49,893 bases of DNA from Clostridia bacterium. Its GTDB lineage: Bacteria > Bacillota > Peptococcia > DRI-13 > SM3-B62. Made by a program: the position numbers and the translations under genes. The notes below the pieces were generated by a model. That model searched no databases. It saw only the letters and a list, made by a program, of their open reading frames with translations, and had not been told where the DNA came from. The DNA lies in assembly GCA_018433675.1 (NCBI GenBank), contig JAHDQS010000025.1, positions 1-49,893 of the forward strand, read 5' to 3'. Shown here piece by piece: positions 1 to 49,893 of this stretch; the first letter of the stretch is position 1, and the number at the start of each line of letters is the position of its first letter.

Positions 1-148
1 GGGACTCACTCTTAGAAAAGTAGTCATGCTGAAAAGCAGCTACAGGAGCAGTTAGAGGAACCCTGACCAACTTAAGTTGATTCTCTCAAAGGGTATGCCC
101 TTTGGCAAGAAAGTATTTCCAATTAAATTATACGAGGAGCTGAGTAAT
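1..148. other. Leader region upstream of rubredoxin
   Basis: No convincing gene lies here. The stretch holds a perfect 12-base palindrome CAACTTAAGTTG at 68-79 and a short perfect hairpin CAAAGGG-TATG-CCCTTTG at 87-104, followed by the rubredoxin ribosome binding site (GAGGAG at 134-139). The hairpin could be a weak terminator of an upstream gene or a leader element. Nothing resembling a PerR box was recognised. Function is unknown. Confidence 0.3.
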
Positions 149-310
149 ATGAAAAAGTATGTCTGTACAGCATGTGGTTATGTTTATGATCCGGCCCAAG
201 GCGACCCCGATTCGGGTGTAGCCCCGGGTACTGCTTTTGAAGATATCCCTGAAGATTGGGTATGTCCTGTTTGCGGAGTAGGTAAAGACATGTTCGAGGT
301 AGAGGAATAG
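149..310 (+). CDS. Rubredoxin
   Basis: A 53-residue one-iron electron carrier of the cytoplasm. The four iron ligands are in the two usual CxxC(G) knuckles: C6-T-A-C9-G-Y and C39-P-V-C42-G, with the family hallmark run [10 protein letters not shown] and [11 protein letters not shown] between and around them. Length matches the 52-54 residue family norm. I chose the ATG at 149, not the upstream in-frame ATG at 77, because GAGGAG sits about 10 bases before it and the extra 24 residues have no counterpart in rubredoxins. The next gene starts 16 bases downstream and encodes a flavodiiron protein, the usual electron acceptor of rubredoxin, so the pair probably forms an NADH-to-O2 (or NO) scavenging chain. 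Confidence 0.97.
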
Positions 311-326
311 AAATCGAGGTGATTGG

Positions 327-1490
327 ATGAAGGCTGTTAAGCTAAAGGAAAATATTTACTGGGTCGGCGGCATCGACTGGGATATTCGCAGTTTTCACGG
401 TTACTTAACTCCCCGAGGTACAACCTATAATGCTTATTTAATTATTGATGATAAAATCACCCTAGTGGATACGGTAAAACACTATTTGTTTGACGAAATG
501 CTGTCACGCATAGCGGATGTCATCGATCCCTCCCGTATTGATTATGTAGTATCTAACCATGTAGAAATGGACCATTCCGGTTCCCTTCCGCGGATTACGG
601 AAATTACCCCCCAGGCAAAGATTATTACCTCCCCCAACGGAGAAAAAGGCCTTAAAGCTCATTACCAGGGGGATTGGGATTACACCGTGGTCAAATCCGG
701 GGATACGTTAAACTTAGGCAGCCGGAACTTATCTTTCGTGCAAACCCCTATGGTCCACTGGCCGGATAATATGGTTACATATTTAGCAGAAGAAAAAATC
801 CTCTTTTCCAACGATGCCTTTGGCCAGCATATCGCTTCGCCCCAACGTTTTGATGACCAGATCTCTCTGGGTGTTCTGCTGGAGGAGGCAGGCAAATACT
901 ACGCCAATATCGTTTTCCCTTATGGTAGCCAAGTGCAAAAAGCCTTAGAAACCGTCTCCACCTTGGATATTGAAATAATTGCGCCCAGCCACGGAATCAT
1001 TTGGCGTTCCAACATCCCGACTATCCTTCAGGAGTACGTCAAATGGTCCGCCAACGAAACAGAGAATAAGGTTGTAGTAGTCTATGATACCATGTGGGGC
1101 TCCACGGAAAAAATCGCCCAGGCGATTGGAAGTGCCTTTGAAGCCAAGGGCGTCAGTACTAGGATTATGAATCTGCAGGTCAGCGACATTTCCGATGTGA
1201 TGCCCGAAATACTCACGGCAAAATACGTATGTGTAGGTTCCCCAACTTTAAACAACAATATGCTGCCTAAAGTCTCAGCGTTTCTGACTTATATGAAGGG
1301 GCTGGCGCCAAAGAACAGGATTGGTTTGGCCTTTGGCTCTTACGGCTGGGGAGGACAAAGCGTTGGTCAGGTAGAAGAAGTCCTCAAAGGGGCAGGTTTT
1401 CAAGTGATGGAAAAGATAAGACTGCAATATATCCCGAGTCAGGAGCAATTAACCGAAGTTGTGAAAAAGATTCAGGAAGTGCTCGAGTAG
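327..1490 (+). CDS. fprA: FprA-type flavodiiron protein (rubredoxin:oxygen / NO oxidoreductase)
   Basis: A 387-residue cytoplasmic enzyme that reduces O2 to water (and in some members NO to N2O) with electrons from rubredoxin. The N-terminal metallo-beta-lactamase-like domain (about 1-245) carries the diiron ligands H78-x-E80-x-D82-H83, H144, D163 and H222. The C-terminal flavodoxin domain (about 248-387) starts with an FMN phosphate loop in the run YDTMWGSTEKIA and has the run GSPTLNNN. Length agrees with class A flavodiiron proteins, which have no fused rubredoxin; here rubredoxin is the adjacent upstream gene, so the two are almost certainly co-transcribed. A strong hairpin terminator follows. 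Whether O2 or NO is the physiological substrate cannot be read from sequence. Confidence 0.95.
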   Translation: MKAVKLKENIYWVGGIDWDIRSFHGYLTPRGTTYNAYLIIDDKITLVDTVKHYLFDEMLSRIADVIDPSRIDYVVSNHVEMDHSGSLPRITEITPQAKIITSPNGEKGLKAHYQGDWDYTVVKSGDTLNLGSRNLSFVQTPMVHWPDNMVTYLAEEKILFSNDAFGQHIASPQRFDDQISLGVLLEEAGKYYANIVFPYGSQVQKALETVSTLDIEIIAPSHGIIWRSNIPTILQEYVKWSANETENKVVVVYDTMWGSTEKIAQAIGSAFEAKGVSTRIMNLQVSDISDVMPEILTAKYVCVGSPTLNNNMLPKVSAFLTYMKGLAPKNRIGLAFGSYGWGGQSVGQVEEVLKGAGFQVMEKIRLQYIPSQEQLTEVVKKIQEVLE

Positions 1491-1511
1491 ATTAATAATA
1501 TTTGAGTCAAA

Positions 1512-1560
1512 AAAAAGACCCGTGGATGCCTTGTAAATATGCAGGCACACGGGTCTTTTT
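1512..1560. terminator. Bidirectional rho-independent terminator
   Basis: The arms AAAAAGACCCGTG (1512-1524) and CACGGGTCTTTTT (1548-1560) are exact reverse complements, with a further TGCC/GGCA pairing inside. The A-tract on one side and T-tract on the other let it terminate fprA rightward and the convergent AEC permease operon leftward. Confidence 0.85.
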
Positions 1561-1597
1561 ATCTGTCTTTTTCACTACTGCACACTTTTACTTTATA

Positions 1598-2539
1598 TTA
1601 CAGCACACTGATTACAGCGCTGACGATAGGAATTGTAAGCAGACTGAAGAGGGTTGTCACGAAAATTACTTCTGTCGCAAATTCATCGTCTGAGCCGTAA
1701 GCTTTTGCTACCATGACGATTGTGGTCATAGGCGGAAGTGCAACGATCAAGGTCAAGATCGTGCGAGGAATCTCCGGCAAAAACGAACCGAATATGATGT
1801 ATATAACCAAGGGCATTATCAGCATTTTAACTGCCGTTAGCATAAAGATGCTTGATTTCTTAAATACCTTAAGAATCGGCACAAAAGCTAGCGCGCCACC
1901 CAAATACATCAGCGTCAAATACTTGCTTATACCCCCTATGCCTGTAATTGTATCCATCAGCAATCTTGGCACCGGAATATCAAAAGCCATAATGATAAAA
2001 GCGATAACTAAAGCCACCGTAGTTGGGTTGATGATATTTTTTACAGCATACAAAAAGTTTGCTTCCTTTTGGTGCCTGCTGCAAAGATATATACCAAAGG
2101 TCCATAAGAAAGCCATATCAATGATGGTATACACGGAAATACACACCTGGGCAACAGGGTCAATAAATACTGCCTGAATCAAAGGTATCCCCATAAACCC
2201 CATATTCCCAAATACCGTCAAGGAAATAAATATGTTTGAAGACTTTCCTTCAAGCTTACACAGCCTACTTGCAAGAATCCCTACAATTGCAAGTAGAATG
2301 TAGGTCAACACTACCCCGGCGGCAAATCTTCCGCTGATTAAAAAGTCCTCTATCCCCACACCGCTTCCGGCCACAACGCTGAAGATCAAGGCCGGGAGAA
2401 TAACTTTGACGATGAGGTTAGACAAGGTGTTAAGGCTGTCTTTCGTGATTACTTTTGTCAAGGCCGCAATATATCCTACTGCCATGATAAAAGCAAAAAT
2501 AATGATCTGGTTTACTACGACTGTCATGTATCCATTCAT
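1598..2539 (-). CDS. AEC-family (auxin efflux carrier-like) permease
   Basis: A 313-residue integral membrane protein with about ten hydrophobic helices in two halves, the N-terminal half containing the family-typical LSNLIVKVILPALIFS stretch and the C-terminal half ending LVALPPMTTIVMVAKAYGSD. Bacterial members of the bile/arsenite/riboflavin/AEC superfamily export or import small organic acids such as malate or malonate; the substrate here cannot be assigned. The ATG at 2539 has GAGGA about ten bases upstream; a second in-frame ATG four codons later is possible. The gene follows the hotdog thioesterase by only 4 bases, suggesting one transcript. Confidence 0.85.
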   Translation of the reverse strand: MNGYMTVVVNQIIIFAFIMAVGYIAALTKVITKDSLNTLSNLIVKVILPALIFSVVAGSGVGIEDFLISGRFAAGVVLTYILLAIVGILASRLCKLEGKSSNIFISLTVFGNMGFMGIPLIQAVFIDPVAQVCISVYTIIDMAFLWTFGIYLCSRHQKEANFLYAVKNIINPTTVALVIAFIIMAFDIPVPRLLMDTITGIGGISKYLTLMYLGGALAFVPILKVFKKSSIFMLTAVKMLIMPLVIYIIFGSFLPEIPRTILTLIVALPPMTTIVMVAKAYGSDDEFATEVIFVTTLFSLLTIPIVSAVISVL

Positions 2540-2543
2540 GTGT

Positions 2544-2963
2544 TCAAATCCTCATATTATTCTTTATGTATCCGGTAGCACAGAATCTGGCGATTAAATC
2601 CTTATTGTCGTCAAAGACATCAACGTTATAACTGCAGATTTTTCTGCCTGCAGATACTTCTTTAGCTTCTGCCGTAAGTGTTCCTGCTTGGGGGGATTTA
2701 AAATACGTTATATTCGCATTGATACCTAGGGTAACGATCCCGGTTGAGTTTGAAGCCACGGCAAACGCATAGTCCGCTAAAGAAAAAACCGCGCCGCCTT
2801 GGACGATATTTACCCCATTAAGGTGTTTCTCTTCAATCTCCATTTGTGTCAAGGCGTAACCTCTATCGACCTTAAGAATCTTAATACCGATGTATTCGGC
2901 AAACCTGTCGTTTTTGACAAGTTTGATCATTTCCTTATCCAGATTTGTTACCCCCTTAGACAT
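2544..2963 (-). CDS. PaaI-type hotdog-fold acyl-CoA thioesterase
   Basis: A 139-residue single hotdog domain. The run NIVQGGAVFSLADYAFAVASNS contains the glycine-rich turn and catalytic-loop Asp of the PaaI/YbgC-related 4-hydroxybenzoyl-CoA thioesterase family, followed by the ITYFKSPQAGTLTAEAKEVSAGRKI beta strands typical of the fold. Such enzymes hydrolyse acyl-CoA esters in the cytoplasm. The start is uncertain: the ATG at 2963 lacks a clear ribosome binding site, whereas AAGGGGG lies just inside the reading frame, so a start a few codons later is possible. It is immediately upstream of the AEC permease on the same strand. The acyl substrate is unknown. Confidence 0.8.
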   Translation of the reverse strand: MSKGVTNLDKEMIKLVKNDRFAEYIGIKILKVDRGYALTQMEIEEKHLNGVNIVQGGAVFSLADYAFAVASNSTGIVTLGINANITYFKSPQAGTLTAEAKEVSAGRKICSYNVDVFDDNKDLIARFCATGYIKNNMRI

Positions 2964-3122
2964 GCTTGCTTAGCTTGCAATACTCTTACCATAATATCAG
3001 AAAACATTTTGGGCAACAAGCATTACATCGCCTGTGTGCGTTTGACGATAATAAAGATAACAGTGGCAGAAAGACATGACCGATAAGACCATGCCATCAT
3101 GTGGAAATGACGTGTCATCATT

Positions 3123-4259
3123 TTAGACAGCAGCGGCAATTTGTTTTATTGCATCCGCCAAAGGAGTATAAGGCAAATTATGGGCTTGGGCCACGGCAAG
3201 ATGGGTTACCTTACCGGCTACAACATTTACACCCTTTCCCAAGGCTCGATTTCCCCGGACAGCTTTCTCCCAGCCCTTTTGGGCAATTTCCGTCGCATAA
3301 GGCATCGTCACATTAGTCAAAGCATAGGTAGAGGTACGAGCCACCGCTCCCGGCATATTAGCGACAGAGTAATGAACAACACCATGTTTAATATAAATCG
3401 GCTCACTATGGGTCGTAATCCTATCTATGGTTTCAATGGAGCCGCCCTGGTCGATGGCAACATCGACAATTACAGAACCCGGCTTCATTTTCTTAACTAT
3501 TTCTTCTGTTACAAGCCTAGGGGCCTTGGCCCCCGGAATCAAAACCGCACCGACCAGTAAGTCCGCCTTTGCTGCTTCCGCTTCTATGTTATAGGCATTT
3601 GACATGATTGTCTTTACCCTGCCCTTAAACATATCATCCAGGTAAATCAAGCGCTTAAGGTTTTTCTCTATGACCGTTACCTGCGCACCCATTCCTGATG
3701 CTATTCGGGCGGCATTGGTTCCGACAATCCCACCTCCGATGATGACAACATAACCGGGCTCAACACCGGGCACTCCGCCTAAGAGGACTCCTTTGCCCCC
3801 GGAGGGTTTTTCTAAAAAGTGGGCGCCAATCTGCACTGACATCCTGCCTGCCACCTCACTCATCGGCATCAATAACGGCAAAGCCCCGTTAGGAAGTTGG
3901 ACGGTCTCATAAGCTATACCCACTACCTTCTTCTTCAACAAGGCCTTTGTCAGTTCCGGCTCCGGAGCCAGATGAAGATAGGTATAAAGGATTTGCCCTT
4001 CCTTGAGCAGATCATATTCCTGGGTCAGCGGCTCCTTTACCTTGATGATCATTTCCGCTGCGGCATATACCTGAGCGGCACTTTCCGCTATCTGTGCACC
4101 CGCTTGAGTGTACTCCTCATTGGTGATTCCGCTTCCCATCCCGGCGTCCTTTTCCACCAACACTATATTCCCCGCGTCAACAAGAGTCTTTACCCCGGCG
4201 GGGGTAATCCCTACACGATTTTCATTATTCTTTATTTCCTTAGGTACACCGATAATCAT
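3123..4259 (-). CDS. ald: Alanine dehydrogenase
   Basis: A 378-residue NAD-dependent enzyme interconverting L-alanine with pyruvate, ammonia and NADH. It begins [23 protein letters not shown], the hallmark of the alanine dehydrogenase / PNT N-terminal domain with the substrate-binding Arg, and has a Rossmann motif GGGIVG in the run [24 protein letters not shown], followed by the [14 protein letters not shown] segment of the active-site region. Length matches the family (about 370). A strong AAGGAGG lies seven bases before the ATG. A perfect hairpin separates it from the M20 gene upstream, so it may be transcribed independently or by read-through from the keto-acid operon. In amino-acid-fermenting anaerobes it feeds pyruvate into energy metabolism. 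Confidence 0.97.
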
Positions 4260-4281
4260 CCGATAACCTCCTTGTAAATTA

Positions 4282-4312
4282 ATTAAAGCCCTAATCAGAT
4301 TAGGGCTTTAAT
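4282..4312 (-). terminator. Perfect 14-bp hairpin between the M20 gene and ald
   Basis: Arms ATTAAAGCCCTAAT (4282-4295) and ATTAGGGCTTTAAT (4299-4312) are exact reverse complements around the three-base loop CAG. It begins 6 bases after the M20 stop codon on the minus strand and is followed by a T/A-rich run, so it is probably the (possibly leaky) terminator of the sigma-54 operon, upstream of ald. Confidence 0.65.
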
Positions 4313-4317
4313 CTTAA

Positions 4318-5580
4318 CTATAACACTCCGCACCAATCCATGATAAACCGTGCATACACCTTTGTCGTTTCAAGCATGCTGGGCAATTCCACGTATTCAT
4401 CATGAGCATGAGGATTACCTCCGTTTGGCCCGTAGCAGGTTGCCGGTAAGCCGTAATAGAGCGGCCAAAAGCGATGATCGGCGCTTCCCGGGGAATACAT
4501 GGTTTCGGCTTCACTGCCGGTAATTTCCCGATGAACTTTCGCCAGTAAGCGAAGAAAATCAGTTTCCGGATCAATCAGGCATCCTTCGCAGTGTATCCCC
4601 GTCCAGGTAAATTCCGGAGGATTATCTTTTAAATAAGGATGCTCCCGGACAACCCCGGCCATATGTTCCAGTATCCTTTCTTTGGCCTCTTCGATTGTGG
4701 TGCCGGGATAGAAGCCAACCCTTGTCGTGAAAACGCACTGATCCGGTGCCATGGCCGGCCAATCACCGGCGGCTATTCTGCCCACAGTAAAATTGATCGG
4801 ATGTTCCAAATGCGCGCAACTGGGATGACGCACAAGGTTCATTTCCTCTTCCAGTTTTCTTAGTCCCTGGATTAGGTAGAGTGCATTGTCAAAAGCGTTA
4901 GTCCTTTGCAAGCCGGCCATCGGATGAGACGGTATTCCTGGAACAACCGTCCGTAGCCAAATGATTCCGCCAGTACCCACCAGGATTTTCTGACCAAAGG
5001 TTTCGGGAACCAGACATCCGTCCCCACGATAACCCCTTTCCAAACAGGCCACAGCACCATTGCCGCCACCTTCCTCATCTGTTACCGCCTGCAGGATTAC
5101 GTCCCCGGCCAGCTTAATGCCTGCCTGTTGAATCGCTTTGACGGCATATATCATAGCGGCAACCCCGGCCTTCATGTCCGTCGAACCCCGGCCGTACATC
5201 CTGTCTCCCTCAATTTCTGCACCCCAGGGATCCCGAGTCCAGTACCTTTCAGTTCCCAGGGGAACTACATCCACATGTCCGTTTAAAACTAAGGACCTGC
5301 CTTTTTTTTGCGGTGATTCCAGCACCCCCACTACTTGGGGACTCACGGAATAATCCCATTCCGTTGGTGAATAGCCCGGTAACTTATTAATTTTGCTGAT
5401 GTTAATGTCGAACATATCCACCTTCAAGCCCATTTCCACCAGCTTATTTTTGATATAGCGCTGAACTCCTTCTTCGTTTCCCTGGGTGCTTGGAAAACGA
5501 ACCAGCGCCTGGGTAAACTGCACTTCCTCTTCCCATGATTCGTCTATTTTTTTCATTACATTTTGAATCGCTTTTTCCAT
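4318..5580 (-). CDS. M20-family metallopeptidase / ArgE-DapE-type deacylase
   Basis: A 420-residue cytoplasmic zinc-dependent amidohydrolase of the ArgE/DapE/ACY1/CPG2 family. Metal ligands and catalytic residues are visible as LNGHVDVVP (H102, D104), GRGSTDMKAG (bridging D135) and TDEEGGG (catalytic E169 and ligand E170). The dimerisation (lid) domain lies between about 200 and 310. I placed the start at the ATG at 5580, with GGGGGGTG five bases before it; a GTG at 5595 is an alternative. It is the last gene of the leftward operon beginning with BKACE, so it may release the amino or keto acid precursor of the pathway from an N-acyl derivative; that is inference. The family cannot be assigned a substrate from sequence. 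Confidence 0.9.
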   Translation of the reverse strand: MEKAIQNVMKKIDESWEEEVQFTQALVRFPSTQGNEEGVQRYIKNKLVEMGLKVDMFDINISKINKLPGYSPTEWDYSVSPQVVGVLESPQKKGRSLVLNGHVDVVPLGTERYWTRDPWGAEIEGDRMYGRGSTDMKAGVAAMIYAVKAIQQAGIKLAGDVILQAVTDEEGGGNGAVACLERGYRGDGCLVPETFGQKILVGTGGIIWLRTVVPGIPSHPMAGLQRTNAFDNALYLIQGLRKLEEEMNLVRHPSCAHLEHPINFTVGRIAAGDWPAMAPDQCVFTTRVGFYPGTTIEEAKERILEHMAGVVREHPYLKDNPPEFTWTGIHCEGCLIDPETDFLRLLAKVHREITGSEAETMYSPGSADHRFWPLYYGLPATCYGPNGGNPHAHDEYVELPSMLETTKVYARFIMDWCGVL

Positions 5581-5636
5581 TAACACACCCCCCACAAAAT
5601 ATTCATTCTGTCAATTAACACTTATTTGTTCATCGA

Positions 5637-6989
5637 TTAAGCCGTGATAAACATCATACTGGCACAGAAAACAATGGTAATGGCCAGAAAACCAAGTATG
5701 CAGTAGCCGAAGATATCTCTGATTTTCAGGCCTGCAATAGCCAAGAGAGGTATAGCCCAGAAAGGCTGAATGATGTTACTGAAAGCTTCACCGAACATAA
5801 AGGACTCGACAATGGTAGGTGCCGAAACCCCAAGAGCCAAACCGGCCTTCGTCACAATCGGACCTAAGATGATAAAGATTCCGCCGGAGGAAGGAATGAA
5901 GAGGTTGACAATGGCTCCTACCAGGTAATTCCAGAGTGGGAACGTGAAGGGAGTGGCCAGTTGTATCAGCCCCAAGGCAAACATGCTGGCTAAGCCGGAT
6001 TGCGCCATCATGCCCTGAATACCGGCATATATCGGAAACTGTAATACGATACCCCAACTGATTTTTGTGCCTTCGGCAAATGCCGTGTAGAATCTTTTAG
6101 GCGTCCAATGCATGAGAATACCCAAGGTCAGCATCATCAAGTTAAACATATTCATAGTCATACCGGTAAATCCATGTAAAGATAACCACTTCACAAGGTA
6201 TACACCCATTATCAGGGCTAAGAGAATGTTGAAAACCGGACAATCTTCAATCTTATCGGCAAAGGTTTTTTTATCGGAGCTCACTTCCTCGACTTCTATC
6301 TCTTGAGCAAGATGGGCAACCGTTTCATCGCTTAAATACGGAGTATCCTCATCATCGGGATGCATGGACCACATTAAAAGAGGAAGCACAATAAATCCGC
6401 ATATGGCCATCGGTACCAAGGCCATCATGCTCAGGGCCGTCGCCCCCGGGGGAATGAGCCCGATAGTTTCTTCCAAGAAATGACCCGGGGTATTGACCAG
6501 CAATACTTCCGAAGCGGATAAACCGACCTGTCCCAGGGAATAACCGATAAAGGTAGCCGCAATCAATAATTTAAATTCCAACTTTTTCATATTTCGGCCA
6601 ATTTCACGAGCCAGCAAAGCACCTCCAACCAATCCAACACCCCAATGCACGAAGGCCAAGCAAGCGGCAACTACAGTAACAAAAATAACTGCCTGCACGG
6701 AATTTTTAGGGATGCGGGCTAGGGTACTGAAGAATTTTTTGCCCAAAGGTGTTGTCGCAATAACAAAACCTGTCACGAGTATCATAACCATTTGCATAGA
6801 AAACGCCAGGAAGTTCCACATATTCTCGGAGAAGTAGGTGGCCATTTCCATGGGCCCTTGACCGGCAACAATAATACCTAATGCGAAAACTATGATAACC
6901 AGCGCTACGGCAAATAAGAATGATTCCGGTACATATTTTTCCATTCCGAAACCGAGGGATCTACTGATCTTTTGTATGAATTTCCTCAT
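5637..6989 (-). CDS. atoE: Short-chain fatty acid transporter, AtoE family
   Basis: A 450-residue polytopic membrane protein, close to the 440-460 residues of the AtoE family that carries acetoacetate, butyrate and related short-chain acids. It opens with an amphipathic segment (FIQKISRSLGFGMEKYVPESFLFA) typical of the family and has about a dozen hydrophobic helices, with conserved stretches such as FVHWGVGLVGGALLAREIGR and VNLFIPSSGGIFIILGPIV. I chose the ATG at 6989, which lies eight bases after AAGGAG; the ATG at 6995 would be only two bases from it. Its position between the acyl-CoA synthetase and the M20 deacylase suggests uptake of the keto-acid substrate, or exchange of it for an acid end product. 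Confidence 0.9.
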   Translation of the reverse strand: MRKFIQKISRSLGFGMEKYVPESFLFAVALVIIVFALGIIVAGQGPMEMATYFSENMWNFLAFSMQMVMILVTGFVIATTPLGKKFFSTLARIPKNSVQAVIFVTVVAACLAFVHWGVGLVGGALLAREIGRNMKKLEFKLLIAATFIGYSLGQVGLSASEVLLVNTPGHFLEETIGLIPPGATALSMMALVPMAICGFIVLPLLMWSMHPDDEDTPYLSDETVAHLAQEIEVEEVSSDKKTFADKIEDCPVFNILLALIMGVYLVKWLSLHGFTGMTMNMFNLMMLTLGILMHWTPKRFYTAFAEGTKISWGIVLQFPIYAGIQGMMAQSGLASMFALGLIQLATPFTFPLWNYLVGAIVNLFIPSSGGIFIILGPIVTKAGLALGVSAPTIVESFMFGEAFSNIIQPFWAIPLLAIAGLKIRDIFGYCILGFLAITIVFCASMMFITA

Positions 6990-7031
6990 TATCATCTCTC
7001 CTTCTCTTACTATTCTAATTTTAACTTTATT

Positions 7032-7748
7032 TCACCTTTGCATCGCAATTATTTTTCTATTCTCGTCCACCTCCTTCGTCAAAACCCGGACATCCAGGAC
7101 TTGGACACCCTTTTCATAAATCCTGACCGGATTAAAGTCCATTTCTACTATCCCGGGTGTCTCCATCAGGAGGTTGGATACCTTGAGCAACAGTTCAATC
7201 AGGGCTTCTATATCCAGCGCAGCTTTTCCCCGTGTCCCTTTCAGAATAGGATATCCCTTTATCTCTTCAATCATCTCCACGGCATCCTTTTTCTTTAACG
7301 GGCAAATTCTAAAGGAGACATCTTTTAAAACCTCTACAAAAACACCACCTAAGCCAAACATTATCGTCGGTCCAAAAATACCGTCTTGGGTTGCCCCAAT
7401 AACAAGCTCCACTCCTTCTTGGGCTTGCTTGCAGACCAGTATCCCTTCAATCACAGCGCTAGGCTCAGCGGCACATACTGTCTCGGAAATCTTGACATAG
7501 GCTGCTTTTACCTCAGAGGCATCCTTTAGTCCAACCCGTACTCCGCCGACATCGCTTTTATGAACAACCTGCCGCGAAACTACCTTCATTACCACCGGAT
7601 ACCCTATTTTATCTGCAATAATTACGGCCTCGGCCGGGCTGCGGGCCAACCCGTACTCCGGGTAATTAATCCCATAACTATCTAATAATGAAATTGCTTC
7701 CGGCTCTAACATGAATAATGTTTTTCCTTCGGTCACTTGCTCAGTCAT
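7032..7748 (-). CDS. acdB: ADP-forming acyl-CoA synthetase, beta (ATP-grasp) subunit
   Basis: A 238-residue ATP-grasp protein resembling the beta subunit of archaeal and bacterial NDP-forming acetyl-CoA synthetases (about 230 residues). The ATP-grasp N-terminus is seen in YPVVMKVVSRQVVHKSDVGGVRVGL, the family signature with the KxxSxxxxHKsdxGGV motif, and the C-terminal half contains EGVELVIGATQDGIFGPTIMFGLGG and EMDFNPVRIYEKGVQVLDVRV with the terminal metal-binding Asp/Asn. The ATG at 7748 has AGGAGGG 10 bases upstream; the reading frame is open further upstream but there it overlaps acdA. The ATG overlaps the acdA stop by 8 bases, implying translational coupling. With AcdA it converts acyl-CoA + ADP + Pi into acid + CoA + ATP. 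Confidence 0.92.
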   Translation of the reverse strand: MTEQVTEGKTLFMLEPEAISLLDSYGINYPEYGLARSPAEAVIIADKIGYPVVMKVVSRQVVHKSDVGGVRVGLKDASEVKAAYVKISETVCAAEPSAVIEGILVCKQAQEGVELVIGATQDGIFGPTIMFGLGGVFVEVLKDVSFRICPLKKKDAVEMIEEIKGYPILKGTRGKAALDIEALIELLLKVSNLLMETPGIVEMDFNPVRIYEKGVQVLDVRVLTKEVDENRKIIAMQR

Positions 7749-9123
7749 TTGCTTGTTCCCTCCTATACCGCCCATACTCGGCCAGGGCTGCCAGAGCACG
7801 CGCCGCTCGCTCCGGAGTAGGATAAACGGGGATTCCCGCTTTCTGCATGGTTTGGCGGCCTTCTTTTTCCGCTTCTCCCCCGCCCATATAGGCGACAACG
7901 ACCGGCACCTTCACCTTTTCTGCATATTCTATAATGACATGCTCCACACCGGGAACAGGATCTGCTATCACAAAAAGGTACATATCCGCATAATCATAAC
8001 GGGCCATTATCTCTAAAGCCGCCTGCCATTTGTCTTTTTCAAACCCGGGTATATCACAGTAGTTGCCGATATTTATCCCCCCGGAGGAAAGTATGGTGGA
8101 ACCCTTCAGTTCCTCCACTGTTTCAGCAGGCATCGAAACGATTTGCAGCCCCTTGGATTCGGCTTCGTCAATAAAAAGGCTGATCGTACCCCCGGATGTC
8201 GTCGCCACGCCGACACGATTACCTTTTGGCAGAGACTGCATACCCAAAGCCTTGACAACGTCATAAAAACTTTCCATTTCCGACGCCCTTGTTACACCAT
8301 ATTGCCGACAAGCATATGAAAATATTTTATCGTCACCGGCGATTGATGCTGTATGCGATGCTGCTGCCCGGCTTCCGCCTTCAGTCCTTCCCGGTTTGAG
8401 TATTACTACAGGCTTTCGGAGTGCCGTTCTTTTTAGAGCTTCGCCAAACCGCTTGCCGTCTTTGGGTCCTTCCAAGTAGAGCGCTATTACACGGGTATCA
8501 GTATCTTCAGCCATGTACTCCAAAAAATCGGCTTCACAAAGATCGGCCTGATTGCCCAGATTAATCATATTTGAAAACCCGACACCTTCCGTTTCAGCCC
8601 ACTCCCCAATCGTAGCGGATACCGAACCACTCTGTGAGACAATACCGATGGGTCCGCGCCTAGTCAAAAAGGGAGCCGGCATGATACATAAATTACTGTA
8701 GGTTGAGTTAATGCCCTGTATATTAGGACCGATCACCCTCAGGTCGCCTTGTTTGATAACCTGTTGAAGTTCTTCCTCCAAGGCCGTATTGCCCGCCTCA
8801 CGAAAACCGGATGTTAGAATCACGGCACCTCTTGCTTTTTTCTCTCGCCCTTGTCGCAGCACTTCCGGTACTGCTTGGGCCGGCACCACTACCACCAGTA
8901 AATCCACCGGCCCGGGAATATCAGTCACAGATGGGTATGCCGGTACACCTAATACATTCGACTCTCTGGAATTTACAGCATACAACCCACCTTGATAACC
9001 GGCCTTGATGAGATTTTTTAATATCTTATATCCCCATTTTTCTTGCTTGTTAGAAGCTCCAACTACCGCGATATGTTCAGCACTGAGAATATCCTTCAGA
9101 ACCTGTGTTGAATTACCTTTCAT
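7741..9123 (-). CDS. acdA: ADP-forming acyl-CoA synthetase, alpha (CoA-binding) subunit
   Basis: A 460-residue protein with the domain order of the alpha subunit of NDP-forming acyl-CoA synthetases: a CoA-binding Rossmann domain (AEHIAVVGASNKQEKWGYKILKN, about 15-110), a first succinyl-CoA-ligase-like domain (GPIGIVSQSGSVSATIGEWAE) and a second one with the run SRAAASHTASIAGDD, which contains the phosphorylatable histidine equivalent. It sits 20 bases after BKACE and overlaps acdB by 8 bases. Alpha and beta as separate genes is the archaeal Acd arrangement; many bacteria have a single fused protein. In this operon it would conserve the energy of the acyl-CoA made by BKACE as ATP. Confidence 0.92.
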   Translation of the reverse strand: MKGNSTQVLKDILSAEHIAVVGASNKQEKWGYKILKNLIKAGYQGGLYAVNSRESNVLGVPAYPSVTDIPGPVDLLVVVVPAQAVPEVLRQGREKKARGAVILTSGFREAGNTALEEELQQVIKQGDLRVIGPNIQGINSTYSNLCIMPAPFLTRRGPIGIVSQSGSVSATIGEWAETEGVGFSNMINLGNQADLCEADFLEYMAEDTDTRVIALYLEGPKDGKRFGEALKRTALRKPVVILKPGRTEGGSRAAASHTASIAGDDKIFSYACRQYGVTRASEMESFYDVVKALGMQSLPKGNRVGVATTSGGTISLFIDEAESKGLQIVSMPAETVEELKGSTILSSGGINIGNYCDIPGFEKDKWQAALEIMARYDYADMYLFVIADPVPGVEHVIIEYAEKVKVPVVVAYMGGGEAEKEGRQTMQKAGIPVYPTPERAARALAALAEYGRYRREQAND

Positions 9124-9143
9124 ATGTCACCAACTTCCTTTAT

Positions 9144-10139
9144 CTATGATGGCCAATGAATGTCTGCTGCTTTTTCCGGATAAACACTGGGTTTCGGCGA
9201 TACGCCAAGCATCTCCCTAGCCTGAGCGGGAGTCGCAATCTCACGACCCAATTCCCGTGCTATGCGAACTATTTTTTCTACTGCCTCAGCGTTGTTCTTT
9301 ATTCTTTGCCCACGTTTCATATACAAGTTATCTTCCAGCCCCACGCGCACGTTGCCACCAAGGATAATACCCATTGTTGTCATCGCCCACTGGTACTTGC
9401 CAATGCCAATGGTGCTGAAGACAGAACCATTAGGCATGTCGCGCACCAGATCAATAAGGTTTTGCGGTGTAGGGAACGATGATGTCTGGTAACCCATGAC
9501 AAATTGGAAAAGATAAGGAGGTTCGATAAGCCCCTGTTTTATCAACTCCTGACTTACCCAGTATTGTCCTGGATGATACACTTCCATTTCAGGTTTTATC
9601 CCTTTTTCCTTCATAACAGTTGCCAGCTTTGCTAAAATTCCATACGTATAAGGGGTACAACTGTCATAGTAAATTCCGTCATGGGGATGAGGCAACGGTG
9701 CCTGCCGCGGCGGCATACTGAATTTGACCATTTCCGGACCCATATTGAGAGAAGCCAGTTCAGGCTTGGCATCCAGACAGCGATAGCGCGCTTCCATGGT
9801 GATATTCATATCTCCGCCGGTAGTATTGTTTATGATGATATCGGGGCATTTCTCCCGAACCAGCTTATTTATTTCGTAATATACCCGCCAGTCATCGGTA
9901 CACTTATATAGACACTCCGGGTCCCTGCCGTGGATATGTATAACGGAAGCCCCGGCATTATATGCGTCATAAGCTGAGTCCGCTATCTCCGAAGGGGTCT
10001 CCGGTAACGCGCTGTTGCTTTCTTTGCCCTGTACTCCCCCGTTAATTGCCACCGTGACGATCAAAGGGTCATGATTCCCCGGCGTTCTTTTCATCCATTC
10101 GTAGGCATTCGTATAGTCCCACGCATATTCCTTGCTCAT
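9144..10139 (-). CDS. Beta-keto acid cleavage enzyme (BKACE, formerly DUF849)
   Basis: A 331-residue zinc-dependent TIM-barrel enzyme of the 3-keto-5-aminohexanoate cleavage enzyme family, which reacts a beta-keto acid with acetyl-CoA to give acetoacetate and a new acyl-CoA. The metal ligands H68-I-H70 (VIHIHGRD), the substrate-carboxylate region TVAINGG, PEMEVYHPGQY and the C-terminal GGNVRVGLEDN with E269 are all present. The N-terminus is about 20 residues longer than usual (MSKEYAWDYTNAYEWMKRTP). The ATG at 10139 has GGGAGGA six bases upstream, so an upstream in-frame ATG at 10169 was not used. It is the first gene after a sigma-54 promoter. No lysine-fermentation genes (kamA, kamDE, kdd, kal) are nearby, so the substrate need not be 3-keto-5-aminohexanoate; dehydrocarnitine-like or other keto acids are possible. 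Confidence 0.93.
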   Translation of the reverse strand: MSKEYAWDYTNAYEWMKRTPGNHDPLIVTVAINGGVQGKESNSALPETPSEIADSAYDAYNAGASVIHIHGRDPECLYKCTDDWRVYYEINKLVREKCPDIIINNTTGGDMNITMEARYRCLDAKPELASLNMGPEMVKFSMPPRQAPLPHPHDGIYYDSCTPYTYGILAKLATVMKEKGIKPEMEVYHPGQYWVSQELIKQGLIEPPYLFQFVMGYQTSSFPTPQNLIDLVRDMPNGSVFSTIGIGKYQWAMTTMGIILGGNVRVGLEDNLYMKRGQRIKNNAEAVEKIVRIARELGREIATPAQAREMLGVSPKPSVYPEKAADIHWPS

Positions 10140-10204
10140 CTTATCCTCCCTTTCCTCTTGTTGAAACAAGTTTTAGAAATCATACAGCAACTGCATAAAT
10201 GTAT

Positions 10205-10220
10205 CGCAATTCTTGTGCCA
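10205..10220 (-). promoter_or_regulatory. Sigma-54 (-24/-12) promoter of the BKACE operon
   Basis: Read on the minus strand the sequence is TGGCAC-AAGAA-TTGCG, matching the sigma-54 consensus TGGCACN5TTGCA at all -24 positions and at 4 of 5 positions in the -12 element, with the invariant GG and GC at the correct spacing. Transcription would start near 10193, giving a leader of about 55 bases before the BKACE ATG. The adjacent upstream gene encodes a sigma-54 activator with an intact GAFTGA loop. Confidence 0.88.
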
Positions 10221-10266
10221 GAGCGCCAATACGCATCTTGATTCCCTTCTAACCCTTGCTACAGAA

Positions 10267-10322
10267 GAATAGACACAAAAATATCACGCGGGGAAAACCA
10301 CGTGATATTTTTGTGTCTATTC
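10267..10322. terminator. Perfect 22-bp-arm palindrome: terminator and possible activator region
   Basis: Positions 10267-10288 and 10301-10322 are exact reverse complements around a 12-base loop. The stem is GC-richer at its tip (ATCACG/CGTGAT) and A/T-rich at the base (ACACAAAAAT/ATTTTTGTGT), the layout of a bidirectional intrinsic terminator. It lies between the end of the sigma-54 activator gene and the sigma-54 promoter it probably serves, so it likely stops activator transcription from running into the operon; it may also be bound by the activator. Confidence 0.65.
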
Positions 10323-10334
10323 ATTTTTGAATAG
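10317..10334. promoter_or_regulatory. Candidate upstream activator site (palindrome)
   Basis: CTATTCA-TTTT-TGAATAG is a perfect 7-bp-arm palindrome whose centre lies about 130 bases upstream of the predicted sigma-54 start, the usual distance for an enhancer-binding site. An almost identical copy (CTATCCATTTTTGAATAG, one base different) is at 10404-10421, in the last codons of the activator gene. Two spaced copies fit binding of a dimeric activator. Confidence 0.5.
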
Positions 10335-10399
10335 TATTTTAAATGACCTATTACACTTCCGATTTATTCAGTCATTATCTCCCTTATTCATTTCTGGCT

Positions 10400-12085
10400 T
10401 TAACTATCCATTTTTGAATAGTTCTTAACATGCTTTTTTAATTTACGTACAGCCGAAGATTGACTGATACCCAGAACTCTGCCTACTTCCACCGTTGTCT
10501 TATATTTTTCGTAGACACTGAGGACAAGTTCCCGCTCATGATATTCCAGCATCTTCTTTAAATTCATTCCCTTATATCCTTTCGTTGAATCCAGACAACT
10601 GATATAATCCGGCAGACAACTTATGTCGATAATATCTTTATCGGATGTTAGAATCAGTCTTTCCACAATGTTTTGCAGTTCGCGCACGTTACCCGGCCAA
10701 GAATAAGACATCAACGCAGAAATCGCTTGCTCGGAAAAGACCTTGTTCTTGTTATGACGTTTGTTCATCTCTTCTACCAGATGCATCAGTATAATCAATA
10801 TGTCTTCAGATCTTTCTCGCAGAGGAGGGATATTAATTGGCACAACATTTAATCTATAATATAAATCTTCCCGAAACTTCCCTTCTTTTACCAGCGTCAT
10901 CAGATTCCTGTTTGTGGCTGAAATCAACCGGAAATTGACCGAAATGGATTTGGTTCCGCCAACACGAGTTATCTTTTTCTCCTGAATCACTTTTAGGAGT
11001 TTTACCTGTAGATTCAAAGGAAGCTCTCCTACTTCGTCCAAAAAAAGAGTGCCATTATTTGCAAGCTCAATTAAGCCGATTTTCCCTTCATTTTTAGCCC
11101 CTGTAAAAGCCCCCTTTTCATAACCGAATAGTTCCGACTCTATAAGATTATCCGGAATAGCACCGCAGTTGATATCAATTAAGGGACCTTCACAAAACGT
11201 ACTGTTTTCATGTATTAGAGTAGCTAATAAGTTTTTACCGACACCCGATTCACCTGTAATTAAGATATTGGTATTGGTTTGGGCCACTTTCATGGACAGC
11301 TTTAAGATATTTTCAATCTGCGGGCTCTTGTAAATAACAGTTTTTTTACTAATTTCTTTTACCTTTATTTCCTCGGCGTAGTGTTCCATCAAGCCATATA
11401 ATCTTTCGTAATGCTCCTTTAGTTCAATATAATTCGTGATGTCCCATGAATCATAACTTACTACCCACTGAATCTCATTACATTCGTTAAACACCGGGAC
11501 TCCTGTACAGAGAATCTTTTGACCATTATTATCGTGTTGCAAGATAGTAACTTTACTTTTTTCTTCCAATACCTTTAAAGTAGCTGATGGTGAAATGATT
11601 TCGTCTCTTTCTAGGTTTGAAATATGCTTACCAATAATCTTATCGGCTGCCAGCTTGTTTCTCTTTTCCCAGCTTGGACTAACATATAATACTATTCCCT
11701 GACCATCGGTAATAGTCATGATGTCGTGAACAAGTTCAAAGATTCGCAGGGCGTCATATGTCATTGAATTATCATTAAAGCTTTTTAATTCTCCCAACAT
11801 CTTATGCAGTTCCTGAAACAAAACAAGATTATATGGATTCCCTTCCCAGCTAATAAAGAGGATTGTAATGTAATATTTTTCTCCATTGATACTTATCACC
11901 TGGTTTAAAGGCGCATCCGGATTATTGATAAATTCAAATCTGGGAATAAGCTCTTTTATATTTTTACCAATCACTTCATTGCCACCGGAAAAAGTAGTTA
12001 AGGCTTTATCATTGGCATATTCGATAATACACTGGTTATTAATCCTGATTATACCGGTAGCAAACATCTTTATCGCTTTAGCCAT
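10400..12085 (-). CDS. Sigma-54-dependent transcriptional activator (PAS-PAS-AAA+-Fis)
   Basis: A 561-residue enhancer-binding protein. Two PAS-like sensor segments occupy about 1-75 and 110-220 (the second with ITDGQGIVLYVSPSWEKR). The AAA+ domain follows, with Walker A GESGVGKN (278-285), the sigma-54 contacting loop GAFTGA (325-330) and Walker B GTLFLDEVGELP (about 345-356). A Fis-type helix-turn-helix ends the protein (TVEVGRVLGISQSSAVRKLKKH). The ATG at 12085 has AGAGGAA at a proper distance; an upstream ATG at 12127 lacks one. It has no receiver domain, so it probably senses a metabolite through its PAS domains, as RocR/PrdR-type activators do. A short remnant of a homologous N-terminus is at about 23235-23283. 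Confidence 0.95.
   Translation of the reverse strand: MAKAIKMFATGIIRINNQCIIEYANDKALTTFSGGNEVIGKNIKELIPRFEFINNPDAPLNQVISINGEKYYITILFISWEGNPYNLVLFQELHKMLGELKSFNDNSMTYDALRIFELVHDIMTITDGQGIVLYVSPSWEKRNKLAADKIIGKHISNLERDEIISPSATLKVLEEKSKVTILQHDNNGQKILCTGVPVFNECNEIQWVVSYDSWDITNYIELKEHYERLYGLMEHYAEEIKVKEISKKTVIYKSPQIENILKLSMKVAQTNTNILITGESGVGKNLLATLIHENSTFCEGPLIDINCGAIPDNLIESELFGYEKGAFTGAKNEGKIGLIELANNGTLFLDEVGELPLNLQVKLLKVIQEKKITRVGGTKSISVNFRLISATNRNLMTLVKEGKFREDLYYRLNVVPINIPPLRERSEDILIILMHLVEEMNKRHNKNKVFSEQAISALMSYSWPGNVRELQNIVERLILTSDKDIIDISCLPDYISCLDSTKGYKGMNLKKMLEYHERELVLSVYEKYKTTVEVGRVLGISQSSAVRKLKKHVKNYSKMDS
10404..10421. promoter_or_regulatory. Second copy of the candidate activator site
   Basis: CTATCCATTTTTGAATAG differs from the palindrome at 10317-10334 at one of 18 positions, 87 bases away. 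It encodes the last residues of the sigma-54 activator, so conservation could be coincidental, but two such copies upstream of a sigma-54 promoter suggest a tandem enhancer. Confidence 0.4.
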
Positions 12086-12211
12086 AGTAAAATGTTCCTC
12101 TTTTATCGTATATATTCTGTAATACAATTACTTCTACATACTATTTTTCTTTCCTGCTGATGAAATGTTTAACTAAAACTAATACTTATCATGAATACTG
12201 TCTACACTATT

Positions 12212-12257
12212 TATGTACTATCTGTACATTATGTACACAATGTACAGATAGTACATA
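12212..12257. promoter_or_regulatory. Operator palindrome upstream of the toxin-antitoxin pair
   Basis: Arms 12212-12230 and 12239-12257 are exact 19-base reverse complements around the loop ATGTACAC. The palindrome is built from repeated TGTACA-like hexamers (five GTAC cores in 46 bases). It lies about 40 bases before the antitoxin start, where a Phd/YefM-type antitoxin would bind to repress its own operon. It is also upstream of the divergent sigma-54 activator. Confidence 0.65.
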
Positions 12258-12297
12258 TCATGTTAGTATACGAAGAGATATGGAGGTGTAGAGGTGT

Positions 12298-12735
12298 ATG
12301 ACAATGTTATCAGAATTAAACCTTACCGAAGCGAGAAAAGAATTCTCATCCTTGTATAATCAAGTATTTAACTCCTTTAAACCAACTATTATTAAACGAA
12401 AAAAAACCGAAGAAGTTTTGCTTCTCCATGTTGACCAGCAGAAAATGCTTTTAGCAAACTACAGCTTAGAACCTGAAATCATCAAAGAAGATGATGGTTC
12501 AATCACCCTTGCCTTAGATAATCTTGAGATATATTCAAACGGTTCGTCTCTAGAGGATGCCATCGATGAGTTAGTTGAGGACTTAAAGGTATACGCTTCA
12601 GATTATCTTCAACGCTCGCAACTGTTTTTAAATGCCCCCAACCGCAAATCCCATTTTCCATATATCTTACGTGTCTTGCTTTGTGATTCGGACAAAGATA
12701 TTCGTGATTTGTTGGAATTGAGTAATGCCTCCTAA
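12298..12735 (+). CDS. Antitoxin-like protein: Phd/YefM-like N-terminus with HicB-like C-terminus
   Basis: A 145-residue protein. Residues 8-50 (LTEARKEFSSLYNQVF...IIKRKKTEEVLLLHVDQQKML) follow the Phd/YefM antitoxin pattern: a short N-terminal strand, the ARxxFSxL helix, and a basic strand that in this family contributes to the DNA-binding dimer. Residues 57-107 (EPEIIKEDDGSITLALDNLEIYSNGSSLEDAIDE...) resemble the partly degenerate RNase-H-like fold of HicB, including the SxGxSLEDAIxE helix. The last 35 residues are unassigned. Two closely spaced ATGs (12298, 12304) and GGAGG/GAGG motifs leave the start uncertain by two codons. It overlaps the downstream HicA-like gene by 11 bases, the usual antitoxin-first arrangement. 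The fusion is my reading of the sequence, not a database match. Confidence 0.7.
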   Translation: MTMLSELNLTEARKEFSSLYNQVFNSFKPTIIKRKKTEEVLLLHVDQQKMLLANYSLEPEIIKEDDGSITLALDNLEIYSNGSSLEDAIDELVEDLKVYASDYLQRSQLFLNAPNRKSHFPYILRVLLCDSDKDIRDLLELSNAS

Positions 12736-12931
12736 ATTTGGGGATCTAAAAAGATATTGTGATAAAAACGGTTGGATAATGATTAGGAACACGGATCATT
12801 GGTATTACGAAAAAGTTTTGGCTGACGGAACGGTACTTAGAACTAAAATCAGTCAAGCTGCAGCAAAAGAAATCCCTAAAAACTTATGGAAAAGGATACT
12901 TGAAAAACAGCTCAAAACTACTGAACATTAA
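12725..12931 (+). CDS. HicA-like toxin (putative mRNA interferase)
   Basis: A 68-residue basic protein following the HicA layout: N-terminal helix (FGDLKRYCDKNG), a first strand WIMIRNTDHWYYEKV with the conserved Gly-Trp, Arg and the likely catalytic His25, a second strand TVLRTKIS, and a C-terminal helix with the family-like spacing KEIPKNLWKRILEKQLK. HicA proteins bind double-stranded RNA and cleave mRNA and are neutralised by the upstream partner. The start ATG lies inside the end of the antitoxin gene (11-base overlap), implying coupled translation. No enzymatic activity can be proven from sequence, and the family match is moderate. Confidence 0.7.
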   Translation: MPPKFGDLKRYCDKNGWIMIRNTDHWYYEKVLADGTVLRTKISQAAAKEIPKNLWKRILEKQLKTTEH

Positions 12932-12948
12932 TTTTGGAATAAACTTTG

Positions 12949-12970
12949 ACCCTACAAGGGTTTTTTTCTT
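12949..12970 (+). terminator. Short terminator after the toxin gene
   Basis: ACCCT-ACA-AGGGT followed by TTTTTTCTTT, 17 bases after the toxin stop codon. The stem is only five base pairs, but the long T run supports termination of the toxin-antitoxin transcript. Confidence 0.55.
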
Positions 12971-12971
12971 T

Positions 12972-13165
12972 CTAACGAAGTTGTTTACACTACAAACTTG
13001 GGAATAACGTATCTTGAATAAATCGGGATCTTGCACTAGGTTCCGTCGGATTGCCCGGTAATACGTAGTCGACCTTGCAATCTGCGGCAGCGGAATAAAG
13101 GGCATCAATATTCTCTTGTCCGTCGGTGATAAAGAGAATGATCGGCATAAAATGCAGAGATATCC
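12972..13165 (-). pseudogene. Remnant of an SplB-like radical-SAM gene (3' part, internally deleted)
   Basis: Two blocks match the intact radical-SAM gene at 23318-24253. Block one (12972 to about 13045) matches 23300 to about 23373, including the stop codon and the C-terminal PRFIQDTLFPGL (here SRFIQDTLFPSL). Block two (about 13050-13165) matches about 23608-23715, encoding HFMPIIPFITDGLENIEALYSAAAD...VDYVLPG (here HFMPIILFITDGQENIDALYSAAAD...VDYVLPG). About 230 bases between the blocks are missing and the 5' half with the cysteine motif is gone. The junction leaves the reading frame open, so a short chimeric frame of about 100 codons persists, but it cannot be a functional enzyme. The rest of the gap to 13279 shows nothing I recognise. 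Confidence 0.85.
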
Positions 13166-13279
13166 CACAGATGTCCCTACACCCAACGAACCATTTGCTG
13201 GTGGAAATGCCCTGTCCCAGCCTACAGACAAATATCTTACAACACCAGAAAAGATTGAAAATCCACGAACACAGTTTTA

Positions 13280-14050
13280 TTATCCAACCCATGCTCCTCC
13301 ATTTACATCCAGTACAGCCCCGGTAATAAAAGAAGCACGCTCATCACAGAGAAATAGAACTGCATAAGCCACATCCTCTGAAGTACCGAAACGTCTTACC
13401 GGCACATTGGAAAGATGTTTTTCTATATCTTCTGATGTACGCTGATCCCAGTATGAACGTATTCTTTCACCGCTTAGAATAGTCCCGGGAGCCACAGCAT
13501 TAATAGTTATTCCAAAAGAACCCAAATCGTTTGAGGTTTGTCTCACAAGTCCTAGTATCCCCGCTTTTGCGGCTGTGTAGGGAGCCCCTGAGTTACCGCT
13601 GCCCCGCGACCGGCCTGCCTTTGAAGACATGCATACTATGCGACCGTATTTTTGTTCTTTCATTGTGGGAATTATCGCCCGGGTAAACAAATACTGATTA
13701 CGCAGATTAAGTCTGATTACTTTGTCCCAATCAGAAGGTTCTATTGTTTCCAGACTGCCATTGATGCGAAAAGACCCTCCTGCATTGTTCACCAAAACAT
13801 CTATTCTTCCAAACCCTTTAAGCATCATTTTAACCGCATTGTTTACATCGTCTTCATTGCCAGCATCACCAACCAAAGTTAAAACACTTCCAAGTTTTTT
13901 AAACTCGTCAGCCGTGTTTTTGAGTCCCTCCTCATTTATATCAAAGGCCCCAATTTCATAACTATTTATCAGCATTTCACGTACGATTTCTTTACCTATA
14001 CCGCTGGCACCTCCGGTTACAAGGGCTACACGCTTTTGTGTTTTTTCCAT
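13280..14050 (-). CDS. SDR-family NAD(P)-dependent dehydrogenase
   Basis: A 256-residue classical short-chain dehydrogenase. The cofactor loop is T12-GGASG-I-G19, the NNAG motif is at 88-91, and the catalytic triad is Ser142 or Ser143 with Y158-x-x-x-K162 (PYTAAKAG). Asp37 at the end of the second beta strand (GAFDINE) favours NAD over NADP. C-terminal motifs (NAVAPGTI, FLCDERASFITGAVLDVNGG) are those of 3-oxoacyl-ACP reductase-like and polyol/hydroxyacid dehydrogenases. It ends the leftward set HMGL-like enzyme, RraA-like aldolase, SDR (33-base gap after the aldolase), so it probably oxidises a hydroxy acid intermediate or reduces a keto acid in that pathway. The substrate is not assignable. 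Confidence 0.92.
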   Translation of the reverse strand: MEKTQKRVALVTGGASGIGKEIVREMLINSYEIGAFDINEEGLKNTADEFKKLGSVLTLVGDAGNEDDVNNAVKMMLKGFGRIDVLVNNAGGSFRINGSLETIEPSDWDKVIRLNLRNQYLFTRAIIPTMKEQKYGRIVCMSSKAGRSRGSGNSGAPYTAAKAGILGLVRQTSNDLGSFGITINAVAPGTILSGERIRSYWDQRTSEDIEKHLSNVPVRRFGTSEDVAYAVLFLCDERASFITGAVLDVNGGAWVG

Positions 14051-14083
14051 TTCAAATTACCTCCCAATGTTTCATACTTAACC

Positions 14084-14788
14084 TTAGCAGATTCCATTCG
14101 CACGCAAGTCATTATAAACATCTTCCACTATATCCCAGGGTATCACACAGATACCATTGGCATCCGCCGCAACAAGATCCCCCGGATTGACCTGGACATC
14201 GTGTAGAGTGATTGTTCCATTTATCTCCACTGTTTCTATGCGCCGCATTCCGCTGTATGGCGTTTGCCCCTTGCACCAAAAAGGATACCCTATTTTTTTG
14301 ATAGATTCTCCGTCACGCACAAGCCCGTCAACAATAGTTGCCGATAATTTATGCTCCTGCATAATTTTTGCGGCTATTTCTCCAAAATTAGAAGAAGCAC
14401 ATCCTTTGGCATCAACAATCAAAATATCGCCTTCTTGTGCAAAATAAGCGGCATCTCTGGTTGACATAAGAGATTTCTTCTGTTCAACAGGAATATCGCG
14501 TCTTATTTTTTCAGGGCAACTGCGCTGAGTAATAGCAGTTCCGACAGTTCTATATTCCGCTTTTAGCGGACTGATAACTCCTGCTTCGATAGTACACTTT
14601 CCTATACTGTATCCCAATCTATCCATCGAATCTGACAACTCGCAGGTTATGTCCGGAACTTTTTTAAAAGATTCTACTATTTCTTTTGGGATCCGCGCGA
14701 CTTCAAGCTTCACAAAACGCTCTCGTCCGAGGGCACCGTAGATTTTTCCTTCAGAAACCAAAGTTTCATAAATTTCTTTTGTGTTCAT
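14084..14788 (-). CDS. RraA-family protein, probable 4-hydroxy-4-methyl-2-oxoglutarate-type aldolase
   Basis: A 234-residue member of the RraA/HMG-aldolase fold. The signature VDGLVRD (Arg-Asp for substrate and metal binding) and the preceding GDILIVDAKGCASSNFGEIAAKIMQEH correspond to the catalytic core of HMG/CHA aldolases, which split 4-hydroxy-2-oxo acids with a tertiary 4-hydroxyl into pyruvate plus an oxo acid, or decarboxylate oxaloacetate. VNPGDLVAADANGICVIP is the conserved C-terminal segment. Catabolic gene neighbours (SDR, Claisen-type enzyme, tricarboxylate transporter) favour the aldolase role over the RNase E inhibitor role, which needs an RNase E this lineage usually lacks. It lies 13 bases downstream of the HMGL-like gene. 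Confidence 0.85.
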   Translation of the reverse strand: MNTKEIYETLVSEGKIYGALGRERFVKLEVARIPKEIVESFKKVPDITCELSDSMDRLGYSIGKCTIEAGVISPLKAEYRTVGTAITQRSCPEKIRRDIPVEQKKSLMSTRDAAYFAQEGDILIVDAKGCASSNFGEIAAKIMQEHKLSATIVDGLVRDGESIKKIGYPFWCKGQTPYSGMRRIETVEINGTITLHDVQVNPGDLVAADANGICVIPWDIVEDVYNDLRANGIC

Positions 14789-14801
14789 TTACTTGCACCT
14801 C

Positions 14802-16028
14802 TCATCGTTTATCCGCCAAGTAATTCTTGTACATGTTTTCAAACTTCTCATAAGACACGTATGATTTAGTTTTGATTGCTTCCGATTTTATTTGTGCTAA
14901 TAAAACTACTACATCTTCCGGGCTATAACTAAAGCCCAGTGAATTAAGCACCATTTCAACAGAGGCTTTTCCGCTCTTTTTCCCCAACACTATACGGCTA
15001 ACCTGTCCTACAAGCTCAGGAGCATACGCCTCCGATGTATATGACATATTCCTCATCCCTGCCACAGCAAGGCCAGACTCGTGCGCAAAACAGTTTTCAC
15101 CCACCACAGCTTTGTTTTGAGCCAGCCGTACTCCGGACAAACGCTGTACCAGTTCGGAAGTTTCCTTTAACAATGTACAGTCTATACCCAAATCCACACC
15201 ATACAATATCTGGAGCATCAATGCCACTTCCTCTGTGGCAGCATTTCCGCTTCGCTCGCCCACACCATTCATGGTTGTAGATACTACCTCTGCTCCGGCC
15301 GCTACAGCCGCAGCCGTATTAGCAACTGCCAAACCAAAATCGTTGTGAACATGGATTTCAAGAGGAATTTCTTTAAGAATACTTTTTAACTGTTTCACAT
15401 AATATTCTATGGCTTGAGGCGTAGCCGAACCCACAGTATCGACAAGACGGATTCTGTCCACAAAACCCGAGTCACGCAACACCTGGATTGTATGCATCAA
15501 AAAGTCCATGTTGCACCGTGTGGTGTCATAAGGGCTGAAATTGACATGCAGTCCTTTTTTGCGAGCATATTCTGTTATTTCGAGACACCTATCAAGATAT
15601 TTTTCATCACTCACCTTAAGCTTATATTTTCTTTGAAGATCGCCAATAGGATAGCTTATATTAGCCCCCCAAATTCCTAACTCGCACAGCAAATCTATGT
15701 CTTCTTTAAGTGCTCTGGCAAGCGCAGTGACCTTTGCTTTATGCAAATCCAAATGAGCTATGATTCGCGCTGCTTCGTGGTCCTCTTCGGAAGAAGCAGG
15801 CGTGCCTACCTCAATTTCGTGTACACCAAGCCTATCAAGCTGTTTTGCTATCTTCACTTTGTCATCGGCAGTAAATACGACCCCTGCCTGCTGTTCTCCA
15901 TCCCGCAAAGTACAATCAGTCAGTTTGATTTGCGGTGCTAAATATAACTTTTCTCTCACCTGAGGCATGAAATTGCTTTCACATAAATACCATTTATCTG
16001 TTCTGGCTAATAGTTCAGAGTTAACCAT
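14802..16028 (-). CDS. Homocitrate / isopropylmalate synthase-like enzyme (DRE-TIM metallolyase)
   Basis: A 408-residue TIM-barrel enzyme. LTDCTLRDGEQQAGVVF is the RDGEQ active-site strand, LVDTVGSATPQ and IHVHNDFGLAVANTAAAVAAGA hold the HxHND metal site, and TTMNGVGERSGNA is the GxGERxGN motif that separates acetyl-CoA-condensing members (homocitrate, isopropylmalate, citramalate and Re-citrate synthases) from HMG-CoA lyases. It lacks a C-terminal leucine regulatory domain, as NifV-type homocitrate synthases do. The ATG at 16028 has AAGGAAGGAGAG upstream; the frame extends 16 codons further without such a site. As first gene of a catabolic set divergent from a LysR regulator, it may condense acetyl-CoA with a keto acid or act in reverse; no nif genes are present in the window. 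Confidence 0.88.
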   Translation of the reverse strand: MVNSELLARTDKWYLCESNFMPQVREKLYLAPQIKLTDCTLRDGEQQAGVVFTADDKVKIAKQLDRLGVHEIEVGTPASSEEDHEAARIIAHLDLHKAKVTALARALKEDIDLLCELGIWGANISYPIGDLQRKYKLKVSDEKYLDRCLEITEYARKKGLHVNFSPYDTTRCNMDFLMHTIQVLRDSGFVDRIRLVDTVGSATPQAIEYYVKQLKSILKEIPLEIHVHNDFGLAVANTAAAVAAGAEVVSTTMNGVGERSGNAATEEVALMLQILYGVDLGIDCTLLKETSELVQRLSGVRLAQNKAVVGENCFAHESGLAVAGMRNMSYTSEAYAPELVGQVSRIVLGKKSGKASVEMVLNSLGFSYSPEDVVVLLAQIKSEAIKTKSYVSYEKFENMYKNYLADKR

Positions 16029-16120
16029 AATAGAATGCTCTCCTTCCTTAAAAAGCGCAATTACGCATGACGCCAATGTAAGTTTGTATTTTTTACCAAA
16101 AAACCCCGATTGTTGATGAA

Positions 16121-16141
16121 ATATTAGTCGTATGATAATAT
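16121..16141. promoter_or_regulatory. Candidate LysR-type operator
   Basis: ATATTA-N9-TAATAT is a perfect interrupted palindrome containing the T-N11-A LysR box, 52 bases before the LysR start and about 93 bases before the divergent HMGL-like gene. This is the standard place for a LysR regulator to bind and control both directions. Confidence 0.55.
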
Positions 16142-16192
16142 ATAAATAGTCAAAAAACTGGCTTCTTTCTGTAATCTGAAAGGAATGATATT

Positions 16193-17122
16193 GTGCGATT
16201 AGAGCAATTACAATATATCATAGAAATTGCTGATACAGGCTCTGTGTCAAGTGCAAGCCAAAACCTTTTTATTGCCCAACCAAGCATCAGCCAATCATTA
16301 TCAAAGCTTGAAAAAGAACTTGGTGTCACCTTATTCAATCGCACCCGTACAGGCATGGAACCAACCGAAATTGGAACGCATATCATTTCTTCCGCCAGAA
16401 TTATCATGAATGAAATCTCACACATTGAATATTTGACCAAGGACAAAAACGAAGCCATTCAGACAACTATACGTTTAGGAGCTTTGCCTGTAATTTGTGA
16501 CAAAATTTTACCAAAGGCACTGGCGGATTTTAAAAAAAAGTTTCCTAATGTAACTGTTAACATCAAAGAAGAAGGCACCAAAGCTATCTGCTCAAATCTC
16601 AAGAAAGGAAAGATAGATATTGCCATTCTCTCTCATTACGAAGACGGAATGCTTGAGCCTGACAGGTTCCCTTTTTATCAACTCATCAAAGGCCGCCTGA
16701 TGGGATATGCGGCAAAAAACTCTCCGCTTACACACAAAAAACAGGTAACATTTGCTGACCTAATTGAATATCCTATTGTTCTTTTATGCGATGAGTTCTT
16801 TACATCAACATATATTATTGAAAACCTAAGCAAATTCGGAACGCCCAATATTATGTCAATTTCCAGCAATCCGGATTCTTTAAAGAAAATTGTAATGGAA
16901 ACTGATGCTATCGGTTTTGCACCGGATATATCGCTGATTAATGACCTCAGTATATGCAATGGCGAATTGATTCCGTTTTATATTTCAAATATGCCCGAAT
17001 CTGTATTCGGAATGACATGGGATCATAATCGTTCTCAAAACAAAGCTTGCAAAGCTCTCACCAAAGAAATTATTGATAAATCAAACAGCGCAAACGAAAT
17101 CTTACATTCATTGCGTATTTAA
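16193..17122 (+). CDS. LysR-family transcriptional regulator
   Basis: A 309-residue regulator with the N-terminal winged helix (MRLEQLQYIIEIADTGSVSSASQNLFIAQPSISQSLSKLEKELGVTLFNRTRTGMEPT, residues 1-60) and a periplasmic-binding-protein-like effector domain from about residue 90 (TIRLGALPVICDKILPKALADF). The start is GTG, with AAGGA about 10 bases before it. It is divergent from the homocitrate-synthase-like operon and convergent with the carboxymuconolactone decarboxylase-like gene, placing it in the middle of the catabolic island, which it probably regulates in response to the imported acid or a product. Confidence 0.95.
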   Translation: MRLEQLQYIIEIADTGSVSSASQNLFIAQPSISQSLSKLEKELGVTLFNRTRTGMEPTEIGTHIISSARIIMNEISHIEYLTKDKNEAIQTTIRLGALPVICDKILPKALADFKKKFPNVTVNIKEEGTKAICSNLKKGKIDIAILSHYEDGMLEPDRFPFYQLIKGRLMGYAAKNSPLTHKKQVTFADLIEYPIVLLCDEFFTSTYIIENLSKFGTPNIMSISSNPDSLKKIVMETDAIGFAPDISLINDLSICNGELIPFYISNMPESVFGMTWDHNRSQNKACKALTKEIIDKSNSANEILHSLRI

Positions 17123-17174
17123 ATATGATAAATTCAATTACAAAACTTCGATATGCTTTTTTATTTTTAATGAA

Positions 17175-17222
17175 GGGTTCTAGTGGCTGACAGAACATAA
17201 ATTTCTGTTCTCGCAAGAACCC
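17175..17222. terminator. Nested hairpin between convergent genes
   Basis: GGGTTCT (17175-17181) pairs with AGAACCC (17216-17222), and inside it ACAGAA (17190-17195) pairs with TTCTGT (17203-17208). It lies between the convergent LysR and carboxymuconolactone-decarboxylase-like genes and probably terminates one or both transcripts, although the T run is poor. Confidence 0.5.
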
Positions 17223-17242
17223 CTCATCTCTTTCTGTAAGCG

Positions 17243-17566
17243 TTATTTGTTTATTCCTTCCAAAATATCTTGCATAGTTGCGCAGGCTTCACGATATGCA
17301 GGCACTCCGCCTAATGTAAGAGCTGAGGCAACAACACAAAACAATTCTTCCTTTGTTACGCCGTATTTTTCAATGCAAGCCGTTGCATGGGCCCTGGTAG
17401 CCGGAGCACAACGCTCTGCTATGGCCATTCCTAAAACAATCATTTCACGATACTTGGGAGGAATCACTTCATCATAGTTTATCTGTGCCATGACATTTTT
17501 AAAATGCTCGTAAAGTTGCGGGTTGATTTCATCCATCAGTGCCCAATGGTAGGGTTTATTATTCAT
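17243..17566 (-). CDS. Carboxymuconolactone decarboxylase (CMD)/AhpD-family protein
   Basis: A 107-residue all-helical protein of the CMD family. The family core is seen as YREMIVLGMAIAERCAPATRAHATACIEKYGVTKEELFCVVASALTLGGVPAY. In AhpD-type members the active motif is CxxCxxxH; here C53 and H60 are kept but the second cysteine position is Ala56, although another cysteine follows at 64. Thiol-disulfide peroxidase activity is therefore doubtful, and a decarboxylase or accessory role in the neighbouring pathway is more likely. It lies 27 bases downstream of the amidohydrolase gene on the same strand, so the two form a transcription unit. Confidence 0.85.
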   Translation of the reverse strand: MNNKPYHWALMDEINPQLYEHFKNVMAQINYDEVIPPKYREMIVLGMAIAERCAPATRAHATACIEKYGVTKEELFCVVASALTLGGVPAYREACATMQDILEGINK

Positions 17567-17593
17567 AATATGTTATTCTCCATCCAATAACTT

Positions 17594-18334
17594 CTATTTT
17601 AGTTTGTAAAGCTTAATGGCAGAGCCACCCATAAACATAGCCCGCTCTTCTTCTGTAACGTTCATGTTCGCTGCCTTGGCCAACTCTATGGCCGTACTGG
17701 GGATTCCATCACTTGCCATTATTACGCGCTCTGCGCCGATTGTTTTAATCATCTTTTCGATGTAATGAGAAGGGCACCACGACGGCTCAAGATAAATATT
17801 TTCGCAAATCTCCGCCGCCATAATTGCTTCGTTGCTGAACGTCATTGTACCGGCGTGGCAAAGTACTATTTTAAGATTTCTGTACTGTTGAGCTTTTTTA
17901 ATAATAATGGCAGGACTGTGAGTTACATTCAATCCGGTGTGTATCATAAGCGGAATATCAAATTCGCTCGCGGCGCGAAAGGCCTTATCGGCAACCTTGG
18001 TAATAGGGTTAACACCATGCAGCAAGGGATGTAATTTGAGCGCCACAAAACCTAGCTTTTCTACACACCGCTTAACTTCTTTCATATAAACTTCTTCAGT
18101 ATGTCTGGAATGCATATCTGCAACGCCCCAAACACGTCCGGAGTGCTCTTGCGCAAAACGGTAAACACGATTATGTCCTTCAAAATTATCGGGAGTAGGC
18201 TCAGCAAGAGGCAGAACAACCATTCCGTCAATGTGGTTATCTTCCATATTTTTCAACAGCTGCTCCTCGGTATATACACTGTCTACAACATGTGAACCTC
18301 CCAGATGGATATGAGCATTGATAATCTTACTCAT
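17594..18334 (-). CDS. Amidohydrolase-family (amidohydrolase_2) metal-dependent enzyme
   Basis: A 246-residue TIM-barrel metalloenzyme. The first-strand metal motif HxH is NAHIHLGG (H7, H9), a third ligand His is in LMIHTGLNVTHSP, a fourth in VLCHAGT, and the terminal Asp in VIMASDGIPS. This is the layout of the family containing the LigI lactonase, LigJ hydratase and several decarboxylases of aromatic and dicarboxylic acids. It is shorter than the roughly 300-residue norm but all metal motifs are present. It shares a transcript with the CMD-like gene. Given the RraA aldolase and tricarboxylate transporter nearby, a hydrolase, hydratase or decarboxylase acting on a polycarboxylate is plausible, but this is inference. 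Confidence 0.85.
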   Translation of the reverse strand: MSKIINAHIHLGGSHVVDSVYTEEQLLKNMEDNHIDGMVVLPLAEPTPDNFEGHNRVYRFAQEHSGRVWGVADMHSRHTEEVYMKEVKRCVEKLGFVALKLHPLLHGVNPITKVADKAFRAASEFDIPLMIHTGLNVTHSPAIIIKKAQQYRNLKIVLCHAGTMTFSNEAIMAAEICENIYLEPSWCPSHYIEKMIKTIGAERVIMASDGIPSTAIELAKAANMNVTEEERAMFMGGSAIKLYKLK

Positions 18335-18480
18335 TCTTACACCTCCTTAATTATTTCTAAAATTGCTATTTGCATGACAAGCGTTACTAAATATCGTGTT
18401 TTATGTTACTATATAATATATTTTACATTTTATTGTAACGGAGAAGCACAACCGCAAACAAACGCATAGTCTCCGCGATT

Positions 18481-19833
18481 TTATTTTCTTAGCAATTGTA
18501 CCAGGTGGTCTGTAATATCTGGTGTTTTCTCCAGTTTCATGACAGTTTCAAATATCTTTTCAGTCCGATCCTTTCCATAAGCCTTGCAAACATAGAGATC
18601 ATATTTATCGATTACCTGCTGATATTGGTTCACCGAACGCACGGACTTGCCGAACGGATGGGTTTCATGGGTAAAAACCCGTCCGTCCGTATAGCATATT
18701 TCCGCTCTTCCTCCGCGCGTAGGAATCATGTTTTCGTCAGGCTTAAGTGTTGTTTTCTTAAGCAAAGATTTTACAACCGGGTCGTTTATAATCTCCGGAA
18801 CAAAGGTTTCACTGTCCACTTTTCCATAACACAGCCCGGCCACCGCACAGAAAGGAATACTGTATTTGCCCTGCATGGGAGTTTCGGGAGAAGGATTCCC
18901 GGCTAGCTTATAGGCTCTAGGATATGTTGTGAGATTAATGCTTATTATATCGTCTACCTTTAAATCATTTTTCGACATTATCCTGCTACAGTTAACAATT
19001 CCTGGATGTGTAGGAGCACCGCATGGAAATGGCTTAAAGTACATTTCCTGAACCGCTGCCGTCCCCGTGAGCCTTTGTAGTGCTGCTTCCCGGTTAACAG
19101 TTGTTGCCAACATCTCCAAGTAATGAGTGTCAAAGACTTTTTCCGCTGCAGTAAATTCCATTTTGGCAAGCATAGCAGCCTCCAACCCTTGGCGTGCAGC
19201 ATGAGCTGTTTGATAAATCTTTGACATATATCCCAGACTGTATTGTGTTCCCGCAGCGCATGAGGCCGCTAGACCATACGCTCGACACATCTCAAGGTTT
19301 GTCAGTCTCATTAAGTATCCGCTGGCAGCGGCAGCACCAAAAATTCCGAGGGTTGCTGTAGCAAGCCACCCTCTTGATGCGTGTTCTGGCAGTACCGCAT
19401 CCCCTAAAGCCGCCATGATTTGCATTCCTTTAATGACTGCCGTTAAAAAATCATGCCCGGATGCATTTTCACATTCCGCTGAAGCCAAAGCTGCACTTAT
19501 AACGGGCGTTTCTAAATGCATTGACAAGTAGGAGTGTATATCGTCAAAGTCCTGAGAGTGTGATGCTGTACTATTAATCATAGTTGCCCACAAAGGCGAG
19601 GCTTTATCATTCTCTCCAATAACCGTGCATGTTCTATTTCCCCCCATTTGTGCTACAAATTGCTTTACCCGCTTAACACTTTCTTCGCTTTGACCCTCTG
19701 CAGCAGCAGCAAGCCAATCGAGAAAAGCCAGTTTGCACGCAAGGAGGTTATCTTCCCCATGTTCTGTTTTGTCCCGTCTAATGGTATATTCTGACATGAT
19801 ATATGTCAATGATTTTACATCATCACAATGCAT
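18481..19833 (-). CDS. MmgE/PrpD-family protein (2-methylcitrate dehydratase-like)
   Basis: A 450-residue protein with the two-domain MmgE/PrpD architecture: a helical N-terminal domain (ASPLWATMINSTASHSQDFDD, with the family-typical A-x-x-N-[GS]-x-x-x-H-x-x-D-[FY]-D-D pattern, about residues 80-100) and a C-terminal lid (YFKPFPCGAPTHPGIVNCSRI; GKYSIPFCAVAGLCYG). Characterised members are 2-methylcitrate dehydratase, cis-aconitate decarboxylase and iminodisuccinate epimerase, all acting on di- or tricarboxylates. It is 38 bases downstream of the TctC solute-binding gene, so the transporter and enzyme are co-expressed; the enzyme may handle the imported tricarboxylate first. Exact reaction not assignable. 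Confidence 0.9.
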   Translation of the reverse strand: MHCDDVKSLTYIMSEYTIRRDKTEHGEDNLLACKLAFLDWLAAAAEGQSEESVKRVKQFVAQMGGNRTCTVIGENDKASPLWATMINSTASHSQDFDDIHSYLSMHLETPVISAALASAECENASGHDFLTAVIKGMQIMAALGDAVLPEHASRGWLATATLGIFGAAAASGYLMRLTNLEMCRAYGLAASCAAGTQYSLGYMSKIYQTAHAARQGLEAAMLAKMEFTAAEKVFDTHYLEMLATTVNREAALQRLTGTAAVQEMYFKPFPCGAPTHPGIVNCSRIMSKNDLKVDDIISINLTTYPRAYKLAGNPSPETPMQGKYSIPFCAVAGLCYGKVDSETFVPEIINDPVVKSLLKKTTLKPDENMIPTRGGRAEICYTDGRVFTHETHPFGKSVRSVNQYQQVIDKYDLYVCKAYGKDRTEKIFETVMKLEKTPDITDHLVQLLRK

Positions 19834-19871
19834 ATCTAAGCCTTTCCTTTACATCCGATTATTTTCACGTC

Positions 19872-20888
19872 TTATTCTGCCAAGAGATCCAGTTCACCGA
19901 GAATTTCCTTGTAAACGCTATAAGTGTTCTTTAAGGTTTCTTTCATTTCTTTGCCGTCGGAAATCAAGGCATTATATGACATATCTTTCATTTTTTCCAA
20001 AACCGCAGGGTCATTGAGAGCCTTGCTGAAAGCATCGTAGAGGATATCAATGGCCTCCTGATCTGTTCCCTTGGGTGCAATAATTCCCGAAAGACTCTTT
20101 GCTACGGAATAATCATATCCGAGATCCGATACGGTGGGAATACCTTCACCATATGTTTCGTCACCTGTTCCAAAGCTAACCAACACTCTGAGTTCATCTT
20201 TGAACACTTGGTTTGCCAGCGCGCAAGTCGCTTGCACATGGCCGCCCAACAAGGCCGTCATTGTTTCACTGCTACTCTTTGTGGGAACATAAACACAATC
20301 ATCTATAACTCCTGCCAGCTTGAACAAGCGAGTATAACAGATATGCTGTTCGCCGCCGATACCGCCGGAACTATAATGAAACTCGCCAGGGTTTTCTTTT
20401 ATCCAATTAATAAGCTCTTCGGCAGTCTGCCACTCTGAATCTGCTCTAACGGCCAGATAGCTGGCATCAGAAGCCACCTGGGCCACAAATTCCATATCAT
20501 CAAAGGTGTACGTGCCATTACCCTGAAGAGGCTGAAGTACCATAGGAGTATTAGATGTCCAGCCAATGGTATATCCATCAGGATCTGAATTCAGGACTTC
20601 CATTGTGCCCGTAACAGCACCACCGCCGCCGATATTTTCAACAACGATAGTCTGATCGTTGGGCAAGTACTTTGAAGCTTCATTGCACAGGAATCGCGCC
20701 AAAGTATCTGCACCGCCACCGGCACTCCAAGGAACAATCATTTTAATAGTCTTTTCCGGATAAGTACTTGATGAGGGTTCAGAGTCAGACGAAGCGGAAG
20801 ACTGGGAATCATTATTGCCGCCGCATCCGGTTGCAATAAGAGCTAAAACCATCAAAATAGCCATTGTTAAAGTCAACTTTCTTTTCAT
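19872..20888 (-). CDS. tctC: Tripartite tricarboxylate transporter solute-binding lipoprotein (TctC/Bug)
   Basis: A 338-residue extracytoplasmic receptor. A lipoprotein signal peptide (MKRKLTLTMAILMVLALIATGC, lipid-modified Cys22) is followed by a Ser/Asp/Gly-rich linker and a Bug-type domain: YPEKTIKMIVPWSAGGGADTLARF carries the substrate-carboxylate binding loop, with IGWTSNTPMVLQPL and FHYSSGGIGGEQHICY further on. It binds di- or tricarboxylates and delivers them to TctAB. Unusually, it is divergent from tctB-tctA, separated by 274 bases, and leads a transcript with the MmgE/PrpD gene. Confidence 0.93.
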   Translation of the reverse strand: MKRKLTLTMAILMVLALIATGCGGNNDSQSSASSDSEPSSSTYPEKTIKMIVPWSAGGGADTLARFLCNEASKYLPNDQTIVVENIGGGGAVTGTMEVLNSDPDGYTIGWTSNTPMVLQPLQGNGTYTFDDMEFVAQVASDASYLAVRADSEWQTAEELINWIKENPGEFHYSSGGIGGEQHICYTRLFKLAGVIDDCVYVPTKSSSETMTALLGGHVQATCALANQVFKDELRVLVSFGTGDETYGEGIPTVSDLGYDYSVAKSLSGIIAPKGTDQEAIDILYDAFSKALNDPAVLEKMKDMSYNALISDGKEMKETLKNTYSVYKEILGELDLLAE

Positions 20889-21162
20889 TTAGTTCCCTCC
20901 TATTTTTAGTTGATTCAGATTGCCACAAACCGGTACCGGTAATCGTCTCTAAATTGATTATAGCATGAGCAAATTTACGCATCTAATATCCGTTTCTTAT
21001 ATTGGCATAGGCATCACCTATTATTTAGAAAATAAATAACAATATAGGACACGTCAATATTTATATTGATAATACGTATTTTACATGCTTTAAAATGTAC
21101 CCTATACTCTAAATAGTTTACTGGTTAAAATCATCTTAAATCGGAAGGAAGGTGTTTCCCTT
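20889..21162. promoter_or_regulatory. Divergent control region of tctC and tctBA
   Basis: This 274-base A/T-rich region contains the perfect palindrome ACCGGTACCGGT (20929-20940), close to tctC, and a perfect 16-base palindrome TCAATAT-TT-ATATTGA (21054-21069) about 100 bases before tctB. Both are operator candidates for the LysR protein or another regulator. No clear sigma-54 element was seen. Confidence 0.45.
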
Positions 21163-21612
21163 ATGGCCCGCAAAAATTTTGTCGCATCTGCCATCTGGCT
21201 GTTGCTGTTTGTAATTTTCTACATTATGAGCGATACAATGCTTAAAGAGCAGATTCAGTTTTATCCTAAGCTAATCTGTATTTTCGGAGCAGCACTCAGT
21301 ATTATACTGGCCTTACAGACTCACTTTAAGAGAGCAAAATCTGAAGATTCTTCACCGATTTGGGAATATGACAACTCCCAAACTAAAAAACTGGCACTTA
21401 CGATTTTATTGATATCTATCTATGTTTTCTTAATTATAAAAATCGGCTTTCTTATCACCTCCATCGTATTTATGTTTGCATTAATCCATTTGATGGGCTC
21501 AGAGGGAAACATAAAGGTTGAACTTGCTGTTTCCGTCTTGTTCCCGTCTGTGATATATTTTGTGTTTGTTTATTTATTTAAATTTTCTTTGCCAACAGGT
21601 TTTCTAATATAA
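21163..21612 (+). CDS. tctB: Tripartite tricarboxylate transporter small membrane subunit TctB
   Basis: A 149-residue membrane protein with four predicted helices: ASAIWLLLFVIFYIMSD, FYPKLICIFGAALSIILAL, LALTILLISIYVFLIIKIGFLITSIVFMFAL and VSVLFPSVIYFVFVYLFKFSLPTGFL. This is the TctB layout including the terminal LFKFSLPTGF, which closely resembles the conserved LPxG end of the family. It precedes tctA by 24 bases. With TctA it forms the secondary-transport membrane complex. Confidence 0.9.
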   Translation: MARKNFVASAIWLLLFVIFYIMSDTMLKEQIQFYPKLICIFGAALSIILALQTHFKRAKSEDSSPIWEYDNSQTKKLALTILLISIYVFLIIKIGFLITSIVFMFALIHLMGSEGNIKVELAVSVLFPSVIYFVFVYLFKFSLPTGFLI

Positions 21613-21636
21613 TTATTTGGAAGGGATGTAATATTA

Positions 21637-23142
21637 ATGTGGGATGCTATTCTGCTTGGAATAAGCAATGCTTTTTCATTTAATAATATTTTAGCTGCTT
21701 TTGCCGGTACATTTCTTGGCATTATAATAGGAGGGTTACCCGGACTCACTCCCACTATGGGAATGGCTGTTCTTATTCCTCTCACCTATGGCATGGATAC
21801 TGTTTGGGCTTTAATCTTTTTAGTCGGAATTTATGCCGGTTGCTTTTATGGCGGCTCCATTTCAGCTACACTTATCAACACCCCCGGCACTCCTGCTGCG
21901 GCCGCTACAGCTCTTGACGGCTACCCTATGACCCAAAAAGGAATGGCTTACGAGGCACTCACTGAATCTGCCTGTGCTTCTTTTTGGGGCGGTGCACTCA
22001 GCTTTATTGCACTCATCTTTCTGTCACCAGCCCTCGCAACGTTCTCCCTCAGATTTGGGTTTGAAGAAAAGTTTTGGATGGCATTTTTTGGTATTTGTAT
22101 CATTGCTTCCCTTTCAACAAAAAGCATGGTAAAAGGTTTGATTTCAGGCACTTTTGGTTTGTTTCTGGCAGTTGTCGGAAGAGATATCATGTATGGCTTT
22201 CCTAGGTTTACTTTCGGAATTCCAAGTTTAACGGGGGGAATCCCTCTTGTACCAGCATTAATAGGGTTATTCTCAATTCCGCAGATATTTTATCTGATTA
22301 CAAACAAAAGCAAGTTCATTGTCGACTGGGATGCTCTTGAAAAAGTCAAAAACAGCCGACCTACATTAAAAGATTTATTCCGATATCCCATTATATATCT
22401 CCGTTCAGCACTTATAGGTATTATTGTGGGAATTATACCAGGTGCAGGTGGAAACGTGGCTTCATTTATTGCCTATAACCAAAGTAAAATGTATTCCAAA
22501 AACCGCGAGGAATATGGCTATGGTTGCCGCGAGGGAATTGCATCCAGTGAAGCTGCAAACAACGCTGTCACAGGTGGTTCATTGATTCCTATGTTAACCT
22601 TAGGAATTCCCGGAAATGCCGTCACCGCTGTGTTGCTAAGTGCACTTATTCTCCACGGACTTCAACCTGGCATCAGCCTGTTTACTGAACACGCTGAAAT
22701 GACCTATACATTCTTTGTTGGCTTTTTAGTCGCGAATGTTTTTATGCTTTTGATTGGGGTTTTCGGAGCTAAATATTTTGCCAAGCTCGCTCTCACTCCC
22801 ACAAACATTTTGGCAGCAAGCATCCTTGTCCTTTCTATAGTAGGTTCTTATGCCATCAAAGGCTCTATGATAGATGTTTACATTATGCTTGCATTTGGAG
22901 CTATTGGCTTTTTCCTCAAAATGTTTAAATTTGACACCACACCTGCTATATTGGGGCTGATTTTAGGTAATATGGCCGAGGAAGGTCTTCGCCAATCCCT
23001 GCTTTTCTCACACGGTTTGTTCGGTTTTTTTAAAACCAGCATTACACGTCCCATTTCTCTGGTTTTGATTTTACTGACCCTACTTTCATTGTTTATACCG
23101 CTCATTCAAATGAAGACAAGCAAAAAAACAAATATAATGTAA
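21637..23142 (+). CDS. tctA: Tripartite tricarboxylate transporter large permease subunit TctA
   Basis: A 501-residue polytopic permease, the normal length for TctA (about 500). Family motifs are clear: GIIIGGLPGLTPTMGMAVLIPLTYGM near the N-terminus, YGGSISATLINTPGTPAAAATALDGYPM, and the inverted-repeat counterpart GIIPGAGGNVASFIAYNQSK with GVRE-like GCREGIASSEAANNAVTGGSLIPMLTLGIPGNAVTAVLL. Uptake is driven by an ion gradient with the help of the TctC receptor. The gene ends 175 bases before the remnant region and the radical-SAM gene. Confidence 0.96.
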   Translation: MWDAILLGISNAFSFNNILAAFAGTFLGIIIGGLPGLTPTMGMAVLIPLTYGMDTVWALIFLVGIYAGCFYGGSISATLINTPGTPAAAATALDGYPMTQKGMAYEALTESACASFWGGALSFIALIFLSPALATFSLRFGFEEKFWMAFFGICIIASLSTKSMVKGLISGTFGLFLAVVGRDIMYGFPRFTFGIPSLTGGIPLVPALIGLFSIPQIFYLITNKSKFIVDWDALEKVKNSRPTLKDLFRYPIIYLRSALIGIIVGIIPGAGGNVASFIAYNQSKMYSKNREEYGYGCREGIASSEAANNAVTGGSLIPMLTLGIPGNAVTAVLLSALILHGLQPGISLFTEHAEMTYTFFVGFLVANVFMLLIGVFGAKYFAKLALTPTNILAASILVLSIVGSYAIKGSMIDVYIMLAFGAIGFFLKMFKFDTTPAILGLILGNMAEEGLRQSLLFSHGLFGFFKTSITRPISLVLILLTLLSLFIPLIQMKTSKKTNIM

Positions 23143-23234
23143 CGGTAGACGTGCAAAGAACAAGACTCCCCCTACGCAGCAGAAGCTTCTTATTCTTTGT
23201 ATCAATCCATAAAAATGGCTCCGACACAGAGCTA

Positions 23235-23283
23235 TTTTACCAATCACTTCATTGCCGCCGGAAAAAGTAATAAACATCTTCAT
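23235..23283 (-). pseudogene. Remnant of a sigma-54 activator N-terminus
   Basis: On the minus strand this piece encodes MKMFITFSGGNEVIGK. The activator at 10400-12085 has IKMF, then 22 further residues, then TTFSGGNEVIGK. Thirty-four of 35 bases are identical between about 23237-23271 and the corresponding part of the intact gene, and AAACATCTTCAT matches the KMF codons after an internal deletion of about 60 bases. The rest of the regulator is missing. It directly precedes the intact radical-SAM gene, so the pair regulator/radical-SAM gene exists twice in the window, each time with a different member broken. Confidence 0.75.
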
Positions 23284-23317
23284 TCTCAGGGTTGTGGAAC
23301 TAACGAAGTTGTTTACA

Positions 23318-24253
23318 CTACAAACCTGGAAATAACGTATCTTGAATAAATCGCGGTTTTGCCCCAGGTTGCACCGTACTGTCGGCAGAAAGCTGTTTAA
23401 ACTTCTCTTTCATTGGTTTGCTGTAACTGCTTGAAAGCTTATACTTGGCCTTTATCCTGTTTATTGTCGCATACAACTTATCCTTGTATTCTTTATCCGC
23501 CCCACCCTTTTTGTAAAGTTGGCGCAACGGTTCATAAAGATGGGGTAATTCCTGTTTGACGAAGCAGAAAAACTCATTCCTGGTTTTTCCTCGCAAATAA
23601 AGGCTTCCCGGTAATACGTAGTCAACATGGCTATCTGCAGCTGCGGAATAAAGGGCTTCAATATTCTCCAATCCATCGGTGATAAAGGGAATAATCGGCA
23701 TGAAATGCAGGCCTGTGGAAGCGTTTGTTTTGGCAAACTCTTTGAGCATCGCCAACCTCTTTTTTGATTCCGCTCCATAAGGTTCTATCAATCTTCTCAT
23801 GCCTTCATCCATGCAGGTAACCGTAGCCGCCACGTTCACATAGGTTATCTCTGCCAGTTCGGCAATCAGGTCATAATCCCGTAATATTAAATCTGATTTG
23901 GTAGAGATAATGCAGGGTGTACGGTATTTGATCATCAGCCGCAAAACATCGGGCATCAGCTTATACTGTTCCTCTATGGGCTGATAGCTGTCGGTAACAC
24001 CTCCTATATTAACGACCTCTCTTGGCCATGAAGGACTGCTGAGCTGTTTTTCCAAGCGCTCGACAATATTTGTTTTCACAAAGATCTCTTCGTAATACTT
24101 TTCGGAACCAAGGTATTGATGGGAATACAAGGCATAGCAATATTTGCAGCCGTGCTCGCAGCCCCGGTAGATGTTTAAGTCCCAACCGAAGGGGATTTTT
24201 CTTTTTAACTTGTTGCAGGCCACAGAGCAAGTTATTTCTTTGTAATTTGCCAT
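23318..24253 (-). CDS. SplB-related radical-SAM protein (spore photoproduct lyase-like family)
   Basis: A 311-residue radical-SAM enzyme with the cluster motif C32-x3-C36-x2-C39 (YRGCEHGCKYCYAL), the variant found in the SplB-like 'DNA repair photolyase' group (COG1533) rather than the SplB enzyme itself. Further conserved stretches are VNIGGVTDSYQPIEE (substrate/SAM region) and LHFMPIIPFITDGLENIEALYSAAAD. It is co-oriented with a regulator remnant downstream of its stop codon. A truncated second copy exists at 12972-13165. The reaction of this subgroup is not established. Confidence 0.88.
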   Translation of the reverse strand: MANYKEITCSVACNKLKRKIPFGWDLNIYRGCEHGCKYCYALYSHQYLGSEKYYEEIFVKTNIVERLEKQLSSPSWPREVVNIGGVTDSYQPIEEQYKLMPDVLRLMIKYRTPCIISTKSDLILRDYDLIAELAEITYVNVAATVTCMDEGMRRLIEPYGAESKKRLAMLKEFAKTNASTGLHFMPIIPFITDGLENIEALYSAAADSHVDYVLPGSLYLRGKTRNEFFCFVKQELPHLYEPLRQLYKKGGADKEYKDKLYATINRIKAKYKLSSSYSKPMKEKFKQLSADSTVQPGAKPRFIQDTLFPGL

Positions 24254-24581
24254 GAAGTGTTCACCTCAATATTCGGCCAGTTCCACAACCTTTTTATTCA
24301 AAACACCGGAGGGGCTGCCCGACAATCCGAGACAGGCGGCACAAACCTGGGTATCTTGACACCCTGTAAACAAGTATTATTGGGATAGTTCCGATTTTAA
24401 CATTGCATACCGTATCCAAACTTTATTATATTTAAGGCTATTCATTATGGCAAACATTAGCGTAAACCGAAGAACATTTGCTGACCATTCTAACCAATCT
24501 AACCGATTCTAACCACTTTTGCTTTACAAATCTGGTTAGAATGAGTATAATAAGGGCAATATATCTACGGGGTGAAGAAAT
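24254..24581. other. Non-coding region between the radical-SAM and AlbA-like genes
   Basis: No gene is seen in this 328-base interval. Its right half holds the promoter and operator of the AlbA-like gene (separate entry). Around 24341-24359 the string ACAAACCTGG-GTATCTTGA resembles the 3' end of the radical-SAM gene with seven bases missing and could be a further tiny remnant, but is too short to be sure. Confidence 0.4.
24487..24551 (+). promoter_or_regulatory. Promoter with overlapping repressor operator
   Basis: A sigma-A promoter TTTACA (24523-24528), 17-base spacer, TATAAT (24546-24551). Three direct repeats of (AT)TCTAACC at 24487-24495, 24497-24504 and 24506-24514 precede it, and the inverted copy TGGTTAGAAT (24533-24542) lies in the spacer; ATTCTAACCA (24506-24515) and TGGTTAGAAT are exact reverse complements bracketing the -35 element. 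This is a classical layout for repression, most likely by the winged-helix protein encoded immediately downstream. Confidence 0.75.
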
Positions 24582-25889
24582 ATGAATAAGGAGAGTTTAG
24601 TAACCGAATTCAAAAGGGAATACACAGACGACATCGTAAAGACTGTCATAGCTTTTGCCAACACCAACGGCGGAGAGTTGCTGATTGGCGTAGATGACAA
24701 TGGGAGTATTACCGGTGTCGATAATACCGATACGACGATGCTTAAGGTGACAAACGCGGTCCGGGACTCCATAAGACCCGATGTCACACTGTTCACTCTT
24801 TGCGAGACAAGAACGATAAAAGGGAAGAGCATTATTGCCATAAACGTGCAAAAAGGCACCGCGCCTCCATACTATCTTGCAGGTAAGGGCATCCGTCCTG
24901 AGGGCGTATTTGTGCGGCAGGGTGCGTCCACCGTTCCGGCAACTGAGAGTGCGATTTTGAAAATGATAAAAGAAACCGGCGGTGACAGTTTTGAAACCAC
25001 ACGTTCGCTCAAGCAGGAACTGACTTTCCATAGTGCAGGCAAATTCTTTGCCGAAGAAAAAATCAAGTTTGGAAATGAGCAAAAAAGAACTCTTGGTCTC
25101 ATCGGCGAAGACGGCGCTTTTACAAATCTCGCCCTGCTACTTTCCGATCAATGTATGCATACCACTAAGTTGGCCGTCTTTGAAGGCAATAGTAAATTGG
25201 TGTTTAAAGACCGTACAGAGTTTTCCGGTTCACTATTGAAGCAGCTTGAAGACATCTATGAATACATTAACAGGTTCAATCGTACCCGCGCAGAGTTTTC
25301 CGGTTTGAAACGAATCGACTTCCGTGACTATCCCCCAGAAGCCGTACGCGAGGCTCTGTTGAATGCCCTTGTTCATCGGGACTACTCATATAGCGACAGT
25401 ACCTTCATCAGTGTTTTTGACAACCGCATAGAGTTTGTTTCTTTAGGTGGATTGCCGAAGGGGATCTCTTTCAGCGATATGATGCTCGGGGTCTCCGTCC
25501 TTCGCAACAGCCGTCTCGCAGACACATTTTATCGTTTGCATCTCATAGAGGCTTTCGGTACGGGCATGCCAAAAATCATGGAATGCTACCGTGAACATGG
25601 GGAACAACCAAATATCGAGCTTTCCGACAATGCGTTTAAAATCACACTGCCTAATACAAATTATCAGCAGGATGTATCCGACAAAAAAGATGCTCTAAAC
25701 GACGCGGAACGAAGGATACTAAATTATCTGTCCGCACATGACACAGTAGCAAGGATCGATTTAGAAACCGCCCTCGGTCTTTCGCAAAGTGTCACAATCC
25801 GCGCACTTAAAAAACTCCTTGATAACCATTTGATCAAGAAGGCAGGCAAAGGAAAATCCACAAGGTATACTACAGTGAAGAGAAAATAA
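24582..25889 (+). CDS. AlbA_2-domain / RecG-like ATP-binding transcriptional regulator
   Basis: A 435-residue protein of the group annotated as AlbA_2 (Schlafen-like) regulators. Residues about 8-120 form the AlbA_2 domain (TEFKREYTDDIVKTVIAFANTNGGELLIGVDDNGSITGV). Residues about 255-350 are an ATPase-like segment (PPEAVREALLNALVHRDYSYSD...IEFVSLGGLP...IEAFGTGMPKI), and a C-terminal winged helix (LNDAERRILNYLSAHDTVARIDLETALGLSQSVTIRALKKLLDNHLIKKAGKGKSTRYT) ends it. These proteins are thought to bind DNA and nucleic acids in accessory regions, often near mobile or defence genes; their biochemistry is poorly known. GGGGTGA lies about 7 bases before the ATG. It stands alone with its own regulated promoter and a strong terminator. 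Confidence 0.9.
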   Translation: MNKESLVTEFKREYTDDIVKTVIAFANTNGGELLIGVDDNGSITGVDNTDTTMLKVTNAVRDSIRPDVTLFTLCETRTIKGKSIIAINVQKGTAPPYYLAGKGIRPEGVFVRQGASTVPATESAILKMIKETGGDSFETTRSLKQELTFHSAGKFFAEEKIKFGNEQKRTLGLIGEDGAFTNLALLLSDQCMHTTKLAVFEGNSKLVFKDRTEFSGSLLKQLEDIYEYINRFNRTRAEFSGLKRIDFRDYPPEAVREALLNALVHRDYSYSDSTFISVFDNRIEFVSLGGLPKGISFSDMMLGVSVLRNSRLADTFYRLHLIEAFGTGMPKIMECYREHGEQPNIELSDNAFKITLPNTNYQQDVSDKKDALNDAERRILNYLSAHDTVARIDLETALGLSQSVTIRALKKLLDNHLIKKAGKGKSTRYTTVKRK

Positions 25890-25919
25890 TATGCATTAGA
25901 TAACACCAGTGTACAGTTA

Positions 25920-25975
25920 AAACAAAAGGGCTGTAACGAAACTTTGATGTAAGTTCGTCTACAGCCCTTTTGTTT
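25920..25975. terminator. Bidirectional terminator between the AlbA-like gene and the V-ATPase operon
   Basis: AAACAAAAGGGCTGTA (25920-25935) and TACAGCCCTTTTGTTT (25960-25975) are exact reverse complements, with A-rich and T-rich flanks. It serves the AlbA-like gene rightward and can also end the V-ATPase operon leftward. Confidence 0.85.
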
Positions 25976-26027
25976 CTTAACATTTTCATCCACTCACTTA
26001 CAATGATTGCCATTGAGTGTTTTTTTC

Positions 26028-26717
26028 TCAGCCTTTATACGTCGCAGCCACTTCTTCGTCGTGTTTGATGTTAGCCTTTCGCTGCTCTTCCAACATCATG
26101 TCCTTAACCTTCATGAGTCGGCTTAAGTTGCCGCGCTCATTCTCATCCAGCTTCATCCGGATGTATTTGATGGTTTCCTCATACTGAGGGATCATGACGT
26201 ATTCCAGAGCATTGACCCGACGACGGGTTTTTTCGATTTCCTGAGCCATCATCTGCGCGGCCTTTTCCAACTGGGCCAGTTTCAGCATATCCTGCAAAAT
26301 ATCGGACAAGGCCTGAACCGCTTCGTCAAGTTCTCCGGAAGTGGTAGCAAAACCGTAGGGAAATATCTCCGCGGGATCGTCGTTCTTTGTTTTGAAATCA
26401 TAGACCGGTACGTTGACCGACATGATGTTTCTCTTGCTCAGAGCCAAAGATACGCTTTGCTTAGGATACATCAAAGCTTCTTCCAGCATTTCCGGAGACA
26501 TGACCGCCGAAGCAATCGTAAAGCTCTTATGAGCCCGGCTTAAAGCCTCTTCAACATTGCGGCGCAGGTCACGGTTTTCTTTCACGATCTCCAGGAATTG
26601 TTTCATCAGTTCATCGCGCTTATCCTTGAGCAGCTTATGACCCCGGCGGGCGGTAACCAGACTCTTTTTCAGACGCGTTAACTCCATCCGTGTGGGGTTT
26701 ACATTTAGACGGGCCAA
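26028..26717 (-). CDS. ntpD: V-type ATP synthase subunit D
   Basis: A 229-residue central-shaft subunit of the V1 motor. The N-terminal coiled coil (NVNPTRMELTRLKKSLVTARRGHKLLKDKRDELMKQF) is the conserved start of the family and the C-terminal coiled coil (KTRRRVNALEYVMIPQYEETIKYIRMKLDENER) is the long helix that turns inside the A3B3 head. Last gene of the operon, 39 bases after ntpB. Length is somewhat above the roughly 210 residues common for the family. No further subunits (ntpH or ntpJ) follow; the operon ends at the terminator beyond. Confidence 0.95.
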   Translation of the reverse strand: MARLNVNPTRMELTRLKKSLVTARRGHKLLKDKRDELMKQFLEIVKENRDLRRNVEEALSRAHKSFTIASAVMSPEMLEEALMYPKQSVSLALSKRNIMSVNVPVYDFKTKNDDPAEIFPYGFATTSGELDEAVQALSDILQDMLKLAQLEKAAQMMAQEIEKTRRRVNALEYVMIPQYEETIKYIRMKLDENERGNLSRLMKVKDMMLEEQRKANIKHDEEVAATYKG

Positions 26718-26756
26718 TAGAACCCCTCCTGACTTTGGTTAATCTCGCTCATACTT

Positions 26757-28139
26757 TTACTTTGATTCCTTGAGAGGCCAGTATTTCTCGATCATCTCCG
26801 GTTTAATACGCTTGAGTTCGTTTTTCGGCAGGATCGAAAGCAATTCCCAACCCAAATCCAAGGTCTCTTCAATAGTCCGGTTTGTGTCATAGCCTTGGGA
26901 AACATATTTCAACTCAAATTCATCTGCGAATTTCGCATAAAGCTTATCGATATCCGTCAGAGCAGCTTCACCAAGGATGGTCATCAGCTCTTTGGCATCT
27001 TTACCGCGAGCATAGGCAGCAAAGAGCTGGTTCATGGTGCCGGAATGATCCTCACGTGTCTTGCCTTCCCCGGTTCCTTTGTCCTTCAAACGAGAAAGAG
27101 AAGGCAAAACATCAATAGGCGGTTTAAGGCCTTTACGGTAAAGTTCACGGGAGAGGATAATCTGTCCTTCCGTAATATATCCCGTCAAGTCGGGAATCGG
27201 GTGTGTCTTGTCATCCTCAGGCATAGAGAGGATGGGAATCATTGTAATGGAACCATCGTTTTCCAAGCGGCGACCGGCACGTTCATACATGGTAGCCAAG
27301 TCTGTATAGAGGTATCCTGGATAACCACGGCGTCCGGGAACCTCTTTACGGGCAGCCGATACTTCACGCAGGGCCTCCGCATAGTTGGTAATGTCAGTGA
27401 TAATAACCAAAACCTGCATTCCTTTTTCAAAGGCCAGGTATTCCGCCGCCGTCAGCGCCATACGAGGCGTTGCAATACGTTCAATGGCCGGGTCATTAGC
27501 CAGGTTCATGAACAAAACCGTACGGTCAATGGCACCGGTACGTTTGAAGTCGGTGATAAAGAAATCGGCTTCTTCAAAGGTAATCCCAACGGCAGCAAAG
27601 ACCACCGCAAATTTAGAGTCGGTACCCAAAACCTTAGCTTGACGGGCGATTTGCGCCGCCAAGTCTGCGTGGGGCAGACCGGAACCAGAGAAGATGGGCA
27701 GCTTTTGCCCTCTTACCAGGGTATTAAGACCATCAATGGCCGAGACCCCGGTTTGAACAAACTCGGAAGGATAGTCGCGGGCTGCCGGATTCATCGGTGT
27801 TCCGTTGATGTTCATGCGTTTTTCGGCCAGGATTTCCGGACCGCCATCAATGGGATTCCCTAAGCCGTCAAAGACACGGCCCAGCATATCGATCGATACG
27901 CCAAACTCAATGCCATGACCCAGGAAACGAACTTTGGAGCCTTGCAGATTTATTCCGGCGGAGCTTTCAAAGAGCTGAACCAAGGCGTTATTTCCGTTGA
28001 CTTCCAAAACCTTGCAACGGCGCCGTTCGCCACTGGGCAATTCTATTTCTCCCAATTCATCGTAGGTGACGTTATCCACTTCACGAACCAGCATCAGCGG
28101 GCCTGCCACCTCTTGTATGGTGCGGTATTCCTTAATCAT
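26757..28139 (-). CDS. ntpB: V-type ATP synthase subunit B
   Basis: A 460-residue non-catalytic subunit of the V1 head, length as expected. The N-terminal beta barrel ([45 protein letters not shown]) and the degenerate nucleotide-binding loop [16 protein letters not shown] (no GxxxxGKT) mark it as B rather than A. Other family runs are FVVFAA-like [19 protein letters not shown] and [19 protein letters not shown]. Its start abuts the stop of ntpA by one base (ATGA-type overlap), so translation is coupled. Confidence 0.97.
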
Positions 28140-29914
28140 TAAACCTCACCTCCTGCTGCTTCGATCAATGCGCCGATCTGAGTCTCTATTTCCTTAACAA
28201 TCTCCCCGTAGACTTTTTCGTACTCGGCCTGGTCCACATCTTTAGCCCGACCGATCCTGTCACGGGCTGGAATTTTAAAGAGATCCTCCATCGACACACC
28301 GGCCTTGAGGGCTTTTTCACCCATCTCATTGTACTTGAAAATCATTTCCAGCAAGCGGTATTGCTTGCCGAAAGTGGTATATGCATCGGTATCGACAAAA
28401 GCGTTTTGCTGCAGGAAGTCCTCGCGGATCATCCGGGCTACTTCCATGGTCAAACGGTCTTGGGGAGACAAGGAGTCAATCCCTACCAAGCGTACGATTT
28501 CATTCAGTTCGCTTTCTTTCTGCAGAACTGCCAAGGTAGCTCCTCGTTGTTTCATGAAGTTTTTATCAATATTATTGTTAAACCATTCGGCTAAACGCGC
28601 ATCGTACAAGGAATAACTGTTGAGCCAGTTAATGGCCGGGAAGTGACGGGCATAAGCCAGTGAAGCATCCAATCCCCAGAACACCTTTACAATACGTAGC
28701 GTTGCCTGTGATACCGGCTCTGAAATGTCCCCTCCCGGAGGAGAAACAGCTCCGATAGCGGTCAAAGAAGCTTCACGATTATCGCTGCCCATGCAGACCA
28801 CAGAACCGGCACGCTCGTAGAATTGTGCCAGACGAGAGGTCAGATATGCGGGGTAGCCTTCTTCACCGGGCATTTCTTCAAGACGTCCGGACATCTCACG
28901 CAAAGCTTCTGCCCAACGGGAAGTGGAGTCTGCGATAACAGCCACGGAGTAACCCATGTCACGGAAGTATTCGGCAATGGTGATTCCGGTGTAAACCGAA
29001 GCCTCACGAGCGGCAACCGGCATATCGGAAGTATTGGCAACCATTACGGTTCTCTTCATCAGGCTCTCGCCTGTACGGGGGTCAACCAGTTCGGGGAATT
29101 CCCGCAGTACGTCGGTCATTTCGTTGCCGCGTTCGCCGCAGCCCACGTAAACCACGATATCCACGTCAGCCCATTTTGCCAACTGGTGCTGTACCACAGT
29201 TTTGCCGGAACCAAAAGGTCCGGGAACAGCCGCAGTACCACCCTTAGCGATGGGAAAGAGGGTATCAATGACCCTTTGTCCCGTCATCATGGGAACGTTA
29301 GGCGGCGTTTTTGTTTTGTAGGGGCGGCCTACACGCACCGGCCATCTTTGCATCATGGACAGTTCAGCCTTTTCCCCGTTATCTTTTTTGATGGTGGCAA
29401 TGACAGCCTCAACGTTGAACTCTCCGGCTTTGATGTCTTCCACCACACCACTGATACCGTTAGGCACCATGATTTTATGATCTACAACGATGTTTTCTTT
29501 AACATGTCCTATAATATCCCCTGTTTCAACCTTCGCCCCTTTTTCCACAAGGGGTTCAAATTTCCAAAGCTTTTCCCGATCCAGCGCCGGGATTTGGACA
29601 CCACGGGTAATCAACGGTCCCACCTTTTCGCGAATTGCCTCAAGAGGACGCTGAATCCCATCATAGATGGTTTCTATCATCCCAGGTCCCAATTCCACTG
29701 AAAGGGGCCCTCCGGTTGTTTCTACCACGTCTCCGGGTCCAATGCCGGCGGTTTCCTCATAGACCTGGATGGAGGCCTGATCACCACGCATTTCCAGGAT
29801 TTCGCCAATCAGTTTTTGCTTACCGACGCGCACCACGTCATACATGTCAGCATGCTGCATGCCGGAAGCAGTGATTAGCGGACCGGCGACTTTGATGATT
29901 CTGCCTGTATCCAT
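28139..29914 (-). CDS. ntpA: V-type ATP synthase catalytic subunit A
   Basis: A 591-residue catalytic subunit of the V1 head. The Walker A loop [17 protein letters not shown] is near residue 235, the conserved E for catalysis lies in [13 protein letters not shown], and the bulge (non-homologous) region between about 110 and 200 typical of A subunits is present ([36 protein letters not shown]). ATP hydrolysis or synthesis is coupled to ion movement through NtpK and NtpI. Neighbours: ntpG 36 bases upstream, ntpB overlapping by one base. Confidence 0.98.
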
Positions 29915-29950
29915 ATAGCATCAACCTGCTTTCCATAAGATTTTGAGGTT

Positions 29951-30268
29951 TTAGTTATTCTTTAGGATGTTGGAACCAACGGCACGTTCCACGGATTTGT
30001 AAACGTTTTCCATCCCAATACCGAGTGTACCGCTTTTTCCGGGAATCAGAATCACAGCCGGACGCAGCGCATCGGTATACCTATCCAAATCATCCTTCAT
30101 TTCAGCCGCTAACTGCTCGGTAAGATAGATAACGGCACATTTTTCATTAGCCAAACGGTGCAGGGCTTCCTGCGCCACAGGCACTTCATCGGCAAAAATC
30201 GTTTCCAGGCCAAGTGCTTTAAAGCCGAGGACGCTTTCGCGATCGCCGATAACTGCAATTTTAAACAT
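29951..30268 (-). CDS. ntpG: V-type ATP synthase subunit F (NtpG)
   Basis: A 105-residue Rossmann-like subunit on the central shaft. The start KIAVIGDRESVLGFKALGLETIFADE is the family signature (xxVIGDxxxxxGFxLAG-like), and the C-terminal segment PGKSGTLGIGMENVYKSVERAVG matches the helical tail. It overlaps the end of ntpC by 8 bases and precedes ntpA by 36 bases, the same position as ntpG in Enterococcus hirae. Confidence 0.95.
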   Translation of the reverse strand: MFKIAVIGDRESVLGFKALGLETIFADEVPVAQEALHRLANEKCAVIYLTEQLAAEMKDDLDRYTDALRPAVILIPGKSGTLGIGMENVYKSVERAVGSNILKNN

Positions 30269-31274
30269 AAGCTTCCCTCAGCCTTTCTATAATCATTTCG
30301 GAACTCATATCTGCCAGACGACCGGCAATGATTGTCCGCACTGCCGTAATTTCCATCTCCTGAGCAGCCAGATAGCCAATCAAAGGTTCGGCACCAAAGG
30401 CAACATATTTAGCCTGCTTCAGATGCTTCATCAGGGCATCTTCGGCCAAATGATCCATGGCCGCCAAGCTGCCGTCTCCTTTCAAGGCCGCTGCACCTGC
30501 TGCCGCCGCGGCAGACAGGGGAGAATTACCAAAGATATTTTCCACCATATCCGGAGTGATTTCCTGAAGCAGGCGAGAGGTGGAAATATTTCCACCGGGA
30601 ATCAAAACATACCGCAGGGCATCAAAGCCTTTCCCCATTTTATTCAGTCGTACCACCGCACGTAAATTAACGCTGTCAATCATCAGTTCTACGTAAGCGA
30701 GAAGATAAGGGGAACCGAAATCCTTGGCCATAGCCAGCATATCGGCAAACATGGCTTGATCCAGCATGAAATCCAGCACCTGAGGATCTTGGGTTCGGGC
30801 CAACGTATCCCGAGCTTCTTCAATGGCCCGTGTCATGATCTCAGTCATTCCGCTCTGGACACCTTCACGCAGCATTAATAGAAGCTGCTTAGCGGGAATC
30901 CGGCCGGCATCGATCAACAATGACTCGGGATCCTCCCCGGTGGCCTCACTCTTAAGAATGGTTTTGATATTGTGGTAGTCATACTTCACCAGAAATACAT
31001 CCGGAAGTCGTTTATCGGGAGCCAGCGAGCGAACCAAAGCGAAAGCCTCATGCCGACGCTGGGCCAAAACCTTTTCAATCGTTGCCATGTTTGACACCGA
31101 AATCTCCGGCCAGCCTAGCTCGGCAAGAACCTTAATAGCCTCCTCCATAGAGCGGGCATCTGCCATACGCTCCAACCGTTCCCGGGAGAGAAGGTTTTTT
31201 TCCAGGGCTTTAATGCGTGCACTGGCATAAAGATAATCGGTATCTTTAATGCTGTTTTTCGCCAAGTTACGCAC
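30261..31274 (-). CDS. ntpC: V-type ATP synthase subunit C (central-stalk d-like subunit)
   Basis: A 337-residue subunit that connects the central shaft to the membrane ring, homologous to yeast subunit d. Mostly helical with the family runs YLYASARIKALEKNLLSRERLERMADA at the N-terminus and DVFLVKYDYHNIKTILKS in the middle, with LRAVVRLNKMGKGFDALRYVLIPGG later. Length is normal (about 330). It follows ntpE by 12 bases and overlaps ntpG by 8 bases. Confidence 0.94.
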   Translation of the reverse strand: MRNLAKNSIKDTDYLYASARIKALEKNLLSRERLERMADARSMEEAIKVLAELGWPEISVSNMATIEKVLAQRRHEAFALVRSLAPDKRLPDVFLVKYDYHNIKTILKSEATGEDPESLLIDAGRIPAKQLLLMLREGVQSGMTEIMTRAIEEARDTLARTQDPQVLDFMLDQAMFADMLAMAKDFGSPYLLAYVELMIDSVNLRAVVRLNKMGKGFDALRYVLIPGGNISTSRLLQEITPDMVENIFGNSPLSAAAAAGAAALKGDGSLAAMDHLAEDALMKHLKQAKYVAFGAEPLIGYLAAQEMEITAVRTIIAGRLADMSSEMIIERLREAYV

Positions 31275-31286
31275 ATCCTTTCCTGT

Positions 31287-31886
31287 TTAGCCAAACAATG
31301 CAGCCGCAACATCCAAAGCCAGGCTGTCCTTAGAGAAATGAACAATGGAATCAAGAGTACTATTTACTTCCACATCCCCGGCCTTCAATTGCACACCGCC
31401 GACCAGCGGCCGTGTTTCTTCGGAAAGCGTAAGCTCAGCTTGCCGGGATTGGGCTTTTAATATCTTGTTTGCGCCATCCACGATTTTTTGGCCGTGATCT
31501 TTTCTATCCTGCGGGGAAAGCACAACTTCTTCTCTACCGGTACCGGCGGCTTGGGCCGTCAAACGGCTGAGCAACGCCACATAATCGTCCTTGGGTAATG
31601 CCAACATGCGTTCCAATGCCTTATCAAAGGCTTGGCTGATCATTTTTTGCTTCGTGGCCAGGATCTGCTGTCTGGCCTCTAATTCAGCCACCGATTTGGC
31701 CCGGCGCACGATTTCTTTAGCTTGTTCTTCGCCTGTGGCCAATATTTTTGCCTTTTCAGCCTCAGCTTGGGCAGCGTACTTGGCTTTGATTTCCGCTGCT
31801 TCAGATTTGGCTTTATCGAGGATATTACGAATTTCCTGTTGGGCATCGCCGGCGATCTTGGCAGTAATTTTTTCTATCCCGTTCAT
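31287..31886 (-). CDS. ntpE: V-type ATP synthase subunit E (peripheral stalk)
   Basis: A 199-residue peripheral-stalk protein with a long N-terminal coiled coil (IEKITAKIAGDAQQEIRNILDKAKSEAAEIKAKYAAQAEAEKAKILATGEEQAKEIVRRAK) and a globular head (GREEVVLSPQDRKDHGQKIVDGANKIL). I selected the ATG at 31886, with AGGGGGAA about 8 bases before it; the frame stays open 18 codons further upstream, but those overlap ntpK and are unlike the family. It pairs with the NtpF coiled coil to hold the stator. Confidence 0.93.
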   Translation of the reverse strand: MNGIEKITAKIAGDAQQEIRNILDKAKSEAAEIKAKYAAQAEAEKAKILATGEEQAKEIVRRAKSVAELEARQQILATKQKMISQAFDKALERMLALPKDDYVALLSRLTAQAAGTGREEVVLSPQDRKDHGQKIVDGANKILKAQSRQAELTLSEETRPLVGGVQLKAGDVEVNSTLDSIVHFSKDSLALDVAAALFG

Positions 31887-31918
31887 AATCAGTTTCCCCC
31901 TTGATTTGATTAATCCAG

Positions 31919-34361
<2,443 letters not shown>

Positions 34362-34362
<1 letters not shown>

Positions 34363-34676
34363 CAGCCATTCACTACCCTTTCAACAATGATTGAGACCGC
34401 AGCATCCATCTTGGCTGACGCTGTTTTTTCCAGTGCGGTGCAATCTGCTCGCACTTTTTCGGAAATCTCTGCAGCCACTGCTTTGCCCTGAACTTGCGCC
34501 TCTTCATGACGTTTACTAACTTCAGCCTCAGCTTCGGTCCGCATTTTTTGCAACACCTCACGGCCTACGGCCTCTGCATTTGCCACAATCCTTTTTGCCT
34601 CATTCAAGGCATCTGCGCGCTGCTTTTCAGCCTCGGCCTCAACGTCTGCGATCTTTTTGATAACTTCTAAGGACAT
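34362..34676 (-). CDS. ntpF: V-type ATP synthase subunit G/H (NtpF, peripheral-stalk coiled coil)
   Basis: A 104-residue highly charged, Ala/Glu-rich coiled coil (IKKIADVEAEAEKQRADALNEAKRIVANAEAVGREVLQKMRTEAEAEVSKRHEEAQ), the family form of the stalk partner of subunit E. I chose the ATG at 34676, which has GGAGG 11 bases upstream; a GTG at 34694 inside that ribosome binding site is less likely. It is the first gene of the operon; on the minus strand a possible -10 TATAAT sits at about 34727-34735. Confidence 0.85.
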
Positions 34677-34694
34677 TTCTTCACCTGCCTCCAC

Positions 34695-35228
34695 TCATGG
34701 AATTATCACTTGAGGGGTTTCCTATATATTATAATAGGGAAAGTAATCTTACTTCAGTTGGAGTTTTTTCCGGTCCCATCGCCACTTACCTCCGGCATAT
34801 ACATGAAAATTGAGGAAAATTTTTATTAAAAACCTACGTTTTAATGATAAAGAATAATGACAATGAATAAATGTTTGCCGTAGCTAAGCTTTGAAAAGCC
34901 CTAAAAAAGAAACTCTCCCCCCCTTTGTACAACGAGATTATTATAGCATTAGGTGTCTTTTCAACGCAAGTTTTTATTCAACCAAGCCCTCGTTGTCTTC
35001 AGGCGTTAACGCCTTGGATATAGTAACAATGCAAGAAACATACCATACTAAAAAAAATCGGAGTTGCTCCGACTCTCTGGAAAATGTCGGTAGAATCGCC
35101 AAACCGGCAGCATAGAAATTAGAACCAACTGCAATCATGTGCAAACATTTGCACATCCTGAGCAAGTTATAACCAAGGGGACGGTTCTTCCGGTTACATC
35201 TCTGCCACTCTACCGGACACACCACCAC
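34695..35228. other. Non-coding interval between the V-ATPase and liv operons
   Basis: Nothing that looks like a real gene is seen in this interval. At the left end it must hold the ntp operon promoter: on the minus strand TATTATAAT around 34727-34736 is a fair -10 element, with only a weak -35 match. At 35166-35186 the string AACCAAGGGGACGGTTCTTC resembles a GGGGACGGTTC motif I recall near REP-type transposases in Firmicutes. The rest shows no structure I can name. Confidence 0.4.
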
Positions 35229-35268
35229 AAACAACAAGGTCTGCTAAAAAGCAGGCCTTGTTGTTTGT
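35226..35268 (-). terminator. Terminator of the liv operon
   Basis: CACAAACAACAAGG (35226-35239) and CCTTGTTGTTTGTG (35255-35268) are exact reverse complements and an inner CTGC/GCAG pairing extends the stem to about 19 bp with one G-T pair. It lies about 40 bases after the livF stop on the minus strand. The arms are A- and T-rich so it may work in both directions. Confidence 0.75.
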
Positions 35269-35310
35269 GTTACAAAGATACTGAGTCATACTTGCGGAAA
35301 TGAAAGTTTT

Positions 35311-36012
35311 TCAGCCGCCGAGATAGGCCTTGCGGATCTCATCGCTCTCGGACAGCTCCTTCCCGGTGCCGGAAATTGAAATAGCTCCTGTCTCCAGCAC
35401 ATAGGCTCTGTCGGCAATGGATAGGGCCATCTGAGCATTCTGTTCCACGAGGAGTATGGTGGTTCCGGCCTTGTTCATCTCCTGGATAATGGAGAAAATT
35501 TGCTCCACCAGTATAGGTGCAAGCCCCATGGATGGCTCATCCAACATTAGAAGTTTGGGGTGACTCATGAGTGACCGACCTATAGCCAGCATCTGCTGCT
35601 CTCCCCCAGAGAGTGTGCCCGCAACCTGTCTACGGCGTTCCATAAGCCGCGGAAACTGAGCATAGACCTTTTCTAATTCAGCCTCGACGCCGCCGGAGGG
35701 ACAAGTGTACGCGCCCATTTCCAGATTTTCCTGGACAGTCATCTGCAGAAAAATGCGCCTCCCCTCCGGAACATGAGCCAAACCGCGTTCCACAATCTTG
35801 TGGGGGGCTGTGGAGGTGATATTCTCTTCTAAGAAATTTATTCCCCCGGTCTTGGTGCGCAGCAAGCCGGAAATAGTTTTCAGAACGGTACTCTTTCCGG
35901 CGCCGTTAGCCCCTATCAAGGTCACTATTTCGCCCTTATTGACCTGGAATGAAACACCCTTGATGGCGTGTATGGCACCGTAAAAAACGTTGATGTCATT
36001 GACTTTCAACAT
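35311..36012 (-). CDS. livF: Branched-chain amino acid ABC transporter ATPase LivF
   Basis: A 233-residue ATPase. Walker A is GANGAGKST, the signature LSGGEQQMLAIGRSLMS, Walker B LLMLDEPSMGLAP, and the H-loop neighbourhood TTILLVEQNAQMAL is of the LivF type (Glu-Gln in place of the typical Thr-His). Five bases separate it from livG. It powers uptake through LivHM with LivG as its partner. It is the last gene of the operon. Confidence 0.97.
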   Translation of the reverse strand: MLKVNDINVFYGAIHAIKGVSFQVNKGEIVTLIGANGAGKSTVLKTISGLLRTKTGGINFLEENITSTAPHKIVERGLAHVPEGRRIFLQMTVQENLEMGAYTCPSGGVEAELEKVYAQFPRLMERRRQVAGTLSGGEQQMLAIGRSLMSHPKLLMLDEPSMGLAPILVEQIFSIIQEMNKAGTTILLVEQNAQMALSIADRAYVLETGAISISGTGKELSESDEIRKAYLGG

Positions 36013-36017
36013 AGTGG

Positions 36018-36869
36018 TCAGTCCTCCCTCTTCTTGCCCAAATAGGCTTCGATAACCTGAGGGTTGTTCCGAATCTCGCGAGGGGTGCCTTTGGCGATTA
36101 TTTTACCAAAATTAAGCACACAGATGCCCTCACAGATCCCCATAACGAGGTTCATGTCATGCTCTATGAGTATAATCGCAATCTGTAAGGTATCACGAAT
36201 TTTTACAATATTCTCCATTAATTCGGCTGTCTCGGAAGGGTTCATTCCGGCAGCAGGCTCATCCAAAAGCAGTAGCAAGGGCTTTGTGGCTAAGGCACGG
36301 ACTATCTCTAGCCGGCGTTGAGCACCGTAGGGTAAAGACCCCGCCCGGTTTCCCGCCAAGTCCTGCATATCGAAGATGGATAAAAGCTCCATGGCCTGCT
36401 CATGCGCCCGCCTTTCACCTTTCCAGTAGGCAGGAAGGCGAAGAATGCCGTTCCACATGCCGTAATTGATATTGTTATGCAAACCAAGCTTTACATTGTC
36501 CTCAACCGATAGGTTTGAGAAAAGTCGTATGTTTTGAAAGGTTCGAGCGATACCGGCTTTGTTAATCTGTACAGTAGTCATGTTATTTGTGTCACGTCCA
36601 TCCAGCAGGATGGTGCCGTGGGTAGGCTGATAGACCTTAGTGAGCAGGTTGAATACAGTAGTCTTTCCTGCACCGTTGGGGCCAATGAGCCCAGCTATCT
36701 CCGTACGACCAATAGCCATGTTGAAACCGGCAAGAGCCGTAAGTCCTCCAAACTCAATCCCCAGGTTGCGGGCTTCCAGCACCGGCAGCTTATCCACATC
36801 ACGCTCAGGAACAAGGTTGGTGGAGGGCACGGGAACCATCTTTGTCTCAGGTTTTTTTGCTTTATCCAT
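36018..36869 (-). CDS. livG: Branched-chain amino acid ABC transporter ATPase LivG
   Basis: A 283-residue ATPase with Walker A GPNGAGKTT, the LivG-type signature LPYGAQRRLEIVRALA in place of LSGGQ, Walker B LLLLLDEPAAGMNPSE, and H-loop ILIEHDMNLVMGICEGICVLNFGKIIAKGTP. The N-terminus carries about 25 extra residues (MDKAKKPETKMVPVPSTNLVPERDVDK) before the ABC core. Its start overlaps the end of livM by 8 bases, so translation is coupled. Confidence 0.96.
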   Translation of the reverse strand: MDKAKKPETKMVPVPSTNLVPERDVDKLPVLEARNLGIEFGGLTALAGFNMAIGRTEIAGLIGPNGAGKTTVFNLLTKVYQPTHGTILLDGRDTNNMTTVQINKAGIARTFQNIRLFSNLSVEDNVKLGLHNNINYGMWNGILRLPAYWKGERRAHEQAMELLSIFDMQDLAGNRAGSLPYGAQRRLEIVRALATKPLLLLLDEPAAGMNPSETAELMENIVKIRDTLQIAIILIEHDMNLVMGICEGICVLNFGKIIAKGTPREIRNNPQVIEAYLGKKRED

Positions 36870-37938
36870 TTTCCGCTCCCTTCTTTCCTTTCCTAAGATT
36901 TGAAGGAAGCAGCCTATTCCTTAAGTTGCTTAAAAAGCCTTTGAGATTATCGTCGTTGGTGGCCAGCATAATGAGGATGAGTACGATTGCATATATAACC
37001 ATTCGGTAATTGTTAAATTGGCGCAGCATCTCAGGTAGTATGGTAAGTACAGTGGCGGCAATGATTGAGCCCCGGATATTACCCAAACCTCCCAGCACAA
37101 CAAAGACCAGAATAAGTATAGAGGTATTGAAACCGAACTTAGAGGCAATGATGGTGGAATAATTCATAGCATACAATGTACCTGCCGCACCAGCTAGGGC
37201 AGCGGAGGTGGCAAAGGCCATGAGCTTATATTTAGTAACGTGAATGCCCACACTCTCAGCTGCAATGCGGTTGTCACGCAGCGCCATGATTGCCCGTCCC
37301 GAGCGGCTGTCAATCAGATTGAGCACGATAAACAAGGTAACCATAATAAGGGCAAAACCCATAGTAAAGGTTGAAAGCTTGGTTATGCCGGAGATTCCCA
37401 TAGGACCGTCGATAATCACCCGACCGCCTTCACTAAGGTTTAGAGAAGTGGCGTCGGTAAGGAAATTGACGTGCAATCCCGCTTTATCTACTCCCACATA
37501 AAGGCAGTTTGTTATATTTTTTATAATTTCCCCAAAAGCCAGAGTAACAATGGCTAAATAGTCACCTTCAAGACGCAGGACAGGTATCCCGATTAAGGTA
37601 CCGGCGACTCCGGCAGAAAAAGCGCCTATGATGATGGACACGGTCATACGCAGAATTGTGAAAGGTATAATACTCTCCAGACTGATACAAGCCACAACAC
37701 CGGTAAAAGCGCCGACGCTCATGAAGCCCGCGTGGCCTAAAGACAGCTCACCAAGTACGCCTACGGTCAAATTCAGTGAAATCGCCATAACCACATAGGC
37801 ACAAATCGGAACCAGTTGCCCCTGAAGAGAGGAACTGATATTGCCGCTGCTTTTAAGCAATTGGACAATAACAAAGGCAGCGATAACAAAACCATAAGTA
37901 ATAACTTTGCTACGAGATGCTTTTCCCATTATTTTCAT
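36862..37938 (-). CDS. livM: Branched-chain amino acid ABC transporter permease LivM
   Basis: A 358-residue membrane permease with about ten helices. Typical runs are LSLGHAGFMSVGAFTGV (the ATPase-coupling loop region, common to LivM) and ALRDNRIAAESVGIHVTKYKLMAFATSAALAGAAGTLYA, the conserved cytoplasmic EAA-like loop. Two possible starts differ by three codons. livH ends 9 bases upstream. Confidence 0.95.
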   Translation of the reverse strand: MKIMGKASRSKVITYGFVIAAFVIVQLLKSSGNISSSLQGQLVPICAYVVMAISLNLTVGVLGELSLGHAGFMSVGAFTGVVACISLESIIPFTILRMTVSIIIGAFSAGVAGTLIGIPVLRLEGDYLAIVTLAFGEIIKNITNCLYVGVDKAGLHVNFLTDATSLNLSEGGRVIIDGPMGISGITKLSTFTMGFALIMVTLFIVLNLIDSRSGRAIMALRDNRIAAESVGIHVTKYKLMAFATSAALAGAAGTLYAMNYSTIIASKFGFNTSILILVFVVLGGLGNIRGSIIAATVLTILPEMLRQFNNYRMVIYAIVLILIMLATNDDNLKGFLSNLRNRLLPSNLRKGKKGAENG

Positions 37939-37947
37939 GGCGCCACC

Positions 37948-38829
37948 TCATACTTTCTCGGTGGTCTGCTTACCCAGAAGACCGGCAGGCTTGACCAGCA
38001 GAGTAATAATAAGAACGGCGAACACGATGGCGTCGGAAAGCTGAGTGGAGATATAACCCTTGCCGAATATCTCTATGATGCCTAAAAGCAAGCCGCCGAT
38101 CATCGCTCCCGGTATGGAGCCGATGCCGCCGAACACGGCAGCGGTGAAGGCCTTGATGCCGGGCATGGCACCCGTGGTAGGCATTAAAGTGGGATAGGCA
38201 GAGCAGAGTAAAACGCCGGCAATTGCCGCCAGGGCAGAACCGATGGCAAAGGTAACGGAGATGGTGAAGTTAACGTCAATGCCCATCAATTGAGCCGCAC
38301 CCTTGTCCTCTGAGCAGGCACGCATAGCTTTACCCATTTTAGTCTTTCCGGTAAACCAGGTCAGCGCGGCCATAATAACAATACAAGCGGTTATGGTAAT
38401 GATAGCGATGACGGAGATAGTCAACCGGCCGTCGAAGAGCTTTATTAAGGAATTACCTACTACAGAAGTGAACACCTTGGGGTTGGAAGTCCAGAGCAGC
38501 TGAGCGGCATTCTGAAGAAAATAGCTGACACCTATAGCCGTGATAATTACGGCCAGGGAGGAAGCGGATCTCAGCGGCTTGTACGCCAGCCGTTCTATCA
38601 ACACCCCAAGAACAGTACACACCACCATAGCCAAAAGCACACCGACAGTCGGAGGAAGGTCCCACCGGGTGGTGGCGAAGAAACAGACATAGGCACCGAC
38701 CATAATAACATCGCCATGGGCAAAGTTAAGCATCTTTGCAATGCCATAGACCATCGTATAGCCCAAAGCAATGATAGCATAAACGCTGCCTAGACTGAGC
38801 CCGCTTATCAGAAAGGAGAGAAATGTCAT
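37948..38829 (-). CDS. livH: Branched-chain amino acid ABC transporter permease LivH
   Basis: A 293-residue permease; the LivH start MTFLSFLISGLSLGSVYAIIALGYTMVYGIAKMLNFAHGD is the family N-terminus. I used the ATG at 38829 with AAAGGTG upstream; the frame extends further but into a hairpin (38910-38939) and non-family sequence. The coupling loop AMRACSEDKGAAQLMGIDVNFTISVTFAIGSALAAIAGVL is present. It is separated from the upstream binding-protein gene by a terminator-like hairpin. Confidence 0.95.
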   Translation of the reverse strand: MTFLSFLISGLSLGSVYAIIALGYTMVYGIAKMLNFAHGDVIMVGAYVCFFATTRWDLPPTVGVLLAMVVCTVLGVLIERLAYKPLRSASSLAVIITAIGVSYFLQNAAQLLWTSNPKVFTSVVGNSLIKLFDGRLTISVIAIITITACIVIMAALTWFTGKTKMGKAMRACSEDKGAAQLMGIDVNFTISVTFAIGSALAAIAGVLLCSAYPTLMPTTGAMPGIKAFTAAVFGGIGSIPGAMIGGLLLGIIEIFGKGYISTQLSDAIVFAVLIITLLVKPAGLLGKQTTEKV

Positions 38830-38909
38830 AACACACACACCTTTATTTCGTTTGGACATGCCCGATAAAAGCTGACAGAATGATATTATTTCTACTTTAG
38901 CAATGAATA

Positions 38910-38939
38910 GAGGGCTGCCGAGTTTGCTCGACAGCCCTC
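38910..38939 (-). terminator. Intercistronic hairpin between livJ and livH
   Basis: GAGGGCTG-C-CGAG-TTTG-CTCG-A-CAGCCCTC forms a 12-bp stem with one mismatched pair. It lies 31 bases after the livJ stop and about 80 bases before the livH start. There is no long T run, so it probably attenuates rather than stops transcription, or protects the livJ mRNA; either would make more binding protein than permease. Confidence 0.6.
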
Positions 38940-38970
38940 TCAATAAACCATTTGAAAGGGCGATAGATAA

Positions 38971-40158
38971 TCAGTCCATACCGACGTAAGCACCATTTTC
39001 TATAACCATGCCCTTAGGACTCTTTGAAACTTCTCCGGTAGCAGCCCAAGTTACGCCCTCACCGGTAAGCCCGTCGAAGGTAATGTCGGGGAATATTTCG
39101 ACCATTTTCTCGCAGATCTCAGCGGCGCTCATGTCAGGGGTGCAGCCCGCAGTCTCCAGGGCTTCCTTGTAGGCGTACACGCAGTCATAACCATCGGCGG
39201 CGAACTGATTGGGCGTCTCGTTAAAGAGCTCCTTGTATTTTTTAACGAAGCTGACCGTACGCTCATCGGTAGAGTCGGCATTGAAGGGGGTCAGCAGCAT
39301 AACACCCTCGGCCAGGGAGGTGTCAAAGTTCTCCAGAGTCAAGATGCCGTCCATACCGTCCACACCGAAGTACTTGGGAGCGTAGCCTATAGACTTGGCC
39401 TGCTGGAGTATCAGAGAAGCCGGGGTATAATACATAGGCAGGAAAATGAGGTCGGCGCCATTGCTTTTAGCATTGGCCAGTTGAACGGAAAAATCGGTCT
39501 GGCTATCCTCGGTAAAGGTGGTTGTGGAGACAATCTCCAGGTTCAATTCTTTGGCCTTACTGGCGAAAGTGTTGTAGATTCCCTTGGAATATACATCGTC
39601 GTTCTTGTATATAACCGCAATTTTTGTACCGAGCTTTTTGTCAACAATATACTGAGCGGAAGCTGAGCCCTGGTTGGGATCGGCAAAGCACATCTGATAC
39701 ACGTTGTCCTTGCCCTCAATGACAGCGGTAGCTGAAGCCGAGGGAGTAAGTGCGAAGATACGGTCGGAAAAAGTCTCGGCGCTGGTGGCCACACCGGGCG
39801 TGCTAGTCACGGAACCGAGGGAAATCTGAATGCCCCAATCCTTCAGTTTATTATAGGCATTAACGGCCTTCTCAGCATCATGCTCATCGTCTTCATATTT
39901 GAGTTCGAACTGAATGCCACCTTGGGCATTAATCTCCTCAACAGCAATCTGTGCACCATTCTTGGCTGCATTACCGTATATGGCTGCACCGCCGGTCAAA
40001 GGACCGGTCCCACCAAGCTTAAAGGCGACTGCAACCGGTTCTTCATTTTTGCCGGTTGCGTTGCCATCCCCGGAAGAAGCGCTATCTGAGCCGCCACAAC
40101 CTGACATAAGTCCAATAATCAGGACAAAAGAAATAAAGACACAGAATATTTTTTTCAT
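38971..40158 (-). CDS. livJ: Branched-chain amino acid ABC transporter substrate-binding lipoprotein LivJ
   Basis: A 395-residue receptor with a lipoprotein signal peptide (MKKIFCVFISFVLIIGLMSGC, lipid Cys21) followed by a Ser/Gly/Asp linker. The mature part has the Peripla_BP_6 pattern: AVAFKLGGTGPLTGGAAIYGNAAKNGAQIAVEEINAQGGIQ, and KIAVIYKNDDVYSKGIYNTFASKAKEL and FAADGYDCVYAYKEAL further on. The exact ligand (Leu/Ile/Val, or another amino acid or amide) is not determined by these motifs. It heads the five-gene operon behind a strong promoter and a long leader. Confidence 0.94.
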   Translation of the reverse strand: MKKIFCVFISFVLIIGLMSGCGGSDSASSGDGNATGKNEEPVAVAFKLGGTGPLTGGAAIYGNAAKNGAQIAVEEINAQGGIQFELKYEDDEHDAEKAVNAYNKLKDWGIQISLGSVTSTPGVATSAETFSDRIFALTPSASATAVIEGKDNVYQMCFADPNQGSASAQYIVDKKLGTKIAVIYKNDDVYSKGIYNTFASKAKELNLEIVSTTTFTEDSQTDFSVQLANAKSNGADLIFLPMYYTPASLILQQAKSIGYAPKYFGVDGMDGILTLENFDTSLAEGVMLLTPFNADSTDERTVSFVKKYKELFNETPNQFAADGYDCVYAYKEALETAGCTPDMSAAEICEKMVEIFPDITFDGLTGEGVTWAATGEVSKSPKGMVIENGAYVGMD

Positions 40159-40211
40159 TTTGCATTCTCCTTATAATAGATTTATATGTGTATTTCCGGT
40201 CTGTGAAGATA

Positions 40212-40302
40212 TCGTCTATAAAACGACGACACCTATTATTTGAGGCGGGATGCGCATACACAGCAGTCAGCAATCAGGCACTCAAATAATAAATAATATC
40301 GT
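40212..40302 (-). promoter_or_regulatory. Structured leader of livJ
   Basis: From the predicted start near 40301 the livJ mRNA would have a leader of about 143 nucleotides. Near its 5' end TATTATTTGAG (40281-40291 on the minus strand) can pair with CTCAAATAATA (40234-40244) around a 36-base loop, and a second hairpin TCGTC/GACGA spans 40212-40229. I do not recognise any known riboswitch. The pairing is seen; a regulatory role is inference. Confidence 0.4.
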
Positions 40303-40307
40303 ATTAT

Positions 40308-40336
40308 ATTGTAGTCCTCGAGGCCCTTTATGTCAA
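40308..40336 (-). promoter_or_regulatory. Sigma-A promoter of the liv operon
   Basis: On the minus strand a perfect -35 TTGACA (40331-40336), 17-base spacer and -10 TACAAT (40308-40313). The predicted start is near 40301, about 143 bases before livJ. Confidence 0.75.
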
Positions 40337-40393
40337 GTAACTATGGCACCACATTGTATGCAACTCAAGGTTACTATTCACTTAGTATTTGCT

Positions 40394-40421
40394 TTGCACT
40401 TTCAGAATAAAATGCTACAAT
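40394..40421 (+). promoter_or_regulatory. Sigma-A promoter of the DUF368 gene
   Basis: TTGCAC (40394-40399), 16-base spacer, TACAAT (40416-40421). It is followed by an inverted repeat GTCGTTG (40422-40428) / CAACGAC (40446-40452) right before the ribosome binding site, which may be an operator or leader hairpin. Confidence 0.6.
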
Positions 40422-40466
40422 GTCGTTGTTAAGATTATGTTGGTTCAACGACAGGAGTAAAGAATC

Positions 40467-41243
40467 ATGACAATACCAATTAAAAAATTTTTTAAAGGCG
40501 CGTTAATAGGATTAATCGTTATATTGCCTGGAATAAGCGGCGGTACTGTTCTTTTGGTTCTGGGATTATATGAAAAGCTGGTCAGAGACCTTTCTCGCTT
40601 GGTATTGATACCGTGGTTGCCCTTTTTAATCGGAATGGGAGGAGGTATTCTCCTTAGCGGCTGGATTTTTGCCTGGTTGTTCAGGTATAATTCCGATGTG
40701 ATCTTAGCCTTTTTGTGCGGTTGCATACTTGCTTCGGTCAAGACTGTGCTGGGAGAAAATTACCACCCGAATCTCAAACACCTGGCAGCCTTCTTAATCG
40801 GTTTTATCATTGCCTTTTCAACTGCCAATATTGGCGATTTGGGAACAATATCACCAGTAGCTCCCAATAAGCTTCTTTTTTTTGCGGGGGGAGCCGTGTC
40901 CAGCGCCGCTATGATCCTGCCGGGAATTCCGGGTTCCTCTGTTTTGATACTGATGGGTATCTACGAAGATATCATGCTGGCCTTAGCGGAATTTAACTGG
41001 CTGACTTTAGGCATTTTTGCTCTGGGGTCTGTTATTGGCATAGTGACCCTTTCCAATGCTTTGGATAAGGTCTATTCCCGCCACAGATCTTTTCTCAGCT
41101 GGCTCTTTGTGGGATTAATTATCGGGTCTAGCAGAGTTTTTCTGCCAAACAATCTGGACAGTCCCTTGTCCTTTGTCATCCCGACGGTTCTTGGCTTCCT
41201 GCTTGTCTGGAAGTGGGATGCTAAGAATCAACATCAGAACTGA
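40467..41243 (+). CDS. DUF368-family membrane protein (PopT-like)
   Basis: A 258-residue polytopic membrane protein. Two related segments, KGALIGLIVILPGISGGTVLLVLGLYEKL and GGAVSSAAMILPGIPGSSVLILMGIYEDIMLAL, are the internal repeat with PGISGG/PGIPGS loops that defines DUF368. Members of this family have been reported to return undecaprenyl phosphate across the cytoplasmic membrane; whether this one does is inference. It is slightly shorter than most (about 280-300). It has its own promoter and stands alone, ahead of the ABC exporter genes. Confidence 0.9.
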   Translation: MTIPIKKFFKGALIGLIVILPGISGGTVLLVLGLYEKLVRDLSRLVLIPWLPFLIGMGGGILLSGWIFAWLFRYNSDVILAFLCGCILASVKTVLGENYHPNLKHLAAFLIGFIIAFSTANIGDLGTISPVAPNKLLFFAGGAVSSAAMILPGIPGSSVLILMGIYEDIMLALAEFNWLTLGIFALGSVIGIVTLSNALDKVYSRHRSFLSWLFVGLIIGSSRVFLPNNLDSPLSFVIPTVLGFLLVWKWDAKNQHQN

Positions 41244-41390
41244 GATATACGTCTGCATCTTAAAACCAGTTCTCCTTACAATTTCTGCTTGTCTTATCAG
41301 CAGGAATTATTTTGTTGACACGATTTATCAGAACATCATAGAAAGCTAATGATTCCGGCGTGCTATGATCCAAATGGAGGCAAACATTAC

Positions 41391-43145
41391 ATGATTATAA
41401 AAAAGCTCATGAGCTGTATACGACAATATAAAAAAGACTCCCTCCTCACCGCTGTTTATGTGGTACTGGAAGTGGTATTGGAAATTATCATTCCCCTTTT
41501 GATGGCCAATCTGATCGATTTCGGCATCGATCAGGGAAACATGACATATATCCTCAAAATGGGCACAGCTCTTTTACTTTCAGCCCTTCTTTCACTGGTT
41601 TTTGGCGCTTTTGCGGGAAAAAGCGCCGCCACCGCGTCGGCAGGCTTTGCACGGAATCTGCGCCGTGATATGTACTACAATGTGCAAAATTTTTCGTTTT
41701 CCAATATCGATAAACTCTCAACGGCAAGTATTGTCACACGGCTGACAACAGACGTCACTAATGTACAACTGGCTTATCAGATGGTTATTCGTCTGGCGGT
41801 CCGTGCACCTATTATGATGATATTTGCCCTTGCAGTCTCCTTCGGGATAAACGCAAGGCTCTCCCTTGTTTTTCTGGCTTCCGTCCCGCTTCTGGGTGCC
41901 GGGCTGTATTTGATAATCAAGAACGCATACCCGATTTTCATACGAGTCTTCAAGACCTACGACAAGCTCAATAGCGCGGTCAGCGAGAACCTACGAGGGA
42001 TTCGAGTGGTCAAGTCCTTCACCCGTGAGGATTTCGAGAAAAAGAAATTCGAGGCCATTTCAGGTGAAATATACGCTGATTTTTCAAAGGCGGAAAAGCA
42101 GATCGCCTTTAATATGCCGCTGATGCAGTTTTGCATGTACGCTTGTATGCTGTTGGTTTCCTGGTTCGGAGCAAGAATAATTGTGGCCGGCGGCGGTAAT
42201 CCCGATGCAGGTCTCAGCACAGGGCAGCTTTTGAGTCTCATTACTTATGCCATACAGATTTTAACAAGCCTCATGATGATTTCAATGGTACTCGTAATGA
42301 TCACCATCTCCCGTGCCTCAGCAGCAAGAATAGTCGAGTTGATAAACGAAGAAAGCGACCTCAAAAACTGCGCAAATCCCGTTACGTCGGTTCAAAACGG
42401 TGACATATGTTTTGAGGGCGTTAATTTCAGTTACGCTAAAAACGCCGACAAGCTTTGCCTTGATAACATTAATCTTTCAATAAAATCAGGTGAAACCATC
42501 GGCATCCTTGGGAGTACAGGTTCGGCCAAAACAAGCCTTGTGCAACTCATCCCCCGTCTTTATGATGTAGTGTCCGGACGGGTTACCGTTGGCGGCATCG
42601 ATGTACGTGAGTACGAACTCGAAACACTGCGTAACGAGGTTGCTATGGTGCTGCAAAAAAACGTACTGTTTTCCGGCACCATCAAAGAAAACCTGCGTTG
42701 GGGTAACGAAAACGTTTCCGACGAAGAGCTTATCCAGGCTTGCAGGCTTGCCCGGGCGCATGATTTTATCCAAAGCTTCCCCAACGGCTACGAAACCTAT
42801 CTCGAACAGGGCGGTACAAATGTATCGGGGGGCCAAAAGCAACGGCTTTGTATTGCCCGTACACTTCTAAAGAAACCCAAAATCCTCATTTTAGACGATT
42901 CAACAAGTGCAGTTGACATCAGAACAGAGGCCTTGATTCGTTATGGGTTAAAGGAGAATATCCCCGGCACAACAAAAATCGTCATCGCCCAACGTGTCTC
43001 TTCCGTCATAGATGCCGATAGAATCGTCGTTATGGATGACGGTAAAATCAGTGCTATCGGAACCCACGATGAACTGATGCAAAGAAGCTCGATTTACCGT
43101 GAGGTCTACGAGTCGCAAGCCAAGGGAGGCGTCATCAATGAGTGA
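41391..43145 (+). CDS. ABC exporter half-transporter (degenerate NBD) of a heterodimeric pair
   Basis: A 584-residue fusion of a six-helix transmembrane domain (about 1-310) and an ABC ATPase. The ATPase has GSTGSAKTS as Walker A, an intact signature VSGGQKQR, and Walker B followed by LILDDSTSAVD, where the catalytic Glu is replaced by Asp. This is the non-catalytic site of heterodimeric exporters of the TM287/288, BmrCD or LmrCD type. I chose the ATG at 41391, with GGAGG 10 bases upstream, over the in-frame ATG at 41349. The partner gene overlaps its end by 8 bases. Substrates of this group range from drugs to peptides and lipids and cannot be assigned. Confidence 0.93.
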   Translation: MIIKKLMSCIRQYKKDSLLTAVYVVLEVVLEIIIPLLMANLIDFGIDQGNMTYILKMGTALLLSALLSLVFGAFAGKSAATASAGFARNLRRDMYYNVQNFSFSNIDKLSTASIVTRLTTDVTNVQLAYQMVIRLAVRAPIMMIFALAVSFGINARLSLVFLASVPLLGAGLYLIIKNAYPIFIRVFKTYDKLNSAVSENLRGIRVVKSFTREDFEKKKFEAISGEIYADFSKAEKQIAFNMPLMQFCMYACMLLVSWFGARIIVAGGGNPDAGLSTGQLLSLITYAIQILTSLMMISMVLVMITISRASAARIVELINEESDLKNCANPVTSVQNGDICFEGVNFSYAKNADKLCLDNINLSIKSGETIGILGSTGSAKTSLVQLIPRLYDVVSGRVTVGGIDVREYELETLRNEVAMVLQKNVLFSGTIKENLRWGNENVSDEELIQACRLARAHDFIQSFPNGYETYLEQGGTNVSGGQKQRLCIARTLLKKPKILILDDSTSAVDIRTEALIRYGLKENIPGTTKIVIAQRVSSVIDADRIVVMDDGKISAIGTHDELMQRSSIYREVYESQAKGGVINE

Positions 43146-45036
43146 GCAAAGCCCGAATATACCAAAAAGGAAAATGAATACGACAACAATAAAACGACTG
43201 CTTTCGTATTTAAGGACATACAAAGTGCGATTCATTTTCGTACTTGTCTGTATTGTTATAAGCGCCGCCGTAAGCGTTGTATCCTCTTTGTTTTTACAAG
43301 CACTTATCGACGATTACATTACCCCGCTTTTAATTGAAGCGGTTCCCGATTTTTCCGGACTTCTGCGTATCATCATCTTGATGGGAGTTATTTATCTCGT
43401 CGGCGTTTTAGCAACACTATTTTACAATCGTGTTATGGTTGATATCGCCCAGGGCATTCTCAAAAAGATACGTGACCAAATGTTCTCACACATGCAAACC
43501 TTACCCATTAAGTATTATGACACTCACACCCACGGTGACTTAATGAGTCATTATACAAACGATGCCGATACGCTGCGTCAAATGCTCACTATCAGTATTC
43601 CCCAAGTCTTTTCTTCTCTCGTTACAATTATCGCCGTATTCTTTGCTATGCTGTATTTGAGCGTTTGGCTGACACTTTTAGTCGTTATAACTATCTTTAT
43701 CATGACGAAGGTCATCAGCAAAATCGCGAACAAGAGCCGCCAATATTTCATAAAACAGCAAGCATCCATTGGTGACCTGAACGGATACATTGAAGAGATG
43801 GTAAACGGCCAAAAGGTCATCAAGGTTTTCTGCCACGAAAAAAAAGCAAAAGAAACCTTTGATCTGAAAAACGATAACCTTTGCGATAACGCCACCCAAG
43901 CCAACAAGTATGCAAATATCCTGATGCCGATCATGAACAACCTGGGCTACATCCTCTACGTACTACTTGCAGTTGCGGGAGGGGCAATGGCAATTGCCGG
44001 TGTGACCAATATCGGGCTTACGGGCAAAAATTTTGTCTCGCTGGGTATGATCGCTTCTTTCTTACAGCTTTCCCGTATCTTTATTCACCCTATTGCTCAG
44101 GTATCGCAGCAGATAAATTCGATTGTTATGGCACTTGCAGGTGCCGAGCGTATCTTCAAGCTGATGGATGAAAAAAGCGAGACCGACGACGGCCATGTAA
44201 CCCTTGTCAAAGCCAAATATGAAAACGGCATTATGACCGAAACCAATGAAAGCACAGGGCTTTGGGCCTGGAAACATCCACAGGCTGACGGTATGGTTAC
44301 CTACACCGAATTGAAAGGCGAAGTGCGCTTTTACAATGTAGACTTCAGCTACGAAGAAAACAAGCCGGTTTTGCACGACATTACCCTTTACGCCGAATTC
44401 GGACAAAAGATTGCCTTTGTCGGGGCGACCGGTGCCGGTAAAACGACCATCACTAATCTTATTAATCGCTTTTATGACATTGCAGACGGCAAAATCCGTT
44501 ATGACGGCATCAATATCAACAAAATCAAAAAAGCGGATTTGCGCCGCTCTCTTGGTATGGTCTTACAAGATGTCAACCTGTTTACGGGAACCGTGCTGGA
44601 TAACATCCGCTACGGCAACCTCGCAGCCTCCGACGAAGAGTGTATCGCGGCAGCGAAACTTGCCAACGCGGACAGCTTTATCCGTATGCTTCCTCAGGGC
44701 TATGCCACCGTTCTGTCAGGTGACGGCAGTGGATTATCACAAGGTCAAAGACAGCTTCTCTCCATCGCCCGTGCCGCAGTAGCCGACCCGCCCGTCATGA
44801 TTTTAGACGAAGCCACCTCCTCCATCGACACCCGCACCGAGGCTATCGTGCAACGCGGTATGGATTCTCTGATGCAGGACAGGACAGTATTCGTTATCGC
44901 CCACCGGTTGTCCACCATACAGAACTCCGATGTCATTATGGTGTTGGAGCAAGGCCGTATCATCGAACGAGGCAGCCATGAAAAGTTGCTTAATGAAAAG
45001 GGTAAATATTATCAACTCTATAGGGGTCAGGCTTGA
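43138..45036 (+). CDS. ABC exporter half-transporter (catalytic NBD) of a heterodimeric pair
   Basis: A 632-residue transmembrane-domain/ATPase fusion, the partner of the preceding gene. Walker A GATGAGKTT and Walker B VMILDEATSSID (with the catalytic Glu) are canonical; the signature is LSQGQ, with Gln at the third position, which is the degenerate form that meets the partner's Asp-containing site. The two deviations fall on the same composite site, as expected of a functional asymmetric heterodimer. A 40-residue insertion (KYENGIMTETNESTGLWAWKHPQADG) precedes the nucleotide-binding domain. The ATG at 43138 overlaps the upstream gene by 8 bases, so expression is coupled. Confidence 0.94.
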   Translation: MSEQSPNIPKRKMNTTTIKRLLSYLRTYKVRFIFVLVCIVISAAVSVVSSLFLQALIDDYITPLLIEAVPDFSGLLRIIILMGVIYLVGVLATLFYNRVMVDIAQGILKKIRDQMFSHMQTLPIKYYDTHTHGDLMSHYTNDADTLRQMLTISIPQVFSSLVTIIAVFFAMLYLSVWLTLLVVITIFIMTKVISKIANKSRQYFIKQQASIGDLNGYIEEMVNGQKVIKVFCHEKKAKETFDLKNDNLCDNATQANKYANILMPIMNNLGYILYVLLAVAGGAMAIAGVTNIGLTGKNFVSLGMIASFLQLSRIFIHPIAQVSQQINSIVMALAGAERIFKLMDEKSETDDGHVTLVKAKYENGIMTETNESTGLWAWKHPQADGMVTYTELKGEVRFYNVDFSYEENKPVLHDITLYAEFGQKIAFVGATGAGKTTITNLINRFYDIADGKIRYDGININKIKKADLRRSLGMVLQDVNLFTGTVLDNIRYGNLAASDEECIAAAKLANADSFIRMLPQGYATVLSGDGSGLSQGQRQLLSIARAAVADPPVMILDEATSSIDTRTEAIVQRGMDSLMQDRTVFVIAHRLSTIQNSDVIMVLEQGRIIERGSHEKLLNEKGKYYQLYRGQA

Positions 45037-45041
45037 AATAT

Positions 45042-46337
45042 TCACTTATTCCTTTTCATATAGTATTCGTTTCCACAGCCTTTCATATATAAAAGAACGT
45101 CTTCAATGTCATTAACGAAAAGAGCTCCCTTTTCTTTCATTTGTTCCAATAGTACTGTTGCCTTACCGCCGGTAAAATCTTTGTCCTCTCCGTGTTCCCC
45201 CAGCACTATCCCCGGCACACCCTGAGCAACAGCTTCCAGCATGGCCTCTAAGTTGCGAATGTTCCCTTCTCCAAAAGGAATCGGAGGTAAAACAACATAT
45301 TTTGCTTCCTTCATAACCCTCATATGTTCTTCATAAACTTTAGCGTTGATTTCGGAAAAAGGCGGGTTTTCGATCACCGGGAAACCTAAAAAACGTGCAA
45401 AATGACTGCCGCTGTCCTCATTACTGACAGGCCCCAGGGATAAGGAATAACCTTTTTCCCACAGGGCTTCTAAAACAGGCAAAGCCTCACTGCCACCACC
45501 TATTACGTGGACCCTTTCGTTCTTGCCCTCTTTGCCCGCATTCTCCGTACTCATGCTCTCTTTACTCACACTTACCTGCAGGCGTCCGTGAAGAGGATGA
45601 CGAAATACTTGAGCCGGCACTCCATAAGAAGTTAAAATGTTTCTCTTGGTTAGAACTTCTTCACCCCTGCCGACGGCAAGGATTTTACCTCCGGATAATA
45701 AAATGAAGCGTTGAAAAAAAAGGGCAGCCAGGTTTAAATCATGGATTGCCGCTATGATGGTTACACCTTTTTCCCGATTAAGTCTTAAAACTACCTCTAA
45801 TAATTCCCACTGATACCCGATATCCAGATTTGCGGTAGGCTCATCCAAAAGGAGCAGTTCAGGTTCCTGGCATAAAGCCCTGGCAAAAACCATCCGCTGC
45901 CTTTCCCCGCCGCTTAAGGTTGCGGCCGATCGATGCCTCAAGGACAAAATTCCCGTTGTTTCCATGGCGTTACGAACAATTTCTTCATCGCTTTTTTCAT
46001 TCTTACGCAAGCCTTTGCGGTATGGGAACCTACCCATTTGGACAACCTCTTCCACGGTAAAATCGAAATCCACACCGGTATCCTGGGGAACTACCGCCAA
46101 TTGACGGGCAATCTCCCCGGAAGTCAGACTGCCTGCTTCCCGCCCGTTAAGAAAGACCGAGCCTCCCTTCGGCTCTAAAATCCCACTGATACAACGCAAG
46201 AGGCTTGATTTTCCCGCTCCGTTAGGCCCCAAAAGGGCTACCATCTCCCCTTTTTGCAGTTCAAAATTTATTCCGTCCAGGATAGGAACCGAATCGTATT
46301 CCAAAGTCAGTCCAAGAACATTTAAGTTTAAACTCAT
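45042..46337 (-). CDS. Corrinoid/iron-complex ABC transporter ATPase with C-terminal extension
   Basis: A 431-residue protein. Residues about 1-265 are an ATPase of the FhuC/BtuD type: Walker A GPNGAGKSS, signature LSGGERQRMVFARALCQ, Walker B LLLLDEPTANLD, H-loop IIAAIHDLN. Residues about 275-431 form an extra domain (VHVIGGGSEALPVLEALWEKGYSLSLGPVSNEDSG..., later YVVLPPIPFGEGNIRNLEAMLEAVAQGVPGIVLGE) that looks Rossmann-like with an initial GGGSE loop. I cannot name it; it may bind a nucleotide or corrinoid. The gene overlaps nothing but ends 6 bases from the convergent exporter gene. The substrate (cobalamin, haem or siderophore) is not fixed by the sequence. Confidence 0.9.
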   Translation of the reverse strand: MSLNLNVLGLTLEYDSVPILDGINFELQKGEMVALLGPNGAGKSSLLRCISGILEPKGGSVFLNGREAGSLTSGEIARQLAVVPQDTGVDFDFTVEEVVQMGRFPYRKGLRKNEKSDEEIVRNAMETTGILSLRHRSAATLSGGERQRMVFARALCQEPELLLLDEPTANLDIGYQWELLEVVLRLNREKGVTIIAAIHDLNLAALFFQRFILLSGGKILAVGRGEEVLTKRNILTSYGVPAQVFRHPLHGRLQVSVSKESMSTENAGKEGKNERVHVIGGGSEALPVLEALWEKGYSLSLGPVSNEDSGSHFARFLGFPVIENPPFSEINAKVYEEHMRVMKEAKYVVLPPIPFGEGNIRNLEAMLEAVAQGVPGIVLGEHGEDKDFTGGKATVLLEQMKEKGALFVNDIEDVLLYMKGCGNEYYMKRNK

Positions 46338-46356
46338 TTATGCCTCCTAGCTATCT

Positions 46357-47448
46357 CTAGCTGCTGCTGCTGTTAAAATATCGCAGCTTTTTTCTTTTCT
46401 TGAGAAGATAAATGAACATGGGAGCTCCAACCATTGCTGTGATGATCCCCACCGGAAGCTCTGCCGGAGCTATAATGTTACGTGCCACAGTATCGGCAAT
46501 TATGAGGAGGCTCGCTCCCAAAAGGGCCGAGGCAGGTAATAAAATGCGGTGGTCAGGCCCTATTGCCAACCGTATAAAGTGGGGAACCACCAATCCGACA
46601 AAACCTATAATACCGCTGGTGGAAACCGCTGCCGCCACAAGAAGAGAAGCTGCCGCTAACAGTATTTTTTTGACCCTTTCCGTATCGACTCCTAAATGAC
46701 GGGCTGTCTCCTCCCCCAATAGCAAGACGTTCAACTCCCCGGCATAATGATAAATACAGGCAAAACCTACTATAACATAAGGAAGCATAGCCGTTATCCT
46801 CGACCAGGTGGCACCTCCGACTCCCCCCATCATCCAAAATACCACCTGGTGCAATTTCTCTCCGGAAAAATATGTGAGCAGGGAGACCAGGGCTGAAAGA
46901 AAAGCGCTGACGGCAATCCCTGCCAAAAGCAAGGTCATAACGGGTACAGCTTTTCCTACCCGGGATATATAGTAAACCAAGGTAATCGTTAAAATCCCTC
47001 CGGCGAAGGCAAAGAGGGGCACTGCCGTGAAACCGGCGAAAAAAAGCGCTCCACCCGTCAACATTGCCAATACAGCTCCCAAGGCAGCCCCCGAAGAAAC
47101 CCCCAGGACATAAGGATCAGCCATGGGGTTTCGAAACAGGCCTTGAAAGACAGCCCCCGCCACAGCTAATGAGGCTCCCACAACAGCAGCCTGCACAACT
47201 CTGGGAAGGCGCAGACTAATGATGATACCGCGCTGGATATCCGGAGTATCAATACCCTTGAACAAATTAGCGAGAAACGGTAAGGGGGAAAGCAAAGCAT
47301 CCAGGACCGACTTAAAAGAAATCGAAGCAGCCCCCAGTACAACTGCTGCCATAATTGATATAAACAGCAACAGCACCAGGGATATTATTAAAACGCTCTT
47401 TTTTAACCGCGTAGATTTATGATAATCATGCTGCCCTTTTATCGGCAC
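46357..47448 (-). CDS. Corrinoid/iron-complex ABC transporter permease (FecCD/BtuC family)
   Basis: A permease of about 363 residues with ten or so helices; family runs include LRLPRVVQAAVVGASLAVAGAVFQGLFRNPMADPYVLGVSSGAALGAVLA and GIIGFVGLVVPHFIRLAIGPDHRILLPASALLGASLLIIADTVAR. The start is uncertain: the frame extends to an ATG at 47526, which would overlap the upstream gene by 50 bases, so I prefer the GTG at 47448, about 11 bases after AAGGGAG (a GTG at 47457 is also possible). It lies between the binding protein and the ATPase and forms the pore with it. Confidence 0.9.
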   Translation of the reverse strand: MPIKGQHDYHKSTRLKKSVLIISLVLLLFISIMAAVVLGAASISFKSVLDALLSPLPFLANLFKGIDTPDIQRGIIISLRLPRVVQAAVVGASLAVAGAVFQGLFRNPMADPYVLGVSSGAALGAVLAMLTGGALFFAGFTAVPLFAFAGGILTITLVYYISRVGKAVPVMTLLLAGIAVSAFLSALVSLLTYFSGEKLHQVVFWMMGGVGGATWSRITAMLPYVIVGFACIYHYAGELNVLLLGEETARHLGVDTERVKKILLAAASLLVAAAVSTSGIIGFVGLVVPHFIRLAIGPDHRILLPASALLGASLLIIADTVARNIIAPAELPVGIITAMVGAPMFIYLLKKRKKLRYFNSSSS

Positions 47449-47476
47449 CTTTGCCACAACTCCCTTACACAATCCC

Positions 47477-48406
47477 TTATTGAAATAATTCCGGATAGAA
47501 TATGGCGGCCAAATCCTCAACCGCATCTATCAGACGAGGTCCGGGACGTGATATTGAATCGGAGGAAATACCGAAAAGTGCATTTTCCTTTACTGCTGTT
47601 ATTTCGCTCCATAAAGGCCTGTCCTTCAATAAATCAATCCCAAAAGCTTCAGACCCGTGAGTATCAGGGAAAATGATAACCTGAGGATCCCTTTCTATCA
47701 ATACTTCATTACTTATTTTTGGATAACTCTCATTAACATCGGCAAAAATGTTTTTTCCTCCGGCTGCTGAAATAACTTCATTGATAAGTGATGCCCCGCC
47801 GGCAGTCATTAAAGGATCCGAATACACTTCATAATATACTCTGACCCTGTCCTTGTCAGGAACAGAAGCAACTTTGTCCTGTACTGTATCTAATCTATTC
47901 TTTATACCGGATATCACATCTTCCGCTTCTTTACTTTTCCCTGTAGCCTCGGCCACCAGTTCCATGGCCTCAAAAGCATCTTCAATTGACTCAGGGACCA
48001 GCATTATCACAGGGATCCCCATCTCTTCAAATTTTACTATCAGTTCTTCATGCTTATTACCTGCCAACACTAAATCCGGTTCTAGAATTACTATCTTTTC
48101 TATATTAGGGCTGGAGAAACCCCCTATCTTATCTTTTGCTAAAGCTTCTTCGGGATAATTGCAGTAATCGGTAACCCCTACAATATTGTTTCCTAATCCG
48201 ATCGCATAAGCAATCTCCGTATTGCTAGGGGAAAGAGAGATGATTCTTTCCGGAACAGAGGGGATAATGACCTCTCTTCCCAACTGGTCAATAACCGTCG
48301 CAAAGCTTTCATCATTCATTGTATTTGTATCCCCACAACCGACAGCAAACATTAATACTGCTCCTAATACTGTAACAAAAAGCAACCTGTGAAATATTCT
48401 TTTCAT
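47477..48406 (-). CDS. Corrinoid/iron-complex ABC transporter substrate-binding lipoprotein (BtuF-like)
   Basis: A 309-residue receptor with a lipoprotein signal peptide (MKRIFHRLLFVTVLGAVLMFAVGC, lipid Cys24). The mature part is a type III solute-binding fold: VIDQLGREVIIPSVPERIISLSPSNTEIAYAIGLGNNIVGVTDYCNYPEEA, with NIEKIVILEPDLVLAG. The run FSSPNIEKI and SLSPSNTE are common to BtuF/FecB-type receptors. It is the first gene of the leftward operon; I saw no cobalamin riboswitch upstream, which leaves the ligand open between cobalamin and an iron complex. Confidence 0.92.
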   Translation of the reverse strand: MKRIFHRLLFVTVLGAVLMFAVGCGDTNTMNDESFATVIDQLGREVIIPSVPERIISLSPSNTEIAYAIGLGNNIVGVTDYCNYPEEALAKDKIGGFSSPNIEKIVILEPDLVLAGNKHEELIVKFEEMGIPVIMLVPESIEDAFEAMELVAEATGKSKEAEDVISGIKNRLDTVQDKVASVPDKDRVRVYYEVYSDPLMTAGGASLINEVISAAGGKNIFADVNESYPKISNEVLIERDPQVIIFPDTHGSEAFGIDLLKDRPLWSEITAVKENALFGISSDSISRPGPRLIDAVEDLAAIFYPELFQ

Positions 48407-48651
48407 ACCTTGTATGCCCCCTTAGGCAAGTGTTTTAACGATTCCAATAGTATCATAGAAGACATCAACAGACAATAATAATGATCACTTGACTGTGATT
48501 ACTCGACTATTTCCATTATTTTTTTGAACAATTTATAAGATGTTCATGTTATTGACACATTTATCGTGTATAATGAGAAAAGTAATTTCTAGGTTGGGCA
48601 AATACATCTCAGCTTGTTGAAATAAATAATTAAATCTATGGAGGTTGCAAA
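48407..48651. other. Divergent intergenic region
   Basis: Between the BtuF-like and PPIase-like genes. A -10 element TATAAT at 48569-48574 (about 78 bases before the PPIase start) is the clearest signal; TTGACA at 48552-48557 is only 11 bases before it, too close to be its -35 element. No cobalamin riboswitch box was recognised on either strand. Confidence 0.4.
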
Positions 48652-49740
48652 ATGAAAAAAATTAAGACAATTCTATCGCTCATTCTCGTCATTTCCTTTG
48701 CGCTATTCGCTTGTATCGGTTGTGCCGAGACCGAGACTAAGGAATTCACTTACAGTGACGGTATTGACGAAAACGGCTTCTGGAAGGACATTACAGCTAT
48801 TGATAATGTCGAATTGTGTGAATATAAGGGAATGACCATTCCCCAAGATGTTCACGAGATTTCGGATGAAGCTGTAGAAACAGAGATTGACGGTATTTTA
48901 GCCAATTTCTCATATGAGAACCAAATAACAGACCGCGTTGTCGCTGACGGTGATACAGTCAACATCGACTATGTCGGCAGTATAGACGGTGTGAATTTTG
49001 AAGGAGGCAGTACCGACGGCCAAGGCGCAAATGTTACCATCGGCGTCACGAACTATATAGACGACTTCTTAGCACAGCTTATCGGACACAGTCCCGGAGA
49101 ATCATTTGATATTGAAGTGACATTCCCTGAAGACTATGGCAAAGAAGAACTCAACGGCAAGGATGCTGTGTTCGCAGTAACGTTGAATTACATTGTTGAG
49201 AATGTCACACCCGAATTGACCGACGATTTTGTTGTTAATAACTTCTCATCGCGTTTTGATTTCAAAACTGTCGCCGGAATGAAGGAATATGTTAAGGATA
49301 ACATGCAACACGAAGCCATTGCATATTATGTGCAGGATTACATTTTTGAAAATACGACTATTAATTCCCTTCCCGATGATCTTGTAAAATATCAGGAAAA
49401 TTTGATGGTTAAATACTATAAAAGTAATGCTGAAAATTACGGCGTGGAGTTTGAGGAATTTTTAAATACCTACATGGGAGTCTCAACCACTGAAGAACTG
49501 CTGGAAGCAAACCATGATAATAACAAGAAAAATGCCGAATATTATCTTATCCTCCAAGCGATTGCCGAGGATGCCGATATTTCAGTGACCGACGAGGACT
49601 TGACAGCTTACTTTACAGAGTACTTCGGAACAGAGGATCATTCGGAATTCGAGGAAACTTACGGTATACCATACCTTAAGTTAACCTCACTCCATCAGTC
49701 GGTTCTGGATTACGTTGTAGACAACAGCGTTATGGAATAA
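48652..49740 (+). CDS. Trigger-factor-like FKBP-type peptidyl-prolyl isomerase lipoprotein
   Basis: A 362-residue lipoprotein: signal peptide MKKIKTILSLILVISFALFACIGC with lipid Cys24. The segment about 95-185 (VVADGDTVNIDYVGSIDGVNFEGGSTDGQ...IDDFLAQLIGHSPGESFDIEVTFPEDYGKEELNGKDAVFAVTLNYI) is an FKBP-type isomerase domain most like that of trigger factor. The remainder is a helical C-terminal region with the trigger-factor-like PELTDDFV segment. The ribosome-binding loop of trigger factor is absent, being replaced by the signal peptide. It probably folds secreted proteins outside the membrane. AGGAGG-like GGAGG lies 8 bases before the ATG. A group II intron end lies about 15 bases after the stop codon. 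Confidence 0.92.
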   Translation: MKKIKTILSLILVISFALFACIGCAETETKEFTYSDGIDENGFWKDITAIDNVELCEYKGMTIPQDVHEISDEAVETEIDGILANFSYENQITDRVVADGDTVNIDYVGSIDGVNFEGGSTDGQGANVTIGVTNYIDDFLAQLIGHSPGESFDIEVTFPEDYGKEELNGKDAVFAVTLNYIVENVTPELTDDFVVNNFSSRFDFKTVAGMKEYVKDNMQHEAIAYYVQDYIFENTTINSLPDDLVKYQENLMVKYYKSNAENYGVEFEEFLNTYMGVSTTEELLEANHDNNKKNAEYYLILQAIAEDADISVTDEDLTAYFTEYFGTEDHSEFEETYGIPYLKLTSLHQSVLDYVVDNSVME

Positions 49741-49754
49741 GAATCCGCATAGAA

Positions 49755-49893
49755 ATCGGGTAGGAGGCTACCCATTACTTGAGTAGCCGACCTCCCACAG
49801 AACCGCACGTACCGTTCGGTATACGGCTCCTCCCAAGTTTACACACGAACAGACTCGTAGTAATCGAGAAAATCAAAATATCCAGCCTTCTTA
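49755..49893 (-). mobile_element. Group II intron, 3' part (partial, cut by window end)
   Basis: On the minus strand the tail of the intron-encoded protein is followed by domain V (49800-49829) with the GAGCCG...CGGTTC pattern: AGC catalytic triad and the bulged CG before GTGCGGTTC. Domain VI follows (about 49757-49797), with a GGCTAC/GTAGCC stem and a TCCTACCC-GAT 3' end; the predicted intron end is at 49755. The distal stem of domain V is short (30 bases rather than the commoner 34). The 5' part is outside the window, and it points toward the PPIase gene. Confidence 0.85.
49839..49893 (-). CDS. Group II intron reverse transcriptase/maturase (C-terminal end, partial)
   Basis: On the minus strand the frame reads KKAGYFDFLDYYESVRV and then TAA (stop at 49839-49841), a typical C-terminal end of an intron-encoded protein located just upstream of domain V. 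Only 17 codons are inside the window and the rest lies beyond position 49893. The call rests mainly on the intron RNA features that follow it by 10 bases; the peptide alone would not identify it. Confidence 0.7.
   Translation of the reverse strand, partial: KKAGYFDFLDYYESVRV

Follow-up and report, generated by a model that had tools for sequence, protein, structure and literature searches.

The five genes at positions 10139 to 4318 of the window (the whole 49,893-nucleotide stretch of DNA analysed) raise the question of what process would join a BKACE, an ADP-forming acyl-CoA synthetase, a transporter and a deacylase. We consider it probable that they form a sigma-54-activated operon that ferments a beta-keto acid with energy gain. 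The genes are as follows:

9144..10139, minus strand: BKACE, 331 aa, with an N-terminal extension of ~20 residues (PF05853, 290.5 bits; cut-off 24.8)
7741..9123, minus strand: AcdA-like alpha subunit of ADP-forming acyl-CoA synthetase, 460 aa (CoA_binding_2 and Succ_CoA_lig)
7032..7748, minus strand: AcdB-like beta subunit of ADP-forming acyl-CoA synthetase, 238 aa (ATP-grasp_5)
5637..6995, minus strand: AtoE-family short-chain fatty acid transporter, 452 aa (SCFA_trans, PF02667)
4318..5580, minus strand: M20 deacylase of the PRK06837 group, 420 aa from the ATG, with an alternative GTG at 5595

All five genes are co-directional and are read in the order BKACE, AcdA, AcdB, AtoE, M20. The first-pass annotation had described them as same-direction genes of these families with small gaps or overlaps, and profile matches confirm all five. 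BKACE and AcdA are 20 bp apart, AcdA and AcdB share an apparent 8-bp overlap (deduced from where the ORFs end and the frame in which AcdB is read), and the AcdB-AtoE and AtoE-M20 gaps are 36 bp and 41 or 56 bp, respectively. Ribosome-binding-like sequences are located upstream of BKACE, AcdB, AtoE and the M20 ATG. The cluster is bounded by two terminator-like hairpins, one towards the activator gene and one past M20. No terminator-like sites were found between the five genes, and the sole same-strand site inside the operon is weak and lies within AtoE. We infer that the five genes are co-transcribed as one operon. Judged by its profile matches, each gene is a member of a known family, while the combination is new among the genomes searched. 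The surrounding control elements are:

10205..10220, minus strand: -24/-12 sigma-54 promoter TGGCACAAGAATTGCG, exact match (GG-N10-GC)
10272..10317, minus strand: terminator-like hairpin at the activator/operon boundary, 20 pairs counted, folding z of the region -8.1
10318..10333, minus strand: putative activator site TATTCA-AAAA-TGAATA, exact match, ~100 bp upstream of the -24 element
10400..12127, minus strand: sigma-54-dependent activator and presumed operon regulator (Pfam Sigma54_activat, PAS and HTH_50; AAA+ with GAFTGA)
10405..10420, minus strand: putative activator site TATTCA-AAAA-TGGATA, exact match, within the 3'-terminal part of the activator gene
4281..4313, no strand assigned: terminator-like hairpin past M20, 15-pair stem, z -2.75, near-symmetric and able to serve both strands

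The promoter element (10220-10205) is the sole match in the window at ≤1 mismatch. As shuffled sequence gives 1.96 such matches, the match by itself could be due to chance, and its weight comes from its placement 66 bp ahead of the BKACE ATG and adjoining the activator gene. Three further activator-linked BKACE operons of this genome are preceded by equivalent -24/-12 sites. The promoter previously proposed ahead of the operon is thus upheld by an exact element and a nearby activator with GAFTGA. The two putative activator sites are expected 0.0002 (10318..10333) and 0.00015 (10405..10420) times per window. Among the paralogues compared, the closest to this activator (43% over 468 aa) is located on contig C15, where it and a second PRK06837-like M20 lie beside a GABA transaminase gene.

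The BKACE retains the Zn ligands His, His and Glu and the catalytic Glu, Arg and Asp (equivalents of H46, H48, E230, E143, R226 and D231 of Kce), and its predicted structure (AlphaFold) has the BKACE fold. Because confidence is low at residues 1-14 and 137-159, this model allows no conclusion on the extension or the lid. The protein can be ruled out as a Kce for four reasons. First, Val36 takes the place of Kce Glu14, the residue to which the amino group of the substrate binds (PMC10470551); the BKACE at L049, which lies beside lysine-fermentation genes, retains Glu here. Second, its score of 249 bits with the NCBIfam model Lys_ferment_KCE is below the cut-off of 382. Third, it falls outside the Kce clade, in a 10-row clade with support of 100/99. 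Fourth, lysine 5,6-aminomutase (KamD, PF09043) is absent from the window genome; the same search found it in genome G005. The exclusion of 3-keto-5-aminohexanoate as a substrate, which the first-pass annotation had suggested, is therefore supported by residue, profile, tree and gene content. Within the tree, the enzyme groups with archaeal and G003 relatives (99/95). The N-terminal extension is common to the archaeal relatives, with W7, Y9 and E14 conserved in a four-sequence alignment, so that the unusual long N-terminus noted earlier does mark a supported clade. This clade, shared with Bathyarchaeota and Hadesarchaea, is uncharacterised.

Both parts of an ADP-forming acyl-CoA synthetase are present, each with its His motif: SHTA at residue 256 of AcdA and HKSDVGG in AcdB (PF13549, 260.5 bits). 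As AcdA scores 408.8 bits with TIGR02717, below the acetate-specific cut-off of 567, the substrate of AcdAB is not predictable from this profile. The transporter is an AtoE-family member (PF02667, 352 bits; cut-off 27) that falls short of the TIGR00366 cut-off (346 bits versus 575.75). The M20 protein exceeds the cut-off of NF005306 (PRK06837 ArgE/DapE deacylase; 480 bits versus 376), and its metal-site motifs are present.

The first-pass annotation had proposed a search for the same five-gene set in relatives. The full set was found in none of the genomes searched, while an activator-BKACE-AtoE scheme does recur. A BKACE search of the genome collection returned only three archaeal relatives (48-50% identity), a search of 398 genomes of the phylum added a single match at E≤1e-70 (G112, 50%) and a search of 46 genomes of the class gave none. 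Searches of the phylum sample with AtoE and M20 found distant homologues only, none of them in a five-gene set, and at no locus searched outside the window does AcdAB or a PRK06837-type M20 adjoin BKACE. BKACE was found beside AtoE at four loci in two relatives of the same order (G010 and G003), with an activator at three or four of them. At L084, a sigma-54 activator, a -24/-12 element, BKACE and AtoE are followed by a PTA_PTB gene interrupted by the contig end; L085 contains an activator, a 3-oxoacid CoA-transferase, AtoE and BKACE; L086 contains an activator, BKACE, a 3-hydroxyacyl-CoA-dehydrogenase-like gene and a split AtoE; and at L083 BKACE precedes AtoE, with an activator and second AtoE ~6 kb away. 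In trees, the window AtoE groups with an AtoE of G396 (100/100) that has no BKACE nearby, and the BKACE-AtoE pairing therefore seems to have arisen at least twice.

For the reactions, the direction of transport and the M20 step of this probable fermentation, we infer the following scheme. The PAS activator would sense the substrate or a metabolite and, probably bound at the two TATTCA-N4-TGRATA sites, open the -24/-12 promoter. BKACE would then move the acyl part of a beta-keto acid other than 3-keto-5-aminohexanoate onto the CoA of acetyl-CoA, yielding an acyl-CoA and acetoacetate, and AcdAB would convert the acyl-CoA, ADP and phosphate into free acid and ATP. AtoE would transport a short-chain acid, most likely importing the keto acid or exporting acetoacetate. 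A characterised BKACE is inhibited by acetoacetate (IC50 ~1.45 mM; PMC11961710), which gives a reason for its removal. Retained acetoacetate could be used by a CoA-transferase and a thiolase from other parts of the genome; a CoA-transferase pair with thiolase is found on contig C50. M20 would cleave an amide in the same pathway: it could feed the pathway by hydrolysing an N-acyl conjugate of the beta-keto acid or, equally, deacylate a product such as 4-acetamidobutyrate. Against the scheme, the operon has no source of a beta-keto acid other than such a release by M20, and, as the five-gene set was found in no other locus, comparison with other genomes cannot prove that M20 and AcdAB share one pathway. 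The reverse direction, from acetoacetate to keto acid, was ruled out as it spends ATP without gain. The substrate-level phosphorylation logic put forward in the first-pass annotation is supported by the gene families and by the recurrence of the activator, BKACE and AtoE with other acyl-CoA exits (PTA_PTB, CoA-transferase).

A specific version of this scheme, which we regard as unlikely, places M20 last in an acetylated beta-lysine branch. Lysine would be converted to beta-lysine by KamA/AblA, to N6-acetyl-beta-lysine by AblB and to 3-keto-6-acetamidohexanoate by a presumed transaminase. BKACE would yield acetoacetate and 4-acetamidobutyryl-CoA, AcdAB would yield ATP and 4-acetamidobutyrate, and M20 would release acetate and GABA, to be fermented via GABA transaminase and an AbfD-like dehydratase. 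The acetamidohexanoate route follows beta-lysine biochemistry; a literature search on acetamidohexanoate or yodQ/kamA returned nothing useful. The earlier statement that lysine-fermentation genes are absent holds for the window and only partly for the genome, which has no KamD, yet carries two copies of lysine 2,3-aminomutase (KamA/AblA) and one beta-lysine acetyltransferase (AblB) elsewhere (TIGR03820 and TIGR03827, above NCBIfam cut-offs). It also encodes a GABA transaminase (TIGR00700, 562 bits; cut-off 507), three class-III aminotransferases, none of them assigned to the transamination of acetyl-beta-lysine, and two PF11794 proteins with the length and N-terminal sequence of AbfD, which we take to be AbfD-like dehydratases. 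This gene content, the pairing on C15 of M20 and a related activator with GABA transaminase, the consecutive roles given to BKACE, AcdAB and M20, and a substrate lacking a free 5-amino group, consistent with Val in place of Glu14, make a route via 3-keto-6-acetamidohexanoate to GABA possible. Against it, the operon has no beta-lysine transaminase, ablAB, located on a different contig with no catabolic genes around them, resemble osmolyte genes, and relatives in the BKACE clade sit with cyclases and dehydrogenases rather than amino-acid genes. It is rather doubtful that an anaerobic fermentation of acetyl-beta-lysine (or a related N-acyl beta-amino acid) has its missing lower half in this operon, with a BKACE specific for an N-acetylated beta-keto acid, AcdAB forming ATP and M20 acting as the deacetylase that yields GABA; if true, an osmolyte would become a substrate for energy conservation and the BKACE specificity would be new.

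It is just as unlikely that the pathway begins with M20, which would split an N-(3-oxoacyl) amino compound, once imported, into an amino acid and the short beta-keto acid that BKACE and AcdAB ferment. Such a conjugate is a simple way for an N-deacylase to yield a beta-keto acid, and no other enzyme of the operon makes one. Peribacillus plasmids, G152 and C15 also carry a PRK06837-type M20 gene near a sigma-54 activator and an importer, but with no BKACE; the M20 neighbourhoods in Peribacillus and G152, however, point to other N-substituted amino acids, and AtoE carries free short-chain acids rather than conjugates. To our knowledge, no PRK06837-group M20 acts on N-(3-oxoacyl) compounds, and a literature search on this activity returned nothing useful.

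Nor do we give better prospects to a neutral, ring-cleavage-type keto acid (e.g. 3,5-dioxohexanoate or 5-hydroxy-3-ketohexanoate) that AtoE would import and that ring-opening enzymes, either in other cells or encoded elsewhere in the genome, would produce, with M20 incidental. The 10-row BKACE clade includes L032, L033, L047 and L048, which lie beside PF04199 cyclases, SDR and 3-hydroxyacyl-CoA-dehydrogenase-like genes, and phloroglucinol degradation proceeds in the order cyclohydrolase, SDR, BKACE (PMC10470551). The window operon, however, lacks a cyclase, SDR and dehydrogenase, its BKACE scores 201 bits with the 3,5-dioxohexanoate-cleaving model NF053538 (cut-off 430), and triacetate acetoacetate-lyase (TAL) has Trp, not Val, at the Glu14 position. 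Least likely of all is a loose association in which only BKACE-AcdAB form a unit, while AtoE and M20 have substrates of their own and are transcribed by read-through, an arrangement favoured by the absence of the five-gene set, and of AcdAB or M20 next to BKACE, from other loci searched, and opposed by the four other BKACE-AtoE adjacencies, the small gaps and the lack of terminator-like sites between genes.

Under the preferred reading, fermentation of a beta-keto acid with energy gain, the comparison of BKACE-AtoE loci suggests that keto-acid fermentation modules of anaerobes share an activator/BKACE/AtoE core, to which different genes for handling the acyl-CoA are added, which, if true, would help annotation of similar operons. 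Many BKACE members have no assigned substrate, and here a BKACE of an uncharacterised clade comes in a defined setting that suits it as a test case, with a single promoter, sensor and transporter and an exit that forms ATP.

The triacetate acetoacetate-lyase cluster of Clostridium scatologenes (PMC10470551) likewise uses a BKACE in anaerobic catabolism to yield acetoacetate and an acyl-CoA, but has a CoA-transferase and thiolase in place of AcdAB, carries Trp instead of Val at position 14 and includes the cyclohydrolase, reductase and SDR that the window operon lacks. Kce has the same fold, Zn ligands, catalytic residues and predicted reaction type as the window BKACE, which differs in its Val for Glu14, its N-terminal extension, its own clade and a genome without KamD. 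The loci L083-L086 share the sigma-54 activator, BKACE and AtoE, whereas a PTA_PTB, CoA-transferase or dehydrogenase-like gene replaces AcdAB, M20 is missing and the BKACEs belong to other clades. The E. coli ato operon consists of AtoDAEB under the sigma-54 activator AtoC. In the window, BKACE and AcdAB take the place of AtoDA and AtoB, an M20 is added and the PAS activator has no two-component receiver, while the two systems have in common sigma-54 control and an AtoE transporter for short-chain keto acid metabolism.

The five-gene set described in the first-pass annotation is present, and a perfect -24/-12 promoter site lies between it and a sigma-54 activator gene:

9144-10139, minus strand: BKACE (beta-keto-acid cleavage enzyme), first gene of the operon
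7741-9123, minus strand: AcdA, second gene
7032-7748, minus strand: AcdB, third gene
5637-6995, minus strand: AtoE, fourth gene
4318-5580 (ATG start) or 4318-5595 (GTG start), minus strand: M20, fifth gene
10220-10205: -24/-12 site TGGCACAAGAATTGCG
10317-10272: terminator-like hairpin closing the activator unit
10318-10333 and 10405-10420: candidate activator sites, each an exact 16-bp dyad (TATTCA-AAAA-TG[AG]ATA)
10400-12127: sigma-54 activator gene (PAS, AAA+, HTH_50)

BKACE and AcdA are separated by 20 bp, AcdA and AcdB overlap by 8 bp, AtoE begins 36 bp after AcdB, and M20 lies 41 or 56 bp beyond AtoE; another hairpin follows M20. The promoter site, identified by motif scan, is 66 bp ahead of the BKACE ATG. 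Taken by itself the motif could be a chance match (1.96 expected at one mismatch); the weight of the site comes from its position and from its equivalents elsewhere in the genome, which precede the first gene of activator-linked BKACE operons on contigs C49, C28 and C22.

Judged from gene content, a substrate-level phosphorylation route, as originally proposed, remains the best-supported reading of the operon, with the BKACE catalytic residues kept and the BKACE-AtoE pairing recurring. BKACE would convert a keto acid and acetyl-CoA into acetoacetate and an acyl-CoA, which AcdAB (a split ADP-forming acyl-CoA synthetase) would spend for ATP, while AtoE would carry the keto acid inward or acetoacetate outward. 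The earlier observation was sound and its interpretation mostly so.

The suggested search for the same five genes in related genomes recovered no identical set in samples of 398 genomes from the phylum and 46 from the class, nor in a whole-collection scan with exact short peptides, a design that a diverged copy could have escaped. BKACE does adjoin AtoE, or lie one gene apart, at four loci in two order-relatives:

L083: BKACE then AtoE; about 6 kb upstream, an activator and a second AtoE
L084: activator, -24/-12 site, BKACE, AtoE, PTA_PTB (truncated at the contig end)
L085: activator, 3-oxoacid CoA-transferase, AtoE, BKACE
L086: activator, BKACE, dehydrogenase-like gene, split AtoE

The L086 AtoE (1435-2779; G003 contig C51) occupies two reading frames, reflecting decay or sequencing error. 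In a tree, these four BKACEs fall in clades other than that of the window BKACE, and two score above the cut-off of the 3,5-dioxohexanoate model. Among the AtoE proteins, the window one forms a pair (100/100) with one from genome G396, near which no BKACE lies; the L085 AtoE and one from G304 form another pair (100/99). From these placements the pairing probably had more than one origin, which argues for a functional link. Because AtoE accompanies BKACEs of different clades, acetoacetate, their shared product, is a fair guess as its cargo; the paired AtoE proteins also differ among themselves, so this argument is not decisive. Acetoacetate is an inhibitor of one characterised BKACE, with an IC50 of about 1.45 mM (PMC11961710).

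The place of M20 in the pathway is ambiguous between entry and last step. Its homologues in Peribacillus and genome G152 adjoin a second M20, with sigma-54 activators and importers in the same neighbourhood, a context that suggests an entry step. One compact locus (L051, Peribacillus frigoritolerans plasmid) comprises a sigma-54 activator, an M20 metallo-hydrolase, a PRK06837-type M20 and an MFS transporter. The content of the window's own genome allows M20 to act last, releasing GABA from 4-acetamidobutyrate. On contig C15, a GABA transaminase adjoins a sigma-54 activator and a pair of M20 genes, of which one is of PRK06837 type (scoring slightly under that model's cut-off); of the activators compared, this one has the highest score against that of the window (43% over 468 aa). 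With the activator and the M20 genes, the locus (L069) also holds a Tct transporter, an aldehyde dehydrogenase and a LarA-like gene; the transaminase and a malic enzyme lie opposite this group. The genome further encodes two PF11794 proteins, each some 485 aa long, that look AbfD-like in sequence, and a CoA-transferase pair with thiolase that can handle acetoacetate.

Five BKACEs are encoded in this genome, four of them adjoining a sigma-54 activator. The claim that lysine-fermentation genes are missing holds for the window and in part for the genome: lysine 5,6-aminomutase was not found in the genome by a search that detects it in genome G005, but two lysine 2,3-aminomutases (AblA) and one beta-lysine acetyltransferase (AblB) are encoded elsewhere. 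These lie together (AblA, AblA, AblB, the two AblA in tandem) on contig C53 (L038, 7146-10550) beside a spore-photoproduct-lyase-like gene, and are assigned to synthesis of N6-acetyl-beta-lysine, which is probably an osmolyte. The genome's one glutamate 2,3-aminomutase is on contig C33 (L039, 9224-10495; TIGR04368, 702 bits against a cut-off of 650).

Elsewhere in the window, a decayed minus-strand fragment (12990-13292) resembles the radical SAM protein encoded at 23318-24253 (75% over 40 aa, 37.5% over another 40 aa). A second small operon (13280-16076) encodes an SDR dehydrogenase, an RraA-like aldolase and an isopropylmalate/homocitrate-synthase-like protein; a LysR-type gene lies opposite it. 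Amidohydrolase, MmgE/PrpD-like and TctC/TctA transporter genes at 17594-23142 form a probable further catabolic locus.

The window BKACE scores 290.5 bits against PF05853, retains the Zn ligands of Kce, the lysine-fermentation BKACE, along with its catalytic Glu, Arg and Asp, and has BKACE structures as the top matches to its predicted model. It is not Kce itself: Glu14, which in Kce binds the amino group of the substrate (PMC10470551), is replaced by Val, the score is 249 against a Kce cut-off of 382, and the clade is separate. In the tree it shares a 99/95 clade with proteins from two Bathyarchaeota and one Hadesarchaeum and with one from G003, nested in a 100/99 clade of ten outside which Kce and the lysine-cluster BKACE fall. 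The long N-terminus singled out as unusual is real; in alignment, the extension, with W7, Y9 and E14, is common to the window BKACE and three archaeal relatives. Several BKACEs of the wider clade adjoin PF04199 cyclases, SDR and 3-hydroxyacyl-CoA-dehydrogenase-like genes, neighbours that point to neutral keto acids as substrates; none of these genes is in the window operon. On G003 contig C56 (L048), BKACE is found with cyclase, SDR and glycyl-radical-enzyme-like genes. In Bathyarchaeota and Hadesarchaea (L032 and L033), it clusters with cyclase, 3-hydroxyacyl-CoA-dehydrogenase-like, SDR and acetoacetyl-CoA-synthetase-like genes (plus a CoA-transferase in L032), and these archaeal clusters resemble phloroglucinol degradation.
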